Source: a virus. From it: DNA of 45,306 nucleotides. Numbering within the stretch: position 1 is the stretch's first letter; the number at the start of each line of letters is the position of its first letter. Shown here one piece after another: positions 1 to 45,306 of this stretch. The translations under genes and the position numbers were made by a program. The notes beneath the pieces were generated by a model, which was not told where the DNA came from, did no database searches, and saw only the letters and a list, made by a program, of their open reading frames with translations. Where the stretch lies: positions 1 to 45,306 of the IMG/VR virus record IMGVR_UViG_3300035670_000390, one strand, 5' to 3'.

Positions 1-81
1 TATCGGCAGGCGTTGCGTGATCTGCCAGCGAATACGGTTGATCCGCGCGTGACGGTGTGGCCGGAGGCTCCAAGTGAGTGA
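1..81 (+). CDS. Tail assembly chaperone-like protein, C-terminal fragment
   Basis: Only the last 26 residues are present; the gene starts before the window. They read YRQALRDLPAN, then a short stretch and VWPEAPSE. The YRQALRD..VWP pattern is the usual C-terminal end of phage tail-fibre/tail assembly chaperones (Phage_tail_APC and XkdW-like proteins). That places the left edge just after the minor tail or tail fibre genes, which fits the tail genes that run off the right edge. The stop overlaps the GTG of the next gene. Confidence 0.55.
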   Translation, partial: YRQALRDLPANTVDPRVTVWPEAPSE

Positions 82-214
82 CTTTGATGCTGGCTTGGCG
101 GAGGGTTTCCGGCGCGGGTATCAGGCGGCAATGGATGCCGTGGCGTTAGAGCGGGAAGCGCAGGATGCGGGGCTCTGCGACGCGACCGATAGATCGGCTC
201 CTGAGACAAGATAG
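74..214 (+). CDS. Small hypothetical protein (46 aa)
   Basis: A GTG start overlaps the stop of the upstream fragment in the same GTGAGTGA junction, which suggests translational coupling. The product (VSDFDAGLAEGF at the start) is short, charged and soluble, with no domain I recognise. It ends 46 bp before the glycosyltransferase. Real mainly by position and coupling. Confidence 0.45.
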   Translation: MSDFDAGLAEGFRRGYQAAMDAVALEREAQDAGLCDATDRSAPETR

Positions 215-248
215 GATCTGGACGTGAGGGTTGTTTGATAACCGGGTG

Positions 249-254
249 TAGGTT
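249..254 (+). promoter_or_regulatory. Candidate -10 box (TAGGTT), leaderless start
   Basis: TAGGTT lies six bases before ATG 261, and no Shine-Dalgarno is visible before that ATG. The same TANNNT-to-start spacing occurs in front of several other genes here. No good -35 is seen, so this is a weak call by itself. Confidence 0.3.
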
Positions 255-260
255 GTGGTT

Positions 261-947
261 ATGAAGATCACGATTGCTGCTCCACCGTATCGTCATAACA
301 GTGCTGGGGTCATGGCCCTTCATATTCTTGCCAATGAATTAGCATCTCGTGGATGTAATGTTGCGGCTTGGGACTCTGATCCTGACCGTTGGGCGTTGTA
401 TCCGGAGATTTGGCCTGATAATTGGTTGAATGCTGAGCGGCCCGTGTGGTGGTTGTTGAATCGGGCTGAGATCCCGACGCCGAGGTTCTCGTGGACTCCT
501 TCTTTGAGTGATGACCCGTTGTTGACTGTGAATGTTGTGAACTTAGATGTGTTCTGTCCACGGCAGGGGAAGCGGTCAGGTGTTGTGGTGTATCAGGGGA
601 AAGGTCGTATTGACTGGAGTGTTGTGCCTGAGGGGGCTCGGTTGATCACGAAAGGGCATCCGGATACGAAAGAGGGGCTCGCTGAGATGCTTGCGTCGGC
701 TGAGTGGTTGTATTCGTTTGATGATTTCAGTTCAGTGAATCTTGAAGCGTCGTTGCTTGGCACTCCTGTGCGGGTGTTCGGGGATAGGTCTCGGTTGAGT
801 GAGATCGGTGGCACGGGCTACGCATATTCGGATAGCGAGATGGAGCAGGCGTTCTTTGATGTTCGTGATGCGTTTGATGCTTATGCTTCTTTGCTTCCCG
901 TTTTTTCTAAGCGGATTGACGATTTCGTGGAGTTTCTGTCCTCCTGA
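261..947 (+). CDS. GT-B-type glycosyltransferase
   Basis: 228 residues. The N-terminus (MKITIAAPPYRHNSAGV) followed by MALHILANELASRG is the classic first strand and helix of GT-B/GT4 glycosyltransferases. Near residues 155-175, the run FDDFSSVNLEASLLGTPV matches the donor-binding segment (conserved Glu followed by G.PV). At 228 residues it is shorter than a full two-domain GT4 enzyme (about 350), so it may be a compact version. Actinophage GTs beside tail and lysis genes are thought to glycosylate virion proteins; the target here is unknown. An in-frame GTG at 255 is possible, but ATG 261 fits the -10-like box. The 3' end overlaps a minus-strand gene by 67 bp. Confidence 0.75.
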   Translation: MKITIAAPPYRHNSAGVMALHILANELASRGCNVAAWDSDPDRWALYPEIWPDNWLNAERPVWWLLNRAEIPTPRFSWTPSLSDDPLLTVNVVNLDVFCPRQGKRSGVVVYQGKGRIDWSVVPEGARLITKGHPDTKEGLAEMLASAEWLYSFDDFSSVNLEASLLGTPVRVFGDRSRLSEIGGTGYAYSDSEMEQAFFDVRDAFDAYASLLPVFSKRIDDFVEFLSS

Positions 948-1252
948 GGTTCCGGCTCGGTATGGTCATCGTTGACGGCAAGACTTGTCCACGTTTTCCG
1001 GTCAATGATCCCGGTGATGGTTAGCCCGTTTTCGGCCTGGTATTTGCGTACGGCAAGGGTGACTTCACGGTCGTATCTGCCGTCTAGGTCTCCTTCGTAG
1101 TAGCCGTAGGCCATGAGTCGGCTTTGAGCCCACATGACGTGGAAGCCTTTATCGCCTGTATCTAGCGGGTGTCGGAACGGGTAGTGGTCACTGACCTTCG
1201 GTGCGGCAGTGTCGGGTGTGCTGTCTAATGTTTTCCTCGTACGGGCTGTCAT
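881..1252 (-). CDS. Peptidoglycan-binding (PG_binding_1) protein on minus strand
   Basis: 123 residues, begins MTARTRKTLDSTPD. Residues about 35-90 form a PG_binding_1 repeat: DKGFHVMWAQSRLMAYGYY, then GDLDGRYDREVTLAVRKYQ, then NGLTITGIIDRKTW. This is the three-helix module that binds peptidoglycan. No catalytic domain or signal peptide is present, so it may act as a cell-wall targeting partner of the endolysin, which itself has no obvious wall-binding domain. It is the only convincing minus-strand gene in the window, and it ends inside the 3' end of the glycosyltransferase. A -10-like TATGCT lies six bases before ATG 1252. A longer in-frame start runs through the holin gene and looks non-coding. 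Confidence 0.75.
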   Translation of the reverse strand: MTARTRKTLDSTPDTAAPKVSDHYPFRHPLDTGDKGFHVMWAQSRLMAYGYYEGDLDGRYDREVTLAVRKYQAENGLTITGIIDRKTWTSLAVNDDHTEPEPQEDRNSTKSSIRLEKTGSKEA

Positions 1253-1258
1253 GTTGGT

Positions 1259-1264
1259 AGCATA
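1259..1264 (-). promoter_or_regulatory. -10 box (TATGCT) of the minus-strand gene, leaderless
   Basis: On the minus strand TATGCT is followed by six bases and then the ATG at 1252. No Shine-Dalgarno is visible. It lies in the 30-bp gap shared with the divergent holin gene, which has a GGAGG site on the other strand. Confidence 0.4.
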
Positions 1265-1282
1265 GAGCCCTGGAGGTTCAAC

Positions 1283-1492
1283 GTGGAAAAGTACATGCCT
1301 GTCGTGAAGTCGTATGTGAAGGTTTTCCTGGCTGTTGTCCTGGGACTGTTCCTGGCAGATGGGGCAGATGTTTTTGCTGTGGATGCTACTGATCTCAAGA
1401 CGTGGCTCGCGGCTGGGATCGCCTCTGTTCTGCCCCTGGTTATTACGGCACTTGACCCGAATGATCATCGTTTCGGGAGGAATGCCGAGTGA
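1283..1492 (+). CDS. Holin-like membrane protein
   Basis: 69 residues from GTG 1283, preceded by a good GGAGG site at about 1271-1275. It has two hydrophobic segments: residues about 8-28 (VVKSYVKVFLAVVLGLFLA) and about 38-58 (LKTWLAAGIASVLPLVITAL). It ends in a charged tail. Size, two membrane spans and place directly upstream of the endolysin fit a phage holin, close in style to r1t-type holins of actinophages. Its stop overlaps the GTG of the next membrane protein. Confidence 0.7.
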   Translation: MEKYMPVVKSYVKVFLAVVLGLFLADGADVFAVDATDLKTWLAAGIASVLPLVITALDPNDHRFGRNAE

Positions 1493-1809
1493 ACCCGGCA
1501 GAAAGCGTGATCATGGCTGGTGCTGTGGTCGCGGCTCTCACGGCTATCGGGATCTTCTCAGTGAAGATCTACAAGGTGCTTCGTCGTATTGATCAGGTTC
1601 TGGGCGTTGATCGTCAGGGGCGTACTATTTCGGAGAGGCTTGACAGGGTAGAGCATCAGTTGTTCCCCAATGGCGGGTCGTCGTTGACAGATAAGATCAA
1701 TCGGATAGAGCATGAGCAGCGTGAGATGAGGGGCCAAATGGCTGCCTTTGAGCGTATTTTGAATATGTTGTTGAGGAGGGAAAGTGATGGAGCCGGAAGA
1801 GCATCCTGA
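1489..1809 (+). CDS. Second holin-like protein: one membrane span plus coiled coil
   Basis: 106 residues from GTG 1489, overlapping the previous stop, with CGGGAGG upstream. One membrane segment covers residues about 8-28 (IMAGAVVAALTAIGIFSVKI). The rest is charged and helical with heptad-like spacing (ISERLDRVEHQLF, then SLTDKINRIEHEQREMRGQM). This layout is common in actinophage lysis cassettes next to a two-span holin (DUF2746-like). It may be a holin partner or antiholin; the sequence cannot decide. Confidence 0.6.
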   Translation: MNPAESVIMAGAVVAALTAIGIFSVKIYKVLRRIDQVLGVDRQGRTISERLDRVEHQLFPNGGSSLTDKINRIEHEQREMRGQMAAFERILNMLLRRESDGAGRAS

Positions 1810-1864
1810 CGAGTTTGTTGGGGATCCTGGTGGGGGGTCGTTTGAGGTGGAGGATGAGGGATGA
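1787..1864 (+). CDS. Acidic micropeptide (25 aa) in the lysis operon
   Basis: ATG 1787 follows GAGGAGGGAAAG at ideal spacing. It overlaps the end of the second holin-like gene, and its TGA overlaps the ATG of the endolysin (ATGA). The peptide is Glu/Asp/Gly-rich (MEPEEHPDEFVGDPGGGSF). It may serve mainly to couple translation of the endolysin. No function can be assigned. Confidence 0.5.
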   Translation: MEPEEHPDEFVGDPGGGSFEVEDEG

Positions 1865-2478
1865 GTTTCGCTGACGATCTCAAGTCGGCTCTGACTGCGT
1901 ATGCCCCTAGCAAGGTAGTGTATGTGAAGGGCTGGAGGACTCGGAACACGGGGGAGTGGCGGAGCCGCCGTAAGAAGCCGATTATGTCGTTTATGCACCA
2001 TACGGCGGGAGCGGCAACTACCTCTCAGAATCCGAAGAATAAGGGCAACGCTAAGGGCGCGAATGCTGGGGTCGTGAACTACTGTGTCGCAGCCCATAAC
2101 TCGGTTCCCTACTGCAATGCTGTGGTGGATCGGGACGGGACGATCTATGTGCTTGCGGCTGGCCCGGTGTGGCACGCTGGGGTCGGATCTTTCAAGAGGA
2201 CTCGTTGGGCTTGGCATCGGATCCCCGATAACTCTGCTAACGGGTACACGTTTGGTGTGGAGATCGTTTCGAAGGGGTTGAAGCCTGATTTCACTGCCGC
2301 GCAGATGCAGTCAGTGGATGACTTGAACTGTGCGTTGCGGTCGGCTGCCGGGTGGACTGGCTTCAAGTTCCGTATTGCGAATCATAAAGATTGGGCTCCG
2401 TTGCGGAAGATTGATACTCGTTATCCGTGGGAGCAGTTCGTTGAGCAGGCGAAGAAGGCGTGGCGAAGCAAAGTCTGA
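1861..2478 (+). CDS. Endolysin: N-acetylmuramoyl-L-alanine amidase (Amidase_2)
   Basis: 205 residues. An Amidase_2/PGRP zinc amidase domain fills most of the protein. Residues 44-50 (FMHHTAG) hold the first zinc histidine, 104-108 (WHAGV) the substrate pocket, 132-136 (GVEIV) the core strand, and 174-186 (NHKDWAPLRKIDT) the second His and the Asp zinc ligands. Such enzymes cut the bond between N-acetylmuramic acid and L-alanine, releasing virions after the holin opens the membrane. There is no signal peptide. No separate wall-binding domain is evident, unlike many actinophage endolysins; the minus-strand PG-binding gene could fill that role. Start ATG 1861 is translationally coupled to the micropeptide. 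Confidence 0.92.
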   Translation: MSFADDLKSALTAYAPSKVVYVKGWRTRNTGEWRSRRKKPIMSFMHHTAGAATTSQNPKNKGNAKGANAGVVNYCVAAHNSVPYCNAVVDRDGTIYVLAAGPVWHAGVGSFKRTRWAWHRIPDNSANGYTFGVEIVSKGLKPDFTAAQMQSVDDLNCALRSAAGWTGFKFRIANHKDWAPLRKIDTRYPWEQFVEQAKKAWRSKV

Positions 2479-2699
2479 GGGCTATCTTCGCGGAGGTGGA
2501 TCGTCCGCGAGGTGGTCACAAATGTATGACGTGTGTTGCTTTGGAGGAACTCCAGGGTGATGATCGTGCTGCTTTGGTTGAGTGGCTTGGGGATCGTCGG
2601 TTTACTGCTCCGTTGATTTCTGAGGCTTTGAATCGGTTTGGTTTGAAAGTTACGCGCTCGTCGGTGCAGAGGCATCGTCGGGAGTGTCCCGTACAATAG
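2460..2699 (+). CDS. Small HTH-like DNA-binding protein
   Basis: 79 residues from GTG 2460, overlapping the end of the endolysin by 19 bp. It has a CMTC pair near residue 22, then an acidic helix and a C-terminal part (ISEALNRFGLKVTRSSVQRH) that reads like a helix-turn-helix ending in RHRREC. Many actinophages carry this kind of small HTH protein; the role is not established. It is the last gene before a strong terminator. Confidence 0.6.
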   Translation: MAKQSLRAIFAEVDRPRGGHKCMTCVALEELQGDDRAALVEWLGDRRFTAPLISEALNRFGLKVTRSSVQRHRRECPVQ

Positions 2700-2725
2700 G
2701 TCGCGGGTTGAGCCTTGCTCCCCAA

Positions 2726-2760
2726 GGGGGAGGGACGGCCCCCCTCACTGTCCCTCCCCC
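2726..2760 (+). terminator. Strong hairpin terminator after the lysis operon
   Basis: GGGGGAGGGAC at 2726-2736 pairs perfectly with 2750-2760, an 11-bp GC-rich stem with a 13-base C-rich loop. A short TTT follows at 2766-2768. It separates the lysis genes from the promoter starting the next unit. The C-run loop resembles those of the hairpins near 26.35 kb and 37.13 kb. Confidence 0.75.
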
Positions 2761-2786
2761 GCCCCTTTACGTGACACGGACAATTC

Positions 2787-2880
2787 GGACATTTCGGGAA
2801 TCTTCCCATTCGTCTTGACAGGACGGGGGCGTGGCACTAACGTAGGGGGTGAGGGGTTGGGGAAAGTCCCCGACAGGAGG
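2787..2880 (+). promoter_or_regulatory. Promoter cassette A: upstream element, -35/-10, GAGGGG hairpin, SD
   Basis: GGACATTTCGGG starts at 2787, exactly 28 bp before the -35. The -35 is TTGACA 2815-2820, the spacer is 17 bp and contains GACGGGGGCGT, and the -10 is TAACGT 2838-2843. The leader has GAGGGG 2851-2856, a stem-loop (TTGGGGA 2857-2863 with TCCCCGA 2867-2873), and AGGAGG 2875-2880 seven bases before ATG 2888. The same arrangement recurs six more times in the window. Confidence 0.85.
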
Positions 2881-2887
2881 GCCAGAA

Positions 2888-3337
2888 ATGATGACCACAG
2901 AGCGTGTCGGATTCACTAAGAATCAAGAAGGCCACGTCGCTCCTTGCTACGGAGTTCATCACAAAGACGTTGCTGTGTTAGGTCACTGCGACGGCTGCGG
3001 TATGGAGGTAGCGAAGAGTGATGACGGTCGCATAATGACTGTGTACTACCGGGGAGACTGGTTCGCGCGGAAGGTAGCGTGCTGGGCTCCGAATCATGAG
3101 TGTGACCCGGCGCAAGCGGCTTCACATCAGGCCAAAGTTGTTGCCGAGATTGAAGCGGGAGAGATCATCAAGGGTCAGACCGTGGAGGTGGTTCGTGGTC
3201 GCAAAGTCCCGAAGGGCACAGCGGGAGAGATCGTGTGGGTCGGAGTGGATTCCTTCGGCAAGGCTCGTGTTGGTATCAAGACGGCAGACGGCGAGACGGT
3301 GTTCACCGCTCAATCAAACGTGGAGGTGCAGGCATGA
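2888..3337 (+). CDS. Hypothetical protein with Cys motif and KOW-like C-terminus
   Basis: 149 residues; start ATG 2888 (or 2891) chosen by the AGGAGG site. First gene after promoter A. The N-terminal half has C..C-type pairs (CDGCGMEV) and a later CWAPNHEC, possibly a metal site. The C-terminal 55 residues (KGQTVEVVRGRKVPKGTAGE) look like a KOW/SH3-type beta barrel. No function known. Confidence 0.7.
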   Translation: MMTTERVGFTKNQEGHVAPCYGVHHKDVAVLGHCDGCGMEVAKSDDGRIMTVYYRGDWFARKVACWAPNHECDPAQAASHQAKVVAEIEAGEIIKGQTVEVVRGRKVPKGTAGEIVWVGVDSFGKARVGIKTADGETVFTAQSNVEVQA

Positions 3338-3741
3338 TGTTCATGATCGCACCTGGAGCAAAGGCAACTCACTACGTTGGATCCGATTCGTACGCATCCG
3401 TGGTCAAAGATGTAGAGCGGTTCAAGTCCGGAGCACGTAAGGGCCAGATCAAAGCAATCGTGGCGTGCCACATTGATCTCGCAGAGGACGGCACGTTCAC
3501 GGAGCGTCCGCACATGGAGTGGGTCAAGGAGGGAGATGACTTCGTGCCAGTGCCCAAGTACGACCGTTTCCTGCCCGTAGTCCAGGGGCCGTGCCCCTAC
3601 TGCTCAACTCCCAGTTCGATCTGCTGGCACTGCAATCACGCTGGTGATGTCGGGTACTTCGAACGTTCTTCCGGTCGGGTCGCCTACTGGTCAAAGTTGG
3701 TCGTCGGCGAGGCTGTTGATTACCGGGATCCACACTTCTAG
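3334..3741 (+). CDS. Hypothetical protein with zinc-finger-like cysteines
   Basis: 135 residues from ATG 3334, overlapping the previous stop, with GGAGG upstream. Near residues 90-105 it has CPYCSTPSSICWHC, a four-cysteine zinc-binding pattern. The rest is soluble and unrecognised. Cotranscribed with the gene before it. Confidence 0.65.
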   Translation: MMFMIAPGAKATHYVGSDSYASVVKDVERFKSGARKGQIKAIVACHIDLAEDGTFTERPHMEWVKEGDDFVPVPKYDRFLPVVQGPCPYCSTPSSICWHCNHAGDVGYFERSSGRVAYWSKLVVGEAVDYRDPHF

Positions 3742-3764
3742 GAAACGTGCAGGGATCCACCTGC

Positions 3765-3791
3765 TACGATGTGAGTGGAGCGAGGGGCTCC
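3765..3791 (+). promoter_or_regulatory. Candidate weak promoter and GAGGGG hairpin leader
   Basis: A -10-like TACGAT lies at 3765-3770 without a clear -35. It is followed by GGAGC 3777-3781 and GCTCC 3787-3791, which pair around a loop containing GAGGGG (3782-3787). A second GAGGGG at 3799-3804 serves as the ribosome site for GTG 3808. The loop design matches the leaders at 25.29 kb and 38.07 kb. Confidence 0.4.
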
Positions 3792-3807
3792 AGATTGTGA
3801 GGGGATT

Positions 3808-4017
3808 GTGAAAGTTTTCAAGCGTCCGGCAGAGTTTCATCTGACCGACCGTAAAGCGCACGCGCAGGTGTGGATGGGTCACTCCTTGACCGCCTGCGGC
3901 AAGCATGTTCAGTTCACTGATGGACGGCTCATGTATGAGGGCAACAGCCCAACTGTGTTGGCACATCCGATCTGCTGCAAGGCATGTATCCGGAGTTTGA
4001 GCAAGGAGGCATCATGA
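3808..4017 (+). CDS. Small Cys-rich hypothetical protein
   Basis: 69 residues from GTG 3808. The sequence has TACGKH in the middle and HPICCKACIRSL near the C-terminus, so a zinc site of the form C...CC..C is plausible. No domain recognised. Its stop overlaps the next ATG (ATGA). Confidence 0.6.
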   Translation: MKVFKRPAEFHLTDRKAHAQVWMGHSLTACGKHVQFTDGRLMYEGNSPTVLAHPICCKACIRSLSKEAS

Positions 4018-4130
4018 GTAACACCGAACGTCTGTTGGCTGAGATGTTGTTGTGTGTGAAGGAGACCAAAGGCCGTGACGCGATGATCGCTGAACTGGCT
4101 CGCTTGGTGGAGCAGGAGCGGCGGTCATGA
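4014..4130 (+). CDS. Micropeptide (38 aa), helical
   Basis: ATG 4014 with AAGGAGG upstream; ATGA overlaps at both ends couple it to its neighbours. The peptide (MSNTERLLAEMLLCVKETKG, then a charged helix) looks like one amphipathic helix. Function unknown. Confidence 0.6.
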   Translation: MSNTERLLAEMLLCVKETKGRDAMIAELARLVEQERRS

Positions 4131-4462
4131 ACGTACAGACCAAGATTGCTGCTGCCTACATTGATCAGACACGTCCAGAGGATTCCTACTCGAAGATGGA
4201 TCCGGTTGCCTGTGTCTCGCAGATCGGCAAGATGAACGTTGCTGCGATCAGTGGCGGCAGGGTCTGTCACACCGATTACGGCGTTTATCTTCCCGTGAGC
4301 CGTGGGTATTGGGTGTCGGTTCACCTGGCATCTGATGACACGTACATTGTCAGACGGGTGATCTACCGTAATCACACTGGTAAGGTGAAGGAAGAGTGGC
4401 GCAACGTTTATGCTGACATGGTTGGCGAGATTGCGTATCAAGCATCGTTGTTCGATAACTGA
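4127..4462 (+). CDS. Hypothetical protein (111 aa)
   Basis: ATG 4127 overlaps the previous stop. A mixed alpha/beta soluble protein (MNVQTKIAAAYIDQTRPEDS at the start) with no recognised motif. It leads directly into the recombination pair. Confidence 0.6.
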   Translation: MNVQTKIAAAYIDQTRPEDSYSKMDPVACVSQIGKMNVAAISGGRVCHTDYGVYLPVSRGYWVSVHLASDDTYIVRRVIYRNHTGKVKEEWRNVYADMVGEIAYQASLFDN

Positions 4463-4476
4463 GGGAGTTGATTGTT

Positions 4477-5007
4477 GTGTCTGATGAACCGTTCAAGGTT
4501 GATTCGATTGAGAAGGCTGCGTGGGCGATGCGGAAGTATCGTCAGGCGGCGCAACGTAAGGAGCGGAACATTGAGTTGGCGACTGCCGAGCATGACCGTA
4601 TCCAGACATGGCTTGAATCTGCAAATAAGAAGCACGAGGACGCAATGGCATTCTTTGCTGGACATCTGGAGGCATTCGCTAGGGCTGAACGCTTAGAAGG
4701 CCGGAAATCAGTGTCTGTCCCTGACGGGGTAGTCAAGTCACGGGCCAAGGGTGTGTCGTTTGACGTGGACAAAGAAAGTTTCGTCAAGTGGGCACTGGAA
4801 GAGAATCCGGAACTGTTGCGAGTCTCGTATGCACCTGACATGACCATGATGAAGGAGTCCCTAGAAGTCGTCGGGCCGAATGTTGTGGATCCTCGTACGG
4901 GTGAGGCCGTTCCTGGTATCAGCGTGATACCGGAAAGCGTTTCGTTCACGATTGCTCCTGATCTTGACGCTGCGGATCTTGGGGAGGATGACGATGCTGA
5001 CGAGTGA
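4477..5007 (+). CDS. Gam/Gp157-like protein (host nuclease inhibitor family)
   Basis: 176 residues. The first two thirds are a long helical region (AAWAMRKYRQAAQRKERNIE, then HDRIQTWLES). It is followed by FFAGHLEAFARAERLEGRKS, a stretch typical of Mu Gam-like and Gp157-like proteins (a helix pair, then EGRKS..VPDG and a strand). Mu Gam protects DNA ends from RecBCD-type nucleases. The acidic tail is DLGEDDDADE. The gene overlaps the annealing protein by 14 bp, which supports a recombination role. Start GTG 4477 is chosen for GAGGGAG at 4461-4467; TTG 4468 is possible. Confidence 0.6.
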   Translation: MSDEPFKVDSIEKAAWAMRKYRQAAQRKERNIELATAEHDRIQTWLESANKKHEDAMAFFAGHLEAFARAERLEGRKSVSVPDGVVKSRAKGVSFDVDKESFVKWALEENPELLRVSYAPDMTMMKESLEVVGPNVVDPRTGEAVPGISVIPESVSFTIAPDLDAADLGEDDDADE

Positions 5008-5638
5008 GCAGATCCAAGAGTTGTTGAAGCCGCTTGACCGTTCACGGGTGAAGCAAGACGGCAAGGGTTTCAGTCACGTTGAGGCGTGGGATATCCGTAA
5101 GCGCATGAATCAGATCTTTGGTTTCGGTAACTGGAGTGCTGTGACTGATCAGATGAAACTGATCTACGAGCACGAGCGTGAGGGAGGCAAGCCGCGATAC
5201 GACATTGCCTATCGCGCACGTTGCACAGTGACGTTGCATGACACTGGAGTCTCGTATTCTGAGTGGGCTGCGGGTGACGCGAGCAACTACCCGTCACGAG
5301 GTGATGCTCATGATCAGGCAATCAAGACTGCTGAGTCACAAGCGTTCAAGCGAGCGTGCGTCAATCTAGGTGACCAGTTCGGACTATCGCTGTACAAGGA
5401 TGGGAGCCTGGAGGCAACTGTTGGTGAGGTCATCGGGCAGGTTCACGCCGATGCTGGGAACGTACAGGCATGGTCTGACACCCTGGAGGCTGTTGGATCC
5501 TGGGAGGCACTGGCAGTGCTCGCGGCGGAGATCGCTGGTGCTGACATCTCTCAAGCAGATAAGCAGCACCTACGTGGGATCTACGGTGCGGCTAGGACGC
5601 GCCTAGAAGCCCTACACGGCCCGGAAAGTGTGGGATAG
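4994..5638 (+). CDS. Rad52/Sak-type single-strand annealing protein
   Basis: 214 residues from ATG 4994, with GGGGAGG six bases upstream. It opens with the helix and SHVEAWDIRKRMNQIFGFGNW, then YRARCTVTLHDTG, then QAIKTAESQAFKRACVNLG and FGLSLY. That set is the hallmark of the Rad52/Rad22 family, including phage Sak-like recombinases. These form rings that anneal complementary single strands. The last 60 residues (after about 150) are a variable tail. Paired with the Gam-like gene, it forms a recombination module; no partner exonuclease is visible. Confidence 0.88.
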   Translation: MLTSEQIQELLKPLDRSRVKQDGKGFSHVEAWDIRKRMNQIFGFGNWSAVTDQMKLIYEHEREGGKPRYDIAYRARCTVTLHDTGVSYSEWAAGDASNYPSRGDAHDQAIKTAESQAFKRACVNLGDQFGLSLYKDGSLEATVGEVIGQVHADAGNVQAWSDTLEAVGSWEALAVLAAEIAGADISQADKQHLRGIYGAARTRLEALHGPESVG

Positions 5639-5677
5639 GGTTACCGGACTCGGTTGGCCCTTTGTGGCCTTAGAAAC

Positions 5678-5691
5678 GCTCTGAGGGGAGC
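5678..5691 (+). promoter_or_regulatory. RBS hairpin with GAGGGG in the loop
   Basis: GCTC 5678-5681 pairs with GAGC 5688-5691 around TGAGGG, so the GAGGGG that serves as ribosome site for GTG 5695 sits in a small hairpin. The same sequence (GCTCTGAGGGGAGC) occurs at 15231-15244 before another gene. A nearby GTGGCCTTAGAA is shared with position 35390. Confidence 0.4.
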
Positions 5692-5694
5692 AAG

Positions 5695-6399
5695 GTGAGC
5701 ATTCATGTGCTGGCCCCGATCCTGAGGGATCGTACGTATGACGGCAAGAAGAAACTGATCCTGTTGGCTATCGCCGACATGGTGGACGCTGACGGTGTTG
5801 GGTTTGCTTCGTATCGGCAGATCCAACAGGTCACGGATGTGAGCACGACGTATCTGACTCAGTGCATCCGTGAGTTCGTTGAAGATGGACGGCTAGAGAT
5901 TCTCCGTAAGGGCACTGGCCCTGGCACTGCAACGGTGTATCGGGTGTTGTTGTCCTGGAGCACTCAACTATCCAACTCAGTTGCACAGTCAGATGAGGAG
6001 CAACTATCCAACTCAGTTGCACCGAACTATCCAACTCTGACGCAGAACTATCCAACTCCAGCCTCTAATCCTCCGTCCTATACCTCCTTAGATACATCCT
6101 CCGTCCATGTTACGTCGCCTGACGGCTCCGCCCCGAATGCTGGGCAGGTCATGAAGGCGTATTTGGAGCAGGTGAATGTTCGACCACCTGAACGTGTTGT
6201 TGGTCATCTGGCACGAGAGACGCGGCTGTTGATTGAGCAAGGCTTCAACCCTGACGTGGTGTTGGCGGCTTTGTTGGCGATCAATGAGAAGGGGCTGCAT
6301 CCTTCAACTTTGGCAAGCGAAGTGAATGCGTTGTTGAACTCACGCCCGAAGCATGGTGGAGCGGGCCTGTATGTGGATGTTGCGCAGGGTCGGGCATGA
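5695..6399 (+). CDS. Replication initiator-like wHTH protein (lambda O-type layout)
   Basis: 234 residues from GTG 5695. Residues about 5-85 form a winged-helix domain (LILLAIADMVDADGVGFASY, then VSTTYLTQCIREFVEDGRLE and a wing at VYRVLL). Residues 90-145 are a low-complexity linker (QLSNSV repeated, then NYPT repeated). Residues 150-234 are a helical C-terminal domain. This matches lambda O/DnaT-like replisome organisers: DNA-binding head, linker encoded by origin iterons, helicase-loading tail. The DNA of the linker contains four AACTATCCAACTC repeats. The next gene is loader-like, which supports the assignment. Confidence 0.65.
   Translation: MSIHVLAPILRDRTYDGKKKLILLAIADMVDADGVGFASYRQIQQVTDVSTTYLTQCIREFVEDGRLEILRKGTGPGTATVYRVLLSWSTQLSNSVAQSDEEQLSNSVAPNYPTLTQNYPTPASNPPSYTSLDTSSVHVTSPDGSAPNAGQVMKAYLEQVNVRPPERVVGHLARETRLLIEQGFNPDVVLAALLAINEKGLHPSTLASEVNALLNSRPKHGGAGLYVDVAQGRA
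5966..6058 (+). repeat. Four iterons inside the initiator gene, candidate replication origin
   Basis: AACTATCCAACTC occurs at 5966-5978, 6002-6014, 6025-6037 and 6046-6058. The first two copies extend into AGTTGCAC, making a CAACT-C-AGTTG palindrome within them. Spacing is 36, 23 and 21 bp, so the last two are about two helical turns apart. A pyrimidine-rich, lower-GC stretch follows at about 6060-6110. In lambda, iterons lie inside gene O in the same place. Confidence 0.65.
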
Positions 6400-6728
6400 C
6401 CCCTCAGGAGGCAGCGTTGGTGTTGGCAAAGATCAGCACCTTGGATTCGCGGATCAATGCGGCGAGCCCTGAGACTGCTAGGGCGAGGGCTGAGGCATGG
6501 GCTGAGGTGCTTGACCGTAGCATGACAATGGAGTGGGCTATTGCTCATGTCTTGGATCACTACCGGACGAAACGTGATGTGGTTATGCCAGCGGATCTGA
6601 ATGTTGCGTGGCGAGGCGAACGGGACAGGCAGTTGGGCAGCATGACGATGTTGGCGTTGGACTCTGTTCCTGGAGTTCCGATGCCTGAATCTGTGAAGCG
6701 GTTGTGGCTTGAGATACTGGACAAGTGA
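6396..6728 (+). CDS. Possible helicase-loader-like protein
   Basis: 110 residues; ATG 6396 overlaps the initiator stop (ATGA). It is all helical: TPQEAALVLAKISTLDSRIN, then ARAEAWAEVLDRSMTMEWAI, then DHYRTKRDVVMPADL. This resembles small actinophage proteins that follow the initiator and are suspected replisome/helicase-loader components (AWAEVL..HY....MPADL). The assignment rests on pattern and context. Confidence 0.5.
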   Translation: MTPQEAALVLAKISTLDSRINAASPETARARAEAWAEVLDRSMTMEWAIAHVLDHYRTKRDVVMPADLNVAWRGERDRQLGSMTMLALDSVPGVPMPESVKRLWLEILDK

Positions 6729-6832
6729 TCGAATGCGATATGTGCGATGAGCGTTTTGAGCCTGTCCGTTTTCGGTGGAAATGTCCGCATTGTGGTTTCA
6801 AGGCTTCGTGTTGTGAGGGTGAACCTCAGTGA
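6725..6832 (+). CDS. Zinc-ribbon micropeptide (35 aa)
   Basis: GTG 6725 overlaps the previous stop. The peptide has CDMC, CPHC and CC (VIECDMCDERFE, later KCPHCGFKASCC), a compact zinc ribbon. Coupled to the genes on both sides. Function unknown. Confidence 0.6.
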   Translation: MIECDMCDERFEPVRFRWKCPHCGFKASCCEGEPQ

Positions 6833-6921
6833 AAGGCGACTGGAAGTGCAACGTGTGTGGTGAGACTGGCAAAGGTGGAGCGGCAGGTTTCTACGCTCAT
6901 TACGCTAGGCATGATTCGTGA
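6829..6921 (+). CDS. C2H2-like zinc finger micropeptide (30 aa)
   Basis: GTG 6829 overlaps the stop before it. It has CNVC followed by HYARH near the C-terminus, a C..C...H...H arrangement. Its TGA overlaps the GTG of the HNH gene. Very short, supported by tight coupling and the cysteine pattern. Confidence 0.5.
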   Translation: MKGDWKCNVCGETGKGGAAGFYAHYARHDS

Positions 6922-7256
6922 GGATGCCGCAGGGCACGGTAGCGGCTGTGCATAACAGGTCAGGGCATCGGTGTGAGCGTTGTGGAGCGAGTGAATCGTT
7001 AGCCTGGAGCCTGCATCACCGTAGGCCGCGTGGCATGGGTGGATCAAAAGATCCGGCAACTAATAGCCCGTCGAATGTGTTGTTGTTGTGTGGCTCTGGG
7101 ACTACTGGCTGTCATGGTTGGGTGGAGTCTCATCGGGCTGAGGCGTACGACCTGGGACTGTTAGTGCATAAGTGGCAGAGACCTGATGATGTTCCGGCAA
7201 AGTTGTGGCATGGAACGTTCATGTTGGATGAGGAGGGCGGTATGCAAGCATGTTAG
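6918..7256 (+). CDS. HNH endonuclease
   Basis: 112 residues from GTG 6918. CERCG near residue 18, LHHRRPRGMGGS with the catalytic His pair, N..LLLCG and CHGWVES form a complete HNH fold with structural zinc cysteines. Stand-alone HNH proteins often sit by terminase or replication genes; some assist packaging. Whether this one is a free-standing nuclease or a terminase helper cannot be read here; the terminase lies 3.5 kb away. Confidence 0.88.
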   Translation: MRMPQGTVAAVHNRSGHRCERCGASESLAWSLHHRRPRGMGGSKDPATNSPSNVLLLCGSGTTGCHGWVESHRAEAYDLGLLVHKWQRPDDVPAKLWHGTFMLDEEGGMQAC

Positions 7257-7259
7257 GGT
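7254..7259 (+). promoter_or_regulatory. Candidate -10 box (TAGGGT), leaderless start
   Basis: TAGGGT lies six bases before GTG 7266, with little Shine-Dalgarno signal. Same spacing as other leaderless candidates. Confidence 0.3.
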
Positions 7260-7265
7260 GTCGGA

Positions 7266-7628
7266 GTGGACTGGATCCTGTCGTTTCCGAAGAAGCCACT
7301 GAACACGAATGCAGAGCGCAGAGGGAACAGATTCGGTAGGGCAGATCACGTGAAGGAGTGGAGGGGAGCGTTTTATTGGCTCGCTAAGAAAGAAAAAATC
7401 CCACGCATGAAGTGGATCAATGTAACGGCGCAACCGTTTCAAGCACGAGGACGGTTGGCAGACACGGCAGCATGTAACCCGTCTGTGAAGGCCGCGATTG
7501 ATGGGCTCGTAGATGCAGGGATTGTTCCTGACGACACTGGGGAATACGTGCGTAAGATCACGTTTCTACCAGTGCAGAGGGGTGCAGATCAGTTGACACT
7601 AATCATTCAAGGAGAACCACATGCCTAG
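7266..7628 (+). CDS. rusA: RusA-like Holliday junction resolvase
   Basis: 120 residues. The C-terminal half has ADTAACNPSVKAAIDGL followed by DAGIVPDD, the RusA signature (acidic residue, then N..K..ID.L...GI..DD), which forms the metal site of the dimer. The N-terminus (FPKKPLNTNAERRG) also fits. RusA cleaves four-way junctions in recombination and packaging. Its 3' end overlaps the next gene by 8 bp. Confidence 0.82.
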   Translation: MDWILSFPKKPLNTNAERRGNRFGRADHVKEWRGAFYWLAKKEKIPRMKWINVTAQPFQARGRLADTAACNPSVKAAIDGLVDAGIVPDDTGEYVRKITFLPVQRGADQLTLIIQGEPHA

Positions 7629-7923
7629 ACCACTACGTCAGCCAACAGATGTTGAGAAGGCTGAATTGGACATCATCGCTGACATCAATCAGACGATTGT
7701 GAAAAACATTGATCGGAATAAGAAGTTGTCGCAAGACCGTCGTGAGCGAGTTCAGTCGTTGATTGAGCGTGGCTGGTCAATGTATGGAATTGCTTTGAAC
7801 ACTGGGATCACTCCGAACACTGTGAAGAGGATCTTGTCGGAGAAGCCGCAGCCAAAGACTCTCATGCAGGTGTTTGCGGAAGAAGAAGTCATGGTGGACG
7901 AAAGCGTTGCCAGTGCAGGTTGA
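7621..7923 (+). CDS. HTH DNA-binding protein
   Basis: 100 residues from ATG 7621, with AAGGAG upstream. Residues about 43-75 (RVQSLIERGWSMYGIALNTG, then TPNTVKRIL) form a sigma70-region-4/resolvase-like helix-turn-helix. The N-terminus is helical. A likely regulator or architectural protein in the DNA metabolism operon. Confidence 0.65.
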   Translation: MPRPLRQPTDVEKAELDIIADINQTIVKNIDRNKKLSQDRRERVQSLIERGWSMYGIALNTGITPNTVKRILSEKPQPKTLMQVFAEEEVMVDESVASAG

Positions 7924-8377
7924 GATGATGTCGTTGCATTCCCTGGAGTTAGATCCTGAGAATGCGCGGAAGCATTCCCCAAGAAACATTGAAGCAATCA
8001 GTGGGAGTCTCGTAACGTTTGGGCAGCGTAAGCCTATTGTCTTGTGGGGCAATGTTGTGATTGCAGGTAACGGAACTGTGGTGGCGGCGAGAGAACTTGG
8101 CTGGAAAGAAATAGCCGCTGTTCGGTGTCCTCCGTCATGGACGTATGAACAGGCACGAGCATTCTCGCTGGCAGATAACCGGACTGCTGAGTTGGCTGAC
8201 TGGGATCCTGACCTGTTGGCTGCTCAGTTAGTTGATCTGGACGCTGTGGGTTTCGAAGTAGGGGACTGGGGTTTCGATCCGCTTGTGCCGCCGTTGGATC
8301 CGGAGCCTGAAGAGGACAGACCAGGCAAGCCTGTGACGTGTCCTGATTGTGGATTAGAGTTCATACCGAATAACTAG
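7913..8377 (+). CDS. ParB-like nuclease-fold protein 1
   Basis: 154 residues. The ParB/Srx N-terminal fold is clear: LHSLELDPENARKHS, then VTFGQRKPIVLWG, GNGTVVAARELGWKEI, and SLADNRTAEL. The C-terminal part ends in a Cys pair (CPDCGLEFIPNN). Start is uncertain: GTG 7913 gives VQVEMMSLHSLE, the usual ParB-like beginning; ATG 7925 is the alternative. ParB-like genes in phages often travel with DNA modification enzymes, and this one sits just before a second ParB and a TET-associated-type glycosyltransferase. Confidence 0.78.
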   Translation: MQVEMMSLHSLELDPENARKHSPRNIEAISGSLVTFGQRKPIVLWGNVVIAGNGTVVAARELGWKEIAAVRCPPSWTYEQARAFSLADNRTAELADWDPDLLAAQLVDLDAVGFEVGDWGFDPLVPPLDPEPEEDRPGKPVTCPDCGLEFIPNN

Positions 8378-8385
8378 GAGGGGCC

Positions 8386-8994
8386 ATGGGAGAGAAATTC
8401 AACGCGATGAATGTGGAATCCGTGAAAATGGATTCGCTAAAAATTGATGATCGCAACGCCCGTAAAGGCAACATCTCCGCAATCGTTGAGAGCCTGGAAG
8501 AGTTCGGGCAGCACCGTCCAATCGTGGCGCAGCGTAAGACGAAAAAGATCATTGCGGGTAATCACATGTTCCGTGCGGCTCAAGCACTGGGCTGGGATAC
8601 GATCAACGTTTATTGGGTAGATGACGATGACACCACAGCGATTCGACGTAGCCTCGCGGATAACGCGACAGGTAATCTCGCTACGTGGGATGAGGATGTA
8701 CTTGCAGAACTGTTGTCAGAAACTGGATCAGTTCCGGGTATTGATGAGTCGTTGTTGCAGAAGTTGACAGAAGTCCTAGACAAAGAAGTTCACGAGAAGC
8801 CGATCTTTCCGATTGTTGCCCGTGTGAATGAGAAATACGATTTCGTAATCGTTGTGGCGAAGAGTGAAATTGACACTGTGTGGATGTACGAGAAGTTCGG
8901 ACTGAGAACAGAACAATCGTACAAAGGGCCAAAGACTGCACGTAGTCACGTTGTGACTGTTGAGAGATTGCAGGAGTTATGGAAGAACTCGTAA
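8386..8994 (+). CDS. ParB-like nuclease-fold protein 2 with extra C-terminal domain
   Basis: 202 residues from ATG 8386, with GGAGG at ideal spacing. Residues about 10-105 are ParB-like: VKMDSLKIDDRNARKGN, FGQHRPIVAQ, GNHMFRAAQALGWDTI, SLADNATGNLATWDEDVL. Residues about 135-202 form a separate domain (YDFVIVVAKSEIDTVWMYEK, then SHVVTVERLQELW) that I associate with ParB proteins in phage base-modification operons. It overlaps the glycosyltransferase by 16 bp. Paralogous to the gene upstream in the ParB core. Confidence 0.75.
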   Translation: MGEKFNAMNVESVKMDSLKIDDRNARKGNISAIVESLEEFGQHRPIVAQRKTKKIIAGNHMFRAAQALGWDTINVYWVDDDDTTAIRRSLADNATGNLATWDEDVLAELLSETGSVPGIDESLLQKLTEVLDKEVHEKPIFPIVARVNEKYDFVIVVAKSEIDTVWMYEKFGLRTEQSYKGPKTARSHVVTVERLQELWKNS

Positions 8995-9719
8995 AGGTCA
9001 TATGTCCGTCGTCTAAGCGTGCGGACAGGGTGATGACTAAGGATGTTGTTCCGAATATGGCTATTTGTGTGCCTAAGTCCGAAGAGGCGGAATACAGAGA
9101 GCATAATCCTGACAACGAAATAATCGTTCATCCCGATGAGATCAAGGGCTTGCCTTTGAAGCGTCAATGGATCTATGAGACGTTCGGCGACATTTTCATG
9201 CTGGATGATGACATCGCTTACATGAGGGATTGGACGTGTCCTCCTGGGAAGAATGAAACGCATCCCCCTGAGGTGGCATACGAGTTGATTCAACGTCTCG
9301 CATTCATGGCGAAAGAGATGGGTGCGTACCTGTTTGGTTTCAATCATCTCGTGCGGCCCATGTTCGTCCATCCCCAACAGCCGTACACGTTGACGGGTTT
9401 CATCCCTGGTCATTCGATGGGCCTGTTCAAAGGCTCGAAACTGTATTGGCATAAACGCGCTACGACTGTGTGCGACTACTGGATTTCATCGTTGAATGCA
9501 TACCACCACCGTTACGTTTTGAAGGATCTGCATTACGGTTTCCTCCAGACAAAGACGTTCAAAGGTTCGGGAGGTCAGGCACAGCATCGCAATATGCAAG
9601 TTGAGGTGGATGCGACTAATTTTTTGAAGGAGTATTTCGGTGACGCTATCCGTAATAAGGGAGAAACTGCGGTGAAGAGATCTCACGAAGCAATGCGCTA
9701 CCTAGCGTTGCCGTACTGA
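8979..9719 (+). CDS. TET-associated-type glycosyltransferase (TAGT-like)
   Basis: 246 residues. It starts VICPSSKRADRVMTKDVVPN, continues EIIVHPDEIKGLPLKRQWIY and FGDIFMLDDDIAYMRDW, a GT-A-like fold with the DDD at residues 76-78 as metal/donor site. These motifs match the TET-associated glycosyltransferase family, which in phages is linked to sugar addition on oxidised methylated bases. Two ParB-like genes directly upstream support a modification operon. The oxygenase and methylase partners expected for that pathway are not in the window. It could act on another substrate. Confidence 0.72.
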   Translation: MEELVKVICPSSKRADRVMTKDVVPNMAICVPKSEEAEYREHNPDNEIIVHPDEIKGLPLKRQWIYETFGDIFMLDDDIAYMRDWTCPPGKNETHPPEVAYELIQRLAFMAKEMGAYLFGFNHLVRPMFVHPQQPYTLTGFIPGHSMGLFKGSKLYWHKRATTVCDYWISSLNAYHHRYVLKDLHYGFLQTKTFKGSGGQAQHRNMQVEVDATNFLKEYFGDAIRNKGETAVKRSHEAMRYLALPY

Positions 9720-9720
9720 C

Positions 9721-9921
9721 ATGAAAGTGGAAGTCAAAGAAGTCGCGTTTGTTTCCGCTGGAGATGGTGGTACACGCCCGGTGTGGATGTGGGCTATCTC
9801 AGTAGATGGTGACTGGTATGAGGCTTATCGTGATGAAGAAACGGCGCGAGAAAAGGCCCAAAGATACTTGATGCTAGGGGATCTGCTCGCTACAATGAAG
9901 GAGACACAAACGACAGATTGA
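9721..9921 (+). CDS. Small hypothetical protein (66 aa)
   Basis: ATG 9721 directly follows the glycosyltransferase stop. A beta-rich start (MKVEVKEVAFVSAGDGG) followed by a helix (DEETAREKAQRYLML). No family recognised. Same operon as the ParB/GT genes. Confidence 0.55.
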   Translation: MKVEVKEVAFVSAGDGGTRPVWMWAISVDGDWYEAYRDEETAREKAQRYLMLGDLLATMKETQTTD

Positions 9922-9929
9922 GGGGATTC

Positions 9930-10547
9930 ATGACAACGCAACGCAGCAACCAAATACCACCTACCGTCCACGGATACGAGTGGGCCGAAGTAGTCTCAGC
10001 GATGCAGAAGTGCATCCGTAGAGGGCTTGAAGAAGATGCCCTTTATTGGGCCAGCGAACTAGACAAATCCGGGTACGGGCAACACGTGTGGCGGCGGCTA
10101 CTCATCATCACAAGTGAAGACGTTGGCCTAGCAGAACCTCACATCCCAGCACAGATCCGTGCGTTGTATGACAACTGGCTAGACTTCAAGAAAGCCAAAA
10201 AATCGGCAGAGAATATGTTCATTGTTCATGCAGTTATGCTCCTGGCACGAGCGAAGAAATCACGGGCAGTGGACAACGCCCTCGTAATGAATTACCTGGA
10301 GCAACCGGAGTGGCGGGAAGTTCCCGACGTTGCCGTTGACAAACACACACTCCGAGGTAAGCGCATGGGCCGTGGTTTCCAACACTTCATAGACGAGGGA
10401 TCCAAGGTCACGAATGAGGACACGTCAATACACGACCCCTACAAGGAACGTGCGTACGCGATATTCCTCAGGACAGAGAAACGCCTACGGCGAGAGACCG
10501 AACCTCAAGCATCTGTCGTGACGGATCAGACGGCACTATTCGCCTAG
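9930..10547 (+). CDS. MgsA/RarA C-terminal-domain-like protein
   Basis: 205 residues from ATG 9930, with GAGGGG upstream. Residues about 20-110 (AMQKCIRRGLEEDALYWASE, then RLLIITSEDVGLAEP and a helical run to KKSRAVDNAL) resemble the C-terminal oligomerisation domain of the MgsA/RarA clamp-loader-like ATPase. The AAA+ ATPase part is absent, so this is a stand-alone domain. In cells RarA works at stalled forks; a phage version might mimic or interfere. It ends just before the terminase promoter region. Confidence 0.62.
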   Translation: MTTQRSNQIPPTVHGYEWAEVVSAMQKCIRRGLEEDALYWASELDKSGYGQHVWRRLLIITSEDVGLAEPHIPAQIRALYDNWLDFKKAKKSAENMFIVHAVMLLARAKKSRAVDNALVMNYLEQPEWREVPDVAVDKHTLRGKRMGRGFQHFIDEGSKVTNEDTSIHDPYKERAYAIFLRTEKRLRRETEPQASVVTDQTALFA

Positions 10548-10566
10548 CACTTACGCACCCGTCATG

Positions 10567-10572
10567 TAACAT
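10567..10572 (+). promoter_or_regulatory. -10 box (TAACAT) for leaderless terminase mRNA
   Basis: TAACAT lies seven bases before ATG 10580, and no Shine-Dalgarno exists in front of that ATG. The -35 region is poor. Confidence 0.45.
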
Positions 10573-10579
10573 CACCCGT

Positions 10580-11041
10580 ATGGCTAAGACCAAACTAACC
10601 CCCGACCGTCAAGCCCGAATCACCGAAGCGTTAGCGCAAGGCAACTACATCGAAACAGCCGCACGCTACTCAGGCGTATCACCACAAGTGTTCTACAAGT
10701 GGATGAGCAGAGGAAATGAAGAACGCCAACGCATAGGAGACGGCGCAGATCCAACACCGGGGGAGGAGATCTACGTGGAGTTCGTGGAGGCAGTAGAAAA
10801 GGCCCGGTCGCAAGCAGAAATGCGGAACGTCGGCCTGATACAGAAAGCCGCCGTGGACGGCACATGGCAAGCCGCAGCCTGGTATCTGGAGAGGTCGTAT
10901 CCGAAGCGGTGGGGCCGCAGTGACAGGGTGGAGCACACGGGTGCTGATGGTGGCCCGGTAGAGGTGTCTGTGAGTATGGATGACCTGGAGGCTAAGGTCA
11001 GCGAAGTGCTCCGTCATAGGGGCGTAGATCAGGAGTCGTAG
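10580..11041 (+). CDS. terS: Terminase small subunit
   Basis: 153 residues. Residues about 8-42 form a helix-turn-helix (RITEALAQGNYIETAARYSG, then SPQVFYKWMSRG), the usual DNA-recognition head of phage small terminases. A long helix follows (EFVEAVEKARSQAEMRNVGL) for oligomerisation, then AAAWYLERSYPKRWG, a very common motif in this family. It recognises the packaging site and stimulates the large subunit, which starts at its stop codon. Confidence 0.88.
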   Translation: MAKTKLTPDRQARITEALAQGNYIETAARYSGVSPQVFYKWMSRGNEERQRIGDGADPTPGEEIYVEFVEAVEKARSQAEMRNVGLIQKAAVDGTWQAAAWYLERSYPKRWGRSDRVEHTGADGGPVEVSVSMDDLEAKVSEVLRHRGVDQES

Positions 11042-12588
11042 TGTCCCTGGTGGATGAGATTGTTCGGGCTAACCCGGAAGATCGGGCACGCCTGTTCTCG
11101 TCCCTTGACCAGCGGGAACGTCAGGCTGTGTTGCGGGCTCTTGACGATGAGATCTCTAATCCTTGGGCGAAGTACCGTGAGGATCCTGTTGGTTTCGTGA
11201 CTGGGGCTCTAGGCGAACATGTCTGGTCGAAGCAGGTAGAGATCCTGGAATCGCTGTTGACGAACCGTAGGACTGCTGTTCCGGCATGTCACGCTCCTGG
11301 CAAATCTCATATCGCGGCTCGTGCTATCGCATGGTGGGTGGCAGTTCATGATCCCGCTAAGACGAGGGTAGTGACTACGGCGAATACGTACCGTCAGGTG
11401 AAGGGCATTCTTTGGCCTCACATCCGTCGCGTGGTGAATCTTCACGGGCTGCCTGGTGAAGTGTTTACGACTGAGTGGAAGATTGACAACGTGGTTGTGG
11501 CGGACGGCTTCTCACCGTCGGATCACAATGAGACTGCTGTGCAGGGTATCCACGCTGAGAATCTGCTCGTGGTGGTGGATGAGGCTGGGGGTATTTCGAA
11601 CACGATCGGGCAGGCACTTGAGGCGTTGATGACTGGCGGCAACACCCGGTTGTTGCTGCTGGGTAACCCTCCAACGGACAACATGGGCTCGTGGTTCGAA
11701 CGGGCCTGCAACAGTGACCTGTTCAATGTGATCCCGATTTCGGCGTATGACACTCCTAACTTCACTGGCGAACCTGTTGGCCCGTGGGCTCGTAACCTCG
11801 TGGATCAGACGTGGGTGGATGACGTGATCCGCTCGTTCGGTGAGGAGTCGGCTTTCGTTCAGGCTCGTGTGTGGGCGAGATTCCCCAGGACTACGGAGAA
11901 CGCGGTGATCCCGATTTCGTGGGTGGATCAGGCTCGTACGTGGCAGGCTCCGGAAGGTGGAATCCGGTTGGGTGTGGACGTTGCTGCTGATGGTGGCGAT
12001 GAGTTCGTGATCGCTAAGGCTGATGGAATGCACGTCAAGGTAGTGCATGGATCCCGTGGCAATAAGAATCCGGTGGAAGTGGCAGGCACTGTGCTGCGGC
12101 ACATCCTGGAGGCAGAGAAGATCCACGAGGAGCGTCGGATCCCGGATCGTGTGCGGGTGAAGATTGACTCCATCGGTGTCGGCTGGGGTATCTGTGGATT
12201 GCTGGAAGAGTGGGGCAAGGAGGGCCGTCACCACTCGGACGTGATCGCGGTGAACGTGGCGCAGTCACCTCATGACAAAGAGAAGTTCGCCAATCAGCGG
12301 GCTGAAATGTGGTGGGCAATGCGGGAACTGTTGCAACCGGATGAGCACGGCGAGCAGACCGTATCGCTAGGGATAGACCACAAAGAGGTTGCTCAGTTGA
12401 CTGCTCCTTCGTACAAGTCCAACTCGTCAGGCCGCATACAGATCGAATCGAAGGCTGACATGTCTGCGCGAGGTATCGGATCTCCTGACCGGGCTGAGGC
12501 TCTGCTGCTGGCTGTGTTTGAACCTCCCCGGCACGTGATTCCGGATGTGGCTCCGTTGTCGTTACCTGGCACGAATAGTTGGATCTAG
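11041..12588 (+). CDS. terL: Terminase large subunit
   Basis: 515 residues. ATPase: Walker A-like CHAPGKS at 83-89 (deviant, APGKS instead of GxxxxGKS) and Walker B LLVVVDE at 175-181, then the coupling motif LLLLGNP at 204-210. Nuclease (RNase H fold): D313 in LGVDVAADGGDEF, D375 in VKIDSIGVGWG and a C-terminal Asp in SPDRAEALLLA. It pumps and cuts DNA at the portal. GTG 11041 overlaps the small-subunit stop. The portal is unusually distant, at 18.7 kb. Confidence 0.96.
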   Translation: MSLVDEIVRANPEDRARLFSSLDQRERQAVLRALDDEISNPWAKYREDPVGFVTGALGEHVWSKQVEILESLLTNRRTAVPACHAPGKSHIAARAIAWWVAVHDPAKTRVVTTANTYRQVKGILWPHIRRVVNLHGLPGEVFTTEWKIDNVVVADGFSPSDHNETAVQGIHAENLLVVVDEAGGISNTIGQALEALMTGGNTRLLLLGNPPTDNMGSWFERACNSDLFNVIPISAYDTPNFTGEPVGPWARNLVDQTWVDDVIRSFGEESAFVQARVWARFPRTTENAVIPISWVDQARTWQAPEGGIRLGVDVAADGGDEFVIAKADGMHVKVVHGSRGNKNPVEVAGTVLRHILEAEKIHEERRIPDRVRVKIDSIGVGWGICGLLEEWGKEGRHHSDVIAVNVAQSPHDKEKFANQRAEMWWAMRELLQPDEHGEQTVSLGIDHKEVAQLTAPSYKSNSSGRIQIESKADMSARGIGSPDRAEALLLAVFEPPRHVIPDVAPLSLPGTNSWI

Positions 12589-12597
12589 GAGGAGTTC

Positions 12598-12714
12598 GTG
12601 AAGGAGTTCTACGGAAAATGGAAATGGTCGAAGAAGCGTCAGGCGTGGATTTGGAAGTGGAAACGTCGTAAGGTCAAGAAACTCAGGGGAGAAAAAGATG
12701 AGAGTATGGCATAG
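12598..12714 (+). CDS. Trp/Lys-rich basic micropeptide (38 aa)
   Basis: GTG 12598 with a perfect AGGAGG five bases upstream. The peptide is extremely basic and aromatic (KEFYGKWKWSKKRQAWIWKW, then KRRKVKKLRG). It may bind nucleic acid or membranes. It overlaps the next gene by 17 bp. No family recognised. Confidence 0.6.
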   Translation: MKEFYGKWKWSKKRQAWIWKWKRRKVKKLRGEKDESMA

Positions 12715-12934
12715 CGTCCAGGGTGACGATCCTGTGTTTTATGAAGGCGGCTACGGCGCCGAGGTTGTTGCGGACGGTTGGCTGGATGTGGCTTTGTGTG
12801 TTTCAGGTGACCGTGTTCGTTTGATCCTGGAAGGAGATGGGGGGCAGGCTTGTGTCTGTTTGGATGAGGCTGGGCTCGTTGAGTTGCATAGGCGGATTGC
12901 GGTTGCTCGGGATTTGTTGAGGAAAGACTTGTAA
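12698..12934 (+). CDS. Hypothetical protein (78 aa)
   Basis: ATG 12698 follows AGGGGAG. A beta-rich protein (MRVWHSVQGDDPVFYEGG, then LDVALCVSGDRVRLILEGD) ending in a helix. No family recognised. Last gene before promoter E. Confidence 0.6.
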   Translation: MRVWHSVQGDDPVFYEGGYGAEVVADGWLDVALCVSGDRVRLILEGDGGQACVCLDEAGLVELHRRIAVARDLLRKDL

Positions 12935-12937
12935 AAA

Positions 12938-13029
12938 TCGGACATTTGCGACAAAAAAATTTTTAAAAAATCTTTGAAATACGCTTGACACGACGGGGGC
13001 GTGGCCTTATTGTTTGAGTATAAGCAAAC
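12938..13029 (+). promoter_or_regulatory. Promoter cassette E with A/T-rich upstream region
   Basis: -35 TTGACA 12985-12990, a 17-bp spacer containing GACGGGGGCGT, -10 TATTGT 13008-13013. A CGGACATTT copy is at about 12939-12947. An A/T-rich stretch at 12951-12976 resembles an UP element. The leader hairpin is GTTTG 13012-13016 with CAAAC 13025-13029. AATCTTTGAAATACGCTTGA is repeated in promoter F. Confidence 0.8.
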
Positions 13030-13043
13030 GAGAGGGGAACCAA

Positions 13044-13250
13044 GTGAACGCCACCGAAATCAAAATCATCCGCCAGTACGTAGAGAACCTGGCTGAGACC
13101 GGAGATGAAATGCGTGCGGCATTCATCACCTGCACCTCAATCCGTGACGAGGCAACTGCCAAGTGGGGAGAAGAGACTGGCATCAAAGCGTTCCACGCAA
13201 CTGCTGATCTGATCGCTCGCGTGATCCGGGCCGCTGGTGCGGCAGCGTAA
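13044..13250 (+). CDS. Hypothetical helical protein (68 aa)
   Basis: GTG 13044 with GAGGGGAA upstream. Helical (VNATEIKIIRQYVENLAETG). It is the only gene between promoters E and F, so it has its own promoter. Function unknown. Confidence 0.6.
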   Translation: MNATEIKIIRQYVENLAETGDEMRAAFITCTSIRDEATAKWGEETGIKAFHATADLIARVIRAAGAAA

Positions 13251-13263
13251 TCCTGACAAATAA

Positions 13264-13344
13264 ATCTTTGAAATACGCTTGACGTGACGGGGGCGACCCG
13301 TTACCGTAGGTTGAGTGAGGGCGAGGGGCTCTCACCACTGAGAG
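13264..13344 (+). promoter_or_regulatory. Promoter cassette F with GAGGGG hairpin leader
   Basis: -35 TTGACG 13279-13284, a 17-bp spacer with GACGGGGGCG, -10 TACCGT 13302-13307. GAGGGG is at 13323-13328, followed by CTCTCA 13329-13334 pairing with TGAGAG 13339-13344. It starts the accessory operon running to at least 15.7 kb. Confidence 0.8.
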
Positions 13345-13355
13345 AGGGGGCAGTC

Positions 13356-13715
13356 ATGGGACTGCAAGTAGGTCTGTACCGGAACGATTACAACTCCTGC
13401 AACAACGTGTTCGGAGGCTGGACTACCGTAACTCTGACCAACGTTGAAGGGCCGTTTGATCCAACACCTAATGCGCCCGCAGCCGTGGTCAAGAAAAATT
13501 CACACGGCAATCCCGTCATCTACCCGGACATGGAGTGGATGCACGCTCACGACATGCACGACACGGTGCGTGAGAACGGGCACTTCGCTTTCGGCGGAGC
13601 GTACGCAGGCACTACCGATTCACGGTTCGGTGAAGCACTGCGCGCAATGGGCACTCACGGCTACTTCGCTGTGCCCGTCCATGACTACTCATTCGACCTG
13701 GAGGCGCAGTCATGA
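13356..13715 (+). CDS. Hypothetical protein (119 aa)
   Basis: ATG 13356 after GAGAGGGGG. A soluble alpha/beta protein (MGLQVGLYRNDYNSCNNVFG) with HAHDMHD in the middle and an aromatic C-terminal part. No family recognised. Leads into the ArdC-like gene by a 4-bp overlap. Confidence 0.6.
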   Translation: MGLQVGLYRNDYNSCNNVFGGWTTVTLTNVEGPFDPTPNAPAAVVKKNSHGNPVIYPDMEWMHAHDMHDTVRENGHFAFGGAYAGTTDSRFGEALRAMGTHGYFAVPVHDYSFDLEAQS

Positions 13716-14077
13716 GCAAGATGACCAAAGAAGAGAAGCAAGCCCGCATCGCTCACCTACGCGAGATCGCTAAGGCGTACGAGGAGGGTGTGGATCCGGA
13801 GCAGATCGTGAAGGAGTATCCGGCACTCGTAGCCCGTTATTCGATCCGGAACGTGTTTCTGATCCTGGCGCAGCGTCCAAGCGCGACGGAGTGTGCAGGC
13901 TTCCATGACTGGAAGCACGTGAACCGTCAGGTGTCGAAGGGGGCGAAGGGCATCGCAATCCTTGTGCCGATGAAGGGCAAGGATGAGGACGGCGAAGAGG
14001 GTCGTTTGTGGTTCACTTGGAGATACGTGTTCGACATCGCTGACACGGAGCCCGTTGAGGGAGAGGTTGCAGCATGA
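13712..14077 (+). CDS. ArdC N-terminal-domain-like antirestriction protein
   Basis: 121 residues. Residues about 40-86 (ARYSIRNVFLILAQRPSATE, then CAGFHDWKHVNRQVSKGAKG and IAILVPM) and FTWRYVFDIADTEP near 101-114 reproduce the ArdC/LtrC ssDNA-binding N-terminal domain. In plasmids ArdC shields incoming ssDNA from restriction. The metalloprotease-like C-terminal half of ArdC is absent, so this is the ssDNA-binding module alone. The KDEDGEE loop makes it acidic. In phages such domains are probable host-defence countermeasures, an inference here. Confidence 0.75.
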   Translation: MSKMTKEEKQARIAHLREIAKAYEEGVDPEQIVKEYPALVARYSIRNVFLILAQRPSATECAGFHDWKHVNRQVSKGAKGIAILVPMKGKDEDGEEGRLWFTWRYVFDIADTEPVEGEVAA

Positions 14078-14271
14078 GTACCCCGTTGCATGATCACTGG
14101 GATGAGGCGTACGAGAAGGGCCGACAGGACATGTTGGCTGAGTGTCTGGAGATTGCCCGAAATGTCCCGGCAGAGACCACGGTGAACGGTGATCGTTGGC
14201 AGGACATATCCGGAGTCCGTGTGCGGCATGTCACGATTGATCGGCTTCAAGCGTTGGGCCGTCAGTCATGA
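14074..14271 (+). CDS. Small hypothetical protein (65 aa)
   Basis: ATG 14074 overlaps the ArdC-like stop (ATGA). Helical N-terminus (DHWDEAYEKGRQDMLAECLE). No family recognised. Confidence 0.55.
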   Translation: MSTPLHDHWDEAYEKGRQDMLAECLEIARNVPAETTVNGDRWQDISGVRVRHVTIDRLQALGRQS

Positions 14272-14402
14272 GAGGTAAGCGATGGTTGTGGAATAGGAAT
14301 GATCGTGCCGATTACGGAACGCGAGACGTTTTTGAGAGTCTCAGGGGCTCAAAGCGGCATCACTGTGCCGATTGTGTTACCGACAGGAGAAGTCGTGACT
14401 GA
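14268..14402 (+). CDS. Basic micropeptide with CxxC (44 aa)
   Basis: ATG 14268 overlaps the previous stop. Arg-rich (MRGKRWLWNRNDRADYGTRD) with HHCADCVTDRR at the C-terminus, a half zinc finger. The same DNA in another frame encodes an alternative longer start of the next gene; the ATGA and GTGA junctions favour this reading. Confidence 0.45.
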   Translation: MRGKRWLWNRNDRADYGTRDVFESLRGSKRHHCADCVTDRRSRD

Positions 14403-14514
14403 TGATCAACTGTCGTTTACCGACGAGGAACTGTTCATCGCTCAGGAACTCTGGTCGTTAGTGGAGCAGGCGCGGCAGCGCGGTACGTGGATCTTCGACA
14501 AGGAGAAGTCATGA
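14395..14514 (+). CDS. Small acidic hypothetical protein (39 aa)
   Basis: GTG 14395 follows ACAGGAGAAGTC and overlaps the stop of the micropeptide. An acidic helical peptide (DDQLSFTDEELFIAQELWSL). An ATG at 14299 in the same frame would add 32 residues but overlap the whole second half of the previous gene. Confidence 0.5.
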   Translation: MTDDQLSFTDEELFIAQELWSLVEQARQRGTWIFDKEKS

Positions 14515-15140
14515 TAGCGGAGCCGGATCTGTTCAGCCTTCCGGAACTGCCGTACGCGGGATCTTCCGGCTGGTCGGGATCTTCCACGAGCAAGACCCGT
14601 GCCGATGACGCTGACCGTTCCGGAGAGACCAGAGACCGTCAGGCATACGTTCTCAGGCTTTTGGCCCGTAAACGCGATTTAGGGGCTACCTGGAAGGATA
14701 TTGCGGAGGAAACGGGTTGGCATCACGGCAACGCATCTGGAGCCCTCTCAGTGCTCCACAAGACCGCGAAGATCGCTAGGCTCACGGAGAAGCGGAACCG
14801 CTGCAAGGTGTACGTGCTTCCGGAGTATGTTTACGGGAGGGACACGGAACGTCATGGTGGTAGGCTTAGGGGAACGGCTGGCAACGCACCGGAGGTGGTT
14901 CGTATGATGACCGAACGTCAGGCAGATGTTTTGATCGCCGCACAACCCGCGCTGATCAATCAGGTAGCCCGAACGATTGAGGGAGTAACACAAGATGACG
15001 CTCACCGTATGGCAGAGAAAGTCATTGGGACTGTCGCAGATTGGCTGTCTAACTTCCGCCCTGCGGAGTTCGGAGATGACTACTGCACTCCGCTGGATCT
15101 CACTGCTTTCATCCTTAGGGGAGGGCAACTCAGTGAGTGA
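14511..15140 (+). CDS. Winged-helix DNA-binding protein
   Basis: 209 residues from ATG 14511 (ATGA overlap). Residues about 45-105 (QAYVLRLLARKRDLGATWKD, then IAEETGWHHGNASGALSVLH and NRCKVYVLPEY) form a winged-helix domain of a kind frequent in actinophages. The N-terminus is disordered and Ser-rich. The last 70 residues look like a helical domain similar to ones found in other small actinophage proteins. A probable regulator; target unknown. Confidence 0.65.
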   Translation: MIAEPDLFSLPELPYAGSSGWSGSSTSKTRADDADRSGETRDRQAYVLRLLARKRDLGATWKDIAEETGWHHGNASGALSVLHKTAKIARLTEKRNRCKVYVLPEYVYGRDTERHGGRLRGTAGNAPEVVRMMTERQADVLIAAQPALINQVARTIEGVTQDDAHRMAEKVIGTVADWLSNFRPAEFGDDYCTPLDLTAFILRGGQLSE

Positions 15141-15228
15141 ACCTGTGGAGCGATGCTCGTGCGGAGCATGGCGGCACAAATCACGAGACTGCTCAACGTG
15201 CAAGATGTTGGGAGATCAACGCAAGTAG
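15133..15228 (+). CDS. Zinc-finger micropeptide (31 aa)
   Basis: GTG 15133 overlaps the upstream stop (GTGAGTGA). It has CSCGAWRHKSRDCSTC, a compact Cys/His metal site. Function unknown. Confidence 0.55.
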   Translation: MSEPVERCSCGAWRHKSRDCSTCKMLGDQRK

Positions 15229-15230
15229 AC

Positions 15231-15244
15231 GCTCTGAGGGGAGC
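15231..15244 (+). promoter_or_regulatory. RBS hairpin with GAGGGG in the loop
   Basis: Identical to the hairpin at 5678-5691: GCTC 15231-15234 pairs with GAGC 15241-15244, presenting GAGGGG before ATG 15249. The exact recurrence before an unrelated gene suggests selection or a shared regulatory part. Confidence 0.4.
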
Positions 15245-15248
15245 ACAA

Positions 15249-15410
15249 ATGAGCACGAGAACGGAACCGACAAAGACATGCCCAGCGTGTAACGGGCGCG
15301 GATCTACATGGCGTTATGACCGTCGGGTGGGGAAAAGTCTTAGTCAAGAGTGCACGTTGTGTGACAGTGAAGGATCTGTTTGGTTCAACGTGTACCTACC
15401 GGAAGAGTGA
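15249..15410 (+). CDS. DnaJ-type zinc-finger small protein (53 aa)
   Basis: ATG 15249. It has CPACNGRGSTWRYDRR and, about 20 residues later, CTLCDSEGSVW: two CxxCxGxG-like repeats as in the DnaJ central zinc domain. Such miniature zinc proteins are common in actinophages; function unknown. Confidence 0.65.
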   Translation: MSTRTEPTKTCPACNGRGSTWRYDRRVGKSLSQECTLCDSEGSVWFNVYLPEE

Positions 15411-15413
15411 CGG

Positions 15414-15419
15414 TACTGT
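15414..15419 (+). promoter_or_regulatory. Candidate -10 box (TACTGT), leaderless start
   Basis: TACTGT lies six bases before ATG 15426, with no Shine-Dalgarno between. Part of the leaderless set. Confidence 0.35.
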
Positions 15420-15425
15420 GCAGTC

Positions 15426-15578
15426 ATGGATGAAGAGCCGCTGATCCGTTGTCAACAATGTGGGGCTCCAGGTGGCAAGGCATATCGTGGATGGTTACTC
15501 TGGTGTGAAAGATGCCAGCGAGGGGATTTGGAGTGGTTCGATGACAGACTGGTCGTTAGCCCTGTGCAGGGAAACTGA
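15426..15578 (+). CDS. Zinc-ribbon small protein (50 aa)
   Basis: ATG 15426. It has CQQCG and, 18 residues later, CERCQRGDLEWF, a four-cysteine ribbon. It overlaps the Wbl gene in a different frame by 38 bp. Not recognised beyond the metal site. Confidence 0.55.
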   Translation: MDEEPLIRCQQCGAPGGKAYRGWLLWCERCQRGDLEWFDDRLVVSPVQGN

Positions 15579-15762
15579 TCCTGAGTTGTTCTTCCCGCAA
15601 ACATGGGGTGAGAGCAGAGACGCACGCAAGACATGTGAACGTTGCGACATTCGTATCGAATGTTTGGAATTCGCGTTGAACGATTCAAGCCTCCTTGGAA
15701 TTTGGGGAGGAGTAACCGAACGTGAACGGACTCGTATGAGGAGTCGTAAGAGAGCAGCGTGA
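15541..15762 (+). CDS. WhiB-like (Wbl) iron-sulfur transcription factor 1
   Basis: 73 residues from ATG 15541. It has the four cluster cysteines C9, C32, C35 and C41 (ALCRETDPELFF, then CERCDIRIECLEFAL), and the G[IV]WGG turn at 53-57 (GIWGGVTERER), followed by a basic tail RMRSRKRAA that contacts DNA. Wbl proteins bind the housekeeping sigma factor near the -35 region. Phage Wbl proteins such as TM4 WhiBTM4 can reduce host WhiB2 function and superinfection. The presence of the gene is strong evidence for an actinobacterial host. Confidence 0.93.
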   Translation: MTDWSLALCRETDPELFFPQTWGESRDARKTCERCDIRIECLEFALNDSSLLGIWGGVTERERTRMRSRKRAA

Positions 15763-15799
15763 CACGGATGTGACATCAATACGACATGTCCGTTACCAT
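15762..15799 (+). promoter_or_regulatory. Promoter H (variant), before the secreted protein
   Basis: -35 GTGACA 15770-15775, an 18-bp spacer, -10 TACCAT 15794-15799. TGACACGG just upstream resembles the sequence ahead of promoters A and C. It lacks the G-rich spacer and the hairpin leader. It is followed by about 70 bases of leader before ATG 15877. Confidence 0.5.
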
Positions 15800-15876
15800 T
15801 GAAACTTCATGCCCGCCGTCTAGTGGAGGTTGCCTATCGAAGATGCGAAGCCCTGTCCGCCGAGCATTGGAGAATC

Positions 15877-16377
15877 ATGCGAAGCCTGATAAACGCAATA
15901 ATCGCAACACTGTTTTTGATCTTGACAACTACAACAGCACAAGCGGCAACACCGCCGCCCGTGGATCCACCGGGCAAGGTTGAGGGGAAACAACCGTCCG
16001 CATACCGTGGAAAGTTCTACATCTCATCTCAAGAGCCGTATCGCATGTGTGTGGCACAGCGAGAAGGCCGTCATCAGTATTGGGTGACTGGATCTAACGG
16101 CACGTATTTGGGTACGTATCAAATGACACATGCACTCGCTAAGGGCGCAGTGTGGATGATCACTCCTGAACTCAAGCGCATGTTTGAGAAAGAGCAAGGT
16201 AAGAAGATCCGTGATGAACTGTTCGCAACTAAGCCGACTAAGTGGAATCGGTTCTACTGGGATATGGCGTTCTTCACTGTCTTGAACTGGGAGCATCCTG
16301 GATCTGGTGCGAATCATTGGGCAGGCGGCAGATTCTCGTGCCGCATCGGTATGTCAGATTGGGGTGGCGACAGATGA
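15877..16377 (+). CDS. Secreted lysozyme/transglycosylase-like protein
   Basis: 166 residues from ATG 15877. It opens with a signal peptide (MRSLINAIIATLFLILTTTT, cleavage likely after AQA), then a Pro-rich linker. The mature part has YRMCVAQREGRHQYW, NGTYLGTYQMTHALA and WNRFYWDMAFF, the pattern of lysozyme-fold transglycosylases and Rpf-like domains (catalytic Glu in REG). It lies far from the lysis cassette and has its own promoter, so it may be an exported moron acting on the wall of the infected cell, for example in superinfection exclusion. A longer TTG start at 15799 would bury the signal peptide. Confidence 0.68.
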   Translation: MRSLINAIIATLFLILTTTTAQAATPPPVDPPGKVEGKQPSAYRGKFYISSQEPYRMCVAQREGRHQYWVTGSNGTYLGTYQMTHALAKGAVWMITPELKRMFEKEQGKKIRDELFATKPTKWNRFYWDMAFFTVLNWEHPGSGANHWAGGRFSCRIGMSDWGGDR

Positions 16378-16460
16378 GTGCAGAATGTCCTTGTGCTCGC
16401 TGGACTGCCACCACCACTGACCACTTACCCGTGCCCTGTATGTCGGGTGACCGTACGTAG
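16374..16460 (+). CDS. Micropeptide (28 aa), Cys-containing
   Basis: ATG 16374 overlaps the previous stop. It contains CPC and a later His and Cys (TTTDHLPVPC). It lies wholly inside the 5' part of the next gene in another frame, so one of the two starts may be wrong. Confidence 0.3.
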   Translation: MSAECPCARWTATTTDHLPVPCMSGDRT

Positions 16461-16626
16461 CGTTTGGACTACGGGGGAGGTGCTTATCACGATCAACTCC
16501 GAACCTGATCCACACGGCAACATCATCCCCTGGCCCGCTAAGGATCCGTGTGGGCTCACTCAGGCACGATTCGTGGACGTAGTGCTACCTGGAGAACAGT
16601 CATACAGCCTGCATCGCTGCCGATAA
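16378..16626 (+). CDS. Zinc-ribbon-like small protein (82 aa)
   Basis: GTG 16378. CPVCRVTVRSVWTTGEVLIT, then NSEPDPHGNIIPW, is a pattern I recognise from small actinophage proteins (Cys pair, strand, EP.P.GN). It ends SLHRCR. Function unknown. Start uncertain because of the nested micropeptide. Confidence 0.6.
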   Translation: MQNVLVLAGLPPPLTTYPCPVCRVTVRSVWTTGEVLITINSEPDPHGNIIPWPAKDPCGLTQARFVDVVLPGEQSYSLHRCR

Positions 16627-16646
16627 ACTTGTACGGGAGGTACGCG

Positions 16647-16913
16647 ATGTCGGAGCCAGAATCTGAACGTGTCACAGGCGCGTTGTATGACGTTGAGACT
16701 GGTATCGAAAATGCTATCCGGGCGTATGACCGTGAGACGAATGAAGGCAATTCCATTCTCACCGGATGGGTCGTAGTCGCAGAGTGGATTGACGAGAACG
16801 GCGACCCGGCATTGTCAGCGTTTGCGATGGAGCGGATGCCGTACTGGAGAATCAACGCTCTGTTGGAAGCCGCTCCTGATCAGATCGAATACGATGAAGA
16901 GGACTGGGATTGA
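16647..16913 (+). CDS. Hypothetical protein (88 aa)
   Basis: ATG 16647 with GGGAGG upstream. Acidic; TGWVVVAEWIDENGDPAL followed by an amphipathic region resembles a widespread small actinophage protein of unknown role (GWVLVAEW motif). Overlaps the next gene by 4 bp. Confidence 0.6.
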   Translation: MSEPESERVTGALYDVETGIENAIRAYDRETNEGNSILTGWVVVAEWIDENGDPALSAFAMERMPYWRINALLEAAPDQIEYDEEDWD

Positions 16914-17092
16914 AAGCCCTGGACTCTGTTGTCAGCCAAGTTTCTATCTTGACGGATGAGGAGTTAGCGGAGTACATCTGCGAACTGGAGCGGGCTTACG
17001 TTCATCTGCTCATTGAGGCTGCTTTGAGGGGTACGACGATTGATGCTGCGACACGGCTCGGAGGTATTGTGAAACGGCTCCGTCCCGTCTAG
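16910..17092 (+). CDS. Small helical hypothetical protein (60 aa)
   Basis: TTG 16910 overlaps the upstream stop (TTGA). All helical (LTDEELAEYICELERAYVHL). No family recognised. Confidence 0.5.
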   Translation: MKALDSVVSQVSILTDEELAEYICELERAYVHLLIEAALRGTTIDAATRLGGIVKRLRPV

Positions 17093-17095
17093 TCT
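17090..17095 (+). promoter_or_regulatory. Candidate -10 box (TAGTCT), leaderless start
   Basis: TAGTCT, sharing its TAG with the previous stop codon, lies six bases before ATG 17102. No Shine-Dalgarno. Confidence 0.3.
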
Positions 17096-17101
17096 CCACT
17101 C

Positions 17102-17866
17102 ATGTTGCTGACGCAGAACAGGGAACTCCGGCAAGACGGCGTGTGGAATTTCACTCTCCCGGCGTGGGTCGTGGAACTGCCGGACGGATCTCACTTCAAT
17201 GTGTGCCCTCAGGCTGGAGCCTGCGCAAAGTTCTGCTATGCCCGTAACGGCACGTACCTGTTCCCGAAAGTTCGGGGTAAGCATCTTAGGAATCTTGAGA
17301 TTGCACGTAGTGAAGATTTCTACGATGCGATGGTGGAAGAGTTGAGTCATAAGAGATTCAGGGCTACTGGTGTTGCTCGTGTGATTCCAGGGTTAGATGA
17401 TGTTTCGCATCTGTCGGCCTGGACTCAGGAATGGATGGGCAACGGCGGGCAGGCTGTCCGTATTCATGACTCAGGAGACTTCTTTGATGACACGTATCTG
17501 TTGCAATGGATAGATATAGCAAATGCTATTCCGGATGTCCTGTTCTATGCGTACACGAAAGAGGTAGCCCTCGTTCAAGGAATGCAGGACGGTAGCGTTC
17601 CGTGGCCTGACAATTTCCTCGTATGTTTCTCAATGGGAGGCAGGCAAGATCACTTCATTGACCCGGACGTTGACCGTCATGCTGATGTTTTCCCTGACTT
17701 CGACTCCATGACTGCTGCTGGATACATGTCTCAACACTTGAGTGACCTGTTGTGTGTTCTCCTTCCGACCACGAGAATCGGGATCCCGCAGAACAATATT
17801 CCGCACGTGAAGAAGAAACTGGCAGGCAGGACGTTCGCTGAGGCTCAAGCGGAGCGAAGAAGGTGA
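17102..17866 (+). CDS. GP88-like phage protein
   Basis: 254 residues. C35, C41 and C45 in NVCPQAGACAKFCYARNGTY are the hallmark of the GP88 family found in actinophages and some other phages. The rest includes AVRIHDSGDFFDDTYLLQWI and YAYTKEV. The C...C..CYA arrangement suggests a metal or Fe-S site, but no reaction is established. Located between zinc microproteins and the second Wbl. Confidence 0.68.
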   Translation: MLLTQNRELRQDGVWNFTLPAWVVELPDGSHFNVCPQAGACAKFCYARNGTYLFPKVRGKHLRNLEIARSEDFYDAMVEELSHKRFRATGVARVIPGLDDVSHLSAWTQEWMGNGGQAVRIHDSGDFFDDTYLLQWIDIANAIPDVLFYAYTKEVALVQGMQDGSVPWPDNFLVCFSMGGRQDHFIDPDVDRHADVFPDFDSMTAAGYMSQHLSDLLCVLLPTTRIGIPQNNIPHVKKKLAGRTFAEAQAERRR

Positions 17867-18102
17867 CCTGGCCCGTGGTGCTTATAGAGGCAGCGTGTCG
17901 TTCGGCTGACCCAAGCCTGTTTGACGCTACTGGTGGAGATAAAGCCCTAGATGCTTTGTCCTATTGTGAGAGGTGTAATGTCAGTGGGCCGTGTGAAGAT
18001 TGGGTAAGACCACGGAAGTCGCACTTTGATGGGGTCGTAGCAGGTAAGGTTTGGCATGAAGGAAAGCCCGTAGAGGTGGGCATGTTTGATGAGGGAGTGT
18101 AA
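17863..18102 (+). CDS. WhiB-like (Wbl) protein 2, divergent
   Basis: 79 residues from GTG 17863 (overlaps the GP88-like stop). C12, C35, C38 and C44 (ACRSADPSLFDATGGDKALD, then CERCNVSGPCEDWV) reproduce the Wbl cluster ligands. FDGVVAGKVW at 55-64 replaces the canonical GIWGG turn, and the basic DNA-binding tail is missing (the end is acidic: GMFDEGV). It may bind sigma without DNA, possibly antagonising Wbl 1 or host Wbl proteins. Directly upstream of SSB. Confidence 0.78.
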   Translation: MTWPVVLIEAACRSADPSLFDATGGDKALDALSYCERCNVSGPCEDWVRPRKSHFDGVVAGKVWHEGKPVEVGMFDEGV

Positions 18103-18530
18103 TGAGTGTTCCAATTAGTTTCACGGGAAACGTCACGTCGGATCCAACACTGAGATTCACGAGTAACGGTGTTGCGGCCTGTTCAATGACTGTGGCTGTG
18201 AATGATCGGGTCAAAGACGGCAACGAATGGAAAGACGGCGAGCCAACGTATTACGAGGTCTCATGCTGGAGACAGTACGCCGAGAACGTAGCAGAATCGG
18301 TCACTAAGGGCACGAGAGTTGTTGTCATGGGGAAACTCAAGGCACGCACGTACGAGACACGAGACGGCTCTAAGAGGACTGTTTTCGATGTGCAGGCAGA
18401 TGAGATCGGTTTATCACTCCGTTACTCGTCAGCACAAAGCAAGGCGGCACAGCGAACGACACCCCGACAGTCGCAGCCTGCTGATGACCCGTGGGCTACA
18501 CCTTCTCCGTTAGAGGACATTCCGTTCTAG
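18102..18530 (+). CDS. ssb: Single-stranded DNA-binding protein
   Basis: 142 residues from ATG 18102, with GAGGGAG upstream. OB fold covers residues 1-110: SFTGNVTSDPTLRFTSNGVA, VNDRVKDG, YYEVSCWRQYAENVAES, KGTRVVVMGKLKARTYETRD. The tail is Pro/Gln/Ser-rich and ends in an acidic-aromatic tip (LEDIPF) as in bacterial SSBs, which recruits partner proteins. Confidence 0.94.
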   Translation: MSVPISFTGNVTSDPTLRFTSNGVAACSMTVAVNDRVKDGNEWKDGEPTYYEVSCWRQYAENVAESVTKGTRVVVMGKLKARTYETRDGSKRTVFDVQADEIGLSLRYSSAQSKAAQRTTPRQSQPADDPWATPSPLEDIPF

Positions 18531-18535
18531 CGCGA

Positions 18536-18541
18536 TACACT
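18536..18541 (+). promoter_or_regulatory. -10 box (TACACT), leaderless start
   Basis: TACACT lies six bases before ATG 18548. The identical hexamer with the same spacing occurs at 23837-23842. No Shine-Dalgarno. Confidence 0.45.
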
Positions 18542-18547
18542 TGCGGG

Positions 18548-18685
18548 ATGGACTTGACTCCCCTTGACGCTGCCGCAGTGACGGTTCACGAGTTCTATAT
18601 GGCGTTGCGTAGGGCAGGTTTCTCTGATGGGCAGGCTATGTACCTGGTAGGGCAAAGGATGATCGCAGATGCACGATCACAGTGA
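18548..18685 (+). CDS. Small hypothetical protein before the portal (45 aa)
   Basis: ATG 18548. Helical (MDLTPLDAAAVTVHEFYMAL); overlaps the portal gene by 17 bp. Probably couples or starts expression of the head operon. No family recognised. Confidence 0.55.
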   Translation: MDLTPLDAAAVTVHEFYMALRRAGFSDGQAMYLVGQRMIADARSQ

Positions 18686-19925
18686 CCTTCACGAGTTAGG
18701 GTCGTCCGGCCTACGCCGTAGCGGGGGAACGATCACGGAAGAGTTTCTTCCGAATCTGCAAGGTGTCAAGGGCTTCAAGGTTTACCGTGAGATGTCCGAC
18801 AACGATCCTGTTGTTGGGGCAATGCTGTTTGCGTTCGACAAAATCATTACGCGACTGGACTGGCACATCTCAGGGGAAGATGAGCGTTACGTCAAGTTCG
18901 TTCAAGAGTGTCTTGATGACATGAGTGATTCGTGGGACGCAACACTGTCCAACATTTTGTCCATGCTGGTGTACGGCTGGAGTTTCCACGAGATTGTTTA
19001 CAAGATCCGTGACGGGCAGAATCCGGAACAGAGGTATCACTCCAGGTACTCTGACGGTCGTATCGGTTGGCGTAAGTGGGCTGTGCGGGCGCAGGAGACG
19101 TTGCAGGAGTGGATCATTGATCCGCATGGCGGCATTCAAGGGATGGTGCAGATTGACCCGTCTGGTGGCGGGCTTCATCGGATCCCGATTGACAAAGCAC
19201 TGTTGTTCCGTACGACCACTAACCGCAATAACCCTGAGGGAAGATCTCTCCTCCGTAACGCTTACCGTCCCTGGTATTACAAGCATCGCATCGAAGAGAT
19301 CGAAGCAATCGGTATTGAGCGGGATCTTGCTGGACTGCCTATGGCGTATGTCCCACCGGAGTATCTGTCGTCCACGGCAACGTCAGCGCAGAAGGCGGTT
19401 CTGAACGCGATCACCACAATCGTGCAGAACGTGAAGCGGAATGAGCAAGAAGGCATCGTTTTCCCTGCTGCATACGATGAGAACGGCAACCGCGTATTCG
19501 ACCTGACCCTTCTGTCTGCGTCGGGCTCTCGCCAGTTCGATACGGGATCAGTGATTCAACGGTATGACCAGCGAATCGCAATGTCCCTGTTGTCTGACTT
19601 CTTGTTGCTTGGATCTGACCGTGTGGGCTCGTTTGCTCTTGGAGCGAGCAAGATTGATCTGTGGACTATGGCTGTTGACTCCATAGCGAAGAGCATCAGC
19701 GAGGTCGTGAATCAGTATGCGATCCCTCGTTTGTTGAAGTTGAACGGCATGAGGTTGACGAATATGCCGTATCTGACGTACGGGCAGGTCGCAAGCGTGG
19801 ATATCACTGAGGTGGCTAACTTCGTGGAGAAGTTGACTGGTGTTGGAGCGATTGTTCCTGACCGTGAACTGGAAACACATCTGCGCACTTTGGCTGATCT
19901 CCCCGACGTTCAACCGTTGGAGTAG
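18669..19925 (+). CDS. Portal protein (DUF935/Mu gp29-like)
   Basis: 418 residues. VYREMSDNDPVVGAMLFAFD followed by WHISGEDERY, then the stem region (YGWSFHEIVYK) and the C-terminal GTQ-like part fit the DUF935/SPP1-type portal family. LLFRTTTNRNNPEGRSLLRN is a typical portal motif. Twelve copies form the DNA gate and the docking site for terminase. The next gene is MuF, as expected for this portal type. Confidence 0.92.
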   Translation: MHDHSDLHELGSSGLRRSGGTITEEFLPNLQGVKGFKVYREMSDNDPVVGAMLFAFDKIITRLDWHISGEDERYVKFVQECLDDMSDSWDATLSNILSMLVYGWSFHEIVYKIRDGQNPEQRYHSRYSDGRIGWRKWAVRAQETLQEWIIDPHGGIQGMVQIDPSGGGLHRIPIDKALLFRTTTNRNNPEGRSLLRNAYRPWYYKHRIEEIEAIGIERDLAGLPMAYVPPEYLSSTATSAQKAVLNAITTIVQNVKRNEQEGIVFPAAYDENGNRVFDLTLLSASGSRQFDTGSVIQRYDQRIAMSLLSDFLLLGSDRVGSFALGASKIDLWTMAVDSIAKSISEVVNQYAIPRLLKLNGMRLTNMPYLTYGQVASVDITEVANFVEKLTGVGAIVPDRELETHLRTLADLPDVQPLE

Positions 19926-19927
19926 CC

Positions 19928-21670
19928 GTGTTGATCGTGAAGGCGCGTCGCCGCACGAATCCGGTTCACATCGCTGGCCCAACAGAGTCAGGCAAGCGGA
20001 TCATGCGTGTCCTCTCGTCGGCTATGAACAGCATCAGAGATCAGGTCGCTCGTAATGAGGGCGTGTATCTTGACGCGATACAACACAGGTCATCTCAGGC
20101 TGTCGCTGACATGGTTCCCACGCAACCGTGGTTCGAAGCGCAGGAGAAGATTGAGCAGGAGTTGTACGTTGAGGTGCTGGACGGCGGCTCCAGGGTCAAG
20201 TTGCCTGCTATCCGTAAAGAGGTGCTTCTCTTCTCGTTCGACCGTTCCCGGCCTGAGGCGGCAGATTGGGCGAGGAAAGAAGCGGCTCAACTGGTCACGA
20301 ATGTTGTTGAGGATCAGAGGACTGTTATCCGCGGCATGGTCGCTCAGTCCCTGGAAGGTGGCATGGCCCCACGGGACGTTGCACGTGGCCTCAGGAATGT
20401 CATAGGGCTCACTCAGGGGCAAGAAGGCTGGGTGTCTAATCACTACAACCGGGCTGTTGATTCGGGTCTCCAACGCGGTCTATCTGTTGCGAGGGCTACG
20501 GAGTTGGCTCAGAGATCCACGGACAGATACCACGACCGGGTGTTCCGTTATCGGACGGAGACGATAGCCCGGACGGAGATCATGCGAGCCACTCATGAGG
20601 GTCGTCGTGAAGCGTGGGCTCAGGGCATTGAAGGTGGATGGATAAGTGTCCTAGCGGAGAAGGAGTGGAGTGCTGAGGCTGTTGCCTGTCAGATCTGCTC
20701 ACCGATGGACGGCATCATCGTGCCGATCAATGGCTCGTTCAGCATTGGAGATCCTCCTGCTCACCCGAACTGTCGTTGCGATGTTCTCCTGGTGGATAGG
20801 CCAGACAGGGATCTAGCGGCATTGCAGCCCGCGCAGATTGATGAACTGATTGAAGAGATCGTCGGCACTGGCATTCGTCCTGGCATGGGTGACGGCACTG
20901 TCATCCCGGAGGCTGACTTCATTGCGATGCAGCAGTCGTCGGCTGGCCCGTACATGACTGGTCGGGCTCCCGATGGTGCTCCGTTGTGGGATCCGGTACG
21001 AGCACGACTGCATGATGAGATTGTTGACCGTTTCGTTTCACGAGTTCCTCGTAGCGAGAAGCCGACGTACAACATGATGGGTGGCGGGCCTGCATCGGGG
21101 AAGTCAACGATGGAGAAGAAAGTGTTTGGCGAGGCGCGTGGTCAGGCTGTGAAGATTGATCCTGATGAGATCAAGAAACTGCTACCGGAGTATCGGGACA
21201 TGGTTGCTGCTGGTGATGACAATGCGGCAGCGTTTGTGCATGAGGAGTCCTCGTATTTGGGTAAGAGGATTTTGAAGGCAGCGCAGGAACGCCGTCAGGA
21301 CATTGTTTTCGATGGTGTGGGTGACGGTAACCCTGATAGTGTCCTTAGTCGTATTGCTACGGCTCGCGCTAACGGCTACGAGGTCAAGGGCTACTACGTG
21401 ACGATCCCCACGGATGAGGCAGTTGCACGTGCTACTGCGCGGGCTGCTAGAACTGGACGTGTAGTACCGGAGTCAACGATCAGGTCTCAGCACGCTGCGG
21501 TGTCACGAGTGTTGCCGGAGATTGCTGAGGAGTTTGATGAGGTGCAGTTATTCGACAACACGACAACGTTGAAGTTGATCGGTGAGGGAAGTAGAGGGAG
21601 ATTCAAAGTGTTAGACGATGAAGCGTACGACAGTTTCCTTGGGAAGGCGGCTGACAATGGCATCCGCTAA
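19928..21670 (+). CDS. MuF head morphogenesis protein fused to zeta-toxin-like kinase
   Basis: 580 residues from GTG 19928. Residues about 125-290 are a MuF domain (AQSLEGGMAPRDVARGLRNV, ETIARTEIMRATHEGRR, and the Cys/His site CQICSPMDG with HPNCRCDVL). Residues about 355-545 match zeta toxin/PezT kinases: YNMMGGGPASGKST (Walker A 386-394), IDPDEIKKLLPEY with catalytic-type Asp411/Asp413, HEESSYLGKRIL, DIVFDGVGDG, and RTGRVVPE. Zeta enzymes phosphorylate UDP-N-acetylglucosamine and block wall synthesis. MuF proteins can be packaged, so the toxin could be delivered with the DNA or act in the host. The small gene overlapping its 3' end may be an antidote. Confidence 0.85.
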   Translation: MLIVKARRRTNPVHIAGPTESGKRIMRVLSSAMNSIRDQVARNEGVYLDAIQHRSSQAVADMVPTQPWFEAQEKIEQELYVEVLDGGSRVKLPAIRKEVLLFSFDRSRPEAADWARKEAAQLVTNVVEDQRTVIRGMVAQSLEGGMAPRDVARGLRNVIGLTQGQEGWVSNHYNRAVDSGLQRGLSVARATELAQRSTDRYHDRVFRYRTETIARTEIMRATHEGRREAWAQGIEGGWISVLAEKEWSAEAVACQICSPMDGIIVPINGSFSIGDPPAHPNCRCDVLLVDRPDRDLAALQPAQIDELIEEIVGTGIRPGMGDGTVIPEADFIAMQQSSAGPYMTGRAPDGAPLWDPVRARLHDEIVDRFVSRVPRSEKPTYNMMGGGPASGKSTMEKKVFGEARGQAVKIDPDEIKKLLPEYRDMVAAGDDNAAAFVHEESSYLGKRILKAAQERRQDIVFDGVGDGNPDSVLSRIATARANGYEVKGYYVTIPTDEAVARATARAARTGRVVPESTIRSQHAAVSRVLPEIAEEFDEVQLFDNTTTLKLIGEGSRGRFKVLDDEAYDSFLGKAADNGIR

Positions 21671-21875
21671 TGATGTTTCCCGGATCACGGCTGAGATCGC
21701 TAACGGAGTGCTGAAGCAAGACTCCACCGTCACGTTGACTGATGAACTGTCAGCATTGTGGGATCAGATAGAAATGGAGATCGCGGAGATCAGAGCCCGT
21801 GGGCTAATTGTTGAGATCCCTGGCGAGATGCCAGACGTTCAACTACTTTCACCCGACTCCATCGTTGAGCCGTAG
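21657..21875 (+). CDS. Small protein overlapping MuF-zeta, candidate antitoxin
   Basis: 72 residues from ATG 21657 after GGGAAGGCGG, 14 bp inside the upstream gene. Acidic: SRITAEIANGVLKQDSTVTL, then LSALWDQIEMEIAEIRARGL. It is about the size of epsilon antitoxins (90 aa, helical) but I cannot align it to them. Position is the main argument for an antidote; it could equally be a head accessory protein. Confidence 0.5.
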   Translation: MASANDVSRITAEIANGVLKQDSTVTLTDELSALWDQIEMEIAEIRARGLIVEIPGEMPDVQLLSPDSIVEP

Positions 21876-21878
21876 AAT
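21873..21878 (+). promoter_or_regulatory. -10 box (TAGAAT), leaderless start
   Basis: TAGAAT, a near-consensus -10, lies eight bases before ATG 21887 and overlaps the stop of the preceding gene. No Shine-Dalgarno in between. Confidence 0.45.
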
Positions 21879-21886
21879 AGGTCTTT

Positions 21887-23830
21887 ATGGATCTGCTTGA
21901 ACGCATCAATGCCCTCACGGACGATCAACTCAGAATGATCGCTGACCGTGATGATGCTTCCGGCGTGCTCGCTTCTTACCGTTTAGCGGAACTCAGAGGG
22001 CTACCAGCACCAGAGCGCAGTGTCGTGATCATGGGTGACGGGTATGCGATTGTTGCTCAGGACGGCAAGATTTCGAAGATCCCGACAGAGGGTGTAGCGA
22101 AGATCATCCGTCAAGAGGGCAGCCAATACTGTGTGTATTCGGAGGACGGTTCTCAGTCGTTCGGCTGCTATGACAGCATGGAGCAGGCTCAGGAGCGTTT
22201 GCGGCAGATTCACTCGTTCGGCAATGAGGCAGAGAAGGCTGTCCATGAGGGCTCATTCGTTTCTTGGAATTCCAGTGGCGGTCGTGCGCGGGGCCGTGTT
22301 GAGCATGTGATGACTGAGGGAACTCTCGGAGTCCCTGGCTCGTCGTTCAGCATTGACGCTACTCAAGAAGATCCTGCTGTGTTGATCCGGATTTGGCGTG
22401 AGGGCTCAGAGGGCTGGCAGGAGACAGAGACTCTCGTTGGTCACCGGATGAGCACGTTGACGCAGATTGAACCGTTGAACCGTAGCGCGGTCGGGAAGGC
22501 GACTAAGCGTGAAGATGGTGAGGACTTCCCAGCGGAAGCGTTCGCATACGTGCCGGATCCAGAGCGAGTCTCTACGTGGAAACTGCGACTGTGGGATTCG
22601 TTGTCGGAGAAAGAAACTAAGGCTCAGGTGGCTCGCGCTGTTCAAGCGTTGAGCCCATCAGGTTTCCGTGGCAACCGTGTTCAGATCCCGGCTGCTGATC
22701 TTCCAGGGGTCAAGCGGAAGGTGCTGGCAGCGTGGCGGAAGGTCAATGAACCTGATGCTGAGATCCCGGCAGTGTTGAAAGCGATGCTGGTGAAGGAGAC
22801 GTTCAAGCCCCCTCAGGGAGTCCAGGACGCTGCGGAGCGTGCTCTTGAATGGATCAGGGAAGGCCACGCAGGTTCGGGCTTTACAGACGTTGGTAGGGCT
22901 CGTGCAGCGCAACTGGCACGGGGCGACAATGTTTCGGAGCAGACGATCCGCCGCATGGCCTCGTACTTTGCGCGTCACGAGGTGGATTCACAGGCTGAGG
23001 GCTGGAGTAGCGGCGAGGATGGTTTCCCGTCACCAGGCCGTGTCGCTTGGGATGCTTGGGGTGGTGATCCTGGCAGGACTTGGGCGAATAGCATCGTTGA
23101 CCGTCTTGAGAAGGATGGTGTCGCTCTGACACCTCGGCAGAACCTGTTGTACGAGTCGTATGAGCAGGTGGCGGAAGTGTTTGGTCTGTTCGGCCCGGAT
23201 GACGGCCCGGACGGTGCTCACTACATGGAGGAGAATCCGTTCAACCGGAACGGGATCAACTGTGCTAACTGTGTGTTCTACCAGGGTGGAGGCGGCTGCG
23301 AGATCCTCAACATTGAAGTGAACCCTGACGCTGTTTGTAAGTTTTGGATCATCCCGAATGACCGTCTCGTCAAGGCAATGGACGTGGATAAGGCAGCGTT
23401 CGTGCGGAAGGCAGATGAGTCCAGGTTCACGCTTGGCCCGTTGTATGTCCCGGATTTCATGGACGCTCACGGCGAGTGGACATCAGCGGATGAGTTGCAG
23501 CCTGCCGTCTGGGAGTGGGTGAAGTCAGGTGATCGTCGGATCTTCTTGCAGCATGACCGTGAGGTTGAGGCTGGTGAGTGGGTCGAAGTGATGACGATGC
23601 CGCAGGAGTGGACTGTCACGATGCGCGACGCGGCGGGTAACGCGCTGGGGCAGGTCACCTATCCACGTAACACGGTGTTCCTGGGCGTGCAGTGGAATGA
23701 GAAGGCTTGGCAAGACGTAAAGGCAGGCCGTTTGCGCGGCTACTCCATTGGCGGTTTCAGTGACCGGATCCTCGCTGATCTTCCCGACTCTGCAATGCGG
23801 GAAGGGTTAGAGATCCCGACTGGCGATTGA
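21887..23830 (+). CDS. Multi-domain protein with C-terminal XkdF-like prohead protease
   Basis: 647 residues. In order: an N-terminal part with YCVYSEDGSQSFGCYDSMEQ (81-100); a DUF2945/tudor-like beta domain (120-197, GSFVSWNSSGGRARGRVEHV); a small DUF6582-like helical part (218-286); a helical domain (308-410, QTIRRMASYFARHEVDSQAE); a four-cysteine site (C459, C462, C471, C484); and an XkdF-type serine protease domain (515-627). In the last, H556 (LQHDREVEAG) and S620 (RGYSIGG) are the probable catalytic residues. The protease would mature the scaffold/capsid. The stack of accessory domains is unusually long for a prohead protease. Confidence 0.78.
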   Translation: MDLLERINALTDDQLRMIADRDDASGVLASYRLAELRGLPAPERSVVIMGDGYAIVAQDGKISKIPTEGVAKIIRQEGSQYCVYSEDGSQSFGCYDSMEQAQERLRQIHSFGNEAEKAVHEGSFVSWNSSGGRARGRVEHVMTEGTLGVPGSSFSIDATQEDPAVLIRIWREGSEGWQETETLVGHRMSTLTQIEPLNRSAVGKATKREDGEDFPAEAFAYVPDPERVSTWKLRLWDSLSEKETKAQVARAVQALSPSGFRGNRVQIPAADLPGVKRKVLAAWRKVNEPDAEIPAVLKAMLVKETFKPPQGVQDAAERALEWIREGHAGSGFTDVGRARAAQLARGDNVSEQTIRRMASYFARHEVDSQAEGWSSGEDGFPSPGRVAWDAWGGDPGRTWANSIVDRLEKDGVALTPRQNLLYESYEQVAEVFGLFGPDDGPDGAHYMEENPFNRNGINCANCVFYQGGGGCEILNIEVNPDAVCKFWIIPNDRLVKAMDVDKAAFVRKADESRFTLGPLYVPDFMDAHGEWTSADELQPAVWEWVKSGDRRIFLQHDREVEAGEWVEVMTMPQEWTVTMRDAAGNALGQVTYPRNTVFLGVQWNEKAWQDVKAGRLRGYSIGGFSDRILADLPDSAMREGLEIPTGD

Positions 23831-23836
23831 TGCGCG

Positions 23837-23842
23837 TACACT
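23837..23842 (+). promoter_or_regulatory. -10 box (TACACT), leaderless start
   Basis: TACACT lies six bases before ATG 23849; same hexamer and spacing as at 18536. No Shine-Dalgarno. Confidence 0.45.
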
Positions 23843-23848
23843 TAGCGT

Positions 23849-24055
23849 ATGGCGCGTAAGATCCGGGTTGGCACGACTGAGCCTGTGCTTGTTGATGGTC
23901 GGATCCGGCATTGTGTTGTTGAGGGTGTGACTGATCAGGACACGATCACTGTGCGGCTTGGGTCGAATGACAAGGTGATTGATGGGGAGTCGTCGGAGTT
24001 CGGTGCTACTCGTGCGGCTTCGACTACGACTAGGGGCTTTCTGTTCCAGGCTTAG
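23849..24055 (+). CDS. Small basic hypothetical protein (68 aa)
   Basis: ATG 23849. A beta-rich protein (MARKIRVGTTEPVLVDGRIR, then TDQDTITVRLGS) of a kind common in actinophage head operons; role unknown. It ends just before promoter B. Confidence 0.6.
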   Translation: MARKIRVGTTEPVLVDGRIRHCVVEGVTDQDTITVRLGSNDKVIDGESSEFGATRAASTTTRGFLFQA

Positions 24056-24080
24056 TCCCCCTATGCGACACGGATAATTC

Positions 24081-24178
24081 GGACATTTAGGTCAATTTCT
24101 GTTTTCCACTTGACACTCCTCCCCCGTGGCACTAACGTAGGGGTCATGAGGGGTCGGGAAGATATCCCGGCAGGAGGG
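24081..24178 (+). promoter_or_regulatory. Promoter cassette B with GAGGGG hairpin leader
   Basis: GGACATTT starts at 24081, 29 bp before the -35. -35 TTGACA 24110-24115, a 17-bp spacer in which the G-run is replaced by C-rich CTCCTCCCCC, -10 TAACGT 24133-24138. GAGGGG 24148-24153, hairpin TCGGGA 24154-24159 with TCCCGG 24165-24170, then CAGGAGGG before ATG 24185. Confidence 0.85.
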
Positions 24179-24184
24179 AAGAAA

Positions 24185-24322
24185 ATGATCACCACACAGG
24201 GCGAGATGATTGACGAAGCCATTGAACTTGCCAAGGCCGTCAAAGGATTGAACATCAGCGTTGCCGGGGATCGGGACGCGCTTGAAGTTGCTAAGGCTGT
24301 TCGCGGCCTGAATATCAAGTAG
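24185..24322 (+). CDS. Small helical protein with internal repeat (45 aa)
   Basis: ATG 24185. The peptide contains two copies of one unit: LAKAVKGLNIS and VAKAVRGLNIK, 17 residues apart. The DNA of the two copies differs at many third positions, so the duplication is old or the protein is under selection. No family recognised. Confidence 0.6.
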   Translation: MITTQGEMIDEAIELAKAVKGLNISVAGDRDALEVAKAVRGLNIK

Positions 24323-24327
24323 TCGAA

Positions 24328-24364
24328 ACCCCTTCGGGGGTCGTGCGGGGATCGCCTACCGCAC
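24328..24364 (+). terminator. Tandem hairpins (UUCG tetraloop), possible attenuator
   Basis: ACCCC 24328-24332 and GGGGT 24337-24341 pair around a TTCG tetraloop, a very stable hairpin. GTGCGG 24343-24348 pairs with CCGCAC 24359-24364. No U-tract follows, so it may be an attenuator or mRNA stabiliser rather than a full terminator. Confidence 0.45.
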
Positions 24365-24396
24365 CTGATGAGACAGGCGACAGGGGAGGGAACAAA

Positions 24397-24543
24397 ATGA
24401 TCACCGTAAAGAAGATCAAAAGCGGCAGTCAGTATCGTGAATTTGACTATGCGGTTTACAACTGCGGCGTAGAAATCTTTCACACAGACAACATGACCGA
24501 AGCGCAGTACGTGGCTTCGTGGGCAAAGATGCAGGAGGCGTAG
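24397..24543 (+). CDS. Small hypothetical protein (48 aa)
   Basis: ATG 24397 after GGGGAGGG. Mixed fold (MITVKKIKSGSQYREFDYAV) with a helical C-terminus (DNMTEAQYVASWAKM) like SPOR/edge-helix small proteins. No family recognised. Confidence 0.6.
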   Translation: MITVKKIKSGSQYREFDYAVYNCGVEIFHTDNMTEAQYVASWAKMQEA

Positions 24544-24545
24544 TC

Positions 24546-24692
24546 ATGATGGTTCAACTGCCTGAGATCGGCCCGATTGTTCGCTGCACGTACGCGGAGC
24601 AGCATGGCGAAGATCCCATCGCGCACACGAATTTGCTGGAAGGGTTAGCGTTCTGTGCTAACTGCGGGGCCACTGATCACAAGGAAATGTGA
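24546..24692 (+). CDS. Zinc-finger-like small protein (48 aa)
   Basis: ATG 24546 just after the previous stop. It has a lone Cys near residue 14, and CANCGATDH near the C-terminus, giving a C...C..C...H metal site. Function unknown. Confidence 0.55.
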   Translation: MMVQLPEIGPIVRCTYAEQHGEDPIAHTNLLEGLAFCANCGATDHKEM

Positions 24693-24702
24693 GGGGAACG
24701 TG

Positions 24703-24918
24703 ATGAAAGAATCGTGGATCAAAGTAGCCGCAACCAATCGCGGTTGGGCTATCGGACTCCTGGAGGTCAAGAACCGTTACACGGGAGATCCGATCTATCA
24801 GGTCGCTCGCATCAATCCTCAGGACAAATACCTGGTGTTGTTTCAGAGTGAAGATCTGGCAGAGGCACGCGCGGCAGCCAACAGTGAGTGGGATGCGGAG
24901 GTGAAGGCAGCGTCATGA
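24703..24918 (+). CDS. Small hypothetical protein (71 aa)
   Basis: ATG 24703 (or GTG 24700) after GAGGGG. A strand-rich half (KVAATNRGWAIGLLEVKNRY) then a helix (SEDLAEARAAANSEWDAEV). No family recognised. Overlaps the next gene by 4 bp. Confidence 0.6.
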   Translation: MKESWIKVAATNRGWAIGLLEVKNRYTGDPIYQVARINPQDKYLVLFQSEDLAEARAAANSEWDAEVKAAS

Positions 24919-25259
24919 AGAGTGTAGTTCTGGAGAAGAGCCGTCACGGTGATCTGCCAGGTGTGGCTGAGAAGGTGCAGGTCAGTGCGACAAAGATCCT
25001 GCTTGGCGGTCAGATGTACAGGATCACGTACACGCCTGCTGATGGGATCTCCAGGCGAGAGTTCGGCGGGCCGTGCGTTCCCGGCCCGTACGCTGCGCTC
25101 TTCCCGCTGGCTACTGTGATTGACGGCGGCATGATCAGGGACGCTGATCCCGTCGTTCCGGCTGAGTTCGGGGACGTTGTTGAAATGGACGGGCTCAAGT
25201 GGAGGGTCGTGGAGGACGCGACACGCGGTTGGCCGAAATTGCAGGTTATTGAGAATTGA
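24915..25259 (+). CDS. Hypothetical beta-rich protein (114 aa)
   Basis: ATG 24915 (ATGA overlap). The product (LLGGQMYRITYTPADGISRR, then GDVVEMDGLKWRVVEDATRG) looks like a small beta barrel. No family recognised. Confidence 0.6.
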   Translation: MKSVVLEKSRHGDLPGVAEKVQVSATKILLGGQMYRITYTPADGISRREFGGPCVPGPYAALFPLATVIDGGMIRDADPVVPAEFGDVVEMDGLKWRVVEDATRGWPKLQVIEN

Positions 25260-25273
25260 CGGGGACTACCCGC

Positions 25274-25304
25274 TACACTGGGAATGTGGTCACGAGGGGT
25301 GACC
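25274..25304 (+). promoter_or_regulatory. Candidate -10 and GAGGGG hairpin leader
   Basis: TACACT at 25274-25279 is a -10 candidate without a well-spaced -35. GGTCAC 25288-25293 pairs with GTGACC 25299-25304, with GAGGGG (25294-25299) spanning the loop. A second GAGGGG at 25312-25317 is the ribosome site for ATG 25322. Confidence 0.45.
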
Positions 25305-25321
25305 GGAAAGCGAGGGGCAAG

Positions 25322-25663
25322 ATGGACGAGCGTATGGCTGCGATCCTGGAGCAAGAAATGGCTGTTGAGCAGTCGTTCGAAATGTTGGCGGCTTTCGGGC
25401 CTGGAGCCACTGTGGTGGACGTGATCACGGGGAAGCAATACAAGACCCCAGGCCGTTCACCTAAGCCTGTTACGGGCCGCTATGAGGTGCAGCGGAAGAT
25501 CAGTAACCGCGTTACCGGGTACAAGAATGGCAAGCCTCAACGTCCGTGGGACTGGCACGTGGTTGACGGTGACGGCAAGATCGTCGTGACTCACGAGATG
25601 AAGGTCAAGGCGGAAGCCGATTGCGCGGCGTTGAACAGCGGGAAGGGGATCTCACCGTGGTGA
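25322..25663 (+). CDS. Hypothetical protein (113 aa)
   Basis: ATG 25322. A helical N-terminus (MAAILEQEMAVEQSFEMLAA) then a basic, beta-rich part (GRYEVQRKISNRVTGYKNGK). No family recognised. Confidence 0.6.
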   Translation: MDERMAAILEQEMAVEQSFEMLAAFGPGATVVDVITGKQYKTPGRSPKPVTGRYEVQRKISNRVTGYKNGKPQRPWDWHVVDGDGKIVVTHEMKVKAEADCAALNSGKGISPW

Positions 25664-25881
25664 GCCAGGATCTTTTCCAAGGGACGCTGCATCCGGAGTA
25701 CGTGAGCCTCCGGAACATGGAGCCCGACGCTGACACGCTCACGTTCGACTCATTCGATCAGGCCGCTGAGTACATCCGTAAGACCACGGAGGAGTTCAGC
25801 GTCACGTTCAAGCCACGCGGGGCTCTCCCCGGCCTGTGGTTCACTGTTTGGGAAATGCCGTGGAAGGATGCAGGCCAATGA
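25657..25881 (+). CDS. Hypothetical protein (74 aa)
   Basis: GTG 25657 (or 25660) after GGGAAGGGG. TFDSFDQAAEYIRKTTEEFS is a helix; the C-terminus is aromatic (GLWFTVWEMPWKD). No family recognised. Couples to the membrane peptide by a 4-bp overlap. Confidence 0.55.
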   Translation: MVSQDLFQGTLHPEYVSLRNMEPDADTLTFDSFDQAAEYIRKTTEEFSVTFKPRGALPGLWFTVWEMPWKDAGQ

Positions 25882-25982
25882 GACTCACAAAGCGCGGCGA
25901 AACTGTCGTCTGTTACGCGGCACTCTTCGTTTTCCTAGTCGTTCTGGGATTCGCAGGGTGGCTTGAGAACCTGGGCTACTGA
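25878..25982 (+). CDS. Single-span membrane micropeptide (34 aa)
   Basis: ATG 25878 (ATGA overlap). MRLTKRGETVVCYAALFVFL and VVLGFAGWLENLGY make a basic N-terminus followed by one membrane helix. Peptides of this design (MRLT.RGE) are frequent in actinobacterial phages. Possible role at the host membrane; next to a secreted protein gene. Confidence 0.65.
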   Translation: MRLTKRGETVVCYAALFVFLVVLGFAGWLENLGY

Positions 25983-26015
25983 CCGTCAGAGCCCGTACCC
26001 TGTAAGGAGGGGGAA

Positions 26016-26330
26016 ATGAAGAAGATCATCGCAGCGGCAACTGCCGCCATTGTGGGCACACTGTTGCTCGCTCCTCCAGCATCTGCTGGTGTTCAAGATG
26101 ACAAGTTGTTTTACAAACTTGTGACCGCTGAGGCTCCGGCTTTGAAACAGGTCACGAGAAAGCAACTCGTCAAGACCGCTAAGGAAACGTGCAAGTTCTT
26201 GCGAGCAGGATTCGGCATCATGGATGCTGTTGATCTCGCTGAGGATGCTGGGCTGACTCAGAATGAGGCAACGGCAATGGTCGCTGGGGCTGTTGTTTTC
26301 TACTGTCCAGAGCAGGAGAACAACTGGTAA
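26016..26330 (+). CDS. Secreted DUF732-like protein
   Basis: 104 residues from ATG 26016 with AAGGAGGGGG upstream. A clear signal peptide (MKKIIAAATAAIVGTLLLAP, cleavage after ASA) precedes an 80-residue helical domain. Two cysteines (ETCKFLRAG and VFYCPEQ) probably form a disulfide, as in the DUF732 family of secreted actinobacterial proteins. Likely a moron altering the envelope of the infected cell. Bounded downstream by hairpins. Confidence 0.7.
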   Translation: MKKIIAAATAAIVGTLLLAPPASAGVQDDKLFYKLVTAEAPALKQVTRKQLVKTAKETCKFLRAGFGIMDAVDLAEDAGLTQNEATAMVAGAVVFYCPEQENNW

Positions 26331-26342
26331 CCGCATAGGTTT

Positions 26343-26418
26343 GCTGACACGATCCCCCCCCCTCTGTGTCAGCGCAGATCACCCCGTCACTTGGGAAGCG
26401 TGGCGGGGTGTTTCTGTT
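26343..26418 (+). terminator. Two hairpins: C-rich loop hairpin and intrinsic terminator
   Basis: GCTGACAC 26343-26350 pairs with GTGTCAGC 26366-26373 around a loop with nine Cs. CACCCCG 26380-26386 pairs with CGGGGTG 26404-26410 and is followed by TTTCTGTT, a rho-independent layout. They end the small-gene island. Confidence 0.75.
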
Positions 26419-26445
26419 GTCATGTGGGCTCCTCTCGTGACGGTG

Positions 26446-26451
26446 TATTAT
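26446..26451 (+). promoter_or_regulatory. -10 box (TATTAT) ahead of the capsid operon
   Basis: TATTAT lies directly after a TG, right after the terminator and before the scaffold gene. The -35 region is poor, so it may depend on a late activator. Ribosome site AGGAGG at 26463-26468. Confidence 0.45.
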
Positions 26452-26474
26452 TAGACGGACGTAGGAGGTGTGAC

Positions 26475-27320
26475 TTGGCACGTAAAGCCCCAAAGATGAC
26501 GGAACTCGTTATTGAGGAAACGTCTGGCGTGGATCATCCCGCGCACTTGCACGAAGGGTGGCTGGTGGTCAAGGCCGCAGACACGGCAACCGTGGCAGAT
26601 GTGGAACGCGCACTGCCGGAACCGTTAGGAGAAGGTATGTCAGAAGAAGTCACGGAGACCGTGGCGGAGGACGCTGAGGTGCGTCTTGAAGCCGCTGAGG
26701 TCGAAGCCCAAGAGGGTGAAGGCGGTGCAGGCGAAGGCGGCATGGAAGATGAACTTGCTATGGCGCAGGCTCGCATTGCCGAACTGGAAGCCCGTATTGC
26801 TGAGATGGAATCCGCCGCTGGTGAGGCAGACATGATGGAAGAGGCCGCAGAGCCGTCCGTTGAGGATCTTGCCAAGTCCGCATCGGAGCCCATCCGCAAG
26901 ATGCTGCTGGATCTCCAGAAGGAGCGGGATGAAGCCGCCGCTGAATTGCAGAAGGAGCGGGATGACCGCGCTGACGCTGAGGCTGTTGCTAAGGCTCGTG
27001 AGACCTTCAAGCATCTGAATGTGGATGCGGAGAAGATCGGCCCCGCTCTGCGTCGGCTGGAACTCCAGGACGCTGATCTCGCGAAGTCCGTGGAAGAGGC
27101 TCTTGCTGCTGCTGATGCACAGAGCGAATCCGCTGGGATCTTCCAGGAGATCGGTAAGGCTGCCCCCGTTGCGACTGGGGATGCCTACGAGAAGATGACT
27201 TCCCTCGCGAAGGCGGCAGTAAGCGAGGGCAAGGCGGCAACGGTTGAGCAAGCAATTGCAGAGATCGCCGTCAGTAATCCTGCCCTCTATGTTGATTACC
27301 TGAGCGAGAAGGGAGCCTGA
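26475..27320 (+). CDS. Scaffold-like protein
   Basis: 281 residues from TTG 26475, chosen because AGGAGG lies six bases upstream and MARKAPKMTELVIEE follows. The start (TSGVDHPAHLHEGWLVVKAA) resembles the leading segment of phage protease/scaffold proteins. Residues about 60-190 are very acidic and coiled-coil (ARIAELEARIAEMES, QKERDEAAAELQKERDDRAD), as expected of a scaffold removed on maturation. It lies directly before the decoration and capsid genes. Confidence 0.75.
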   Translation: MARKAPKMTELVIEETSGVDHPAHLHEGWLVVKAADTATVADVERALPEPLGEGMSEEVTETVAEDAEVRLEAAEVEAQEGEGGAGEGGMEDELAMAQARIAELEARIAEMESAAGEADMMEEAAEPSVEDLAKSASEPIRKMLLDLQKERDEAAAELQKERDDRADAEAVAKARETFKHLNVDAEKIGPALRRLELQDADLAKSVEEALAAADAQSESAGIFQEIGKAAPVATGDAYEKMTSLAKAAVSEGKAATVEQAIAEIAVSNPALYVDYLSEKGA

Positions 27321-27323
27321 GAC

Positions 27324-27719
27324 ATGGCTTACGAGTTCTCAAATAGTGCGATCAAGGCGTCGTTCGTCGCTGGTGGCGATCTGTCGTCCGCACAATACAA
27401 GTTCGTCAAGTTGGACTCTGACGGCGAAGTTGTAGTGGCTGCTGCTACTACCGATCGTCCTGTCGGTGTTCTCCAGAACGCCCCCTCCAGTGGTCAGATT
27501 GCGGAGGTCACCATCGCTGGTGGCTCCAAGGTCGTCGCTGGTGGCAACGCAAGCGTCGGAAATCCGGTGTTCACCTCGGCTTCCGCAACTGCGGTGACCG
27601 CGACTGTCGGTTCTGCCGCATCTACGTTCTATGTTCTCGGCACATTCCTTGAGGATGCTGCTGCGGGCCAGATCGTTTCCGCTGTCGTCAACTGCGCCAA
27701 CAGTGGGCGCGGAGCATAA
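27324..27719 (+). CDS. Head decoration protein (DUF2190-like)
   Basis: 131 residues from ATG 27324. FVAGGDLSSAQYKFVKLDSD, then RPVGVLQNAPSSGQIAEVTI, is typical of DUF2190-like capsid cement/decoration proteins: beta-rich, Ala/Gly/Val-heavy. Located immediately upstream of the capsid gene, the usual place. It would bind the outside of the expanded capsid. Confidence 0.82.
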   Translation: MAYEFSNSAIKASFVAGGDLSSAQYKFVKLDSDGEVVVAAATTDRPVGVLQNAPSSGQIAEVTIAGGSKVVAGGNASVGNPVFTSASATAVTATVGSAASTFYVLGTFLEDAAAGQIVSAVVNCANSGRGA

Positions 27720-27732
27720 GGAGTAAAGAAAA

Positions 27733-28710
27733 ATGCCACAGCCCACTCAGTCTCAGGTGCATGTTGACGCAATCCTGACCAACATCTCTGTTGCTTACAT
27801 GCAGCGTGCAGAGAACTTCATTGCCGACAAGGTGTTCCCGGTTGTGCCCGTGGACAAGCAGTCGGACAAGTATTTCGTGTACACCAAGAATGACTGGTTC
27901 CGTGATGAGGCGCAGGTTCGCGCTGACGGCACTGAGTCTGTTGGTAGCGGATACAACATCACTTCGGACACCTACTACGCTGATGTGTGGGCGATCCACA
28001 AGGACGTGGGCGATCAGACCCGCGCCAATGCGGATGCTCCGATCAACGTTGACCGTGAGGCAGCGGAGTTCGTTACTCAGCGTCTGTTGCTCCGTCGTGA
28101 GATCCAGTTCATGAATGACTTCATGGCTGACGGCGTGTGGGGCACTAGCGCGTCTGGTGTTTCCTCCTCACCGTCCACCGATGAGTTCATCCAGTGGAGT
28201 GACTACACCAATTCGGATCCGATTGAGGACATCGAAGCGGGCAAGCAGGAGATCCTGTCCACCACTGGCATGGAAGCCAACACTCTGGTGCTCGGCTATG
28301 AGGTGTTCCGTCAACTCAAGAACCACCCGGATCTCGTTGACCGCATCAAGTACACCTCCTCACAGACGATCACTGAGGACATGCTGGCCCGCATGTTCGA
28401 CATTGACCGCGTGCTGGTGTCCAAGAGCGTCAAGGCCACGAACAAGGAAGGCGCAACCGCTGCCTACTCCTTCACCACTGGCAAGACCGCACTGCTGGCT
28501 CACGTTGCCCCGCAGCCTGGTCTGCTCACTCCTTCCGCTGGCTACATGTTCCAGTGGACAGGCGTGTCGGGTGGCCTTGGAGCGACCATTGGAACGTCGT
28601 CTTTCCGTCTGGAGAGCCTCCGCGCTACCCGGATTGAGTCGGAAATCGCGTTCGACAATAAGGTCGTTGCGACTGATCTCGGCTACCTATTCAAGGATGC
28701 CGTGGCCTAG
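27733..28710 (+). CDS. Major capsid protein
   Basis: 325 residues from ATG 27733 with AAGGAGTAAAG upstream. NISVAYMQRAENFIADKVFP at the start, RREIQFMNDFMADGVWG in the middle and EANTLVLGYEVFRQLKNHPD form a pattern shared with a large group of siphovirus capsid proteins of the HK97 fold. Context (scaffold, decoration, capsid, connectors) makes the call firm. The long N-terminal delta domain of HK97 is missing; the separate scaffold replaces it. Confidence 0.88.
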   Translation: MPQPTQSQVHVDAILTNISVAYMQRAENFIADKVFPVVPVDKQSDKYFVYTKNDWFRDEAQVRADGTESVGSGYNITSDTYYADVWAIHKDVGDQTRANADAPINVDREAAEFVTQRLLLRREIQFMNDFMADGVWGTSASGVSSSPSTDEFIQWSDYTNSDPIEDIEAGKQEILSTTGMEANTLVLGYEVFRQLKNHPDLVDRIKYTSSQTITEDMLARMFDIDRVLVSKSVKATNKEGATAAYSFTTGKTALLAHVAPQPGLLTPSAGYMFQWTGVSGGLGATIGTSSFRLESLRATRIESEIAFDNKVVATDLGYLFKDAVA

Positions 28711-28732
28711 TCCAAAATTCAATAACCGCGAC

Positions 28733-28765
28733 GCGGGGGCTGCTCACACAATGGGTGGCCCCCGC
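28733..28765 (+). terminator. Hairpin after the capsid gene, probable attenuator
   Basis: GCGGGGGC 28733-28740 pairs with GCCCCCGC 28758-28765. No U-run follows. It probably limits read-through from the highly expressed capsid gene into connectors, or protects the capsid mRNA 3' end. Confidence 0.55.
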
Positions 28766-28794
28766 AAGCGTATGAGGGATGTTGTTCATCGGCG

Positions 28795-28800
28795 TAGAAT
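28795..28800 (+). promoter_or_regulatory. -10 box (TAGAAT) before the connector genes
   Basis: TAGAAT lies 17 bases before the start codon at 28818, with a GGAGG site in between. No good -35. Confidence 0.3.
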
Positions 28801-28817
28801 AATCCTGGAGGTGCTGC

Positions 28818-29231
28818 ATGACGTGGAGTTACTCGGGGGATCCTGGTGCTAGCACCCGTGATGAGATCCGTTTCCTGATCCAAGACACTGACACGAATGA
28901 TCAACTGTTGTCAGATGAAGAGATTGATTATCTGATCAGTGTTTGGACTGACCCGTATGCGGCGGCTGTCGCGGCGGTCACTGCTCTGATCGCTCAGGCT
29001 TCTCGTTCACTGGAAGAGTCAAAGAAGGTCGGGGATCTGTCTCTGTCTTTGAAATCTGGTGCTCGTGTTCAACAGTGGATGATGTTGAAGGATCAACTCC
29101 AGGCGGAACGTTTCCGCTTTAGTGGTGGGGCTCCGGTGTATAACGCTAATGCGTTAGTTTCTACTGAGGATCGAAGTGTTGAAGAAGAGACCACAGACTT
29201 CTACATGGGCCAGTTCGACAATAAGACGTGA
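28818..29231 (+). CDS. Head-tail adaptor (gp6/gp15-like)
   Basis: 137 residues. TRDEIRFLIQDTDTNDQLLS, then EEIDYLISVWTDPYAAAVAA and SLSLKSGARVQQW, is the classic all-helical head-tail connector of HK97 gp6 type that docks under the portal. Start ATG 28818 with GGAGG. Confidence 0.85.
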   Translation: MTWSYSGDPGASTRDEIRFLIQDTDTNDQLLSDEEIDYLISVWTDPYAAAVAAVTALIAQASRSLEESKKVGDLSLSLKSGARVQQWMMLKDQLQAERFRFSGGAPVYNANALVSTEDRSVEEETTDFYMGQFDNKT

Positions 29232-29234
29232 CGT

Positions 29235-29579
29235 ATGGCTATCGAATCACAGTTCCGTGAACTGTTCTCTGAGACTGTAAGCCTGTACCCGCCTTCGGCA
29301 ACTGATAAGTACGGGAAGCGGACTTACCCATCCGGCAGCGTGGTTACTGCTAGTGCTCATCTAATGTCTGAGTTGCGGAATGTTCGGACTCCTGACGGTC
29401 GTGACGTGGTGGAGACTGGTCGGGCTTACCTGTATGGGGCGTTCACTCAGGTCACTACTGATTGGGCGATTGTTGTTGGTTCGTCTAGCCCGGTGATCTT
29501 GTACGTGGATATCCCGTTTGATCAGAATGGGGCTCATCACACTGTGATCGGCTACGGTGAAGGTAGGCGAGGCACATGA
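29235..29579 (+). CDS. Head-closure/stopper protein
   Basis: 114 residues from ATG 29235. Beta-rich with SLYPPSATDKYGKRTYPSG and a strand pattern typical of SPP1 gp16-like stoppers that plug the portal channel. Assigned mainly by position between adaptor and gp10-like gene. Confidence 0.72.
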   Translation: MAIESQFRELFSETVSLYPPSATDKYGKRTYPSGSVVTASAHLMSELRNVRTPDGRDVVETGRAYLYGAFTQVTTDWAIVVGSSSPVILYVDIPFDQNGAHHTVIGYGEGRRGT

Positions 29580-29971
29580 GAGTTGGCATGACGTTGCGTG
29601 GCTTAGATGAACTGGTGAAGATCACTGAGCGTGCAGGCCTAAACGTTCGTCCGGCTTTGGAAAAGGCAGTGTTTGCTGAGGCGAATGCTGTATTGAATGA
29701 GTCGAAGAAGATCGTGCCTGTTGATACGGGGGCTTTGAAGTCGTCTGGTCGTGTGGAGCGGCCAGTGGTGAATGCTGCTGGTGTCACGGTTGAGGTTTCG
29801 TACGGTGGGGCAGCGGCTCCGTATGCCCTGTATGTTCACGAGGATCCAACGGCTAGTCACGCTCCTGGGAAGAGTTTCAAGTTTCTTGAGATCCCGGCAA
29901 TGGCCCGTAGGCCAGTGTTCGTTCAGAATGTGAAAGAGCGGTTCATCACGTACGTGAGGAGGGGCGTGTGA
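29576..29971 (+). CDS. HK97 gp10-like tail completion protein
   Basis: 131 residues from ATG 29576 (overlap). NESKKIVPVDTGALKSSGRV is the diagnostic motif (P.DTG.L..S), and YALYVHEDPTASHAPGKSFK matches the G.Y....HFG region. Widely called HK97-gp10-like or neck protein. Confidence 0.85.
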   Translation: MRVGMTLRGLDELVKITERAGLNVRPALEKAVFAEANAVLNESKKIVPVDTGALKSSGRVERPVVNAAGVTVEVSYGGAAAPYALYVHEDPTASHAPGKSFKFLEIPAMARRPVFVQNVKERFITYVRRGV

Positions 29972-30363
29972 TTCTCGAAGCGTTGGCTGAGAAACTCCAG
30001 GATGACGGTGTTGGCACTGTTGGTACGAACATCTTCATTGGGCTGATGCCGTCCACCCCGGATGTGTGCATAGCGTTGTATGAGTATTCGGGTGAACCTC
30101 CTCGTGAGACGTTCAATGATGGTGGGGCAAGTATTGATGTTCCGTCTGTGCAGGTGATGGTTCGGGCTGGGCGTAATGACTATCCGACGGCTAGGGCGAA
30201 GATCATCGCTGTGAGGAACAGTTTGTCTAGTGTGGCTAATGTGACAGTTGAGGGTGTAGTGTTCCTACGGGTACATGAACTGTCGGCTGTGAATGCGTTG
30301 GGGGTTGATGAGAATGATCGCCCTAGGTTCACTCAGTCGTTTCAGGCGTTGGTGGAGCGGTGA
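29968..30363 (+). CDS. Tail terminator protein
   Basis: 131 residues from GTG 29968. The pattern LPS/MPSTPDVCIALYEYSGEP followed by VPSVQVMVRAGRNDYPTARA matches minor capsid/tail terminator proteins that cap the tail tube. Position after gp10-like gene is canonical. Confidence 0.8.
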   Translation: MILEALAEKLQDDGVGTVGTNIFIGLMPSTPDVCIALYEYSGEPPRETFNDGGASIDVPSVQVMVRAGRNDYPTARAKIIAVRNSLSSVANVTVEGVVFLRVHELSAVNALGVDENDRPRFTQSFQALVER

Positions 30364-30500
30364 CTGATCCGTATGGTCGCGGAACACTCACGATTGAGCG
30401 TCCTCGCTGCTGGAGGTGTAACAAACTTCTGGCAGAACTTGTGTCGTGTCCTTGGAAGATCACCTGCCCGAGGTGTAAAGCGTCGAATCAGGGAGAGTGA
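30360..30500 (+). CDS. Com-like zinc ribbon protein (46 aa)
   Basis: GTG 30360 overlaps the previous stop. CWRCNKLLAELVSC and, soon after, ITCPRCKASNQ match the Com family (Mu Com: RC..CNKLL....I.CPRCK..N). Mu Com binds the mom mRNA and turns on translation of the Mom DNA-modification enzyme. No Mom homologue is visible; many phages encode orphan Com-like proteins. Its stop overlaps the phosphoesterase start. Confidence 0.75.
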   Translation: MTDPYGRGTLTIERPRCWRCNKLLAELVSCPWKITCPRCKASNQGE

Positions 30501-31669
30501 TGTCTCTCCGAGATGAACTGACGAACGCTGTTAGTGACGGGGGTGAACTCACTACCCGTAAGCGTGAGTGGCGGCCTGGTGTTGAGTGGCTAGGTGATCA
30601 CGGGACTGTTGTTTCGGATCCTGGCCCTGCATCGCAGGAGGCTGACTGGGATCAGATCTTGCGTCAGTGGAATCTTGACCCGGCTCATTTCCAGGTTGTT
30701 GAGCCTGTCCTGTTCAACACGTGGGGTGGAGTGGATGGGCAGCAGAACAAACAGTGGAAGGCGAAGGTGGTTCGGCGTACGACGGCGTTGGTTGACCTGG
30801 AGCCGTTGATCAAAGAGGCGTTGAAGAAGAAGCCGTCGAAGCGAGATTTCGGTGGCGAGGGGTCGCTGAATGTGGTGTTGGCTGACTGGCAGATCGGGAA
30901 GGCTGACGGGGATGGGCTTGAGGGGACGATTCAACGTGTCATAAACGCACGAGAAGCCCTCATAGAGAGGCTAAAAGAGTTGCGGCGGGCTGGCAGACCT
31001 ATCGGAAAATTGAACGTCCTATGGACGGGAGATTCGATTGAGGCGTGTGTCGGGCATTACCCATCTCAGACGTTCGCTGTTGAGTTGGATCGGAGAGATC
31101 AGGTCAAGGTCACGCGACGTTTGTTGACTGACTCGCTCATGGCGTGGTCGAAATACTTCGATGACATCCTCGTTGCTGCTGTTGGCGGTAATCATGGAGA
31201 GAACAGGCAGAATGGGAAAGCGTTTACAGGCTCCCATGACAATGATGACCTTGCTGTTGTGGAGCAGGTGGCGGAGATCCTGGCAGCGAATCCTGATGCG
31301 TTCGGGCACGTCAAGTTCGCTGTGGCTCGTGATTCTTTGACGTGTGTGGTTCCGTCAGCCGGATGGATCCTTGGCTTGACTCACGGGCACGTTGCGGGTG
31401 GTTCCGGTAATGCTGAAAACAAACTTCGTAACTGGTGGCAGCGTCAAGCGGGAGGCCGTCAACCGATTGGCGACTCTGATGTTCTCGTCACTGGTCACTA
31501 TCACCATCTGCGGGTCGCTGACTGGGGTGGCTGCGTCTGGTTGCAGGCTCCGGCGTTGGATGGTGGTTCGGAGTATTGGCGAGTTGCTATGGGTGAACAG
31601 TCTCAGGCGGGTATGCTCACGTTCGGAATGTATCCGAATGTGAGGGTGAGTGACATTGCAGTCCTCTGA
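30500..31669 (+). CDS. Calcineurin-like metallophosphoesterase
   Basis: 389 residues from ATG 30500. Metal-site motifs in order: D129 in VLADWQIGK, GD at 177-178 with E181 (TGDSIEAC), GNHGE at 230-234, THGH at 294-297, and GHYHH at 332-336. This is the complete phosphodiesterase set seen in Mre11/SbcD-like enzymes. The first 110 residues contain a WRPG motif and a basic region. Common in actinophages within the structural block; may act on DNA ends or on nucleotides. No Rad50/SbcC partner is seen. Confidence 0.82.
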   Translation: MSLRDELTNAVSDGGELTTRKREWRPGVEWLGDHGTVVSDPGPASQEADWDQILRQWNLDPAHFQVVEPVLFNTWGGVDGQQNKQWKAKVVRRTTALVDLEPLIKEALKKKPSKRDFGGEGSLNVVLADWQIGKADGDGLEGTIQRVINAREALIERLKELRRAGRPIGKLNVLWTGDSIEACVGHYPSQTFAVELDRRDQVKVTRRLLTDSLMAWSKYFDDILVAAVGGNHGENRQNGKAFTGSHDNDDLAVVEQVAEILAANPDAFGHVKFAVARDSLTCVVPSAGWILGLTHGHVAGGSGNAENKLRNWWQRQAGGRQPIGDSDVLVTGHYHHLRVADWGGCVWLQAPALDGGSEYWRVAMGEQSQAGMLTFGMYPNVRVSDIAVL

Positions 31670-31958
31670 TATGACTCCAGAAGATGTAGCGGCGTATGCG
31701 GCAAGCGTGGTCAGTGATGACCGTCAGCATGAGTATGGGCATCCGTTAGACAACCTTGACCGGGCAGCACGTATCTGGTCAGTGATCCTTGGTGCTGATG
31801 TAACGGCGGAGCAAGTAGCGTTGTGCATGATCGGCATGAAGATCGCTCGTCAGGTTCACAAGCCGAAAGCAGATACTGTGGTGGACATCATCGGCTATGC
31901 GTTGACGTTGCATATGGTGGAGGTGGAACGTGCCCAGCGTGGCCTTCATAAGCGCTGA
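31650..31958 (+). CDS. DUF6378-like protein
   Basis: 102 residues from GTG 31650; ATG 31671 is equally possible. SDDRQHEYGHPLDNLDRAAR, then VTAEQVALCMIGMKIARQVH and DIIGYALTL, is the hallmark of the DUF6378 family, resembling a nucleotide-pyrophosphohydrolase-like helical fold (D..DYGHP). Function is not known; possibly nucleotide metabolism. Confidence 0.75.
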   Translation: MTLQSSDMTPEDVAAYAASVVSDDRQHEYGHPLDNLDRAARIWSVILGADVTAEQVALCMIGMKIARQVHKPKADTVVDIIGYALTLHMVEVERAQRGLHKR

Positions 31959-32982
31959 CTGGACGACGCATCTTGATCCTCCAGAGCCCAACGGTTGTAC
32001 GTGGTATCGGTGCACTCTCCCGTCTCGTGAATTACAGAAGTATGAGTGGGACACTGCTGTGGGTATGCCGTCTGCGAATGAAGAGATGGGCATGGGTGTC
32101 GCGTATGAGGATGGGATGCTCGCGGGCTTTCAGTTGAGTGTTTTCAAACTGTTGATGCACGAGCAGGTTCGTAAGTACATGAAGATCATGCAGGATCGTG
32201 GTCAGACTGTTGCGGTTGATATTGATGACTTCCATGCTGGCCTTCACGAGGAGAACATTGCTGCGGGCTTGACTGATCCTCACCGGAATCAGGCAGTGAA
32301 CCGGGCCTGGTATGAGCAGATCATTCGTGGTGCGGATTTTGTGACTGTTTCGACTGACTTCTTGGCGAACTATTACGAGGCACGTTGCAGGGATGTTCGT
32401 GTGGTTCGTAATGGAATTGACGTGGATCGGTGGCCTGTCCGTGATGTTTCGGGGGATCCGGTGCTCGGTTGGGTCGGGGCTACGTTGTGGCGGTCAGGTG
32501 ACCTGGAGATGTTGCGGGATTGGCTGCCTCAGTTCGTAGATGATCATGATGTTCTGGTGCATCATTCGGGGCACATTCCAGACGATGAGAAGCCGTTTGG
32601 TGTTCGGGCTGGCCTCAAGACTGTGCGTACGGCGACAATGGCTCTGGTGAAGGATTACCCGCGCCTGTTTGAGTATTTCAATATCGGGCTTGTGCCGTTG
32701 GCTGCGAATGACTTCAATGAGGCGAAGTCGAATATCAAGGGACTGGAGTATGCAGCGTCGGGGATCCCGTTTGTGGCTTACCCGACTGAGGAGTACCGCT
32801 TGTTGGCGGAGTCTGGTGTTGGGCGTTTAGCGGAGACTCCTGATGAGTGGCGGGATCATGTGACTGAGTTGTTGGATCCTGACGTTCGGGTGGCTGAGGG
32901 GGCAAGGATCCGGAAGATCGTTGAGGAGCAGTGGAGCATGGAAGTGAGGGGGAGGGAATGGGATACCGCTCTGCGTGGATGA
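31930..32982 (+). CDS. GT-B glycosyltransferase (GT4-like)
   Basis: 350 residues from GTG 31930, overlapping the gene before it. N-terminus FISADWTT, then NGCTWYRCTLPSRELQKYEW; central DFVTVSTDFLANYY and VVRNGIDVDRWPV; C-terminal GLVPLAANDFNEAKSNIKGL and EYAASGIPFVAYPT, all typical of GT4 glycosyltransferases (donor-binding E at LEYAASG). Length fits a complete enzyme. With the methyltransferase and the left-end GT, it suggests sugar decoration of virion proteins. Confidence 0.88.
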   Translation: MPSVAFISADWTTHLDPPEPNGCTWYRCTLPSRELQKYEWDTAVGMPSANEEMGMGVAYEDGMLAGFQLSVFKLLMHEQVRKYMKIMQDRGQTVAVDIDDFHAGLHEENIAAGLTDPHRNQAVNRAWYEQIIRGADFVTVSTDFLANYYEARCRDVRVVRNGIDVDRWPVRDVSGDPVLGWVGATLWRSGDLEMLRDWLPQFVDDHDVLVHHSGHIPDDEKPFGVRAGLKTVRTATMALVKDYPRLFEYFNIGLVPLAANDFNEAKSNIKGLEYAASGIPFVAYPTEEYRLLAESGVGRLAETPDEWRDHVTELLDPDVRVAEGARIRKIVEEQWSMEVRGREWDTALRG

Positions 32983-33563
32983 GGCACGCTGGGAATGGCA
33001 CGAGGCATTCTGAGGCTGTGTTGTATGCGTTTGAGAAAGAGGTGGTGCCTCTCAACCCGATTCGACTGCTGGAGGTCGGTGTGGAGAACGGTGGCAGCCT
33101 GGAGGTGTGGCGGGATGTACTGCCGGAGGGCTCTGAGGTGGTCGGTATTGACGTGGAGCCGTTGTGTGGGGAATTAGGCTTGAATGTTCTGATCGGGGAT
33201 GCGACTGACCAGGAGTGGCTCCAGGAGGCGTTGGGCCGCCAGTTTTTCCATGTGATCGTGAATTCCACTGGGGAGCGTTTGGAGAAGTTGTGGCCTTGGC
33301 TCGTTCCTGGAGGTGTCTGGATGTGGGAGGGCTACGACACTAGGGACGGCATGGCGCTTGTTGAGGCAGTGAATGATGATGTTCCCGCGTGGCTGCCATG
33401 TGAGGAGATCATCCGGGTGGCGGCTTGGCCTGAGGTGCTCGTGGTGGAGAAGAGAACCCCTAAGGTTGTACCGTATCTGGAGGTGCTGGTGGGGAACTTC
33501 TTCGACGTTGTTCCCGAGCAGACTTTGATGGATTCGGGGATCAAGCGTTTGATCATGGAATAA
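32958..33563 (+). CDS. Class I SAM-dependent methyltransferase
   Basis: 201 residues from ATG 32958 after GGGGGAGGG. RLLEVGVENGGSLEVWRDVL (motif I, E.G...G), VVGIDVEPL (motif II acidic residue), then VLIGDATDQEWLQEAL. This resembles macrocin/rhamnosyl O-methyltransferase type sugar methylases. Overlaps the glycosyltransferase by 25 bp, so it probably methylates the sugar that enzyme adds; that is inference. Confidence 0.78.
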   Translation: MGYRSAWMRHAGNGTRHSEAVLYAFEKEVVPLNPIRLLEVGVENGGSLEVWRDVLPEGSEVVGIDVEPLCGELGLNVLIGDATDQEWLQEALGRQFFHVIVNSTGERLEKLWPWLVPGGVWMWEGYDTRDGMALVEAVNDDVPAWLPCEEIIRVAAWPEVLVVEKRTPKVVPYLEVLVGNFFDVVPEQTLMDSGIKRLIME

Positions 33564-33570
33564 TCGTCTG

Positions 33571-34119
33571 GTGGTGAACTATTGGGCGAAGCGTGCGTAC
33601 GCGGAGTTGAGCACTGAGGCTGGCGATCTTGCTAAGCGCGGGCTGGTGTATTTGATGCACCGGAAGTTCACTGTTCCAGCGTCATCTTCTGTGTCGTTTG
33701 TGTTGGAGACGAATGGCAAAGAGGTGCAGTTCGAGTTCTACGACATCACGAGTGACACGTCGCGGGTGTATGCGGAGTTGATTGAGGAGCCCACGTACAG
33801 TCGTGCGTCTGCTTCGTTTTCTGCCTACAACTTGAACCGTAACTTTCCGGATTCTCATAGTGTCGGCTTGTATGCGGCGAGTGCAGTGTCTGGTGGTGTT
33901 GCGATTGCGAGTGAATTGATTGGCAACACATCGAAGGCAGGTGGGTCGCTTGCTAATAACAAAGTCCATGTTTTGCAAGATGACTCCTCGTATGTGATGA
34001 CGTTTTTCAATCTTGATAATCAGGAGACTGTTTGTCATTTGAATCTTGGCTGGTCTGAGGATGAGCCAGAGCGTTACAACCTTGTGAGGGAAGGGATCAA
34101 TGATCCTGGTGTGACGTGA
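33571..34119 (+). CDS. Hypothetical beta-rich protein, possible virion component
   Basis: 182 residues from GTG 33571; no clear ribosome site. Beta-rich, with YAASAVSGGVAIASELIGNT and VHVLQDDSSYVMTFFNLDNQ. Looks like an exposed structural protein (Ser/Thr-rich, few Lys) and could be the substrate of the neighbouring GT/methyltransferase. No family recognised. Confidence 0.55.
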   Translation: MVNYWAKRAYAELSTEAGDLAKRGLVYLMHRKFTVPASSSVSFVLETNGKEVQFEFYDITSDTSRVYAELIEEPTYSRASASFSAYNLNRNFPDSHSVGLYAASAVSGGVAIASELIGNTSKAGGSLANNKVHVLQDDSSYVMTFFNLDNQETVCHLNLGWSEDEPERYNLVREGINDPGVT

Positions 34120-34136
34120 TTTCCCTCATGTGACAC

Positions 34137-34230
34137 GGACATTTCGGGCATTTTCCGAAAACGCTGGACATGAGACGGGGGCGTGTAGTAACGTTTCTCC
34201 TGAGGGGCTGAGAGAGACTCAGCGGGAGGG
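34137..34230 (+). promoter_or_regulatory. Promoter cassette C with GAGGGG hairpin leader
   Basis: GGACATTTCGGG starts at 34137, 28 bp before the -35. -35 TGGACA 34165-34170, an 18-bp spacer with GACGGGGGCGT, -10 TAACGT 34189-34194. GAGGGG 34202-34207; stem GCTGAG 34207-34212 with CTCAGC 34218-34223; GGGAGGG before ATG 34237. Confidence 0.85.
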
Positions 34231-34236
34231 AAAAAA

Positions 34237-34416
34237 ATGAAGGCAACTGTGATCAGCACTCGCAAGACCAAGGCATCCGCAATGCGCGAGTGCGCGTGGT
34301 ACGCGCAAGCAGAGCCCATGAATCAGCGTGTTGTGAAGCAGGACGGCATCTACTACGTCGTGCGTGACTGGCATCCCTCTGACGAGGGCCGTTCCTTCAA
34401 GACTATGGAGGTGTGA
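34237..34416 (+). CDS. Small hypothetical protein (59 aa)
   Basis: ATG 34237. MKATVISTRKTKASAMRECA is basic, then YYVVRDWHPSDEG. No family recognised. First gene of the cassette C unit. Confidence 0.6.
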   Translation: MKATVISTRKTKASAMRECAWYAQAEPMNQRVVKQDGIYYVVRDWHPSDEGRSFKTMEV

Positions 34417-34420
34417 ACAA

Positions 34421-34807
34421 ATGTCAACCAAATCAAAGAACAATGTTGCAAGTGTCCGTCATCTCGTAACGAAAGATGACCCCATCATCTCGTATTCGAT
34501 CACTCACGACAGCACTCTCAGCATCGCAATCGGTAGCGGTGGCGTAACGTCACGTGTCAATCCCGCAATGTGGCGTGTCACTCGTACGATCATCTGGAAC
34601 GAAGGCGAGAACGGTTGGCTTCGTAAGACGAAGCGCAGCGACAGCAGTGCATTCAAGACTGAGGCGAAGGCGCAGGAATATCTTTCCGGCTTGATCTCAC
34701 AGTATGGCGATGACGTGCGTTGGAAGGACATTGATCCTGATTACCCCGAACGCCGCTATGGGTATGCGGGCAACTGGACGATTGAGCAAGCGAACGGGGG
34801 TGTCTGA
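34421..34807 (+). CDS. Hypothetical protein (128 aa)
   Basis: ATG 34421 with GGAGGT upstream. Beta-rich with SYSITHDSTLSIAIGSGGVT and a helix near KTEAKAQEYLSGLISQYGDD. No family recognised. TGATG-type junction with the next gene. Confidence 0.6.
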   Translation: MSTKSKNNVASVRHLVTKDDPIISYSITHDSTLSIAIGSGGVTSRVNPAMWRVTRTIIWNEGENGWLRKTKRSDSSAFKTEAKAQEYLSGLISQYGDDVRWKDIDPDYPERRYGYAGNWTIEQANGGV

Positions 34808-35058
34808 TGGATTTTGGCAGCGTGAGTGTGACGTTCACTCCATCAGACTTCCTGTTGCATGAGATCGTTGCGCGGCTGATTGCGGATGGTCGGAAGCCAA
34901 CGCGGGCTGCTGTACGGGCTGAGGTTCGTTCAGCGTTTTCTGCTGAGGGCTGGGGGGTCGAAGTTGACCCGTCCACCTACATGGGCACGTTTGAGGCGTA
35001 CCCGGAGGATGATGACTACTTGAAGGCAACGTTGTGGCTGGAGGGCTGGTCACTGTGA
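34807..35058 (+). CDS. Hypothetical protein (83 aa)
   Basis: ATG 34807 overlaps the previous stop. A helix resembling a DNA-binding arrangement (ARLIADGRKPTRAAVRAEVR) precedes an acidic beta part. No family recognised. Confidence 0.55.
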   Translation: MDFGSVSVTFTPSDFLLHEIVARLIADGRKPTRAAVRAEVRSAFSAEGWGVEVDPSTYMGTFEAYPEDDDYLKATLWLEGWSL

Positions 35059-35083
35059 TGACTGTTCGGGATCTGGAGGGGAG

Positions 35084-35266
35084 GTGTTGAGAGTGGAGTG
35101 CATTGCTTGTGCGGCGAATGCTGTGGCTGCGGCTCTGCGGGTGGATTACCTGTCGGAGGAGCACCGGGCGGCTCTGCTTGTGGCTGATCGGTTGAGGGAT
35201 CGGCATTCGGGCTGTTCGCTGGATCCGAAAGGGCCGTTGGCGGATCGGATTCTGGTCTCGTTCTGA
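35084..35266 (+). CDS. Small Cys-containing protein (60 aa)
   Basis: GTG 35084 after GGAGGGG. CIACAANAVAAALRVDYLSE with one later Cys; a partial metal site is possible. No family recognised. Last gene before terminators. Confidence 0.5.
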   Translation: MLRVECIACAANAVAAALRVDYLSEEHRAALLVADRLRDRHSGCSLDPKGPLADRILVSF

Positions 35267-35272
35267 GGCTGC

Positions 35273-35347
35273 GCCCTGGCTCCCATGAGGGGGCTGGGGC
35301 TTTTCTCTATTCTGTGGGGGCTCTCTGACGCACGGAGAGGGGTTTTC
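35273..35347 (+). terminator. Tandem terminators
   Basis: GCCCTGGCTCCC 35273-35284 pairs with 35289-35300 (12 bp including three G-U pairs), then TTTTCTCTATTCT. A second hairpin, CTCTC 35321-35325 with GAGAG 35335-35339, precedes GGGTTTTCG. Together they end the cassette C unit. Confidence 0.75.
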
Positions 35348-35411
35348 GTAAGTGGCCTGGTATGAGAGGATCCCCTGTTTTCTTGTGGCCTTAGAACGCC
35401 TGTAAATTCCT

Positions 35412-35500
35412 GCGACATTTTTACGCGACCCCCCTGGACATGAACCGGGGACGTACGCTAACGTTGGACACGAGGGGTCAGGAAAGACCTGACAGGAGGG
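35412..35500 (+). promoter_or_regulatory. Promoter cassette G with GAGGGG hairpin leader
   Basis: -35 TGGACA 35435-35440, an 18-bp spacer with a CCGGGGACGT variant, -10 TAACGT 35459-35464. GACATTTTT at 35414-35422 is a degenerate upstream element at a shorter distance. GAGGGG 35472-35477; stem GTCAGG 35477-35482 with CCTGAC 35488-35493; AGGAGGG 35494-35500. Confidence 0.82.
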
Positions 35501-35506
35501 AGCGTG

Positions 35507-35737
35507 ATGAGCGCACAGTTCTACACGAGAGAGTTCGAAATGAGCCACGGACGTTCGCCCAAGGGCCGCGGATCTTGGGGCTTCATCCCGGTGTATATGC
35601 ATCAGGGTGTTGAGATCTCACCTGAGATCAAAGAAAACACCGCAGTGTTTGTAATCGGGAGCATGACGCTGACCGAATCGAAGAAGGCAATCAAAGCCAT
35701 GTATCCGGAAGTTGCAGGCTGGGAGGTCGCGCCGTGA
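35507..35737 (+). CDS. Hypothetical protein (76 aa)
   Basis: ATG 35507 (GTG 35504 also in frame). Beta then helix: GSWGFIPVYMHQGVEISPEI, then LTESKKAIKAMYPEVAGWEV. No family recognised. Confidence 0.6.
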   Translation: MSAQFYTREFEMSHGRSPKGRGSWGFIPVYMHQGVEISPEIKENTAVFVIGSMTLTESKKAIKAMYPEVAGWEVAP

Positions 35738-35988
35738 GCATCCAAGAGGCTGCGTTCATGATGGACGCTGAGTTCCGTTGGTTCCAAGAGTGCGATGCAC
35801 TGTACTTCGAAGAGCGGCGAGAAGGTGTCATCCCAGGAGTAAAGATCGTGGCAGAGCGTAAGGCCGCTGCAAAGGCTCTCCTGGACTGGAAGAAGATCTA
35901 CGAGCAGCGCACCGGGCTGTCATTCGACTGGCCCCGTGAGGCAGTTGTTCACGCGAGGGTCAACTACCTGAGCAAGGTGTTGTCATGA
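35734..35988 (+). CDS. Hypothetical helical protein (84 aa)
   Basis: GTG 35734 (GTGA overlap). Helical: AAFMMDAEFRWFQECDALYF and ERKAAAKALLDWKKIYEQRT. No family recognised. Confidence 0.6.
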   Translation: MSIQEAAFMMDAEFRWFQECDALYFEERREGVIPGVKIVAERKAAAKALLDWKKIYEQRTGLSFDWPREAVVHARVNYLSKVLS

Positions 35989-36143
35989 AGCACGCAGTGG
36001 TTGTCGGAGGTGCAACAACGTCGTACGAGCGGATTCACTGGAGTTGCTTGTGTGGGGCAGGCCGTCAGGCAGCGAACATTTTTGATGCTGGTGCGGAGGC
36101 GCATCGTCATCTTCGTAACATGGAGGAGGGGCTGGAGTCATGA
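35985..36143 (+). CDS. Zinc-site small protein (52 aa)
   Basis: ATG 35985 (ATGA overlap). IHWSCLCGAGRQAANIF with a later HRHLRN: a CxC...H.H site. No family recognised. Confidence 0.55.
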   Translation: MKHAVVVGGATTSYERIHWSCLCGAGRQAANIFDAGAEAHRHLRNMEEGLES

Positions 36144-36250
36144 TCATGACTGTCGTGAAGTGTGTGGAGTGTGAGCGGATCTTCGATCTCACTGATGAGA
36201 CCGATTCCGCTGACTGGGCGTACGGGCATGACTGCGAGGTGGAGTCATGA
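36140..36250 (+). CDS. Zinc-finger micropeptide (36 aa)
   Basis: ATG 36140 (ATGA overlap). KCVECERIFDLTDETD then YGHDCEV: C..C...H..C. Coupled to neighbours on both sides. Confidence 0.55.
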   Translation: MIMTVVKCVECERIFDLTDETDSADWAYGHDCEVES

Positions 36251-36399
36251 GTGAGCCGTGCATTGACTGTGGCAGTCCAGCGGAAGAGGGCAGTTCGTGG
36301 TGCAGGGAGTGTAACGCTCCGATCTATGGTAGTCCGCCTCTCGTGAATCGCGTGACATGGGCAACTCGGACATTTCGGGAATCTTCCGAAAACGCTTGA
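36247..36399 (+). CDS. Zinc-ribbon small protein (50 aa) ending inside a promoter
   Basis: ATG 36247 (ATGA overlap). CIDCGSPAEEGSSWCRECN is a textbook zinc ribbon in the first 25 residues. The remaining residues are read from the regulatory DNA of promoter D (TWATRTFRESSENA comes from the GGACATTTCGGG element), and the stop lies within the -35. The tail is probably not functional protein. Confidence 0.55.
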   Translation: MSEPCIDCGSPAEEGSSWCRECNAPIYGSPPLVNRVTWATRTFRESSENA

Positions 36400-36466
36400 C
36401 ACATGACGGGGGCGTACCCTAACGTGGGTTGTATGAGGGGCCGGGAAACTCCCGGCAGGGAAGGGG
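36368..36466 (+). promoter_or_regulatory. Promoter cassette D with GAGGGG hairpin leader
   Basis: GGACATTTCGGGAATC starts at 36368, 28 bp before the -35, identical to cassette A over at least 20 bases. -35 TTGACA 36396-36401, an 18-bp spacer with GACGGGGGCGT, -10 TAACGT 36420-36425. GAGGGG 36435-36440; stem GCCGGGA 36440-36446 with TCCCGGC 36450-36456. Confidence 0.87.
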
Positions 36467-36474
36467 AAGGTCAA

Positions 36475-36678
36475 ATGACCGCTTTCAAGATCGGAGACAC
36501 CGTGCAAGCCACGGCATCCGCGCAAGGAATGGCCCGCTACCAGCGTTACACCGTGGTAGATGTGGTTGAGCAGTTCACGGCATTCGGCAACTTCGTCACG
36601 TACGTTGTTCATGATGACCTGGACGATTCCAACCTGGCTGTGCGTAACGGTCACATGCTGATGACGAAGGTGGCGTAG
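36475..36678 (+). CDS. Hypothetical protein (67 aa), SH3-like
   Basis: ATG 36475 with GGGGAAGG upstream. FKIGDTVQATASAQGMARYQ, then YTVVDVVEQFTAFG, suggests a small beta barrel (FKIGD.V..T). No family named. Confidence 0.6.
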   Translation: MTAFKIGDTVQATASAQGMARYQRYTVVDVVEQFTAFGNFVTYVVHDDLDDSNLAVRNGHMLMTKVA

Positions 36679-36680
36679 TC

Positions 36681-36884
36681 ATGGATCTCAATGTTCAAGA
36701 CACCAAATGGGTGTACGAGACTTCCGTTGATGGTGAAGAAATCTGCATCAAGGCAGTCAAGATGAGTCACTGCGAGTTCACTGACCGTTGGTACTTCTCC
36801 ATGCAGACCAACATCATCGTTCCAGCCAGCGAGTTGCCTGCCCTGGCATCGCACATCCACAATCTGATCGTTGAGGGGGTGTAG
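36681..36884 (+). CDS. Hypothetical protein (67 aa)
   Basis: ATG 36681 right after the previous stop (TAGTCATGG). Beta-rich with ICIKAVKMSHCEFTDRWYFS and a C-terminal helix. No family recognised. Confidence 0.6.
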   Translation: MDLNVQDTKWVYETSVDGEEICIKAVKMSHCEFTDRWYFSMQTNIIVPASELPALASHIHNLIVEGV

Positions 36885-36886
36885 TC

Positions 36887-37108
36887 ATGGCTCTGAAAGT
36901 TGAAGATCTCAGCGTCGGTGACGTAGTGACTTACTCCGACATGGCTAATCCTGAGCGCACGTTCATGGTCGTGGCAGTTCCGTTGTATGACTTTGGTGCT
37001 CAGTTCAAACTCGTGCAAGTGAGCGGCGAGGACTGGGAGCCCGAAGCGTGGCTGTCTCACAAGTACAGCGATTGCCGTCAAGCCGGGTGGAACCGCGTGG
37101 AAATCTAG
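36887..37108 (+). CDS. Hypothetical protein (73 aa), SH3-like
   Basis: ATG 36887 in the same TAGTCATGG junction. KVEDLSVGDVVTYSDMANPE, then RTFMVVAVPLYDFGAQFKLV, a beta-barrel-like pattern akin to the gene at 36475. No family recognised. Confidence 0.6.
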   Translation: MALKVEDLSVGDVVTYSDMANPERTFMVVAVPLYDFGAQFKLVQVSGEDWEPEAWLSHKYSDCRQAGWNRVEI

Positions 37109-37111
37109 TCT

Positions 37112-37154
37112 CCGTGAGGGCGAGTGATCCCCCCGTCTCTCCTCGCCCTCACGG
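37112..37154 (+). terminator. 13-bp perfect stem hairpin with C-rich loop
   Basis: CCGTGAGGGCGAG 37112-37124 pairs perfectly with 37142-37154. The 17-base loop contains GATCCCCCC, as in the hairpin at 26343-26373. A weak TT follows. Ends the cassette D unit. Confidence 0.72.
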
Positions 37155-37187
37155 TTCAAACTCAAGGCGGGGGAAGGAGTCGGGGAA

Positions 37188-37532
37188 GTGTTCAAAGCAA
37201 AATTCTCAGATGAGCAAGGCAACATGTACGGCAAACTCGCCGTGTACTACTACGTCGGGCTGGAAGGTTTGACCAAAGCCGCCGTGATGTGGGTAGGGAA
37301 CGAGGCGTTACGTACGCATGAGGGCTACGAGGAGATCGTTCCTCGTATAACCCGCAAGAATGTAGAAGAGTCGCTCCGGTCAAATTTGACTGCGTACGGC
37401 AGGATGTTCCTGGAGGTGTCTCCTAACGATTTCAATGTCGGCCTGTATCACCCGGATGACGTAGATGAACTCATTGATGAACTCAGGGCAGTCGTTGAAG
37501 AGTTGTTCCCGGACTTCCGGTGGGGACAGTGA
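37188..37532 (+). CDS. Hypothetical protein (114 aa)
   Basis: GTG 37188 with AAGGAG upstream. KAKFSDEQGNMYGKLAVYYY, then a helical part and DDVDELIDELRAVVEELF. No family recognised. Confidence 0.6.
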   Translation: MFKAKFSDEQGNMYGKLAVYYYVGLEGLTKAAVMWVGNEALRTHEGYEEIVPRITRKNVEESLRSNLTAYGRMFLEVSPNDFNVGLYHPDDVDELIDELRAVVEELFPDFRWGQ

Positions 37533-37849
37533 TGGACGTAGGGGCGAGTGACTTCGATCTCATGTGGGAGATCGCAATGGCGTGGGGGCCAGATTGGGCC
37601 GCTCATGATGGACGTTTCCTGGACATTCATAAGGGCTCCACAGAAATGCCTCCGTACGACCTGCGCATGGCGTATTGGTTCGGTCATCGCTGGGTAGAGG
37701 TGTTGTTGGCTCAAATGTTCCTGGACAACATGAAGATCCGTTACCGCACTGTTTGGGATTCCGGGCTTCACCCGTCCGGGGAGGAGATGGGATTCATCAT
37801 CGTCACGGATTATGTCGCACAGAACATGTTGAGGCTGGAGGAGGCATGA
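37532..37849 (+). CDS. Hypothetical protein (105 aa)
   Basis: ATG 37532 overlaps the previous stop. Trp-rich and helical: SDFDLMWEIAMAWGPDWAAH, then AYWFGHRWVEVLLAQMFLDN. No family recognised. Confidence 0.6.
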   Translation: MDVGASDFDLMWEIAMAWGPDWAAHDGRFLDIHKGSTEMPPYDLRMAYWFGHRWVEVLLAQMFLDNMKIRYRTVWDSGLHPSGEEMGFIIVTDYVAQNMLRLEEA

Positions 37850-38013
37850 GCACAGATACGCCGCATACGGTTCTCAGGGCACAGGAGAGAGTGCGGGAAG
37901 TGTTGGTGATACTCCTGGAGGGCGTCAGTGATCTGACGCTTCTGGAGCCTTCTATCGCTCGCGCATCGAAGATCCTGGAAACTCAACAACGTTTGTTGCA
38001 AGGTGTAGAATGA
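37846..38013 (+). CDS. Small helical protein (55 aa)
   Basis: ATG 37846 (ATGA overlap) with GGAGGAGG upstream. All helical: ERVREVLVILLEGVSDLTLL. No family recognised. Last gene before the tail operon. Confidence 0.6.
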   Translation: MSTDTPHTVLRAQERVREVLVILLEGVSDLTLLEPSIARASKILETQQRLLQGVE

Positions 38014-38058
38014 ACTCCAGCAACGTGTCCCCGTGACCCCGCATCTATGACGTGAACC

Positions 38059-38098
38059 TAGTGTTCCCTTGGGTGAGGGGTTGCCTCGTGCCCAAGGG
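38059..38098 (+). promoter_or_regulatory. Candidate -10 and GAGGGG hairpin leader of the tail operon
   Basis: TAGTGT at 38059-38064 is a -10 candidate without a convincing -35. CCCTTGGG 38066-38073 pairs with CCCAAGGG 38091-38098, with GAGGGG (38075-38080) in the loop. Same design as at 3.78 and 25.29 kb. Confidence 0.5.
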
Positions 38099-38104
38099 AG
38101 TTCA

Positions 38105-38302
38105 ATGGCAACGTACAAAGCCCTCGTGGGGCTGGACTATGCGGGCAAGCGTATTGAGGCTGGACAGACTGTTGACGATATCCCCGCGAAGAGCGTTGCG
38201 TGGCTCGTTGAGCAAGGTCTGATCTCTCAAGTTTCTGCCCCATCCAAGACTGAAAAGCCTGTCGTCAAGCGTGAGCCTGAGTCTCCTGAGAAGGAGGCGT
38301 AA
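38105..38302 (+). CDS. Small protein ahead of tail tube genes (65 aa)
   Basis: ATG 38105. YKALVGLDYAGKRIEAGQTV, then IPAKSVAWLVEQGLISQ, is a small fold widely found in actinophage structural operons (pattern GL.Y.GKR..AG..V..IP..S..WL...G). Charged Lys/Glu tail. Probably structural. Confidence 0.68.
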   Translation: MATYKALVGLDYAGKRIEAGQTVDDIPAKSVAWLVEQGLISQVSAPSKTEKPVVKREPESPEKEA

Positions 38303-39021
38303 TGCCCACGTTCCGTCACGGTAAGAAAACTGTTGTGCTGTTGAATGGCACTGACATGTCGCCGTTCTTGAATGAGGCGACCACCACTACAAGCATCGAA
38401 ACTGCTGAGACCACTACGTTCGCGGATTCGGATAAGACTTACATTGTTGGGCTCGCTGACGGCACGATCTCCACGAGCGGCCTGTTTGACGCATCAGCGG
38501 GGGCTTCTGACGCTGTTTTGCGGGGCACTTTGGCTCAGGAGGACAACACGTTCACCGTGCTTCCGGAAGGGGCAACTGGAGGCAACCGATCTGTCATCGC
38601 TAACGGGCAGGTGACCTCGTATGAGGTGTCGTCACCTGTCGCTGATGTGGTGGCGATTAGTGCTGAGGTGCAGGCTGATGGTGGCCTGTTGCATGGTGTG
38701 GCCCTGAATGGGCTCCAGACTGTCGCAGCGTCTGGTGTAACGACTGCGATTGATAACGGCGCATCCACGTCGAACGGGGCGTTGTTCAACCTTCACGTCA
38801 CGTCTAATACACATGACGGCAACACCACAATCAAGGTGCAGCATTCGTCAGACAATCTGACATTCGCGGATCTGGTGACCTTCACGGTCGTTTCTGCGAG
38901 TGCCACGACTGGCGAGTCAATCACCTCCACGGGTACTGTGAATCAGTATCTGCGGTCGCAACACACGTTGGCGGGAGCATCCGGCAGCGTGACCTACCAC
39001 GTATCGGCAGCAAGGAGATAA
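38302..39021 (+). CDS. Major tail protein 1 (with extra C-terminal domain)
   Basis: 239 residues. Residues 1-140: FRHGKKTVVLLNGTDMSPFL, SIETAETTTFADSDKTYIVG, GTISTSGLFDASAGA, tail-tube type. Residues about 145-239 form an added beta-sandwich-like domain (GNTTIKVQHSSDNLTFADLV), probably displayed on the tail surface. Paralogue of the next gene. Highly expressed tube subunit candidate. Confidence 0.82.
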   Translation: MPTFRHGKKTVVLLNGTDMSPFLNEATTTTSIETAETTTFADSDKTYIVGLADGTISTSGLFDASAGASDAVLRGTLAQEDNTFTVLPEGATGGNRSVIANGQVTSYEVSSPVADVVAISAEVQADGGLLHGVALNGLQTVAASGVTTAIDNGASTSNGALFNLHVTSNTHDGNTTIKVQHSSDNLTFADLVTFTVVSASATTGESITSTGTVNQYLRSQHTLAGASGSVTYHVSAARR

Positions 39022-39024
39022 CGA

Positions 39025-39453
39025 ATGCCTACGTTCAAGCATGGCAAGAATGCCTCGTTCGCACTGGACAATGCTTCGGGCACGCTCACCGACATTTCCA
39101 ACACGCTCAATGAGGTAACGCTCCCACGGAGCATTGAAACGGCTGAGACCACCGCTTTCGGTGACGATGACAAGACCTACATCGTTGGCCTTGGCGACGC
39201 GACAATCAGTGTTTCTGGCATGTTCGACGCCACTGTGGATTCACACATCAACGGTGTGATCTCAGCGTTGAAGGCTGGAACCATCGCTTCTGCATCGTTC
39301 GAATATGGCCCCGCTGGGTCTGTGTCGGGCTCCCCGCAGTTGACTGGTGAGGCACTGATCACTTCGTACGAGATCGGTTCGCCCGTTGGCGATGTCGTGA
39401 CCTACTCACTTGAGTTGCAGGTCAGCGGCAGCGTCGCTTCCGGCACGTTCTAG
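39025..39453 (+). CDS. Major tail protein 2 (core-only paralogue)
   Basis: 142 residues. It shares MPTFKHGK, RSIETAETTAFGDDDKTYIV and ISVSGMFDAT with the upstream protein, and stops where the extra domain of that protein begins. Two adjacent tube proteins suggest either one tube of two subunits or a tube plus a decorated variant. Confidence 0.82.
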   Translation: MPTFKHGKNASFALDNASGTLTDISNTLNEVTLPRSIETAETTAFGDDDKTYIVGLGDATISVSGMFDATVDSHINGVISALKAGTIASASFEYGPAGSVSGSPQLTGEALITSYEIGSPVGDVVTYSLELQVSGSVASGTF

Positions 39454-39502
39454 TACGTTCAGGTTCTCCACGTTCCCTCGTGGACAAATCAAAGGAGAGT
39501 AA

Positions 39503-39889
39503 GTGAATCTGAGAGAGAAGATCCTTGCAGCGTCGGATATCCCGTCGCAGACCCTGGAGATCCCTGAGTGGGACGTAACTGTCCTGGTCAAGGGAATGAG
39601 CGCAGGTGACCGTATCACTCTGATGCAGAATGCCTACGATCAGACAACTCAGCAGGTCAACATGGCTGCCGTCTATCCGGACGTTGTGGTGTCTTGTGTC
39701 TTTGACCCGGAGACAGGTTCTCCCGTGTTCACTGATGCGGATAAGACAGCGATTCTGGCTAAGTCGTCGGCTGCTGTTGAGAAGATCGCTGATGTCGGGC
39801 TCAAGTTGTCAGGCATCGGTAAGGATTCTGATGATGCTGCGGGAAAAGATTCCTCGTCCACCCCGAAAGACGTTTCATCTTCGAACTAG
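39503..39889 (+). CDS. Tail assembly chaperone, zero-frame product (G-like)
   Basis: 128 residues from GTG 39503 with AAAGGAGAG upstream. LEIPEWDVTVLVKGMSAGDR, then PDVVVSCVFDPETGSPVFTD, is a standard siphovirus tail chaperone. It sits directly before the tape measure gene. A slippery site is inside its 3' end; the terminal tail DAAGKDSSSTPKDVSSSN is disordered. Confidence 0.88.
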   Translation: MNLREKILAASDIPSQTLEIPEWDVTVLVKGMSAGDRITLMQNAYDQTTQQVNMAAVYPDVVVSCVFDPETGSPVFTDADKTAILAKSSAAVEKIADVGLKLSGIGKDSDDAAGKDSSSTPKDVSSSN

Positions 39890-40050
39890 CGCAGAGACTG
39901 GGACGGACGGTGGCTGAGTTGCTGGAGGGCAGCCCTAGTCACCGTCCGCTCTCATCTTCGGAGTTGACGGAGTGGATTGCGTTAGAGAAGTTGCGGGTGT
40001 GGGAGCAGGAGCAGGCTCGTAGTAAGGCGGAGAAGGGCAAGAGGAGGTAA
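39503..40050 (+). CDS. Tail assembly chaperone, -1 frameshift fusion (GT-like)
   Basis: Read 39503-39847, then slip -1 at GGGAAAA and read 39847-40050: 182 residues. The extension contains FIFELAQRLGRTVAELLEG, then SSELTEWIALEKLRVWEQEQ, the pattern of T-extensions that bind the tape measure. Without the slip this region has no good start codon. Such frameshifting is conserved across long-tailed phages and sets the G:GT ratio. Confidence 0.88.
39841..39847 (+). promoter_or_regulatory. -1 programmed frameshift site GGGAAAA
   Basis: The heptamer is positioned as G GGA AAA in the zero frame, the X XXY YYZ form, so both tRNAs can re-pair after a -1 slip. The overlap in the -1 frame runs to the TAA at 40048-40050. 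Confidence 0.85.
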
Positions 40051-40052
40051 CG

Positions 40053-43000
40053 GTGGCTGTTACTGATGTTGTTGCCAGGTTTACCGCTGATATTGGAGAC
40101 ATGCAGGCGAAGATGCTTGCTGTCCGGGGGATGTTGACTGCTACTGGTGATGAGGCTACGAATCTGAGTCAACGTTTGCAGGTTGTCGGTGACGGCATGG
40201 CAACGTTGGGTAAGAAGATGACCCTCGGCTTGACTGCGCCGTTGGCTGGTATCGGTGTTGCTGCCGTTATGGTGCAGAAAGACTTCGATGTAGCGATGAA
40301 GTCGTTGCAGGTGAACGCGAATGCTTCGGCTGATGACATGGTTCGGTTGTCGGCTTTGGCGAAGCAAATGGGCGCGGATACTGTGTTCTCAGCAGGCGAG
40401 TCTGCTGATGCAATGCTTGAGTTGAGTAAGGGTGGCTTGAGCATTGCTGCTATTGAGGGTGGTGCGCTTGCCGCAACTATGAACTTGGCGGCGACTGAGA
40501 ACATGGCGTTGGCTGATGCTGCTGGTATTGTCGTGAATTCGATGAATCAGTTCGGTGTGGCTGCTGGTGAGAGTGCTCAGATTGCTGACATTCTCGCGGC
40601 TGGTGCTGTGGCTTCTACTGCTGGTGTCTATGACCTGGCAGGTGGCTTGAAGTACGTGGGCACGACTGCGAAGCAATTCGGGTATTCGATCAATGACACT
40701 GTGACTGCTCTCGCGGCTATGAACAATGCTGGCATTGATGCTACTTCTGCTGGTACGTCGTTGAACCGTTTCATGCTCGGTTTGATTGGTACTACGCCTA
40801 AGGCAACTAAGACGATGAAAGAATTGGGCCTGAACTTCCGGGATGCCCGTGGCGAGTTGTTGCCGTTGAATCAAGTTGTGGGGATCTTGCAGCAGGAGTT
40901 GAGTGGCCTGTCGGCTCCTGAACGTGCGCAGGCTTTGAAGAATATCTTCGGTGTTGAAGGTATGAGGGCTGCGAATATCATGCTGGAGTTGGGTGCTCAG
41001 AACTTCGCTGATCTAGGTGAGCAGGTGTCGAAGTCTGGTGTTGCTGCTGAGTTGGCGAATGCCCGTATGTCTGGCATGGCTGGAGCATTGGAGCAGTTGA
41101 AGGGATCTCTGGAGACTGCTGCGCTTGAGATCGGCGAGGTTATGGCCCCGTACGTGATCAAACTGGCAGAAGCGATTAGGTCGTTGGTTGACCGTTTCTT
41201 GGCTTTACCTGGCCCTGCTCAGGCGATTATTGTTGCGATGGGTGCGTTTGCTGCGGCTCTTGGCCCGGTTCTTTGGATCGGTGGCAAGGTCATGGTGCTC
41301 GTTGGGGCGTTGAGTGCGAAGTTCCTTGTAGCGTCTGCTCAGGTACGGACTGCGGCGACAACGATTGGCGCAAGTGTCAAGGCTATGGAAGTGCAGATCA
41401 AGACTGCGATGATCGCTTCCACCACTCAGACTGGGGCTTTGATTGCTGCGTTCCGGGTGATGGGCACAAGTGTTGTGGCCTCGTTGCGTGGGATTGGTGT
41501 GGCGTTGAAGGGCATGGTCGCATCGTTTGGCCCGGTCGGTTTGGCTTTGGTCGGATTGACTGTTGCATATGAGGCGTTCACGAGTAATCAGATGGAGACG
41601 GAGCAGAAAGTCACGTCGTTGACTGATGCAATGAAGGAGCAGAACAACGTCATTGGAGAGTTGACTGCTCAGAATCTTGCGTCTGTTTTCCAAGAGATCT
41701 CCTACGGTTTCCAGAACATGAGAACGTTCACGTCTGATATTGATGCGCTTGGCGTTTCGATGGATCAGGTTGTTTTGGCTGTTCTTGAGGGTGAAGATTC
41801 CATCAATGCTTTGGGTGCAGCGATGGGTGTGACGGCAGGTGAGAATCTTGCTCTGAAAATGGCGGCAGCCAACGTGTTCACGGTGATGAAGGAGCAGAGT
41901 GGGGCTGTTGAGGAGGCTAAGAAGGAATACGAGGCGTACAAGTCAAGTGTTTCTGTCGCTAAGACTGTAACGGAGCAGGCTGGTCTCGCCGTTGATGGGA
42001 TTGCTGATGACTTCACTGGTGCTGCGGATGCTGCTGGTGACCTTGAAAGAGAAGTTGAGAAACTGTCTGATCTGTTCCTGGCGTTTGATGCGGATATTGC
42101 TGCTATCCGGGCGAAGGATCAGTTGCGTGGTTTCTTGAGGGATATTGAGGATGAGTTAGCGAAGAATAATCGTGCGTTGTTGGGTAACGGTGAAGCGGCG
42201 ATGAAGAATCGTGAAGCCGTTCTCAGTGCCCTGGAGTTGGCTAAGGCTGATGCTGTTGCGTGGGGTGAGGCTAACGGGGCGACTCTGGCTCAGGTTGAGG
42301 CACGTTTCCAGAAGAATGCGGAGCGTGTGAAGAGCACGCTTGTGACTGAGGGCTTCAAGAAGCGGGATCTTGAGACGTTTTTCGGTGTTGACTATGTAGA
42401 TGTGGCTGGGGTCACTGTTGGCGGGAAGATGATCACGGCTATTGGCACTCTCGCGGATCGTCTTGGCCCGGTGGCTTTGGCTGAGTTCAAGGGTGTTGGG
42501 CGTGATATAGGTGCTGGTCTAGTGGCTGGTGTTGCTGCGTCTTATACGAGTGTAGAAAATGAGACTCGTTTGTTGATCAATAGGGCAGAGCAGGCGGCTA
42601 GAAATGCTGCACAGTCTAAGTCTCCTTCACAGTTGTTTGCTGCTGTCGGTAAGGATCTTGTTGCAGGTCTCGTTGAGGGTATTGACTCGGAAGAAGAGAA
42701 TGTTCGGGCTGCTGCTAAGACTGTAATGGTTGACTGGTATCAGGATGTGAAGGCAGATCTCAAGTCCAACCTGGATGATGCACGTGAGATGTATCGTGAG
42801 TTTGCTGAGGGTATTCAAGAGGATCTTCTTGCTGGGATAAATCTTGGTGCTGCGTATGAGGCTCAGTTTGATGAAGAAGGGAAGAAAACTGGGATAAGTC
42901 TTGTTGATGCTTTCAATGCGCAGATTGATCAGGCGAACTGGTTTGGAAATGTTCTTCAGGCGTTACGTGCGAAGGGTGTGTCGGATCAGTTCATTCAACA

Positions 43001-43724
43001 GATCGCGAGCATGGGGCCTGCTGCTGGTGGTGCTTTGGGTCAACAGTTGTTGGATCAGGGTCTTGCTCTCACGATGTCTGAGAAGTACGACAGTGTTGTG
43101 GCGGCGATGTATAAGGTTGGTGAGGCTCTGATGCCTGTGTCCCTCCTCAACGGTGTCAATAACGCTCAGTCCATGTATGACGGTTACACGCAAGAATGGG
43201 GGCCGGGTGGTAAGTCGCGTGAGCAGTTCCTCGCTATGTGGGATAAGAATGGCGTGGATTCGGGTCAGTCAACGTATGAAGGATTGAAGAAGAATCTTGG
43301 TAAGGGTGGCCCTGCGCGTGGCGCGATTATGAACCTTATGGACAATCTTGCTAATGCCATGAATCGCACAGCGACCATTACTGTAACTACTCGTCATGTT
43401 TCGATTTTTGAAAGTATTCATCTTCCAGGGAAAGCATTGGGCGGGCCAGTTTCTGCGCGTCAGGCGTACATCGTTGGTGAACGTGGCCCGGAAGTGTTTG
43501 TTCCTGGTTACAGCGGCAACATCATCCCGAATAACATGCTTGGTTCGATGAGTGGAGCGATTCCGTTGTCGTCTGGTTCAGGTATGGCTTCCGCTGGTAG
43601 TACTGTTGTGAACGTGAACGTGAATGCAGGTATGGGTACTGACGGTGCGGAAGTCGGGCGTCAGATTGTTGAGCAGATCAAGCGTTTTGAACGTACTAAC
43701 GGCCCTGTGTTCGCGGAGGCGTAA
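40053..43724 (+). CDS. Tape measure protein
   Basis: 1223 residues from GTG 40053 with AGGAGG upstream. TP901-type core near residues 40-330 (TLGKKMTLGLTAPLAGIG, ATMNLAATENMALADAAGIV, NAGIDATSAGTSLNRFMLGL, and FGVEGMRAANIML). A hydrophobic segment follows at about 390-430. The C-terminal GGPVSARQAYIVGERGPEVF, then VPGYSGNIIPN, is a common end of tape measures. At the usual 0.15 nm per residue it predicts a tail of about 180 nm. Confidence 0.95.
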   Translation: MAVTDVVARFTADIGDMQAKMLAVRGMLTATGDEATNLSQRLQVVGDGMATLGKKMTLGLTAPLAGIGVAAVMVQKDFDVAMKSLQVNANASADDMVRLSALAKQMGADTVFSAGESADAMLELSKGGLSIAAIEGGALAATMNLAATENMALADAAGIVVNSMNQFGVAAGESAQIADILAAGAVASTAGVYDLAGGLKYVGTTAKQFGYSINDTVTALAAMNNAGIDATSAGTSLNRFMLGLIGTTPKATKTMKELGLNFRDARGELLPLNQVVGILQQELSGLSAPERAQALKNIFGVEGMRAANIMLELGAQNFADLGEQVSKSGVAAELANARMSGMAGALEQLKGSLETAALEIGEVMAPYVIKLAEAIRSLVDRFLALPGPAQAIIVAMGAFAAALGPVLWIGGKVMVLVGALSAKFLVASAQVRTAATTIGASVKAMEVQIKTAMIASTTQTGALIAAFRVMGTSVVASLRGIGVALKGMVASFGPVGLALVGLTVAYEAFTSNQMETEQKVTSLTDAMKEQNNVIGELTAQNLASVFQEISYGFQNMRTFTSDIDALGVSMDQVVLAVLEGEDSINALGAAMGVTAGENLALKMAAANVFTVMKEQSGAVEEAKKEYEAYKSSVSVAKTVTEQAGLAVDGIADDFTGAADAAGDLEREVEKLSDLFLAFDADIAAIRAKDQLRGFLRDIEDELAKNNRALLGNGEAAMKNREAVLSALELAKADAVAWGEANGATLAQVEARFQKNAERVKSTLVTEGFKKRDLETFFGVDYVDVAGVTVGGKMITAIGTLADRLGPVALAEFKGVGRDIGAGLVAGVAASYTSVENETRLLINRAEQAARNAAQSKSPSQLFAAVGKDLVAGLVEGIDSEEENVRAAAKTVMVDWYQDVKADLKSNLDDAREMYREFAEGIQEDLLAGINLGAAYEAQFDEEGKKTGISLVDAFNAQIDQANWFGNVLQALRAKGVSDQFIQQIASMGPAAGGALGQQLLDQGLALTMSEKYDSVVAAMYKVGEALMPVSLLNGVNNAQSMYDGYTQEWGPGGKSREQFLAMWDKNGVDSGQSTYEGLKKNLGKGGPARGAIMNLMDNLANAMNRTATITVTTRHVSIFESIHLPGKALGGPVSARQAYIVGERGPEVFVPGYSGNIIPNNMLGSMSGAIPLSSGSGMASAGSTVVNVNVNAGMGTDGAEVGRQIVEQIKRFERTNGPVFAEA

Positions 43725-45025
43725 TGGCGAATACAGTGACCCCTGTTGTGTCCATTTATTTCGATGACAACCCAGTTGACGTGACGAGTTACGTGTTGTC
43801 GTGTTCGATAAGGCGGGGAAGATCTCGTGAGTTGGATACGTTTACGAGCGGGTCGTGTTCTTTCTCTTTGAACAATGAGGATCGGCGGTTTGATCCTTTG
43901 TACAGTGACGGCCCGTATTACGGACAGATCCGTCCCCGCTTGCGTGTCACTGTCTTGTCTGAGGAGATCAGTCTTTTCGATGGTTTCGTTGAGGATTGGA
44001 ACTTTGGCTACACGAACAGCAATAGAAGTATTGCTGATGTGACGTGTATTGATGGTCTTGCTCTGTTGTCGCAGACGGCTTTGACGGAGTTCACGAATAC
44101 TGAGGATACTCCCGCTGAGCGTATTCAGGCGATTCTGTCACGTGATGAGGTTTCCTATTCTGGTGATGTTGATCTTGATCCTGGTTTCAATCCGATGCAG
44201 GCGGATGTTGTATCTGATAACACGAATACTTTGAACTATTTGCAGAAGGTCAGTGACACTGATCTTGGCCGCTTGTTTGTTGATGGTGCTGGTGTGCTGC
44301 GGTATAGGGATCGCACCTCGGGGATCGTGGAATCTGCGCGCGTCATTTTCGCTGACGTTAATGATGATTATGTGCAGGCGTTGGCTTTGTTGTCTGAGGC
44401 TACGTTGTGGTTTGATGCTTCTAGTCCTGAACCGTTGCGTCTTGATGATGATGCGGTTGCGCAGACGATCTTGCAGGATGCGACGTTGTGGTTTGATGCG
44501 AGCGAACCGGAATATGTATCGCCCGTTGTTCCGTTCAATGGGATAGAGATTGAATACGGTTCAGAGTTTTTGTATAACCGCATTCAGGTTGAACGGCAAG
44601 GTGGTGATGCTCAGGTTGCTGTAAATACTGGAAGTGTAAGTACGTATGGTATTAGAACGTTGTCTCGGAGCGGTTACTTGTTTTTGTCTGACGCTGAGGC
44701 GGAATCGTTTGCTGATTATTTATCTGAATTGTATGGCACTCCTGATGTTCGTATTGCTAGTCATCAGATAGTTTTGGAGAACTTGTCGGGATTGCATCAG
44801 CGTTATGTGAAGCGGCTTGAGATCGGTGATGTGGTGCGTACCGTGTGGACGCCGAACGGTGTTGGTAATGAGATTGATAAGGACAGTATTATTGAGGGCG
44901 TGGAACATACGATCACCCCGTCAAGTCATAGGATGCGCCTGCAACTCACCCCGTTCTCTCGTGCTGGCTTCATTCTTGATGATCCTAACCGCGGCCTACT
45001 TGACACTTCGGAGATGACGTACTGA
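43724..45025 (+). CDS. Minor tail protein
   Basis: 433 residues from ATG 43724, overlapping the tape measure stop (TAATG). VSIYFDDNPVDVTSYVLSCS, then SRELDTFTSGSCSFSLNNED and RRFDPLYSDGPYYGQIRPRL, is the classic hub/baseplate-like minor tail protein following the tape measure. Residues about 222-262 hold two copies of ATLWFDAS.PE. Part of the tail tip. Confidence 0.85.
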   Translation: MANTVTPVVSIYFDDNPVDVTSYVLSCSIRRGRSRELDTFTSGSCSFSLNNEDRRFDPLYSDGPYYGQIRPRLRVTVLSEEISLFDGFVEDWNFGYTNSNRSIADVTCIDGLALLSQTALTEFTNTEDTPAERIQAILSRDEVSYSGDVDLDPGFNPMQADVVSDNTNTLNYLQKVSDTDLGRLFVDGAGVLRYRDRTSGIVESARVIFADVNDDYVQALALLSEATLWFDASSPEPLRLDDDAVAQTILQDATLWFDASEPEYVSPVVPFNGIEIEYGSEFLYNRIQVERQGGDAQVAVNTGSVSTYGIRTLSRSGYLFLSDAEAESFADYLSELYGTPDVRIASHQIVLENLSGLHQRYVKRLEIGDVVRTVWTPNGVGNEIDKDSIIEGVEHTITPSSHRMRLQLTPFSRAGFILDDPNRGLLDTSEMTY

Positions 45026-45306
45026 TGACTGATCCTCAGGTGATAATCAACCTTGGTACGGGTGGCTCTGACTTGAATGGGCAGAACGGTTCCACGTCAA
45101 GCGCGGATTCTAATGACGCGCGGTTTCTGGATTGGCCTGGTGATAATGGCGGAAACTATGTCTATTTGACTGGTGACTCTACAGCACGATCATGTCTGAT
45201 AGTCCCTGATGCTGCGTCATTAGATATTACTGGTGACATTGACATCCAGATGCACGTCGCCTGTGACGATTGGACACCTTCTATCAACCGATACCTATTA
45301 GCCAAA
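45025..45306 (+). CDS. Minor tail protein with lectin-like domain, partial
   Basis: First 94 residues only; the gene runs off the window. GNYVYLTGDSTARSCLIVPD, then AASLDITGDIDIQMHVACDD and WTPSINRYLLAK, look like a LamG/concanavalin A-like jelly roll, often used for receptor binding. ATG 45025 overlaps the upstream stop (TGATG). Confidence 0.72.
   Translation, partial: MTDPQVIINLGTGGSDLNGQNGSTSSADSNDARFLDWPGDNGGNYVYLTGDSTARSCLIVPDAASLDITGDIDIQMHVACDDWTPSINRYLLAK

What the first reader, a model, noticed from the sequence alone, without database searches (positions are those of the whole stretch)
19928..21875. MuF protein carrying a zeta-toxin kinase, with an overlapping candidate antidote
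The C-terminal 200 residues keep the whole zeta core (GGPASGKST, IDPDE, TGR). MuF polymorphic toxins are known, but a zeta kinase would target UDP-GlcNAc, the wall precursor. If packaged, it could act on the cell receiving the phage; if free, it would weaken the wall during lysis. The 72-aa gene starts 14 bp inside the toxin gene, as antidotes often do, yet does not look like epsilon.
Basis: partly seen in the sequence, partly recalled or inferred. Interest (0 to 1): 0.85.

Follow-up and report, generated by a model that had tools for sequence, protein, structure and literature searches.

The report
Phage-head kinase with conserved small partner
A phage head protein carries a built-in zeta-type kinase, and the tiny gene overlapping its end belongs to a previously unrecognised family that accompanies this kind of kinase in very different phages, probably as its antidote; in one cultured relative both proteins have been detected in the virus particle.

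Summary
ORF 19928-21670 is a MuF minor-head protein with a C-terminal zeta-fold kinase (Pfam 117 bits; AlphaFold model closest to zeta toxin and AvrRxo1), followed by a 72-aa ORF overlapping it by 14 nt. MuF-zeta fusions are already published (Iyer 2017), so the fusion itself is not new. New here: (1) The 72-aa protein belongs to an unnamed family present in 15 of 19 clusters of closely related phage zeta kinases, in none of 23 more distant clusters, and in none of 75 MuF loci without zeta. It follows the kinase onto unrelated head-protein scaffolds, and in three loci it is fused to the head protease. (2) ATP and phosphoryl-transfer residues are invariant, but the UDP-GlcNAc contacts Glu100, Arg120 and Thr128 are replaced, and Thr118 is Val here, a change that detoxifies PezT. 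The assumed wall-precursor target is therefore unsupported. (3) In published P-SS2 virion proteomics the homologous MuF-zeta protein (96.5 peptides) and the homologous small protein (2.5 peptides) were both found in particles. Best reading: a MuF polymorphic-toxin variant whose kinase, acting on a still unknown (perhaps nucleotide-like) substrate, is carried in the virion with a cognate inhibitor. Toxicity, substrate and inhibition are all untested.

The parts
18669..19925 (+). portal protein (context)
   Evidence: Pfam Portal_Mu 114.9 bits; PHROG portal E 2e-80
19928..21670 (+). MuF-kinase fusion protein, 580 aa
   Evidence: ORF; Pfam Phage_Mu_F and Zeta_toxin
20453..20785 (+). Phage_Mu_F domain (residues 176-286), ending in the CxxC...PPAHPNCRC motif
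   Evidence: alignment with Salgado and PSS2
20960..21667 (+). zeta-fold kinase domain, residues 345-580; Pfam match 21044-21577
   Evidence: AlphaFold model of residues 326-580, mean pLDDT 87.5; PDB matches 1gvn E 8e-13 and 4z8v E 2e-11
21080..21103 (+). Walker A GGGPASGK; lysine is residue 392
   Evidence: Lys invariant in 22 of 22 relatives
21155..21172 (+). IDPDEI; Asp 413 matches the catalytic base Asp67 of zeta
   Evidence: invariant in 22 of 22
21236..21253 (+). VHEESS motif: His and second Glu invariant, first Glu and both Ser nearly so
21311..21325 (+). DGVGD: Val 464 stands where zeta has Thr118, Asp 466 where zeta has Arg120
   Evidence: PezT Thr-to-Val variant non-toxic
21657..21875 (+). 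72-aa partner protein, candidate antidote; overlaps the fusion gene by 14 nt
   Evidence: family A2/A4; hold-out test; controls
21887..23830 (+). 647-aa head protein with TUDOR-like module and C-terminal XkdF-type protease (23399-23770); in relatives its pieces are fused to the kinase (L052, L053, L079) and to the small partner
27733..28710 (+). major capsid protein (context)
   Evidence: PHROG E 5.6e-102

Best explanation
This is a MuF polymorphic-toxin variant. The MuF trunk puts the protein into the phage head (inferred; shown by mass spectrometry only for the P-SS2 homologue). The C-terminal zeta-fold kinase is the effector, carried in the particle and presumably released with the DNA into the next cell (inferred), where it phosphorylates a small molecule that is probably not UDP-GlcNAc; a nucleotide such as NAD is my leading guess. 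The 72-aa protein is its cognate inhibitor. It is made by translational coupling as the kinase is finished, holds the kinase silent while heads are built, and in at least one relative travels in the particle. Shown here: the architecture, the conserved kinase-partner pairing, the change of scaffold, the conserved phosphoryl-transfer residues and the loss of UNAG contacts. Inferred: toxicity, inhibition, injection, substrate.
For: Kinase: (Lys46, Asp67, Glu116-to-Asp and Arg158 equivalents invariant in 22 of 22). Partner: same small-protein family in 14 of 18 related kinase clusters besides the window, 0 of 23 distant clusters, 0 of 75 zeta-less MuF loci; each clade recovered by a model built without it; kinase and partner distances correlate, Mantel r 0.86, p 1e-4. 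Scaffold change: MuF trunk in the window, L010, L014, L017, L025, L029; TUDOR-type trunk in L052, L053, L079 with the partner fused to the XkdF protease. Swapped tips: the closest MuF trunks either end without a tip and without a small gene (L095, L102) or bear other tips (L094, L096, L103). Packaging: P-SS2 gp030 96.5 and gp033 2.5 peptides per replicate in virions (PMC2784084). Precedents: MuF toxins neutralised by adjacent small proteins, Bxa and Apk2; 89% of MuF toxin genes followed by a small ORF against 25.5% of short muf genes.
Against: No functional test of any member. Four related kinase clusters (L026, L051, L056, L150) show no partner by the profile, and in the marine clade the partner is on the other strand 1.1-2.8 kb away. 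Partner in virions and partner fused to the head protease would also fit an assembly or cargo-docking role. The AlphaFold model of the partner (mean pLDDT 77, two helices) has no significant structural match, so no inhibitor fold is recognised. The window's Val for Thr could mean a weakened enzyme.
Confidence: 0.6

Rival explanations
1. Classic reading: a true UDP-GlcNAc kinase that poisons wall synthesis, easing DNA entry or lysis (Iyer 2017 and the first reader).
For: Pfam Zeta_toxin 117 bits; best PDB match is zeta; explicitly proposed for MuF-zeta fusions.
Against: Glu100 to Lys, Arg120 to Asp, Thr128 to Arg, Thr118 to Val in this protein; Arg120 is kept in 0 of 22 relatives. Related domains in head modules of haloarchaeal viruses.
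Confidence: 0.12
2. The small protein is not an antidote but a head-assembly, chaperone or cargo-docking factor that positions the kinase and the maturation protease inside the prohead.
For: Fused to the XkdF-type protease in L052, L053, L079; its homologue gp033 found in P-SS2 virions.
Against: Absent from all 75 zeta-less MuF loci, including trunks 47-52% identical to this one; tracks the kinase, not the scaffold.
Confidence: 0.2
3. The kinase is a helper for the phage rather than a toxin: a packaged 5'-hydroxyl RNA or nucleotide kinase that repairs damage or neutralises a host signal on entry.
For: Weaker structural and profile matches to polynucleotide kinases; a RNA-ligase/2H-type neighbour in the related phage Salgado.
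Against: Zeta match far stronger (117 against 31 bits for AAA_33); does not explain an obligate small partner; alternative tips on the same trunk look like ADP-ribosyltransferases (my reading of motifs).
Confidence: 0.12

Closest known systems
MuF polymorphic toxins (Jamet 2017, PMC5576092; Bxa and Apk2, PMC11699363)
   Same: muf gene directly after the portal gene; conserved trunk, exchangeable C-terminal effector, small ORF directly downstream
   Different: The word zeta does not occur in the main text of Jamet 2017. Jamet found toxin tips only in temperate phages; no integrase was found in this window and the kinase-partner pair was absent from 296 sampled bacterial genomes of one phylum
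MuF fused to zeta-toxin-like kinase in polyvalent proteins (Iyer 2017, PMC5512222)
   Same: the same domain fusion is stated there, with a cell-wall role proposed
   Different: in the passages read, no partner gene is described and the substrate was assumed; the UNAG contacts are lost here
epsilon/zeta and PezAT toxin-antitoxin systems
   Same: kinase fold, Walker A, catalytic Asp, phosphate-binding Arg
   Different: partner gene downstream, unrelated in sequence to any catalogued family; UNAG contacts not kept; fused to a head protein
AvrRxo1 with Arc1 (zeta-fold NAD 3'-kinase and its inhibitor)
   Same: structural match about as good as zeta; profile match covering 3-225 of 230 positions; inhibitor gene downstream; ATP but not UNAG residues kept
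   Different: no detected similarity of the 72-aa family to any PDB chain, Arc1 included; NAD use is untested here
Cyanophage P-SS2 gp030 and gp033
   Same: MuF plus zeta region 40% identical over 255 aa, and a member of the same small-protein family
   Different: kinase is internal in a 1499-aa protein and the small gene lies about 420 nt downstream

Membership tests
MuF minor head protein | Phage_Mu_F domain, gene directly after portal | tested here: met
   35.0 bits over cut-off 29.6; portal stop 2 nt upstream
MuF polymorphic toxin | exchangeable C-terminal domain on a conserved trunk | tested here: met
   trunks 38-52% identical with no tip or with other tips
MuF polymorphic toxin | small cognate ORF next to the toxin gene | tested here: met
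   conserved family
MuF polymorphic toxin | toxicity, and protection by the small ORF | not testable with these tools
   needs expression tests
MuF polymorphic toxin | carried by temperate phages | tested here: inconclusive
   no integrase in 61 scanned window ORFs at E 1e-4, but the record may be a fragment
Zeta_toxin Pfam family (PF06414) | profile match over cut-off | tested here: met
   116.9 against 22.3 bits
UDP-GlcNAc kinase (functional zeta/PezT) | ATP and phosphoryl-transfer residues | tested here: met
   Lys46, Asp67, Arg158 and Arg171 equivalents present
UDP-GlcNAc kinase (functional zeta/PezT) | UNAG contacts Glu100, Thr118, Arg120, Thr128 | tested here: not met
   Lys, Val, Asp, Arg in this protein; contacts from PMC3062530
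Epsilon or PezA antitoxin | sequence family membership of the 72-aa protein | tested here: not met
   no Pfam, NCBIfam, PADLOC or PDB match of any of 19 members
AvrRxo1-type NAD kinase | NAD phosphorylation | not testable with these tools
   structural and profile similarity only

The most novel reading that the evidence does not exclude
A toxin-antitoxin pair that is itself a virion component: a zeta-fold kinase with a new (non-UDP-GlcNAc, possibly NAD or other nucleotide) substrate is built into the head together with a new family of inhibitor and released into the next host, and the pair hops between unrelated head proteins of phages with very different hosts.
Probability: 0.33. Interest if true: 0.78.

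Novelty: new variant of a known kind. Interest (0 to 1): 0.6.

Why it matters
Few packaged phage-head effectors have been studied in detail. Here a conserved kinase-partner pair, widespread in environmental phages and already seen by mass spectrometry in one cultured cyanophage virion, gives a concrete case in which a packaged enzyme, its inhibitor and its unknown substrate can all be tested. It also warns against naming every zeta-fold domain a cell-wall toxin.

Tried and rejected
Direct searches with the full fusion protein and with the 72-aa protein found only one identical contig, and tblastn of the 72-aa protein in phages found nothing; only the kinase-based search followed by a profile of neighbouring ORFs exposed the family. 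Rejected: 72-aa ORF as chance overlap; as a general MuF-locus gene; as epsilon. A 99-aa ORF behind the MuF-zeta gene of L150 looks alike by eye but does not pass the profile and was not counted. Search of 296 bacterial genomes of one phylum for both families found none; without a positive control there it is weak evidence. Structure search with the small-protein model gave nothing significant.

Full report
What is there. The window is a 45.3 kb environmental virus record. It has the head and tail gene order of a tailed phage: TerL 11041-12588, portal 18669-19925, then the 580-aa protein 19928-21670, a 72-aa ORF 21657-21875, a 647-aa protein with an XkdF-type protease domain, major capsid 27733-28710 and tape measure 40053-43724. 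Two WhiB genes and Arthrobacter-phage relatives of portal, TerL, MCP and MuF point to an actinobacterial host (inference). The 580-aa protein has a Phage_Mu_F domain and a C-terminal Zeta_toxin domain, both over Pfam cut-offs. The AlphaFold model of the C-terminal 255 residues has mean pLDDT 87.5; its best structural matches are the zeta toxin (E 8e-13) and AvrRxo1 (E 2e-11), with polynucleotide kinases at about 1e-5.

The 72-aa ORF is a real gene of an unnamed family. It has no match in Pfam, PHROGs, NCBIfam, PADLOC or PDB that could be believed, nor do 18 relatives. I found the relatives by collecting 80 viral loci with a related kinase and searching their six-frame ORFs with a profile that started from small ORFs seen next to the kinase. 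Every significant hit lies near the kinase gene, one per locus: overlapping its 3' end (window, L010, L013, L014, L016, L017, L022), 16-520 nt downstream (L015, L018, L020, L023, L024, L025, P-SS2), on the opposite strand 1.1-2.8 kb away (marine clade, L029-L045 and others), or fused to the N-terminus of the XkdF-type protease (L052, L053, L079). Models built without a clade recover at least one member of that clade above 2000 shuffles in all nine hold-outs; the window protein scores 41.6 bits against a best decoy of 9.3; L013, L024, L052 and L079 on their own do not beat the best decoy and rest on their clade mates L016 and L053 and on position.

The small gene tracks the kinase. At 80% kinase identity, 14 of 18 clusters with a strong match to the family profile (E below 1e-60) have the partner, 15 of 19 with the window; none of 23 more distant zeta clusters has it. 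Among 80 loci fetched by the MuF trunk alone, 75 have no zeta domain and none of these has the partner. The profile was partly built from the first set, so that set is not independent, but the 75 controls are. Kinase and partner distances correlate over 16 loci (Mantel r 0.86, p 1e-4), as expected of joint inheritance.

The pair changes scaffold and the trunk changes tip. In L052, L053 and L079, whose capsid proteins are close to the window's, the kinase sits not on MuF but on a trunk homologous to part of the window's 647-aa protein, and the partner is joined to the protease half. In L026 the kinase is joined to the protease itself and no partner was found. Conversely, MuF trunks 43-52% identical to the window's end without a tip and run straight into the 647-aa homologue (L095, L102), or bear other tips that I read as ADP-ribosyltransferase-like (L094, L096, L099), sometimes with a different small ORF. 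This is the pattern by which Jamet and colleagues defined MuF polymorphic toxins.

Substrate. In the zeta-UNAG structure, Asp67 is the proposed base and Thr118, Arg120, Thr128 and Glu100 contact UDP-GlcNAc; a Thr-to-Val change made PezT non-toxic (PMC3062530). Transferring these positions through the profile alignment: Lys46, Asp67, Glu116-to-Asp and Arg158 are invariant in 22 relatives and Arg171 is kept in 19; Glu100 is Lys in 19 of 22, Arg120 is Asp or Asn in 21 of 22, Thr128 is Lys or Arg in 21 of 22; Thr118 is Thr in 20 and Val in two, one of them the window. Alignment in the Glu100 and Thr128 helices is less certain than in the motifs. The same situation, ATP residues kept and UNAG residues lost, was reported for AvrRxo1, which turned out to phosphorylate NAD. 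Related domains also lie in the head modules of haloarchaeal tailed viruses, next to a gpF gene. I therefore regard UDP-GlcNAc as unlikely and the substrate as open.

Packaging. Published mass spectrometry of P-SS2 virions lists ORF 030, the 1500-aa protein with MuF and this kinase domain, at 96.5 peptides on average and ORF 033 at 2.5 (PMC2784084). ORF 030 was then called major capsid protein and ORF 033 an unknown structural protein. By coordinates ORF 033 is the P-SS2 member of the small family. The summary does not show where in ORF 030 the peptides lie, and 2.5 peptides is a low count, though above the 0.5 seen for TerL.

Known and new. The MuF-zeta fusion is not new: Iyer and colleagues state it and propose wall weakening. 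Small immunity genes beside MuF toxins are known for Bxa and Apk2. New, as far as the tools show, are the partner family, its strict link to this kinase branch, its presence with the kinase in a virion, the scaffold change including fusion to the head protease, and the loss of the UNAG pocket. I class it as a new variant of a known kind. Toxicity, inhibition, injection and substrate remain untested.

Noticed in passing
L052, L053, L079, L103, L105 (head-module proteins): A repeated 16-residue motif, KHLxGQHDQxSHGxWA, sits between domains of head proteins, often just before an enzymatic module; 19 matches of its core against 0 in shuffled ORFs, and no paper in the library contains it. Candidate protease site or capsid cargo tag. 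Not in the window.
   Followed up: partly
L015/L089 (Myxococcales MAG contig that is also a viral contig), ORF 1904-7108: A 1734-aa MuF protein carries two tandem copies of the kinase domain.
   Followed up: no
L007 15001-15438, Halovirus HCTV-5 gp114: A zeta plus ParB protein lies in the head module of archaeal tailed viruses beside gpF and an ADP-ribosyltransferase gene, where a murein precursor cannot be the target.
   Followed up: partly
P-SS2 gp030 (L004 6855-11354): GenBank annotates it as head morphogenesis and the 2009 paper as major capsid protein; it is a MuF, zeta and probably ADP-ribosyltransferase multidomain protein (ART by eye).
   Followed up: partly
window 8979-9719: TET-associated glycosyltransferase (TAGT) / glucosyltransferase-like gene, suggesting modified bases in the phage DNA.
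   Followed up: no
L096 5779-6009, L103 5503-5703: Other MuF tips (ADP-ribosyltransferase-like by eye) are followed by different small ORFs of 76 and 66 aa, possible cognate inhibitors.
   Followed up: no
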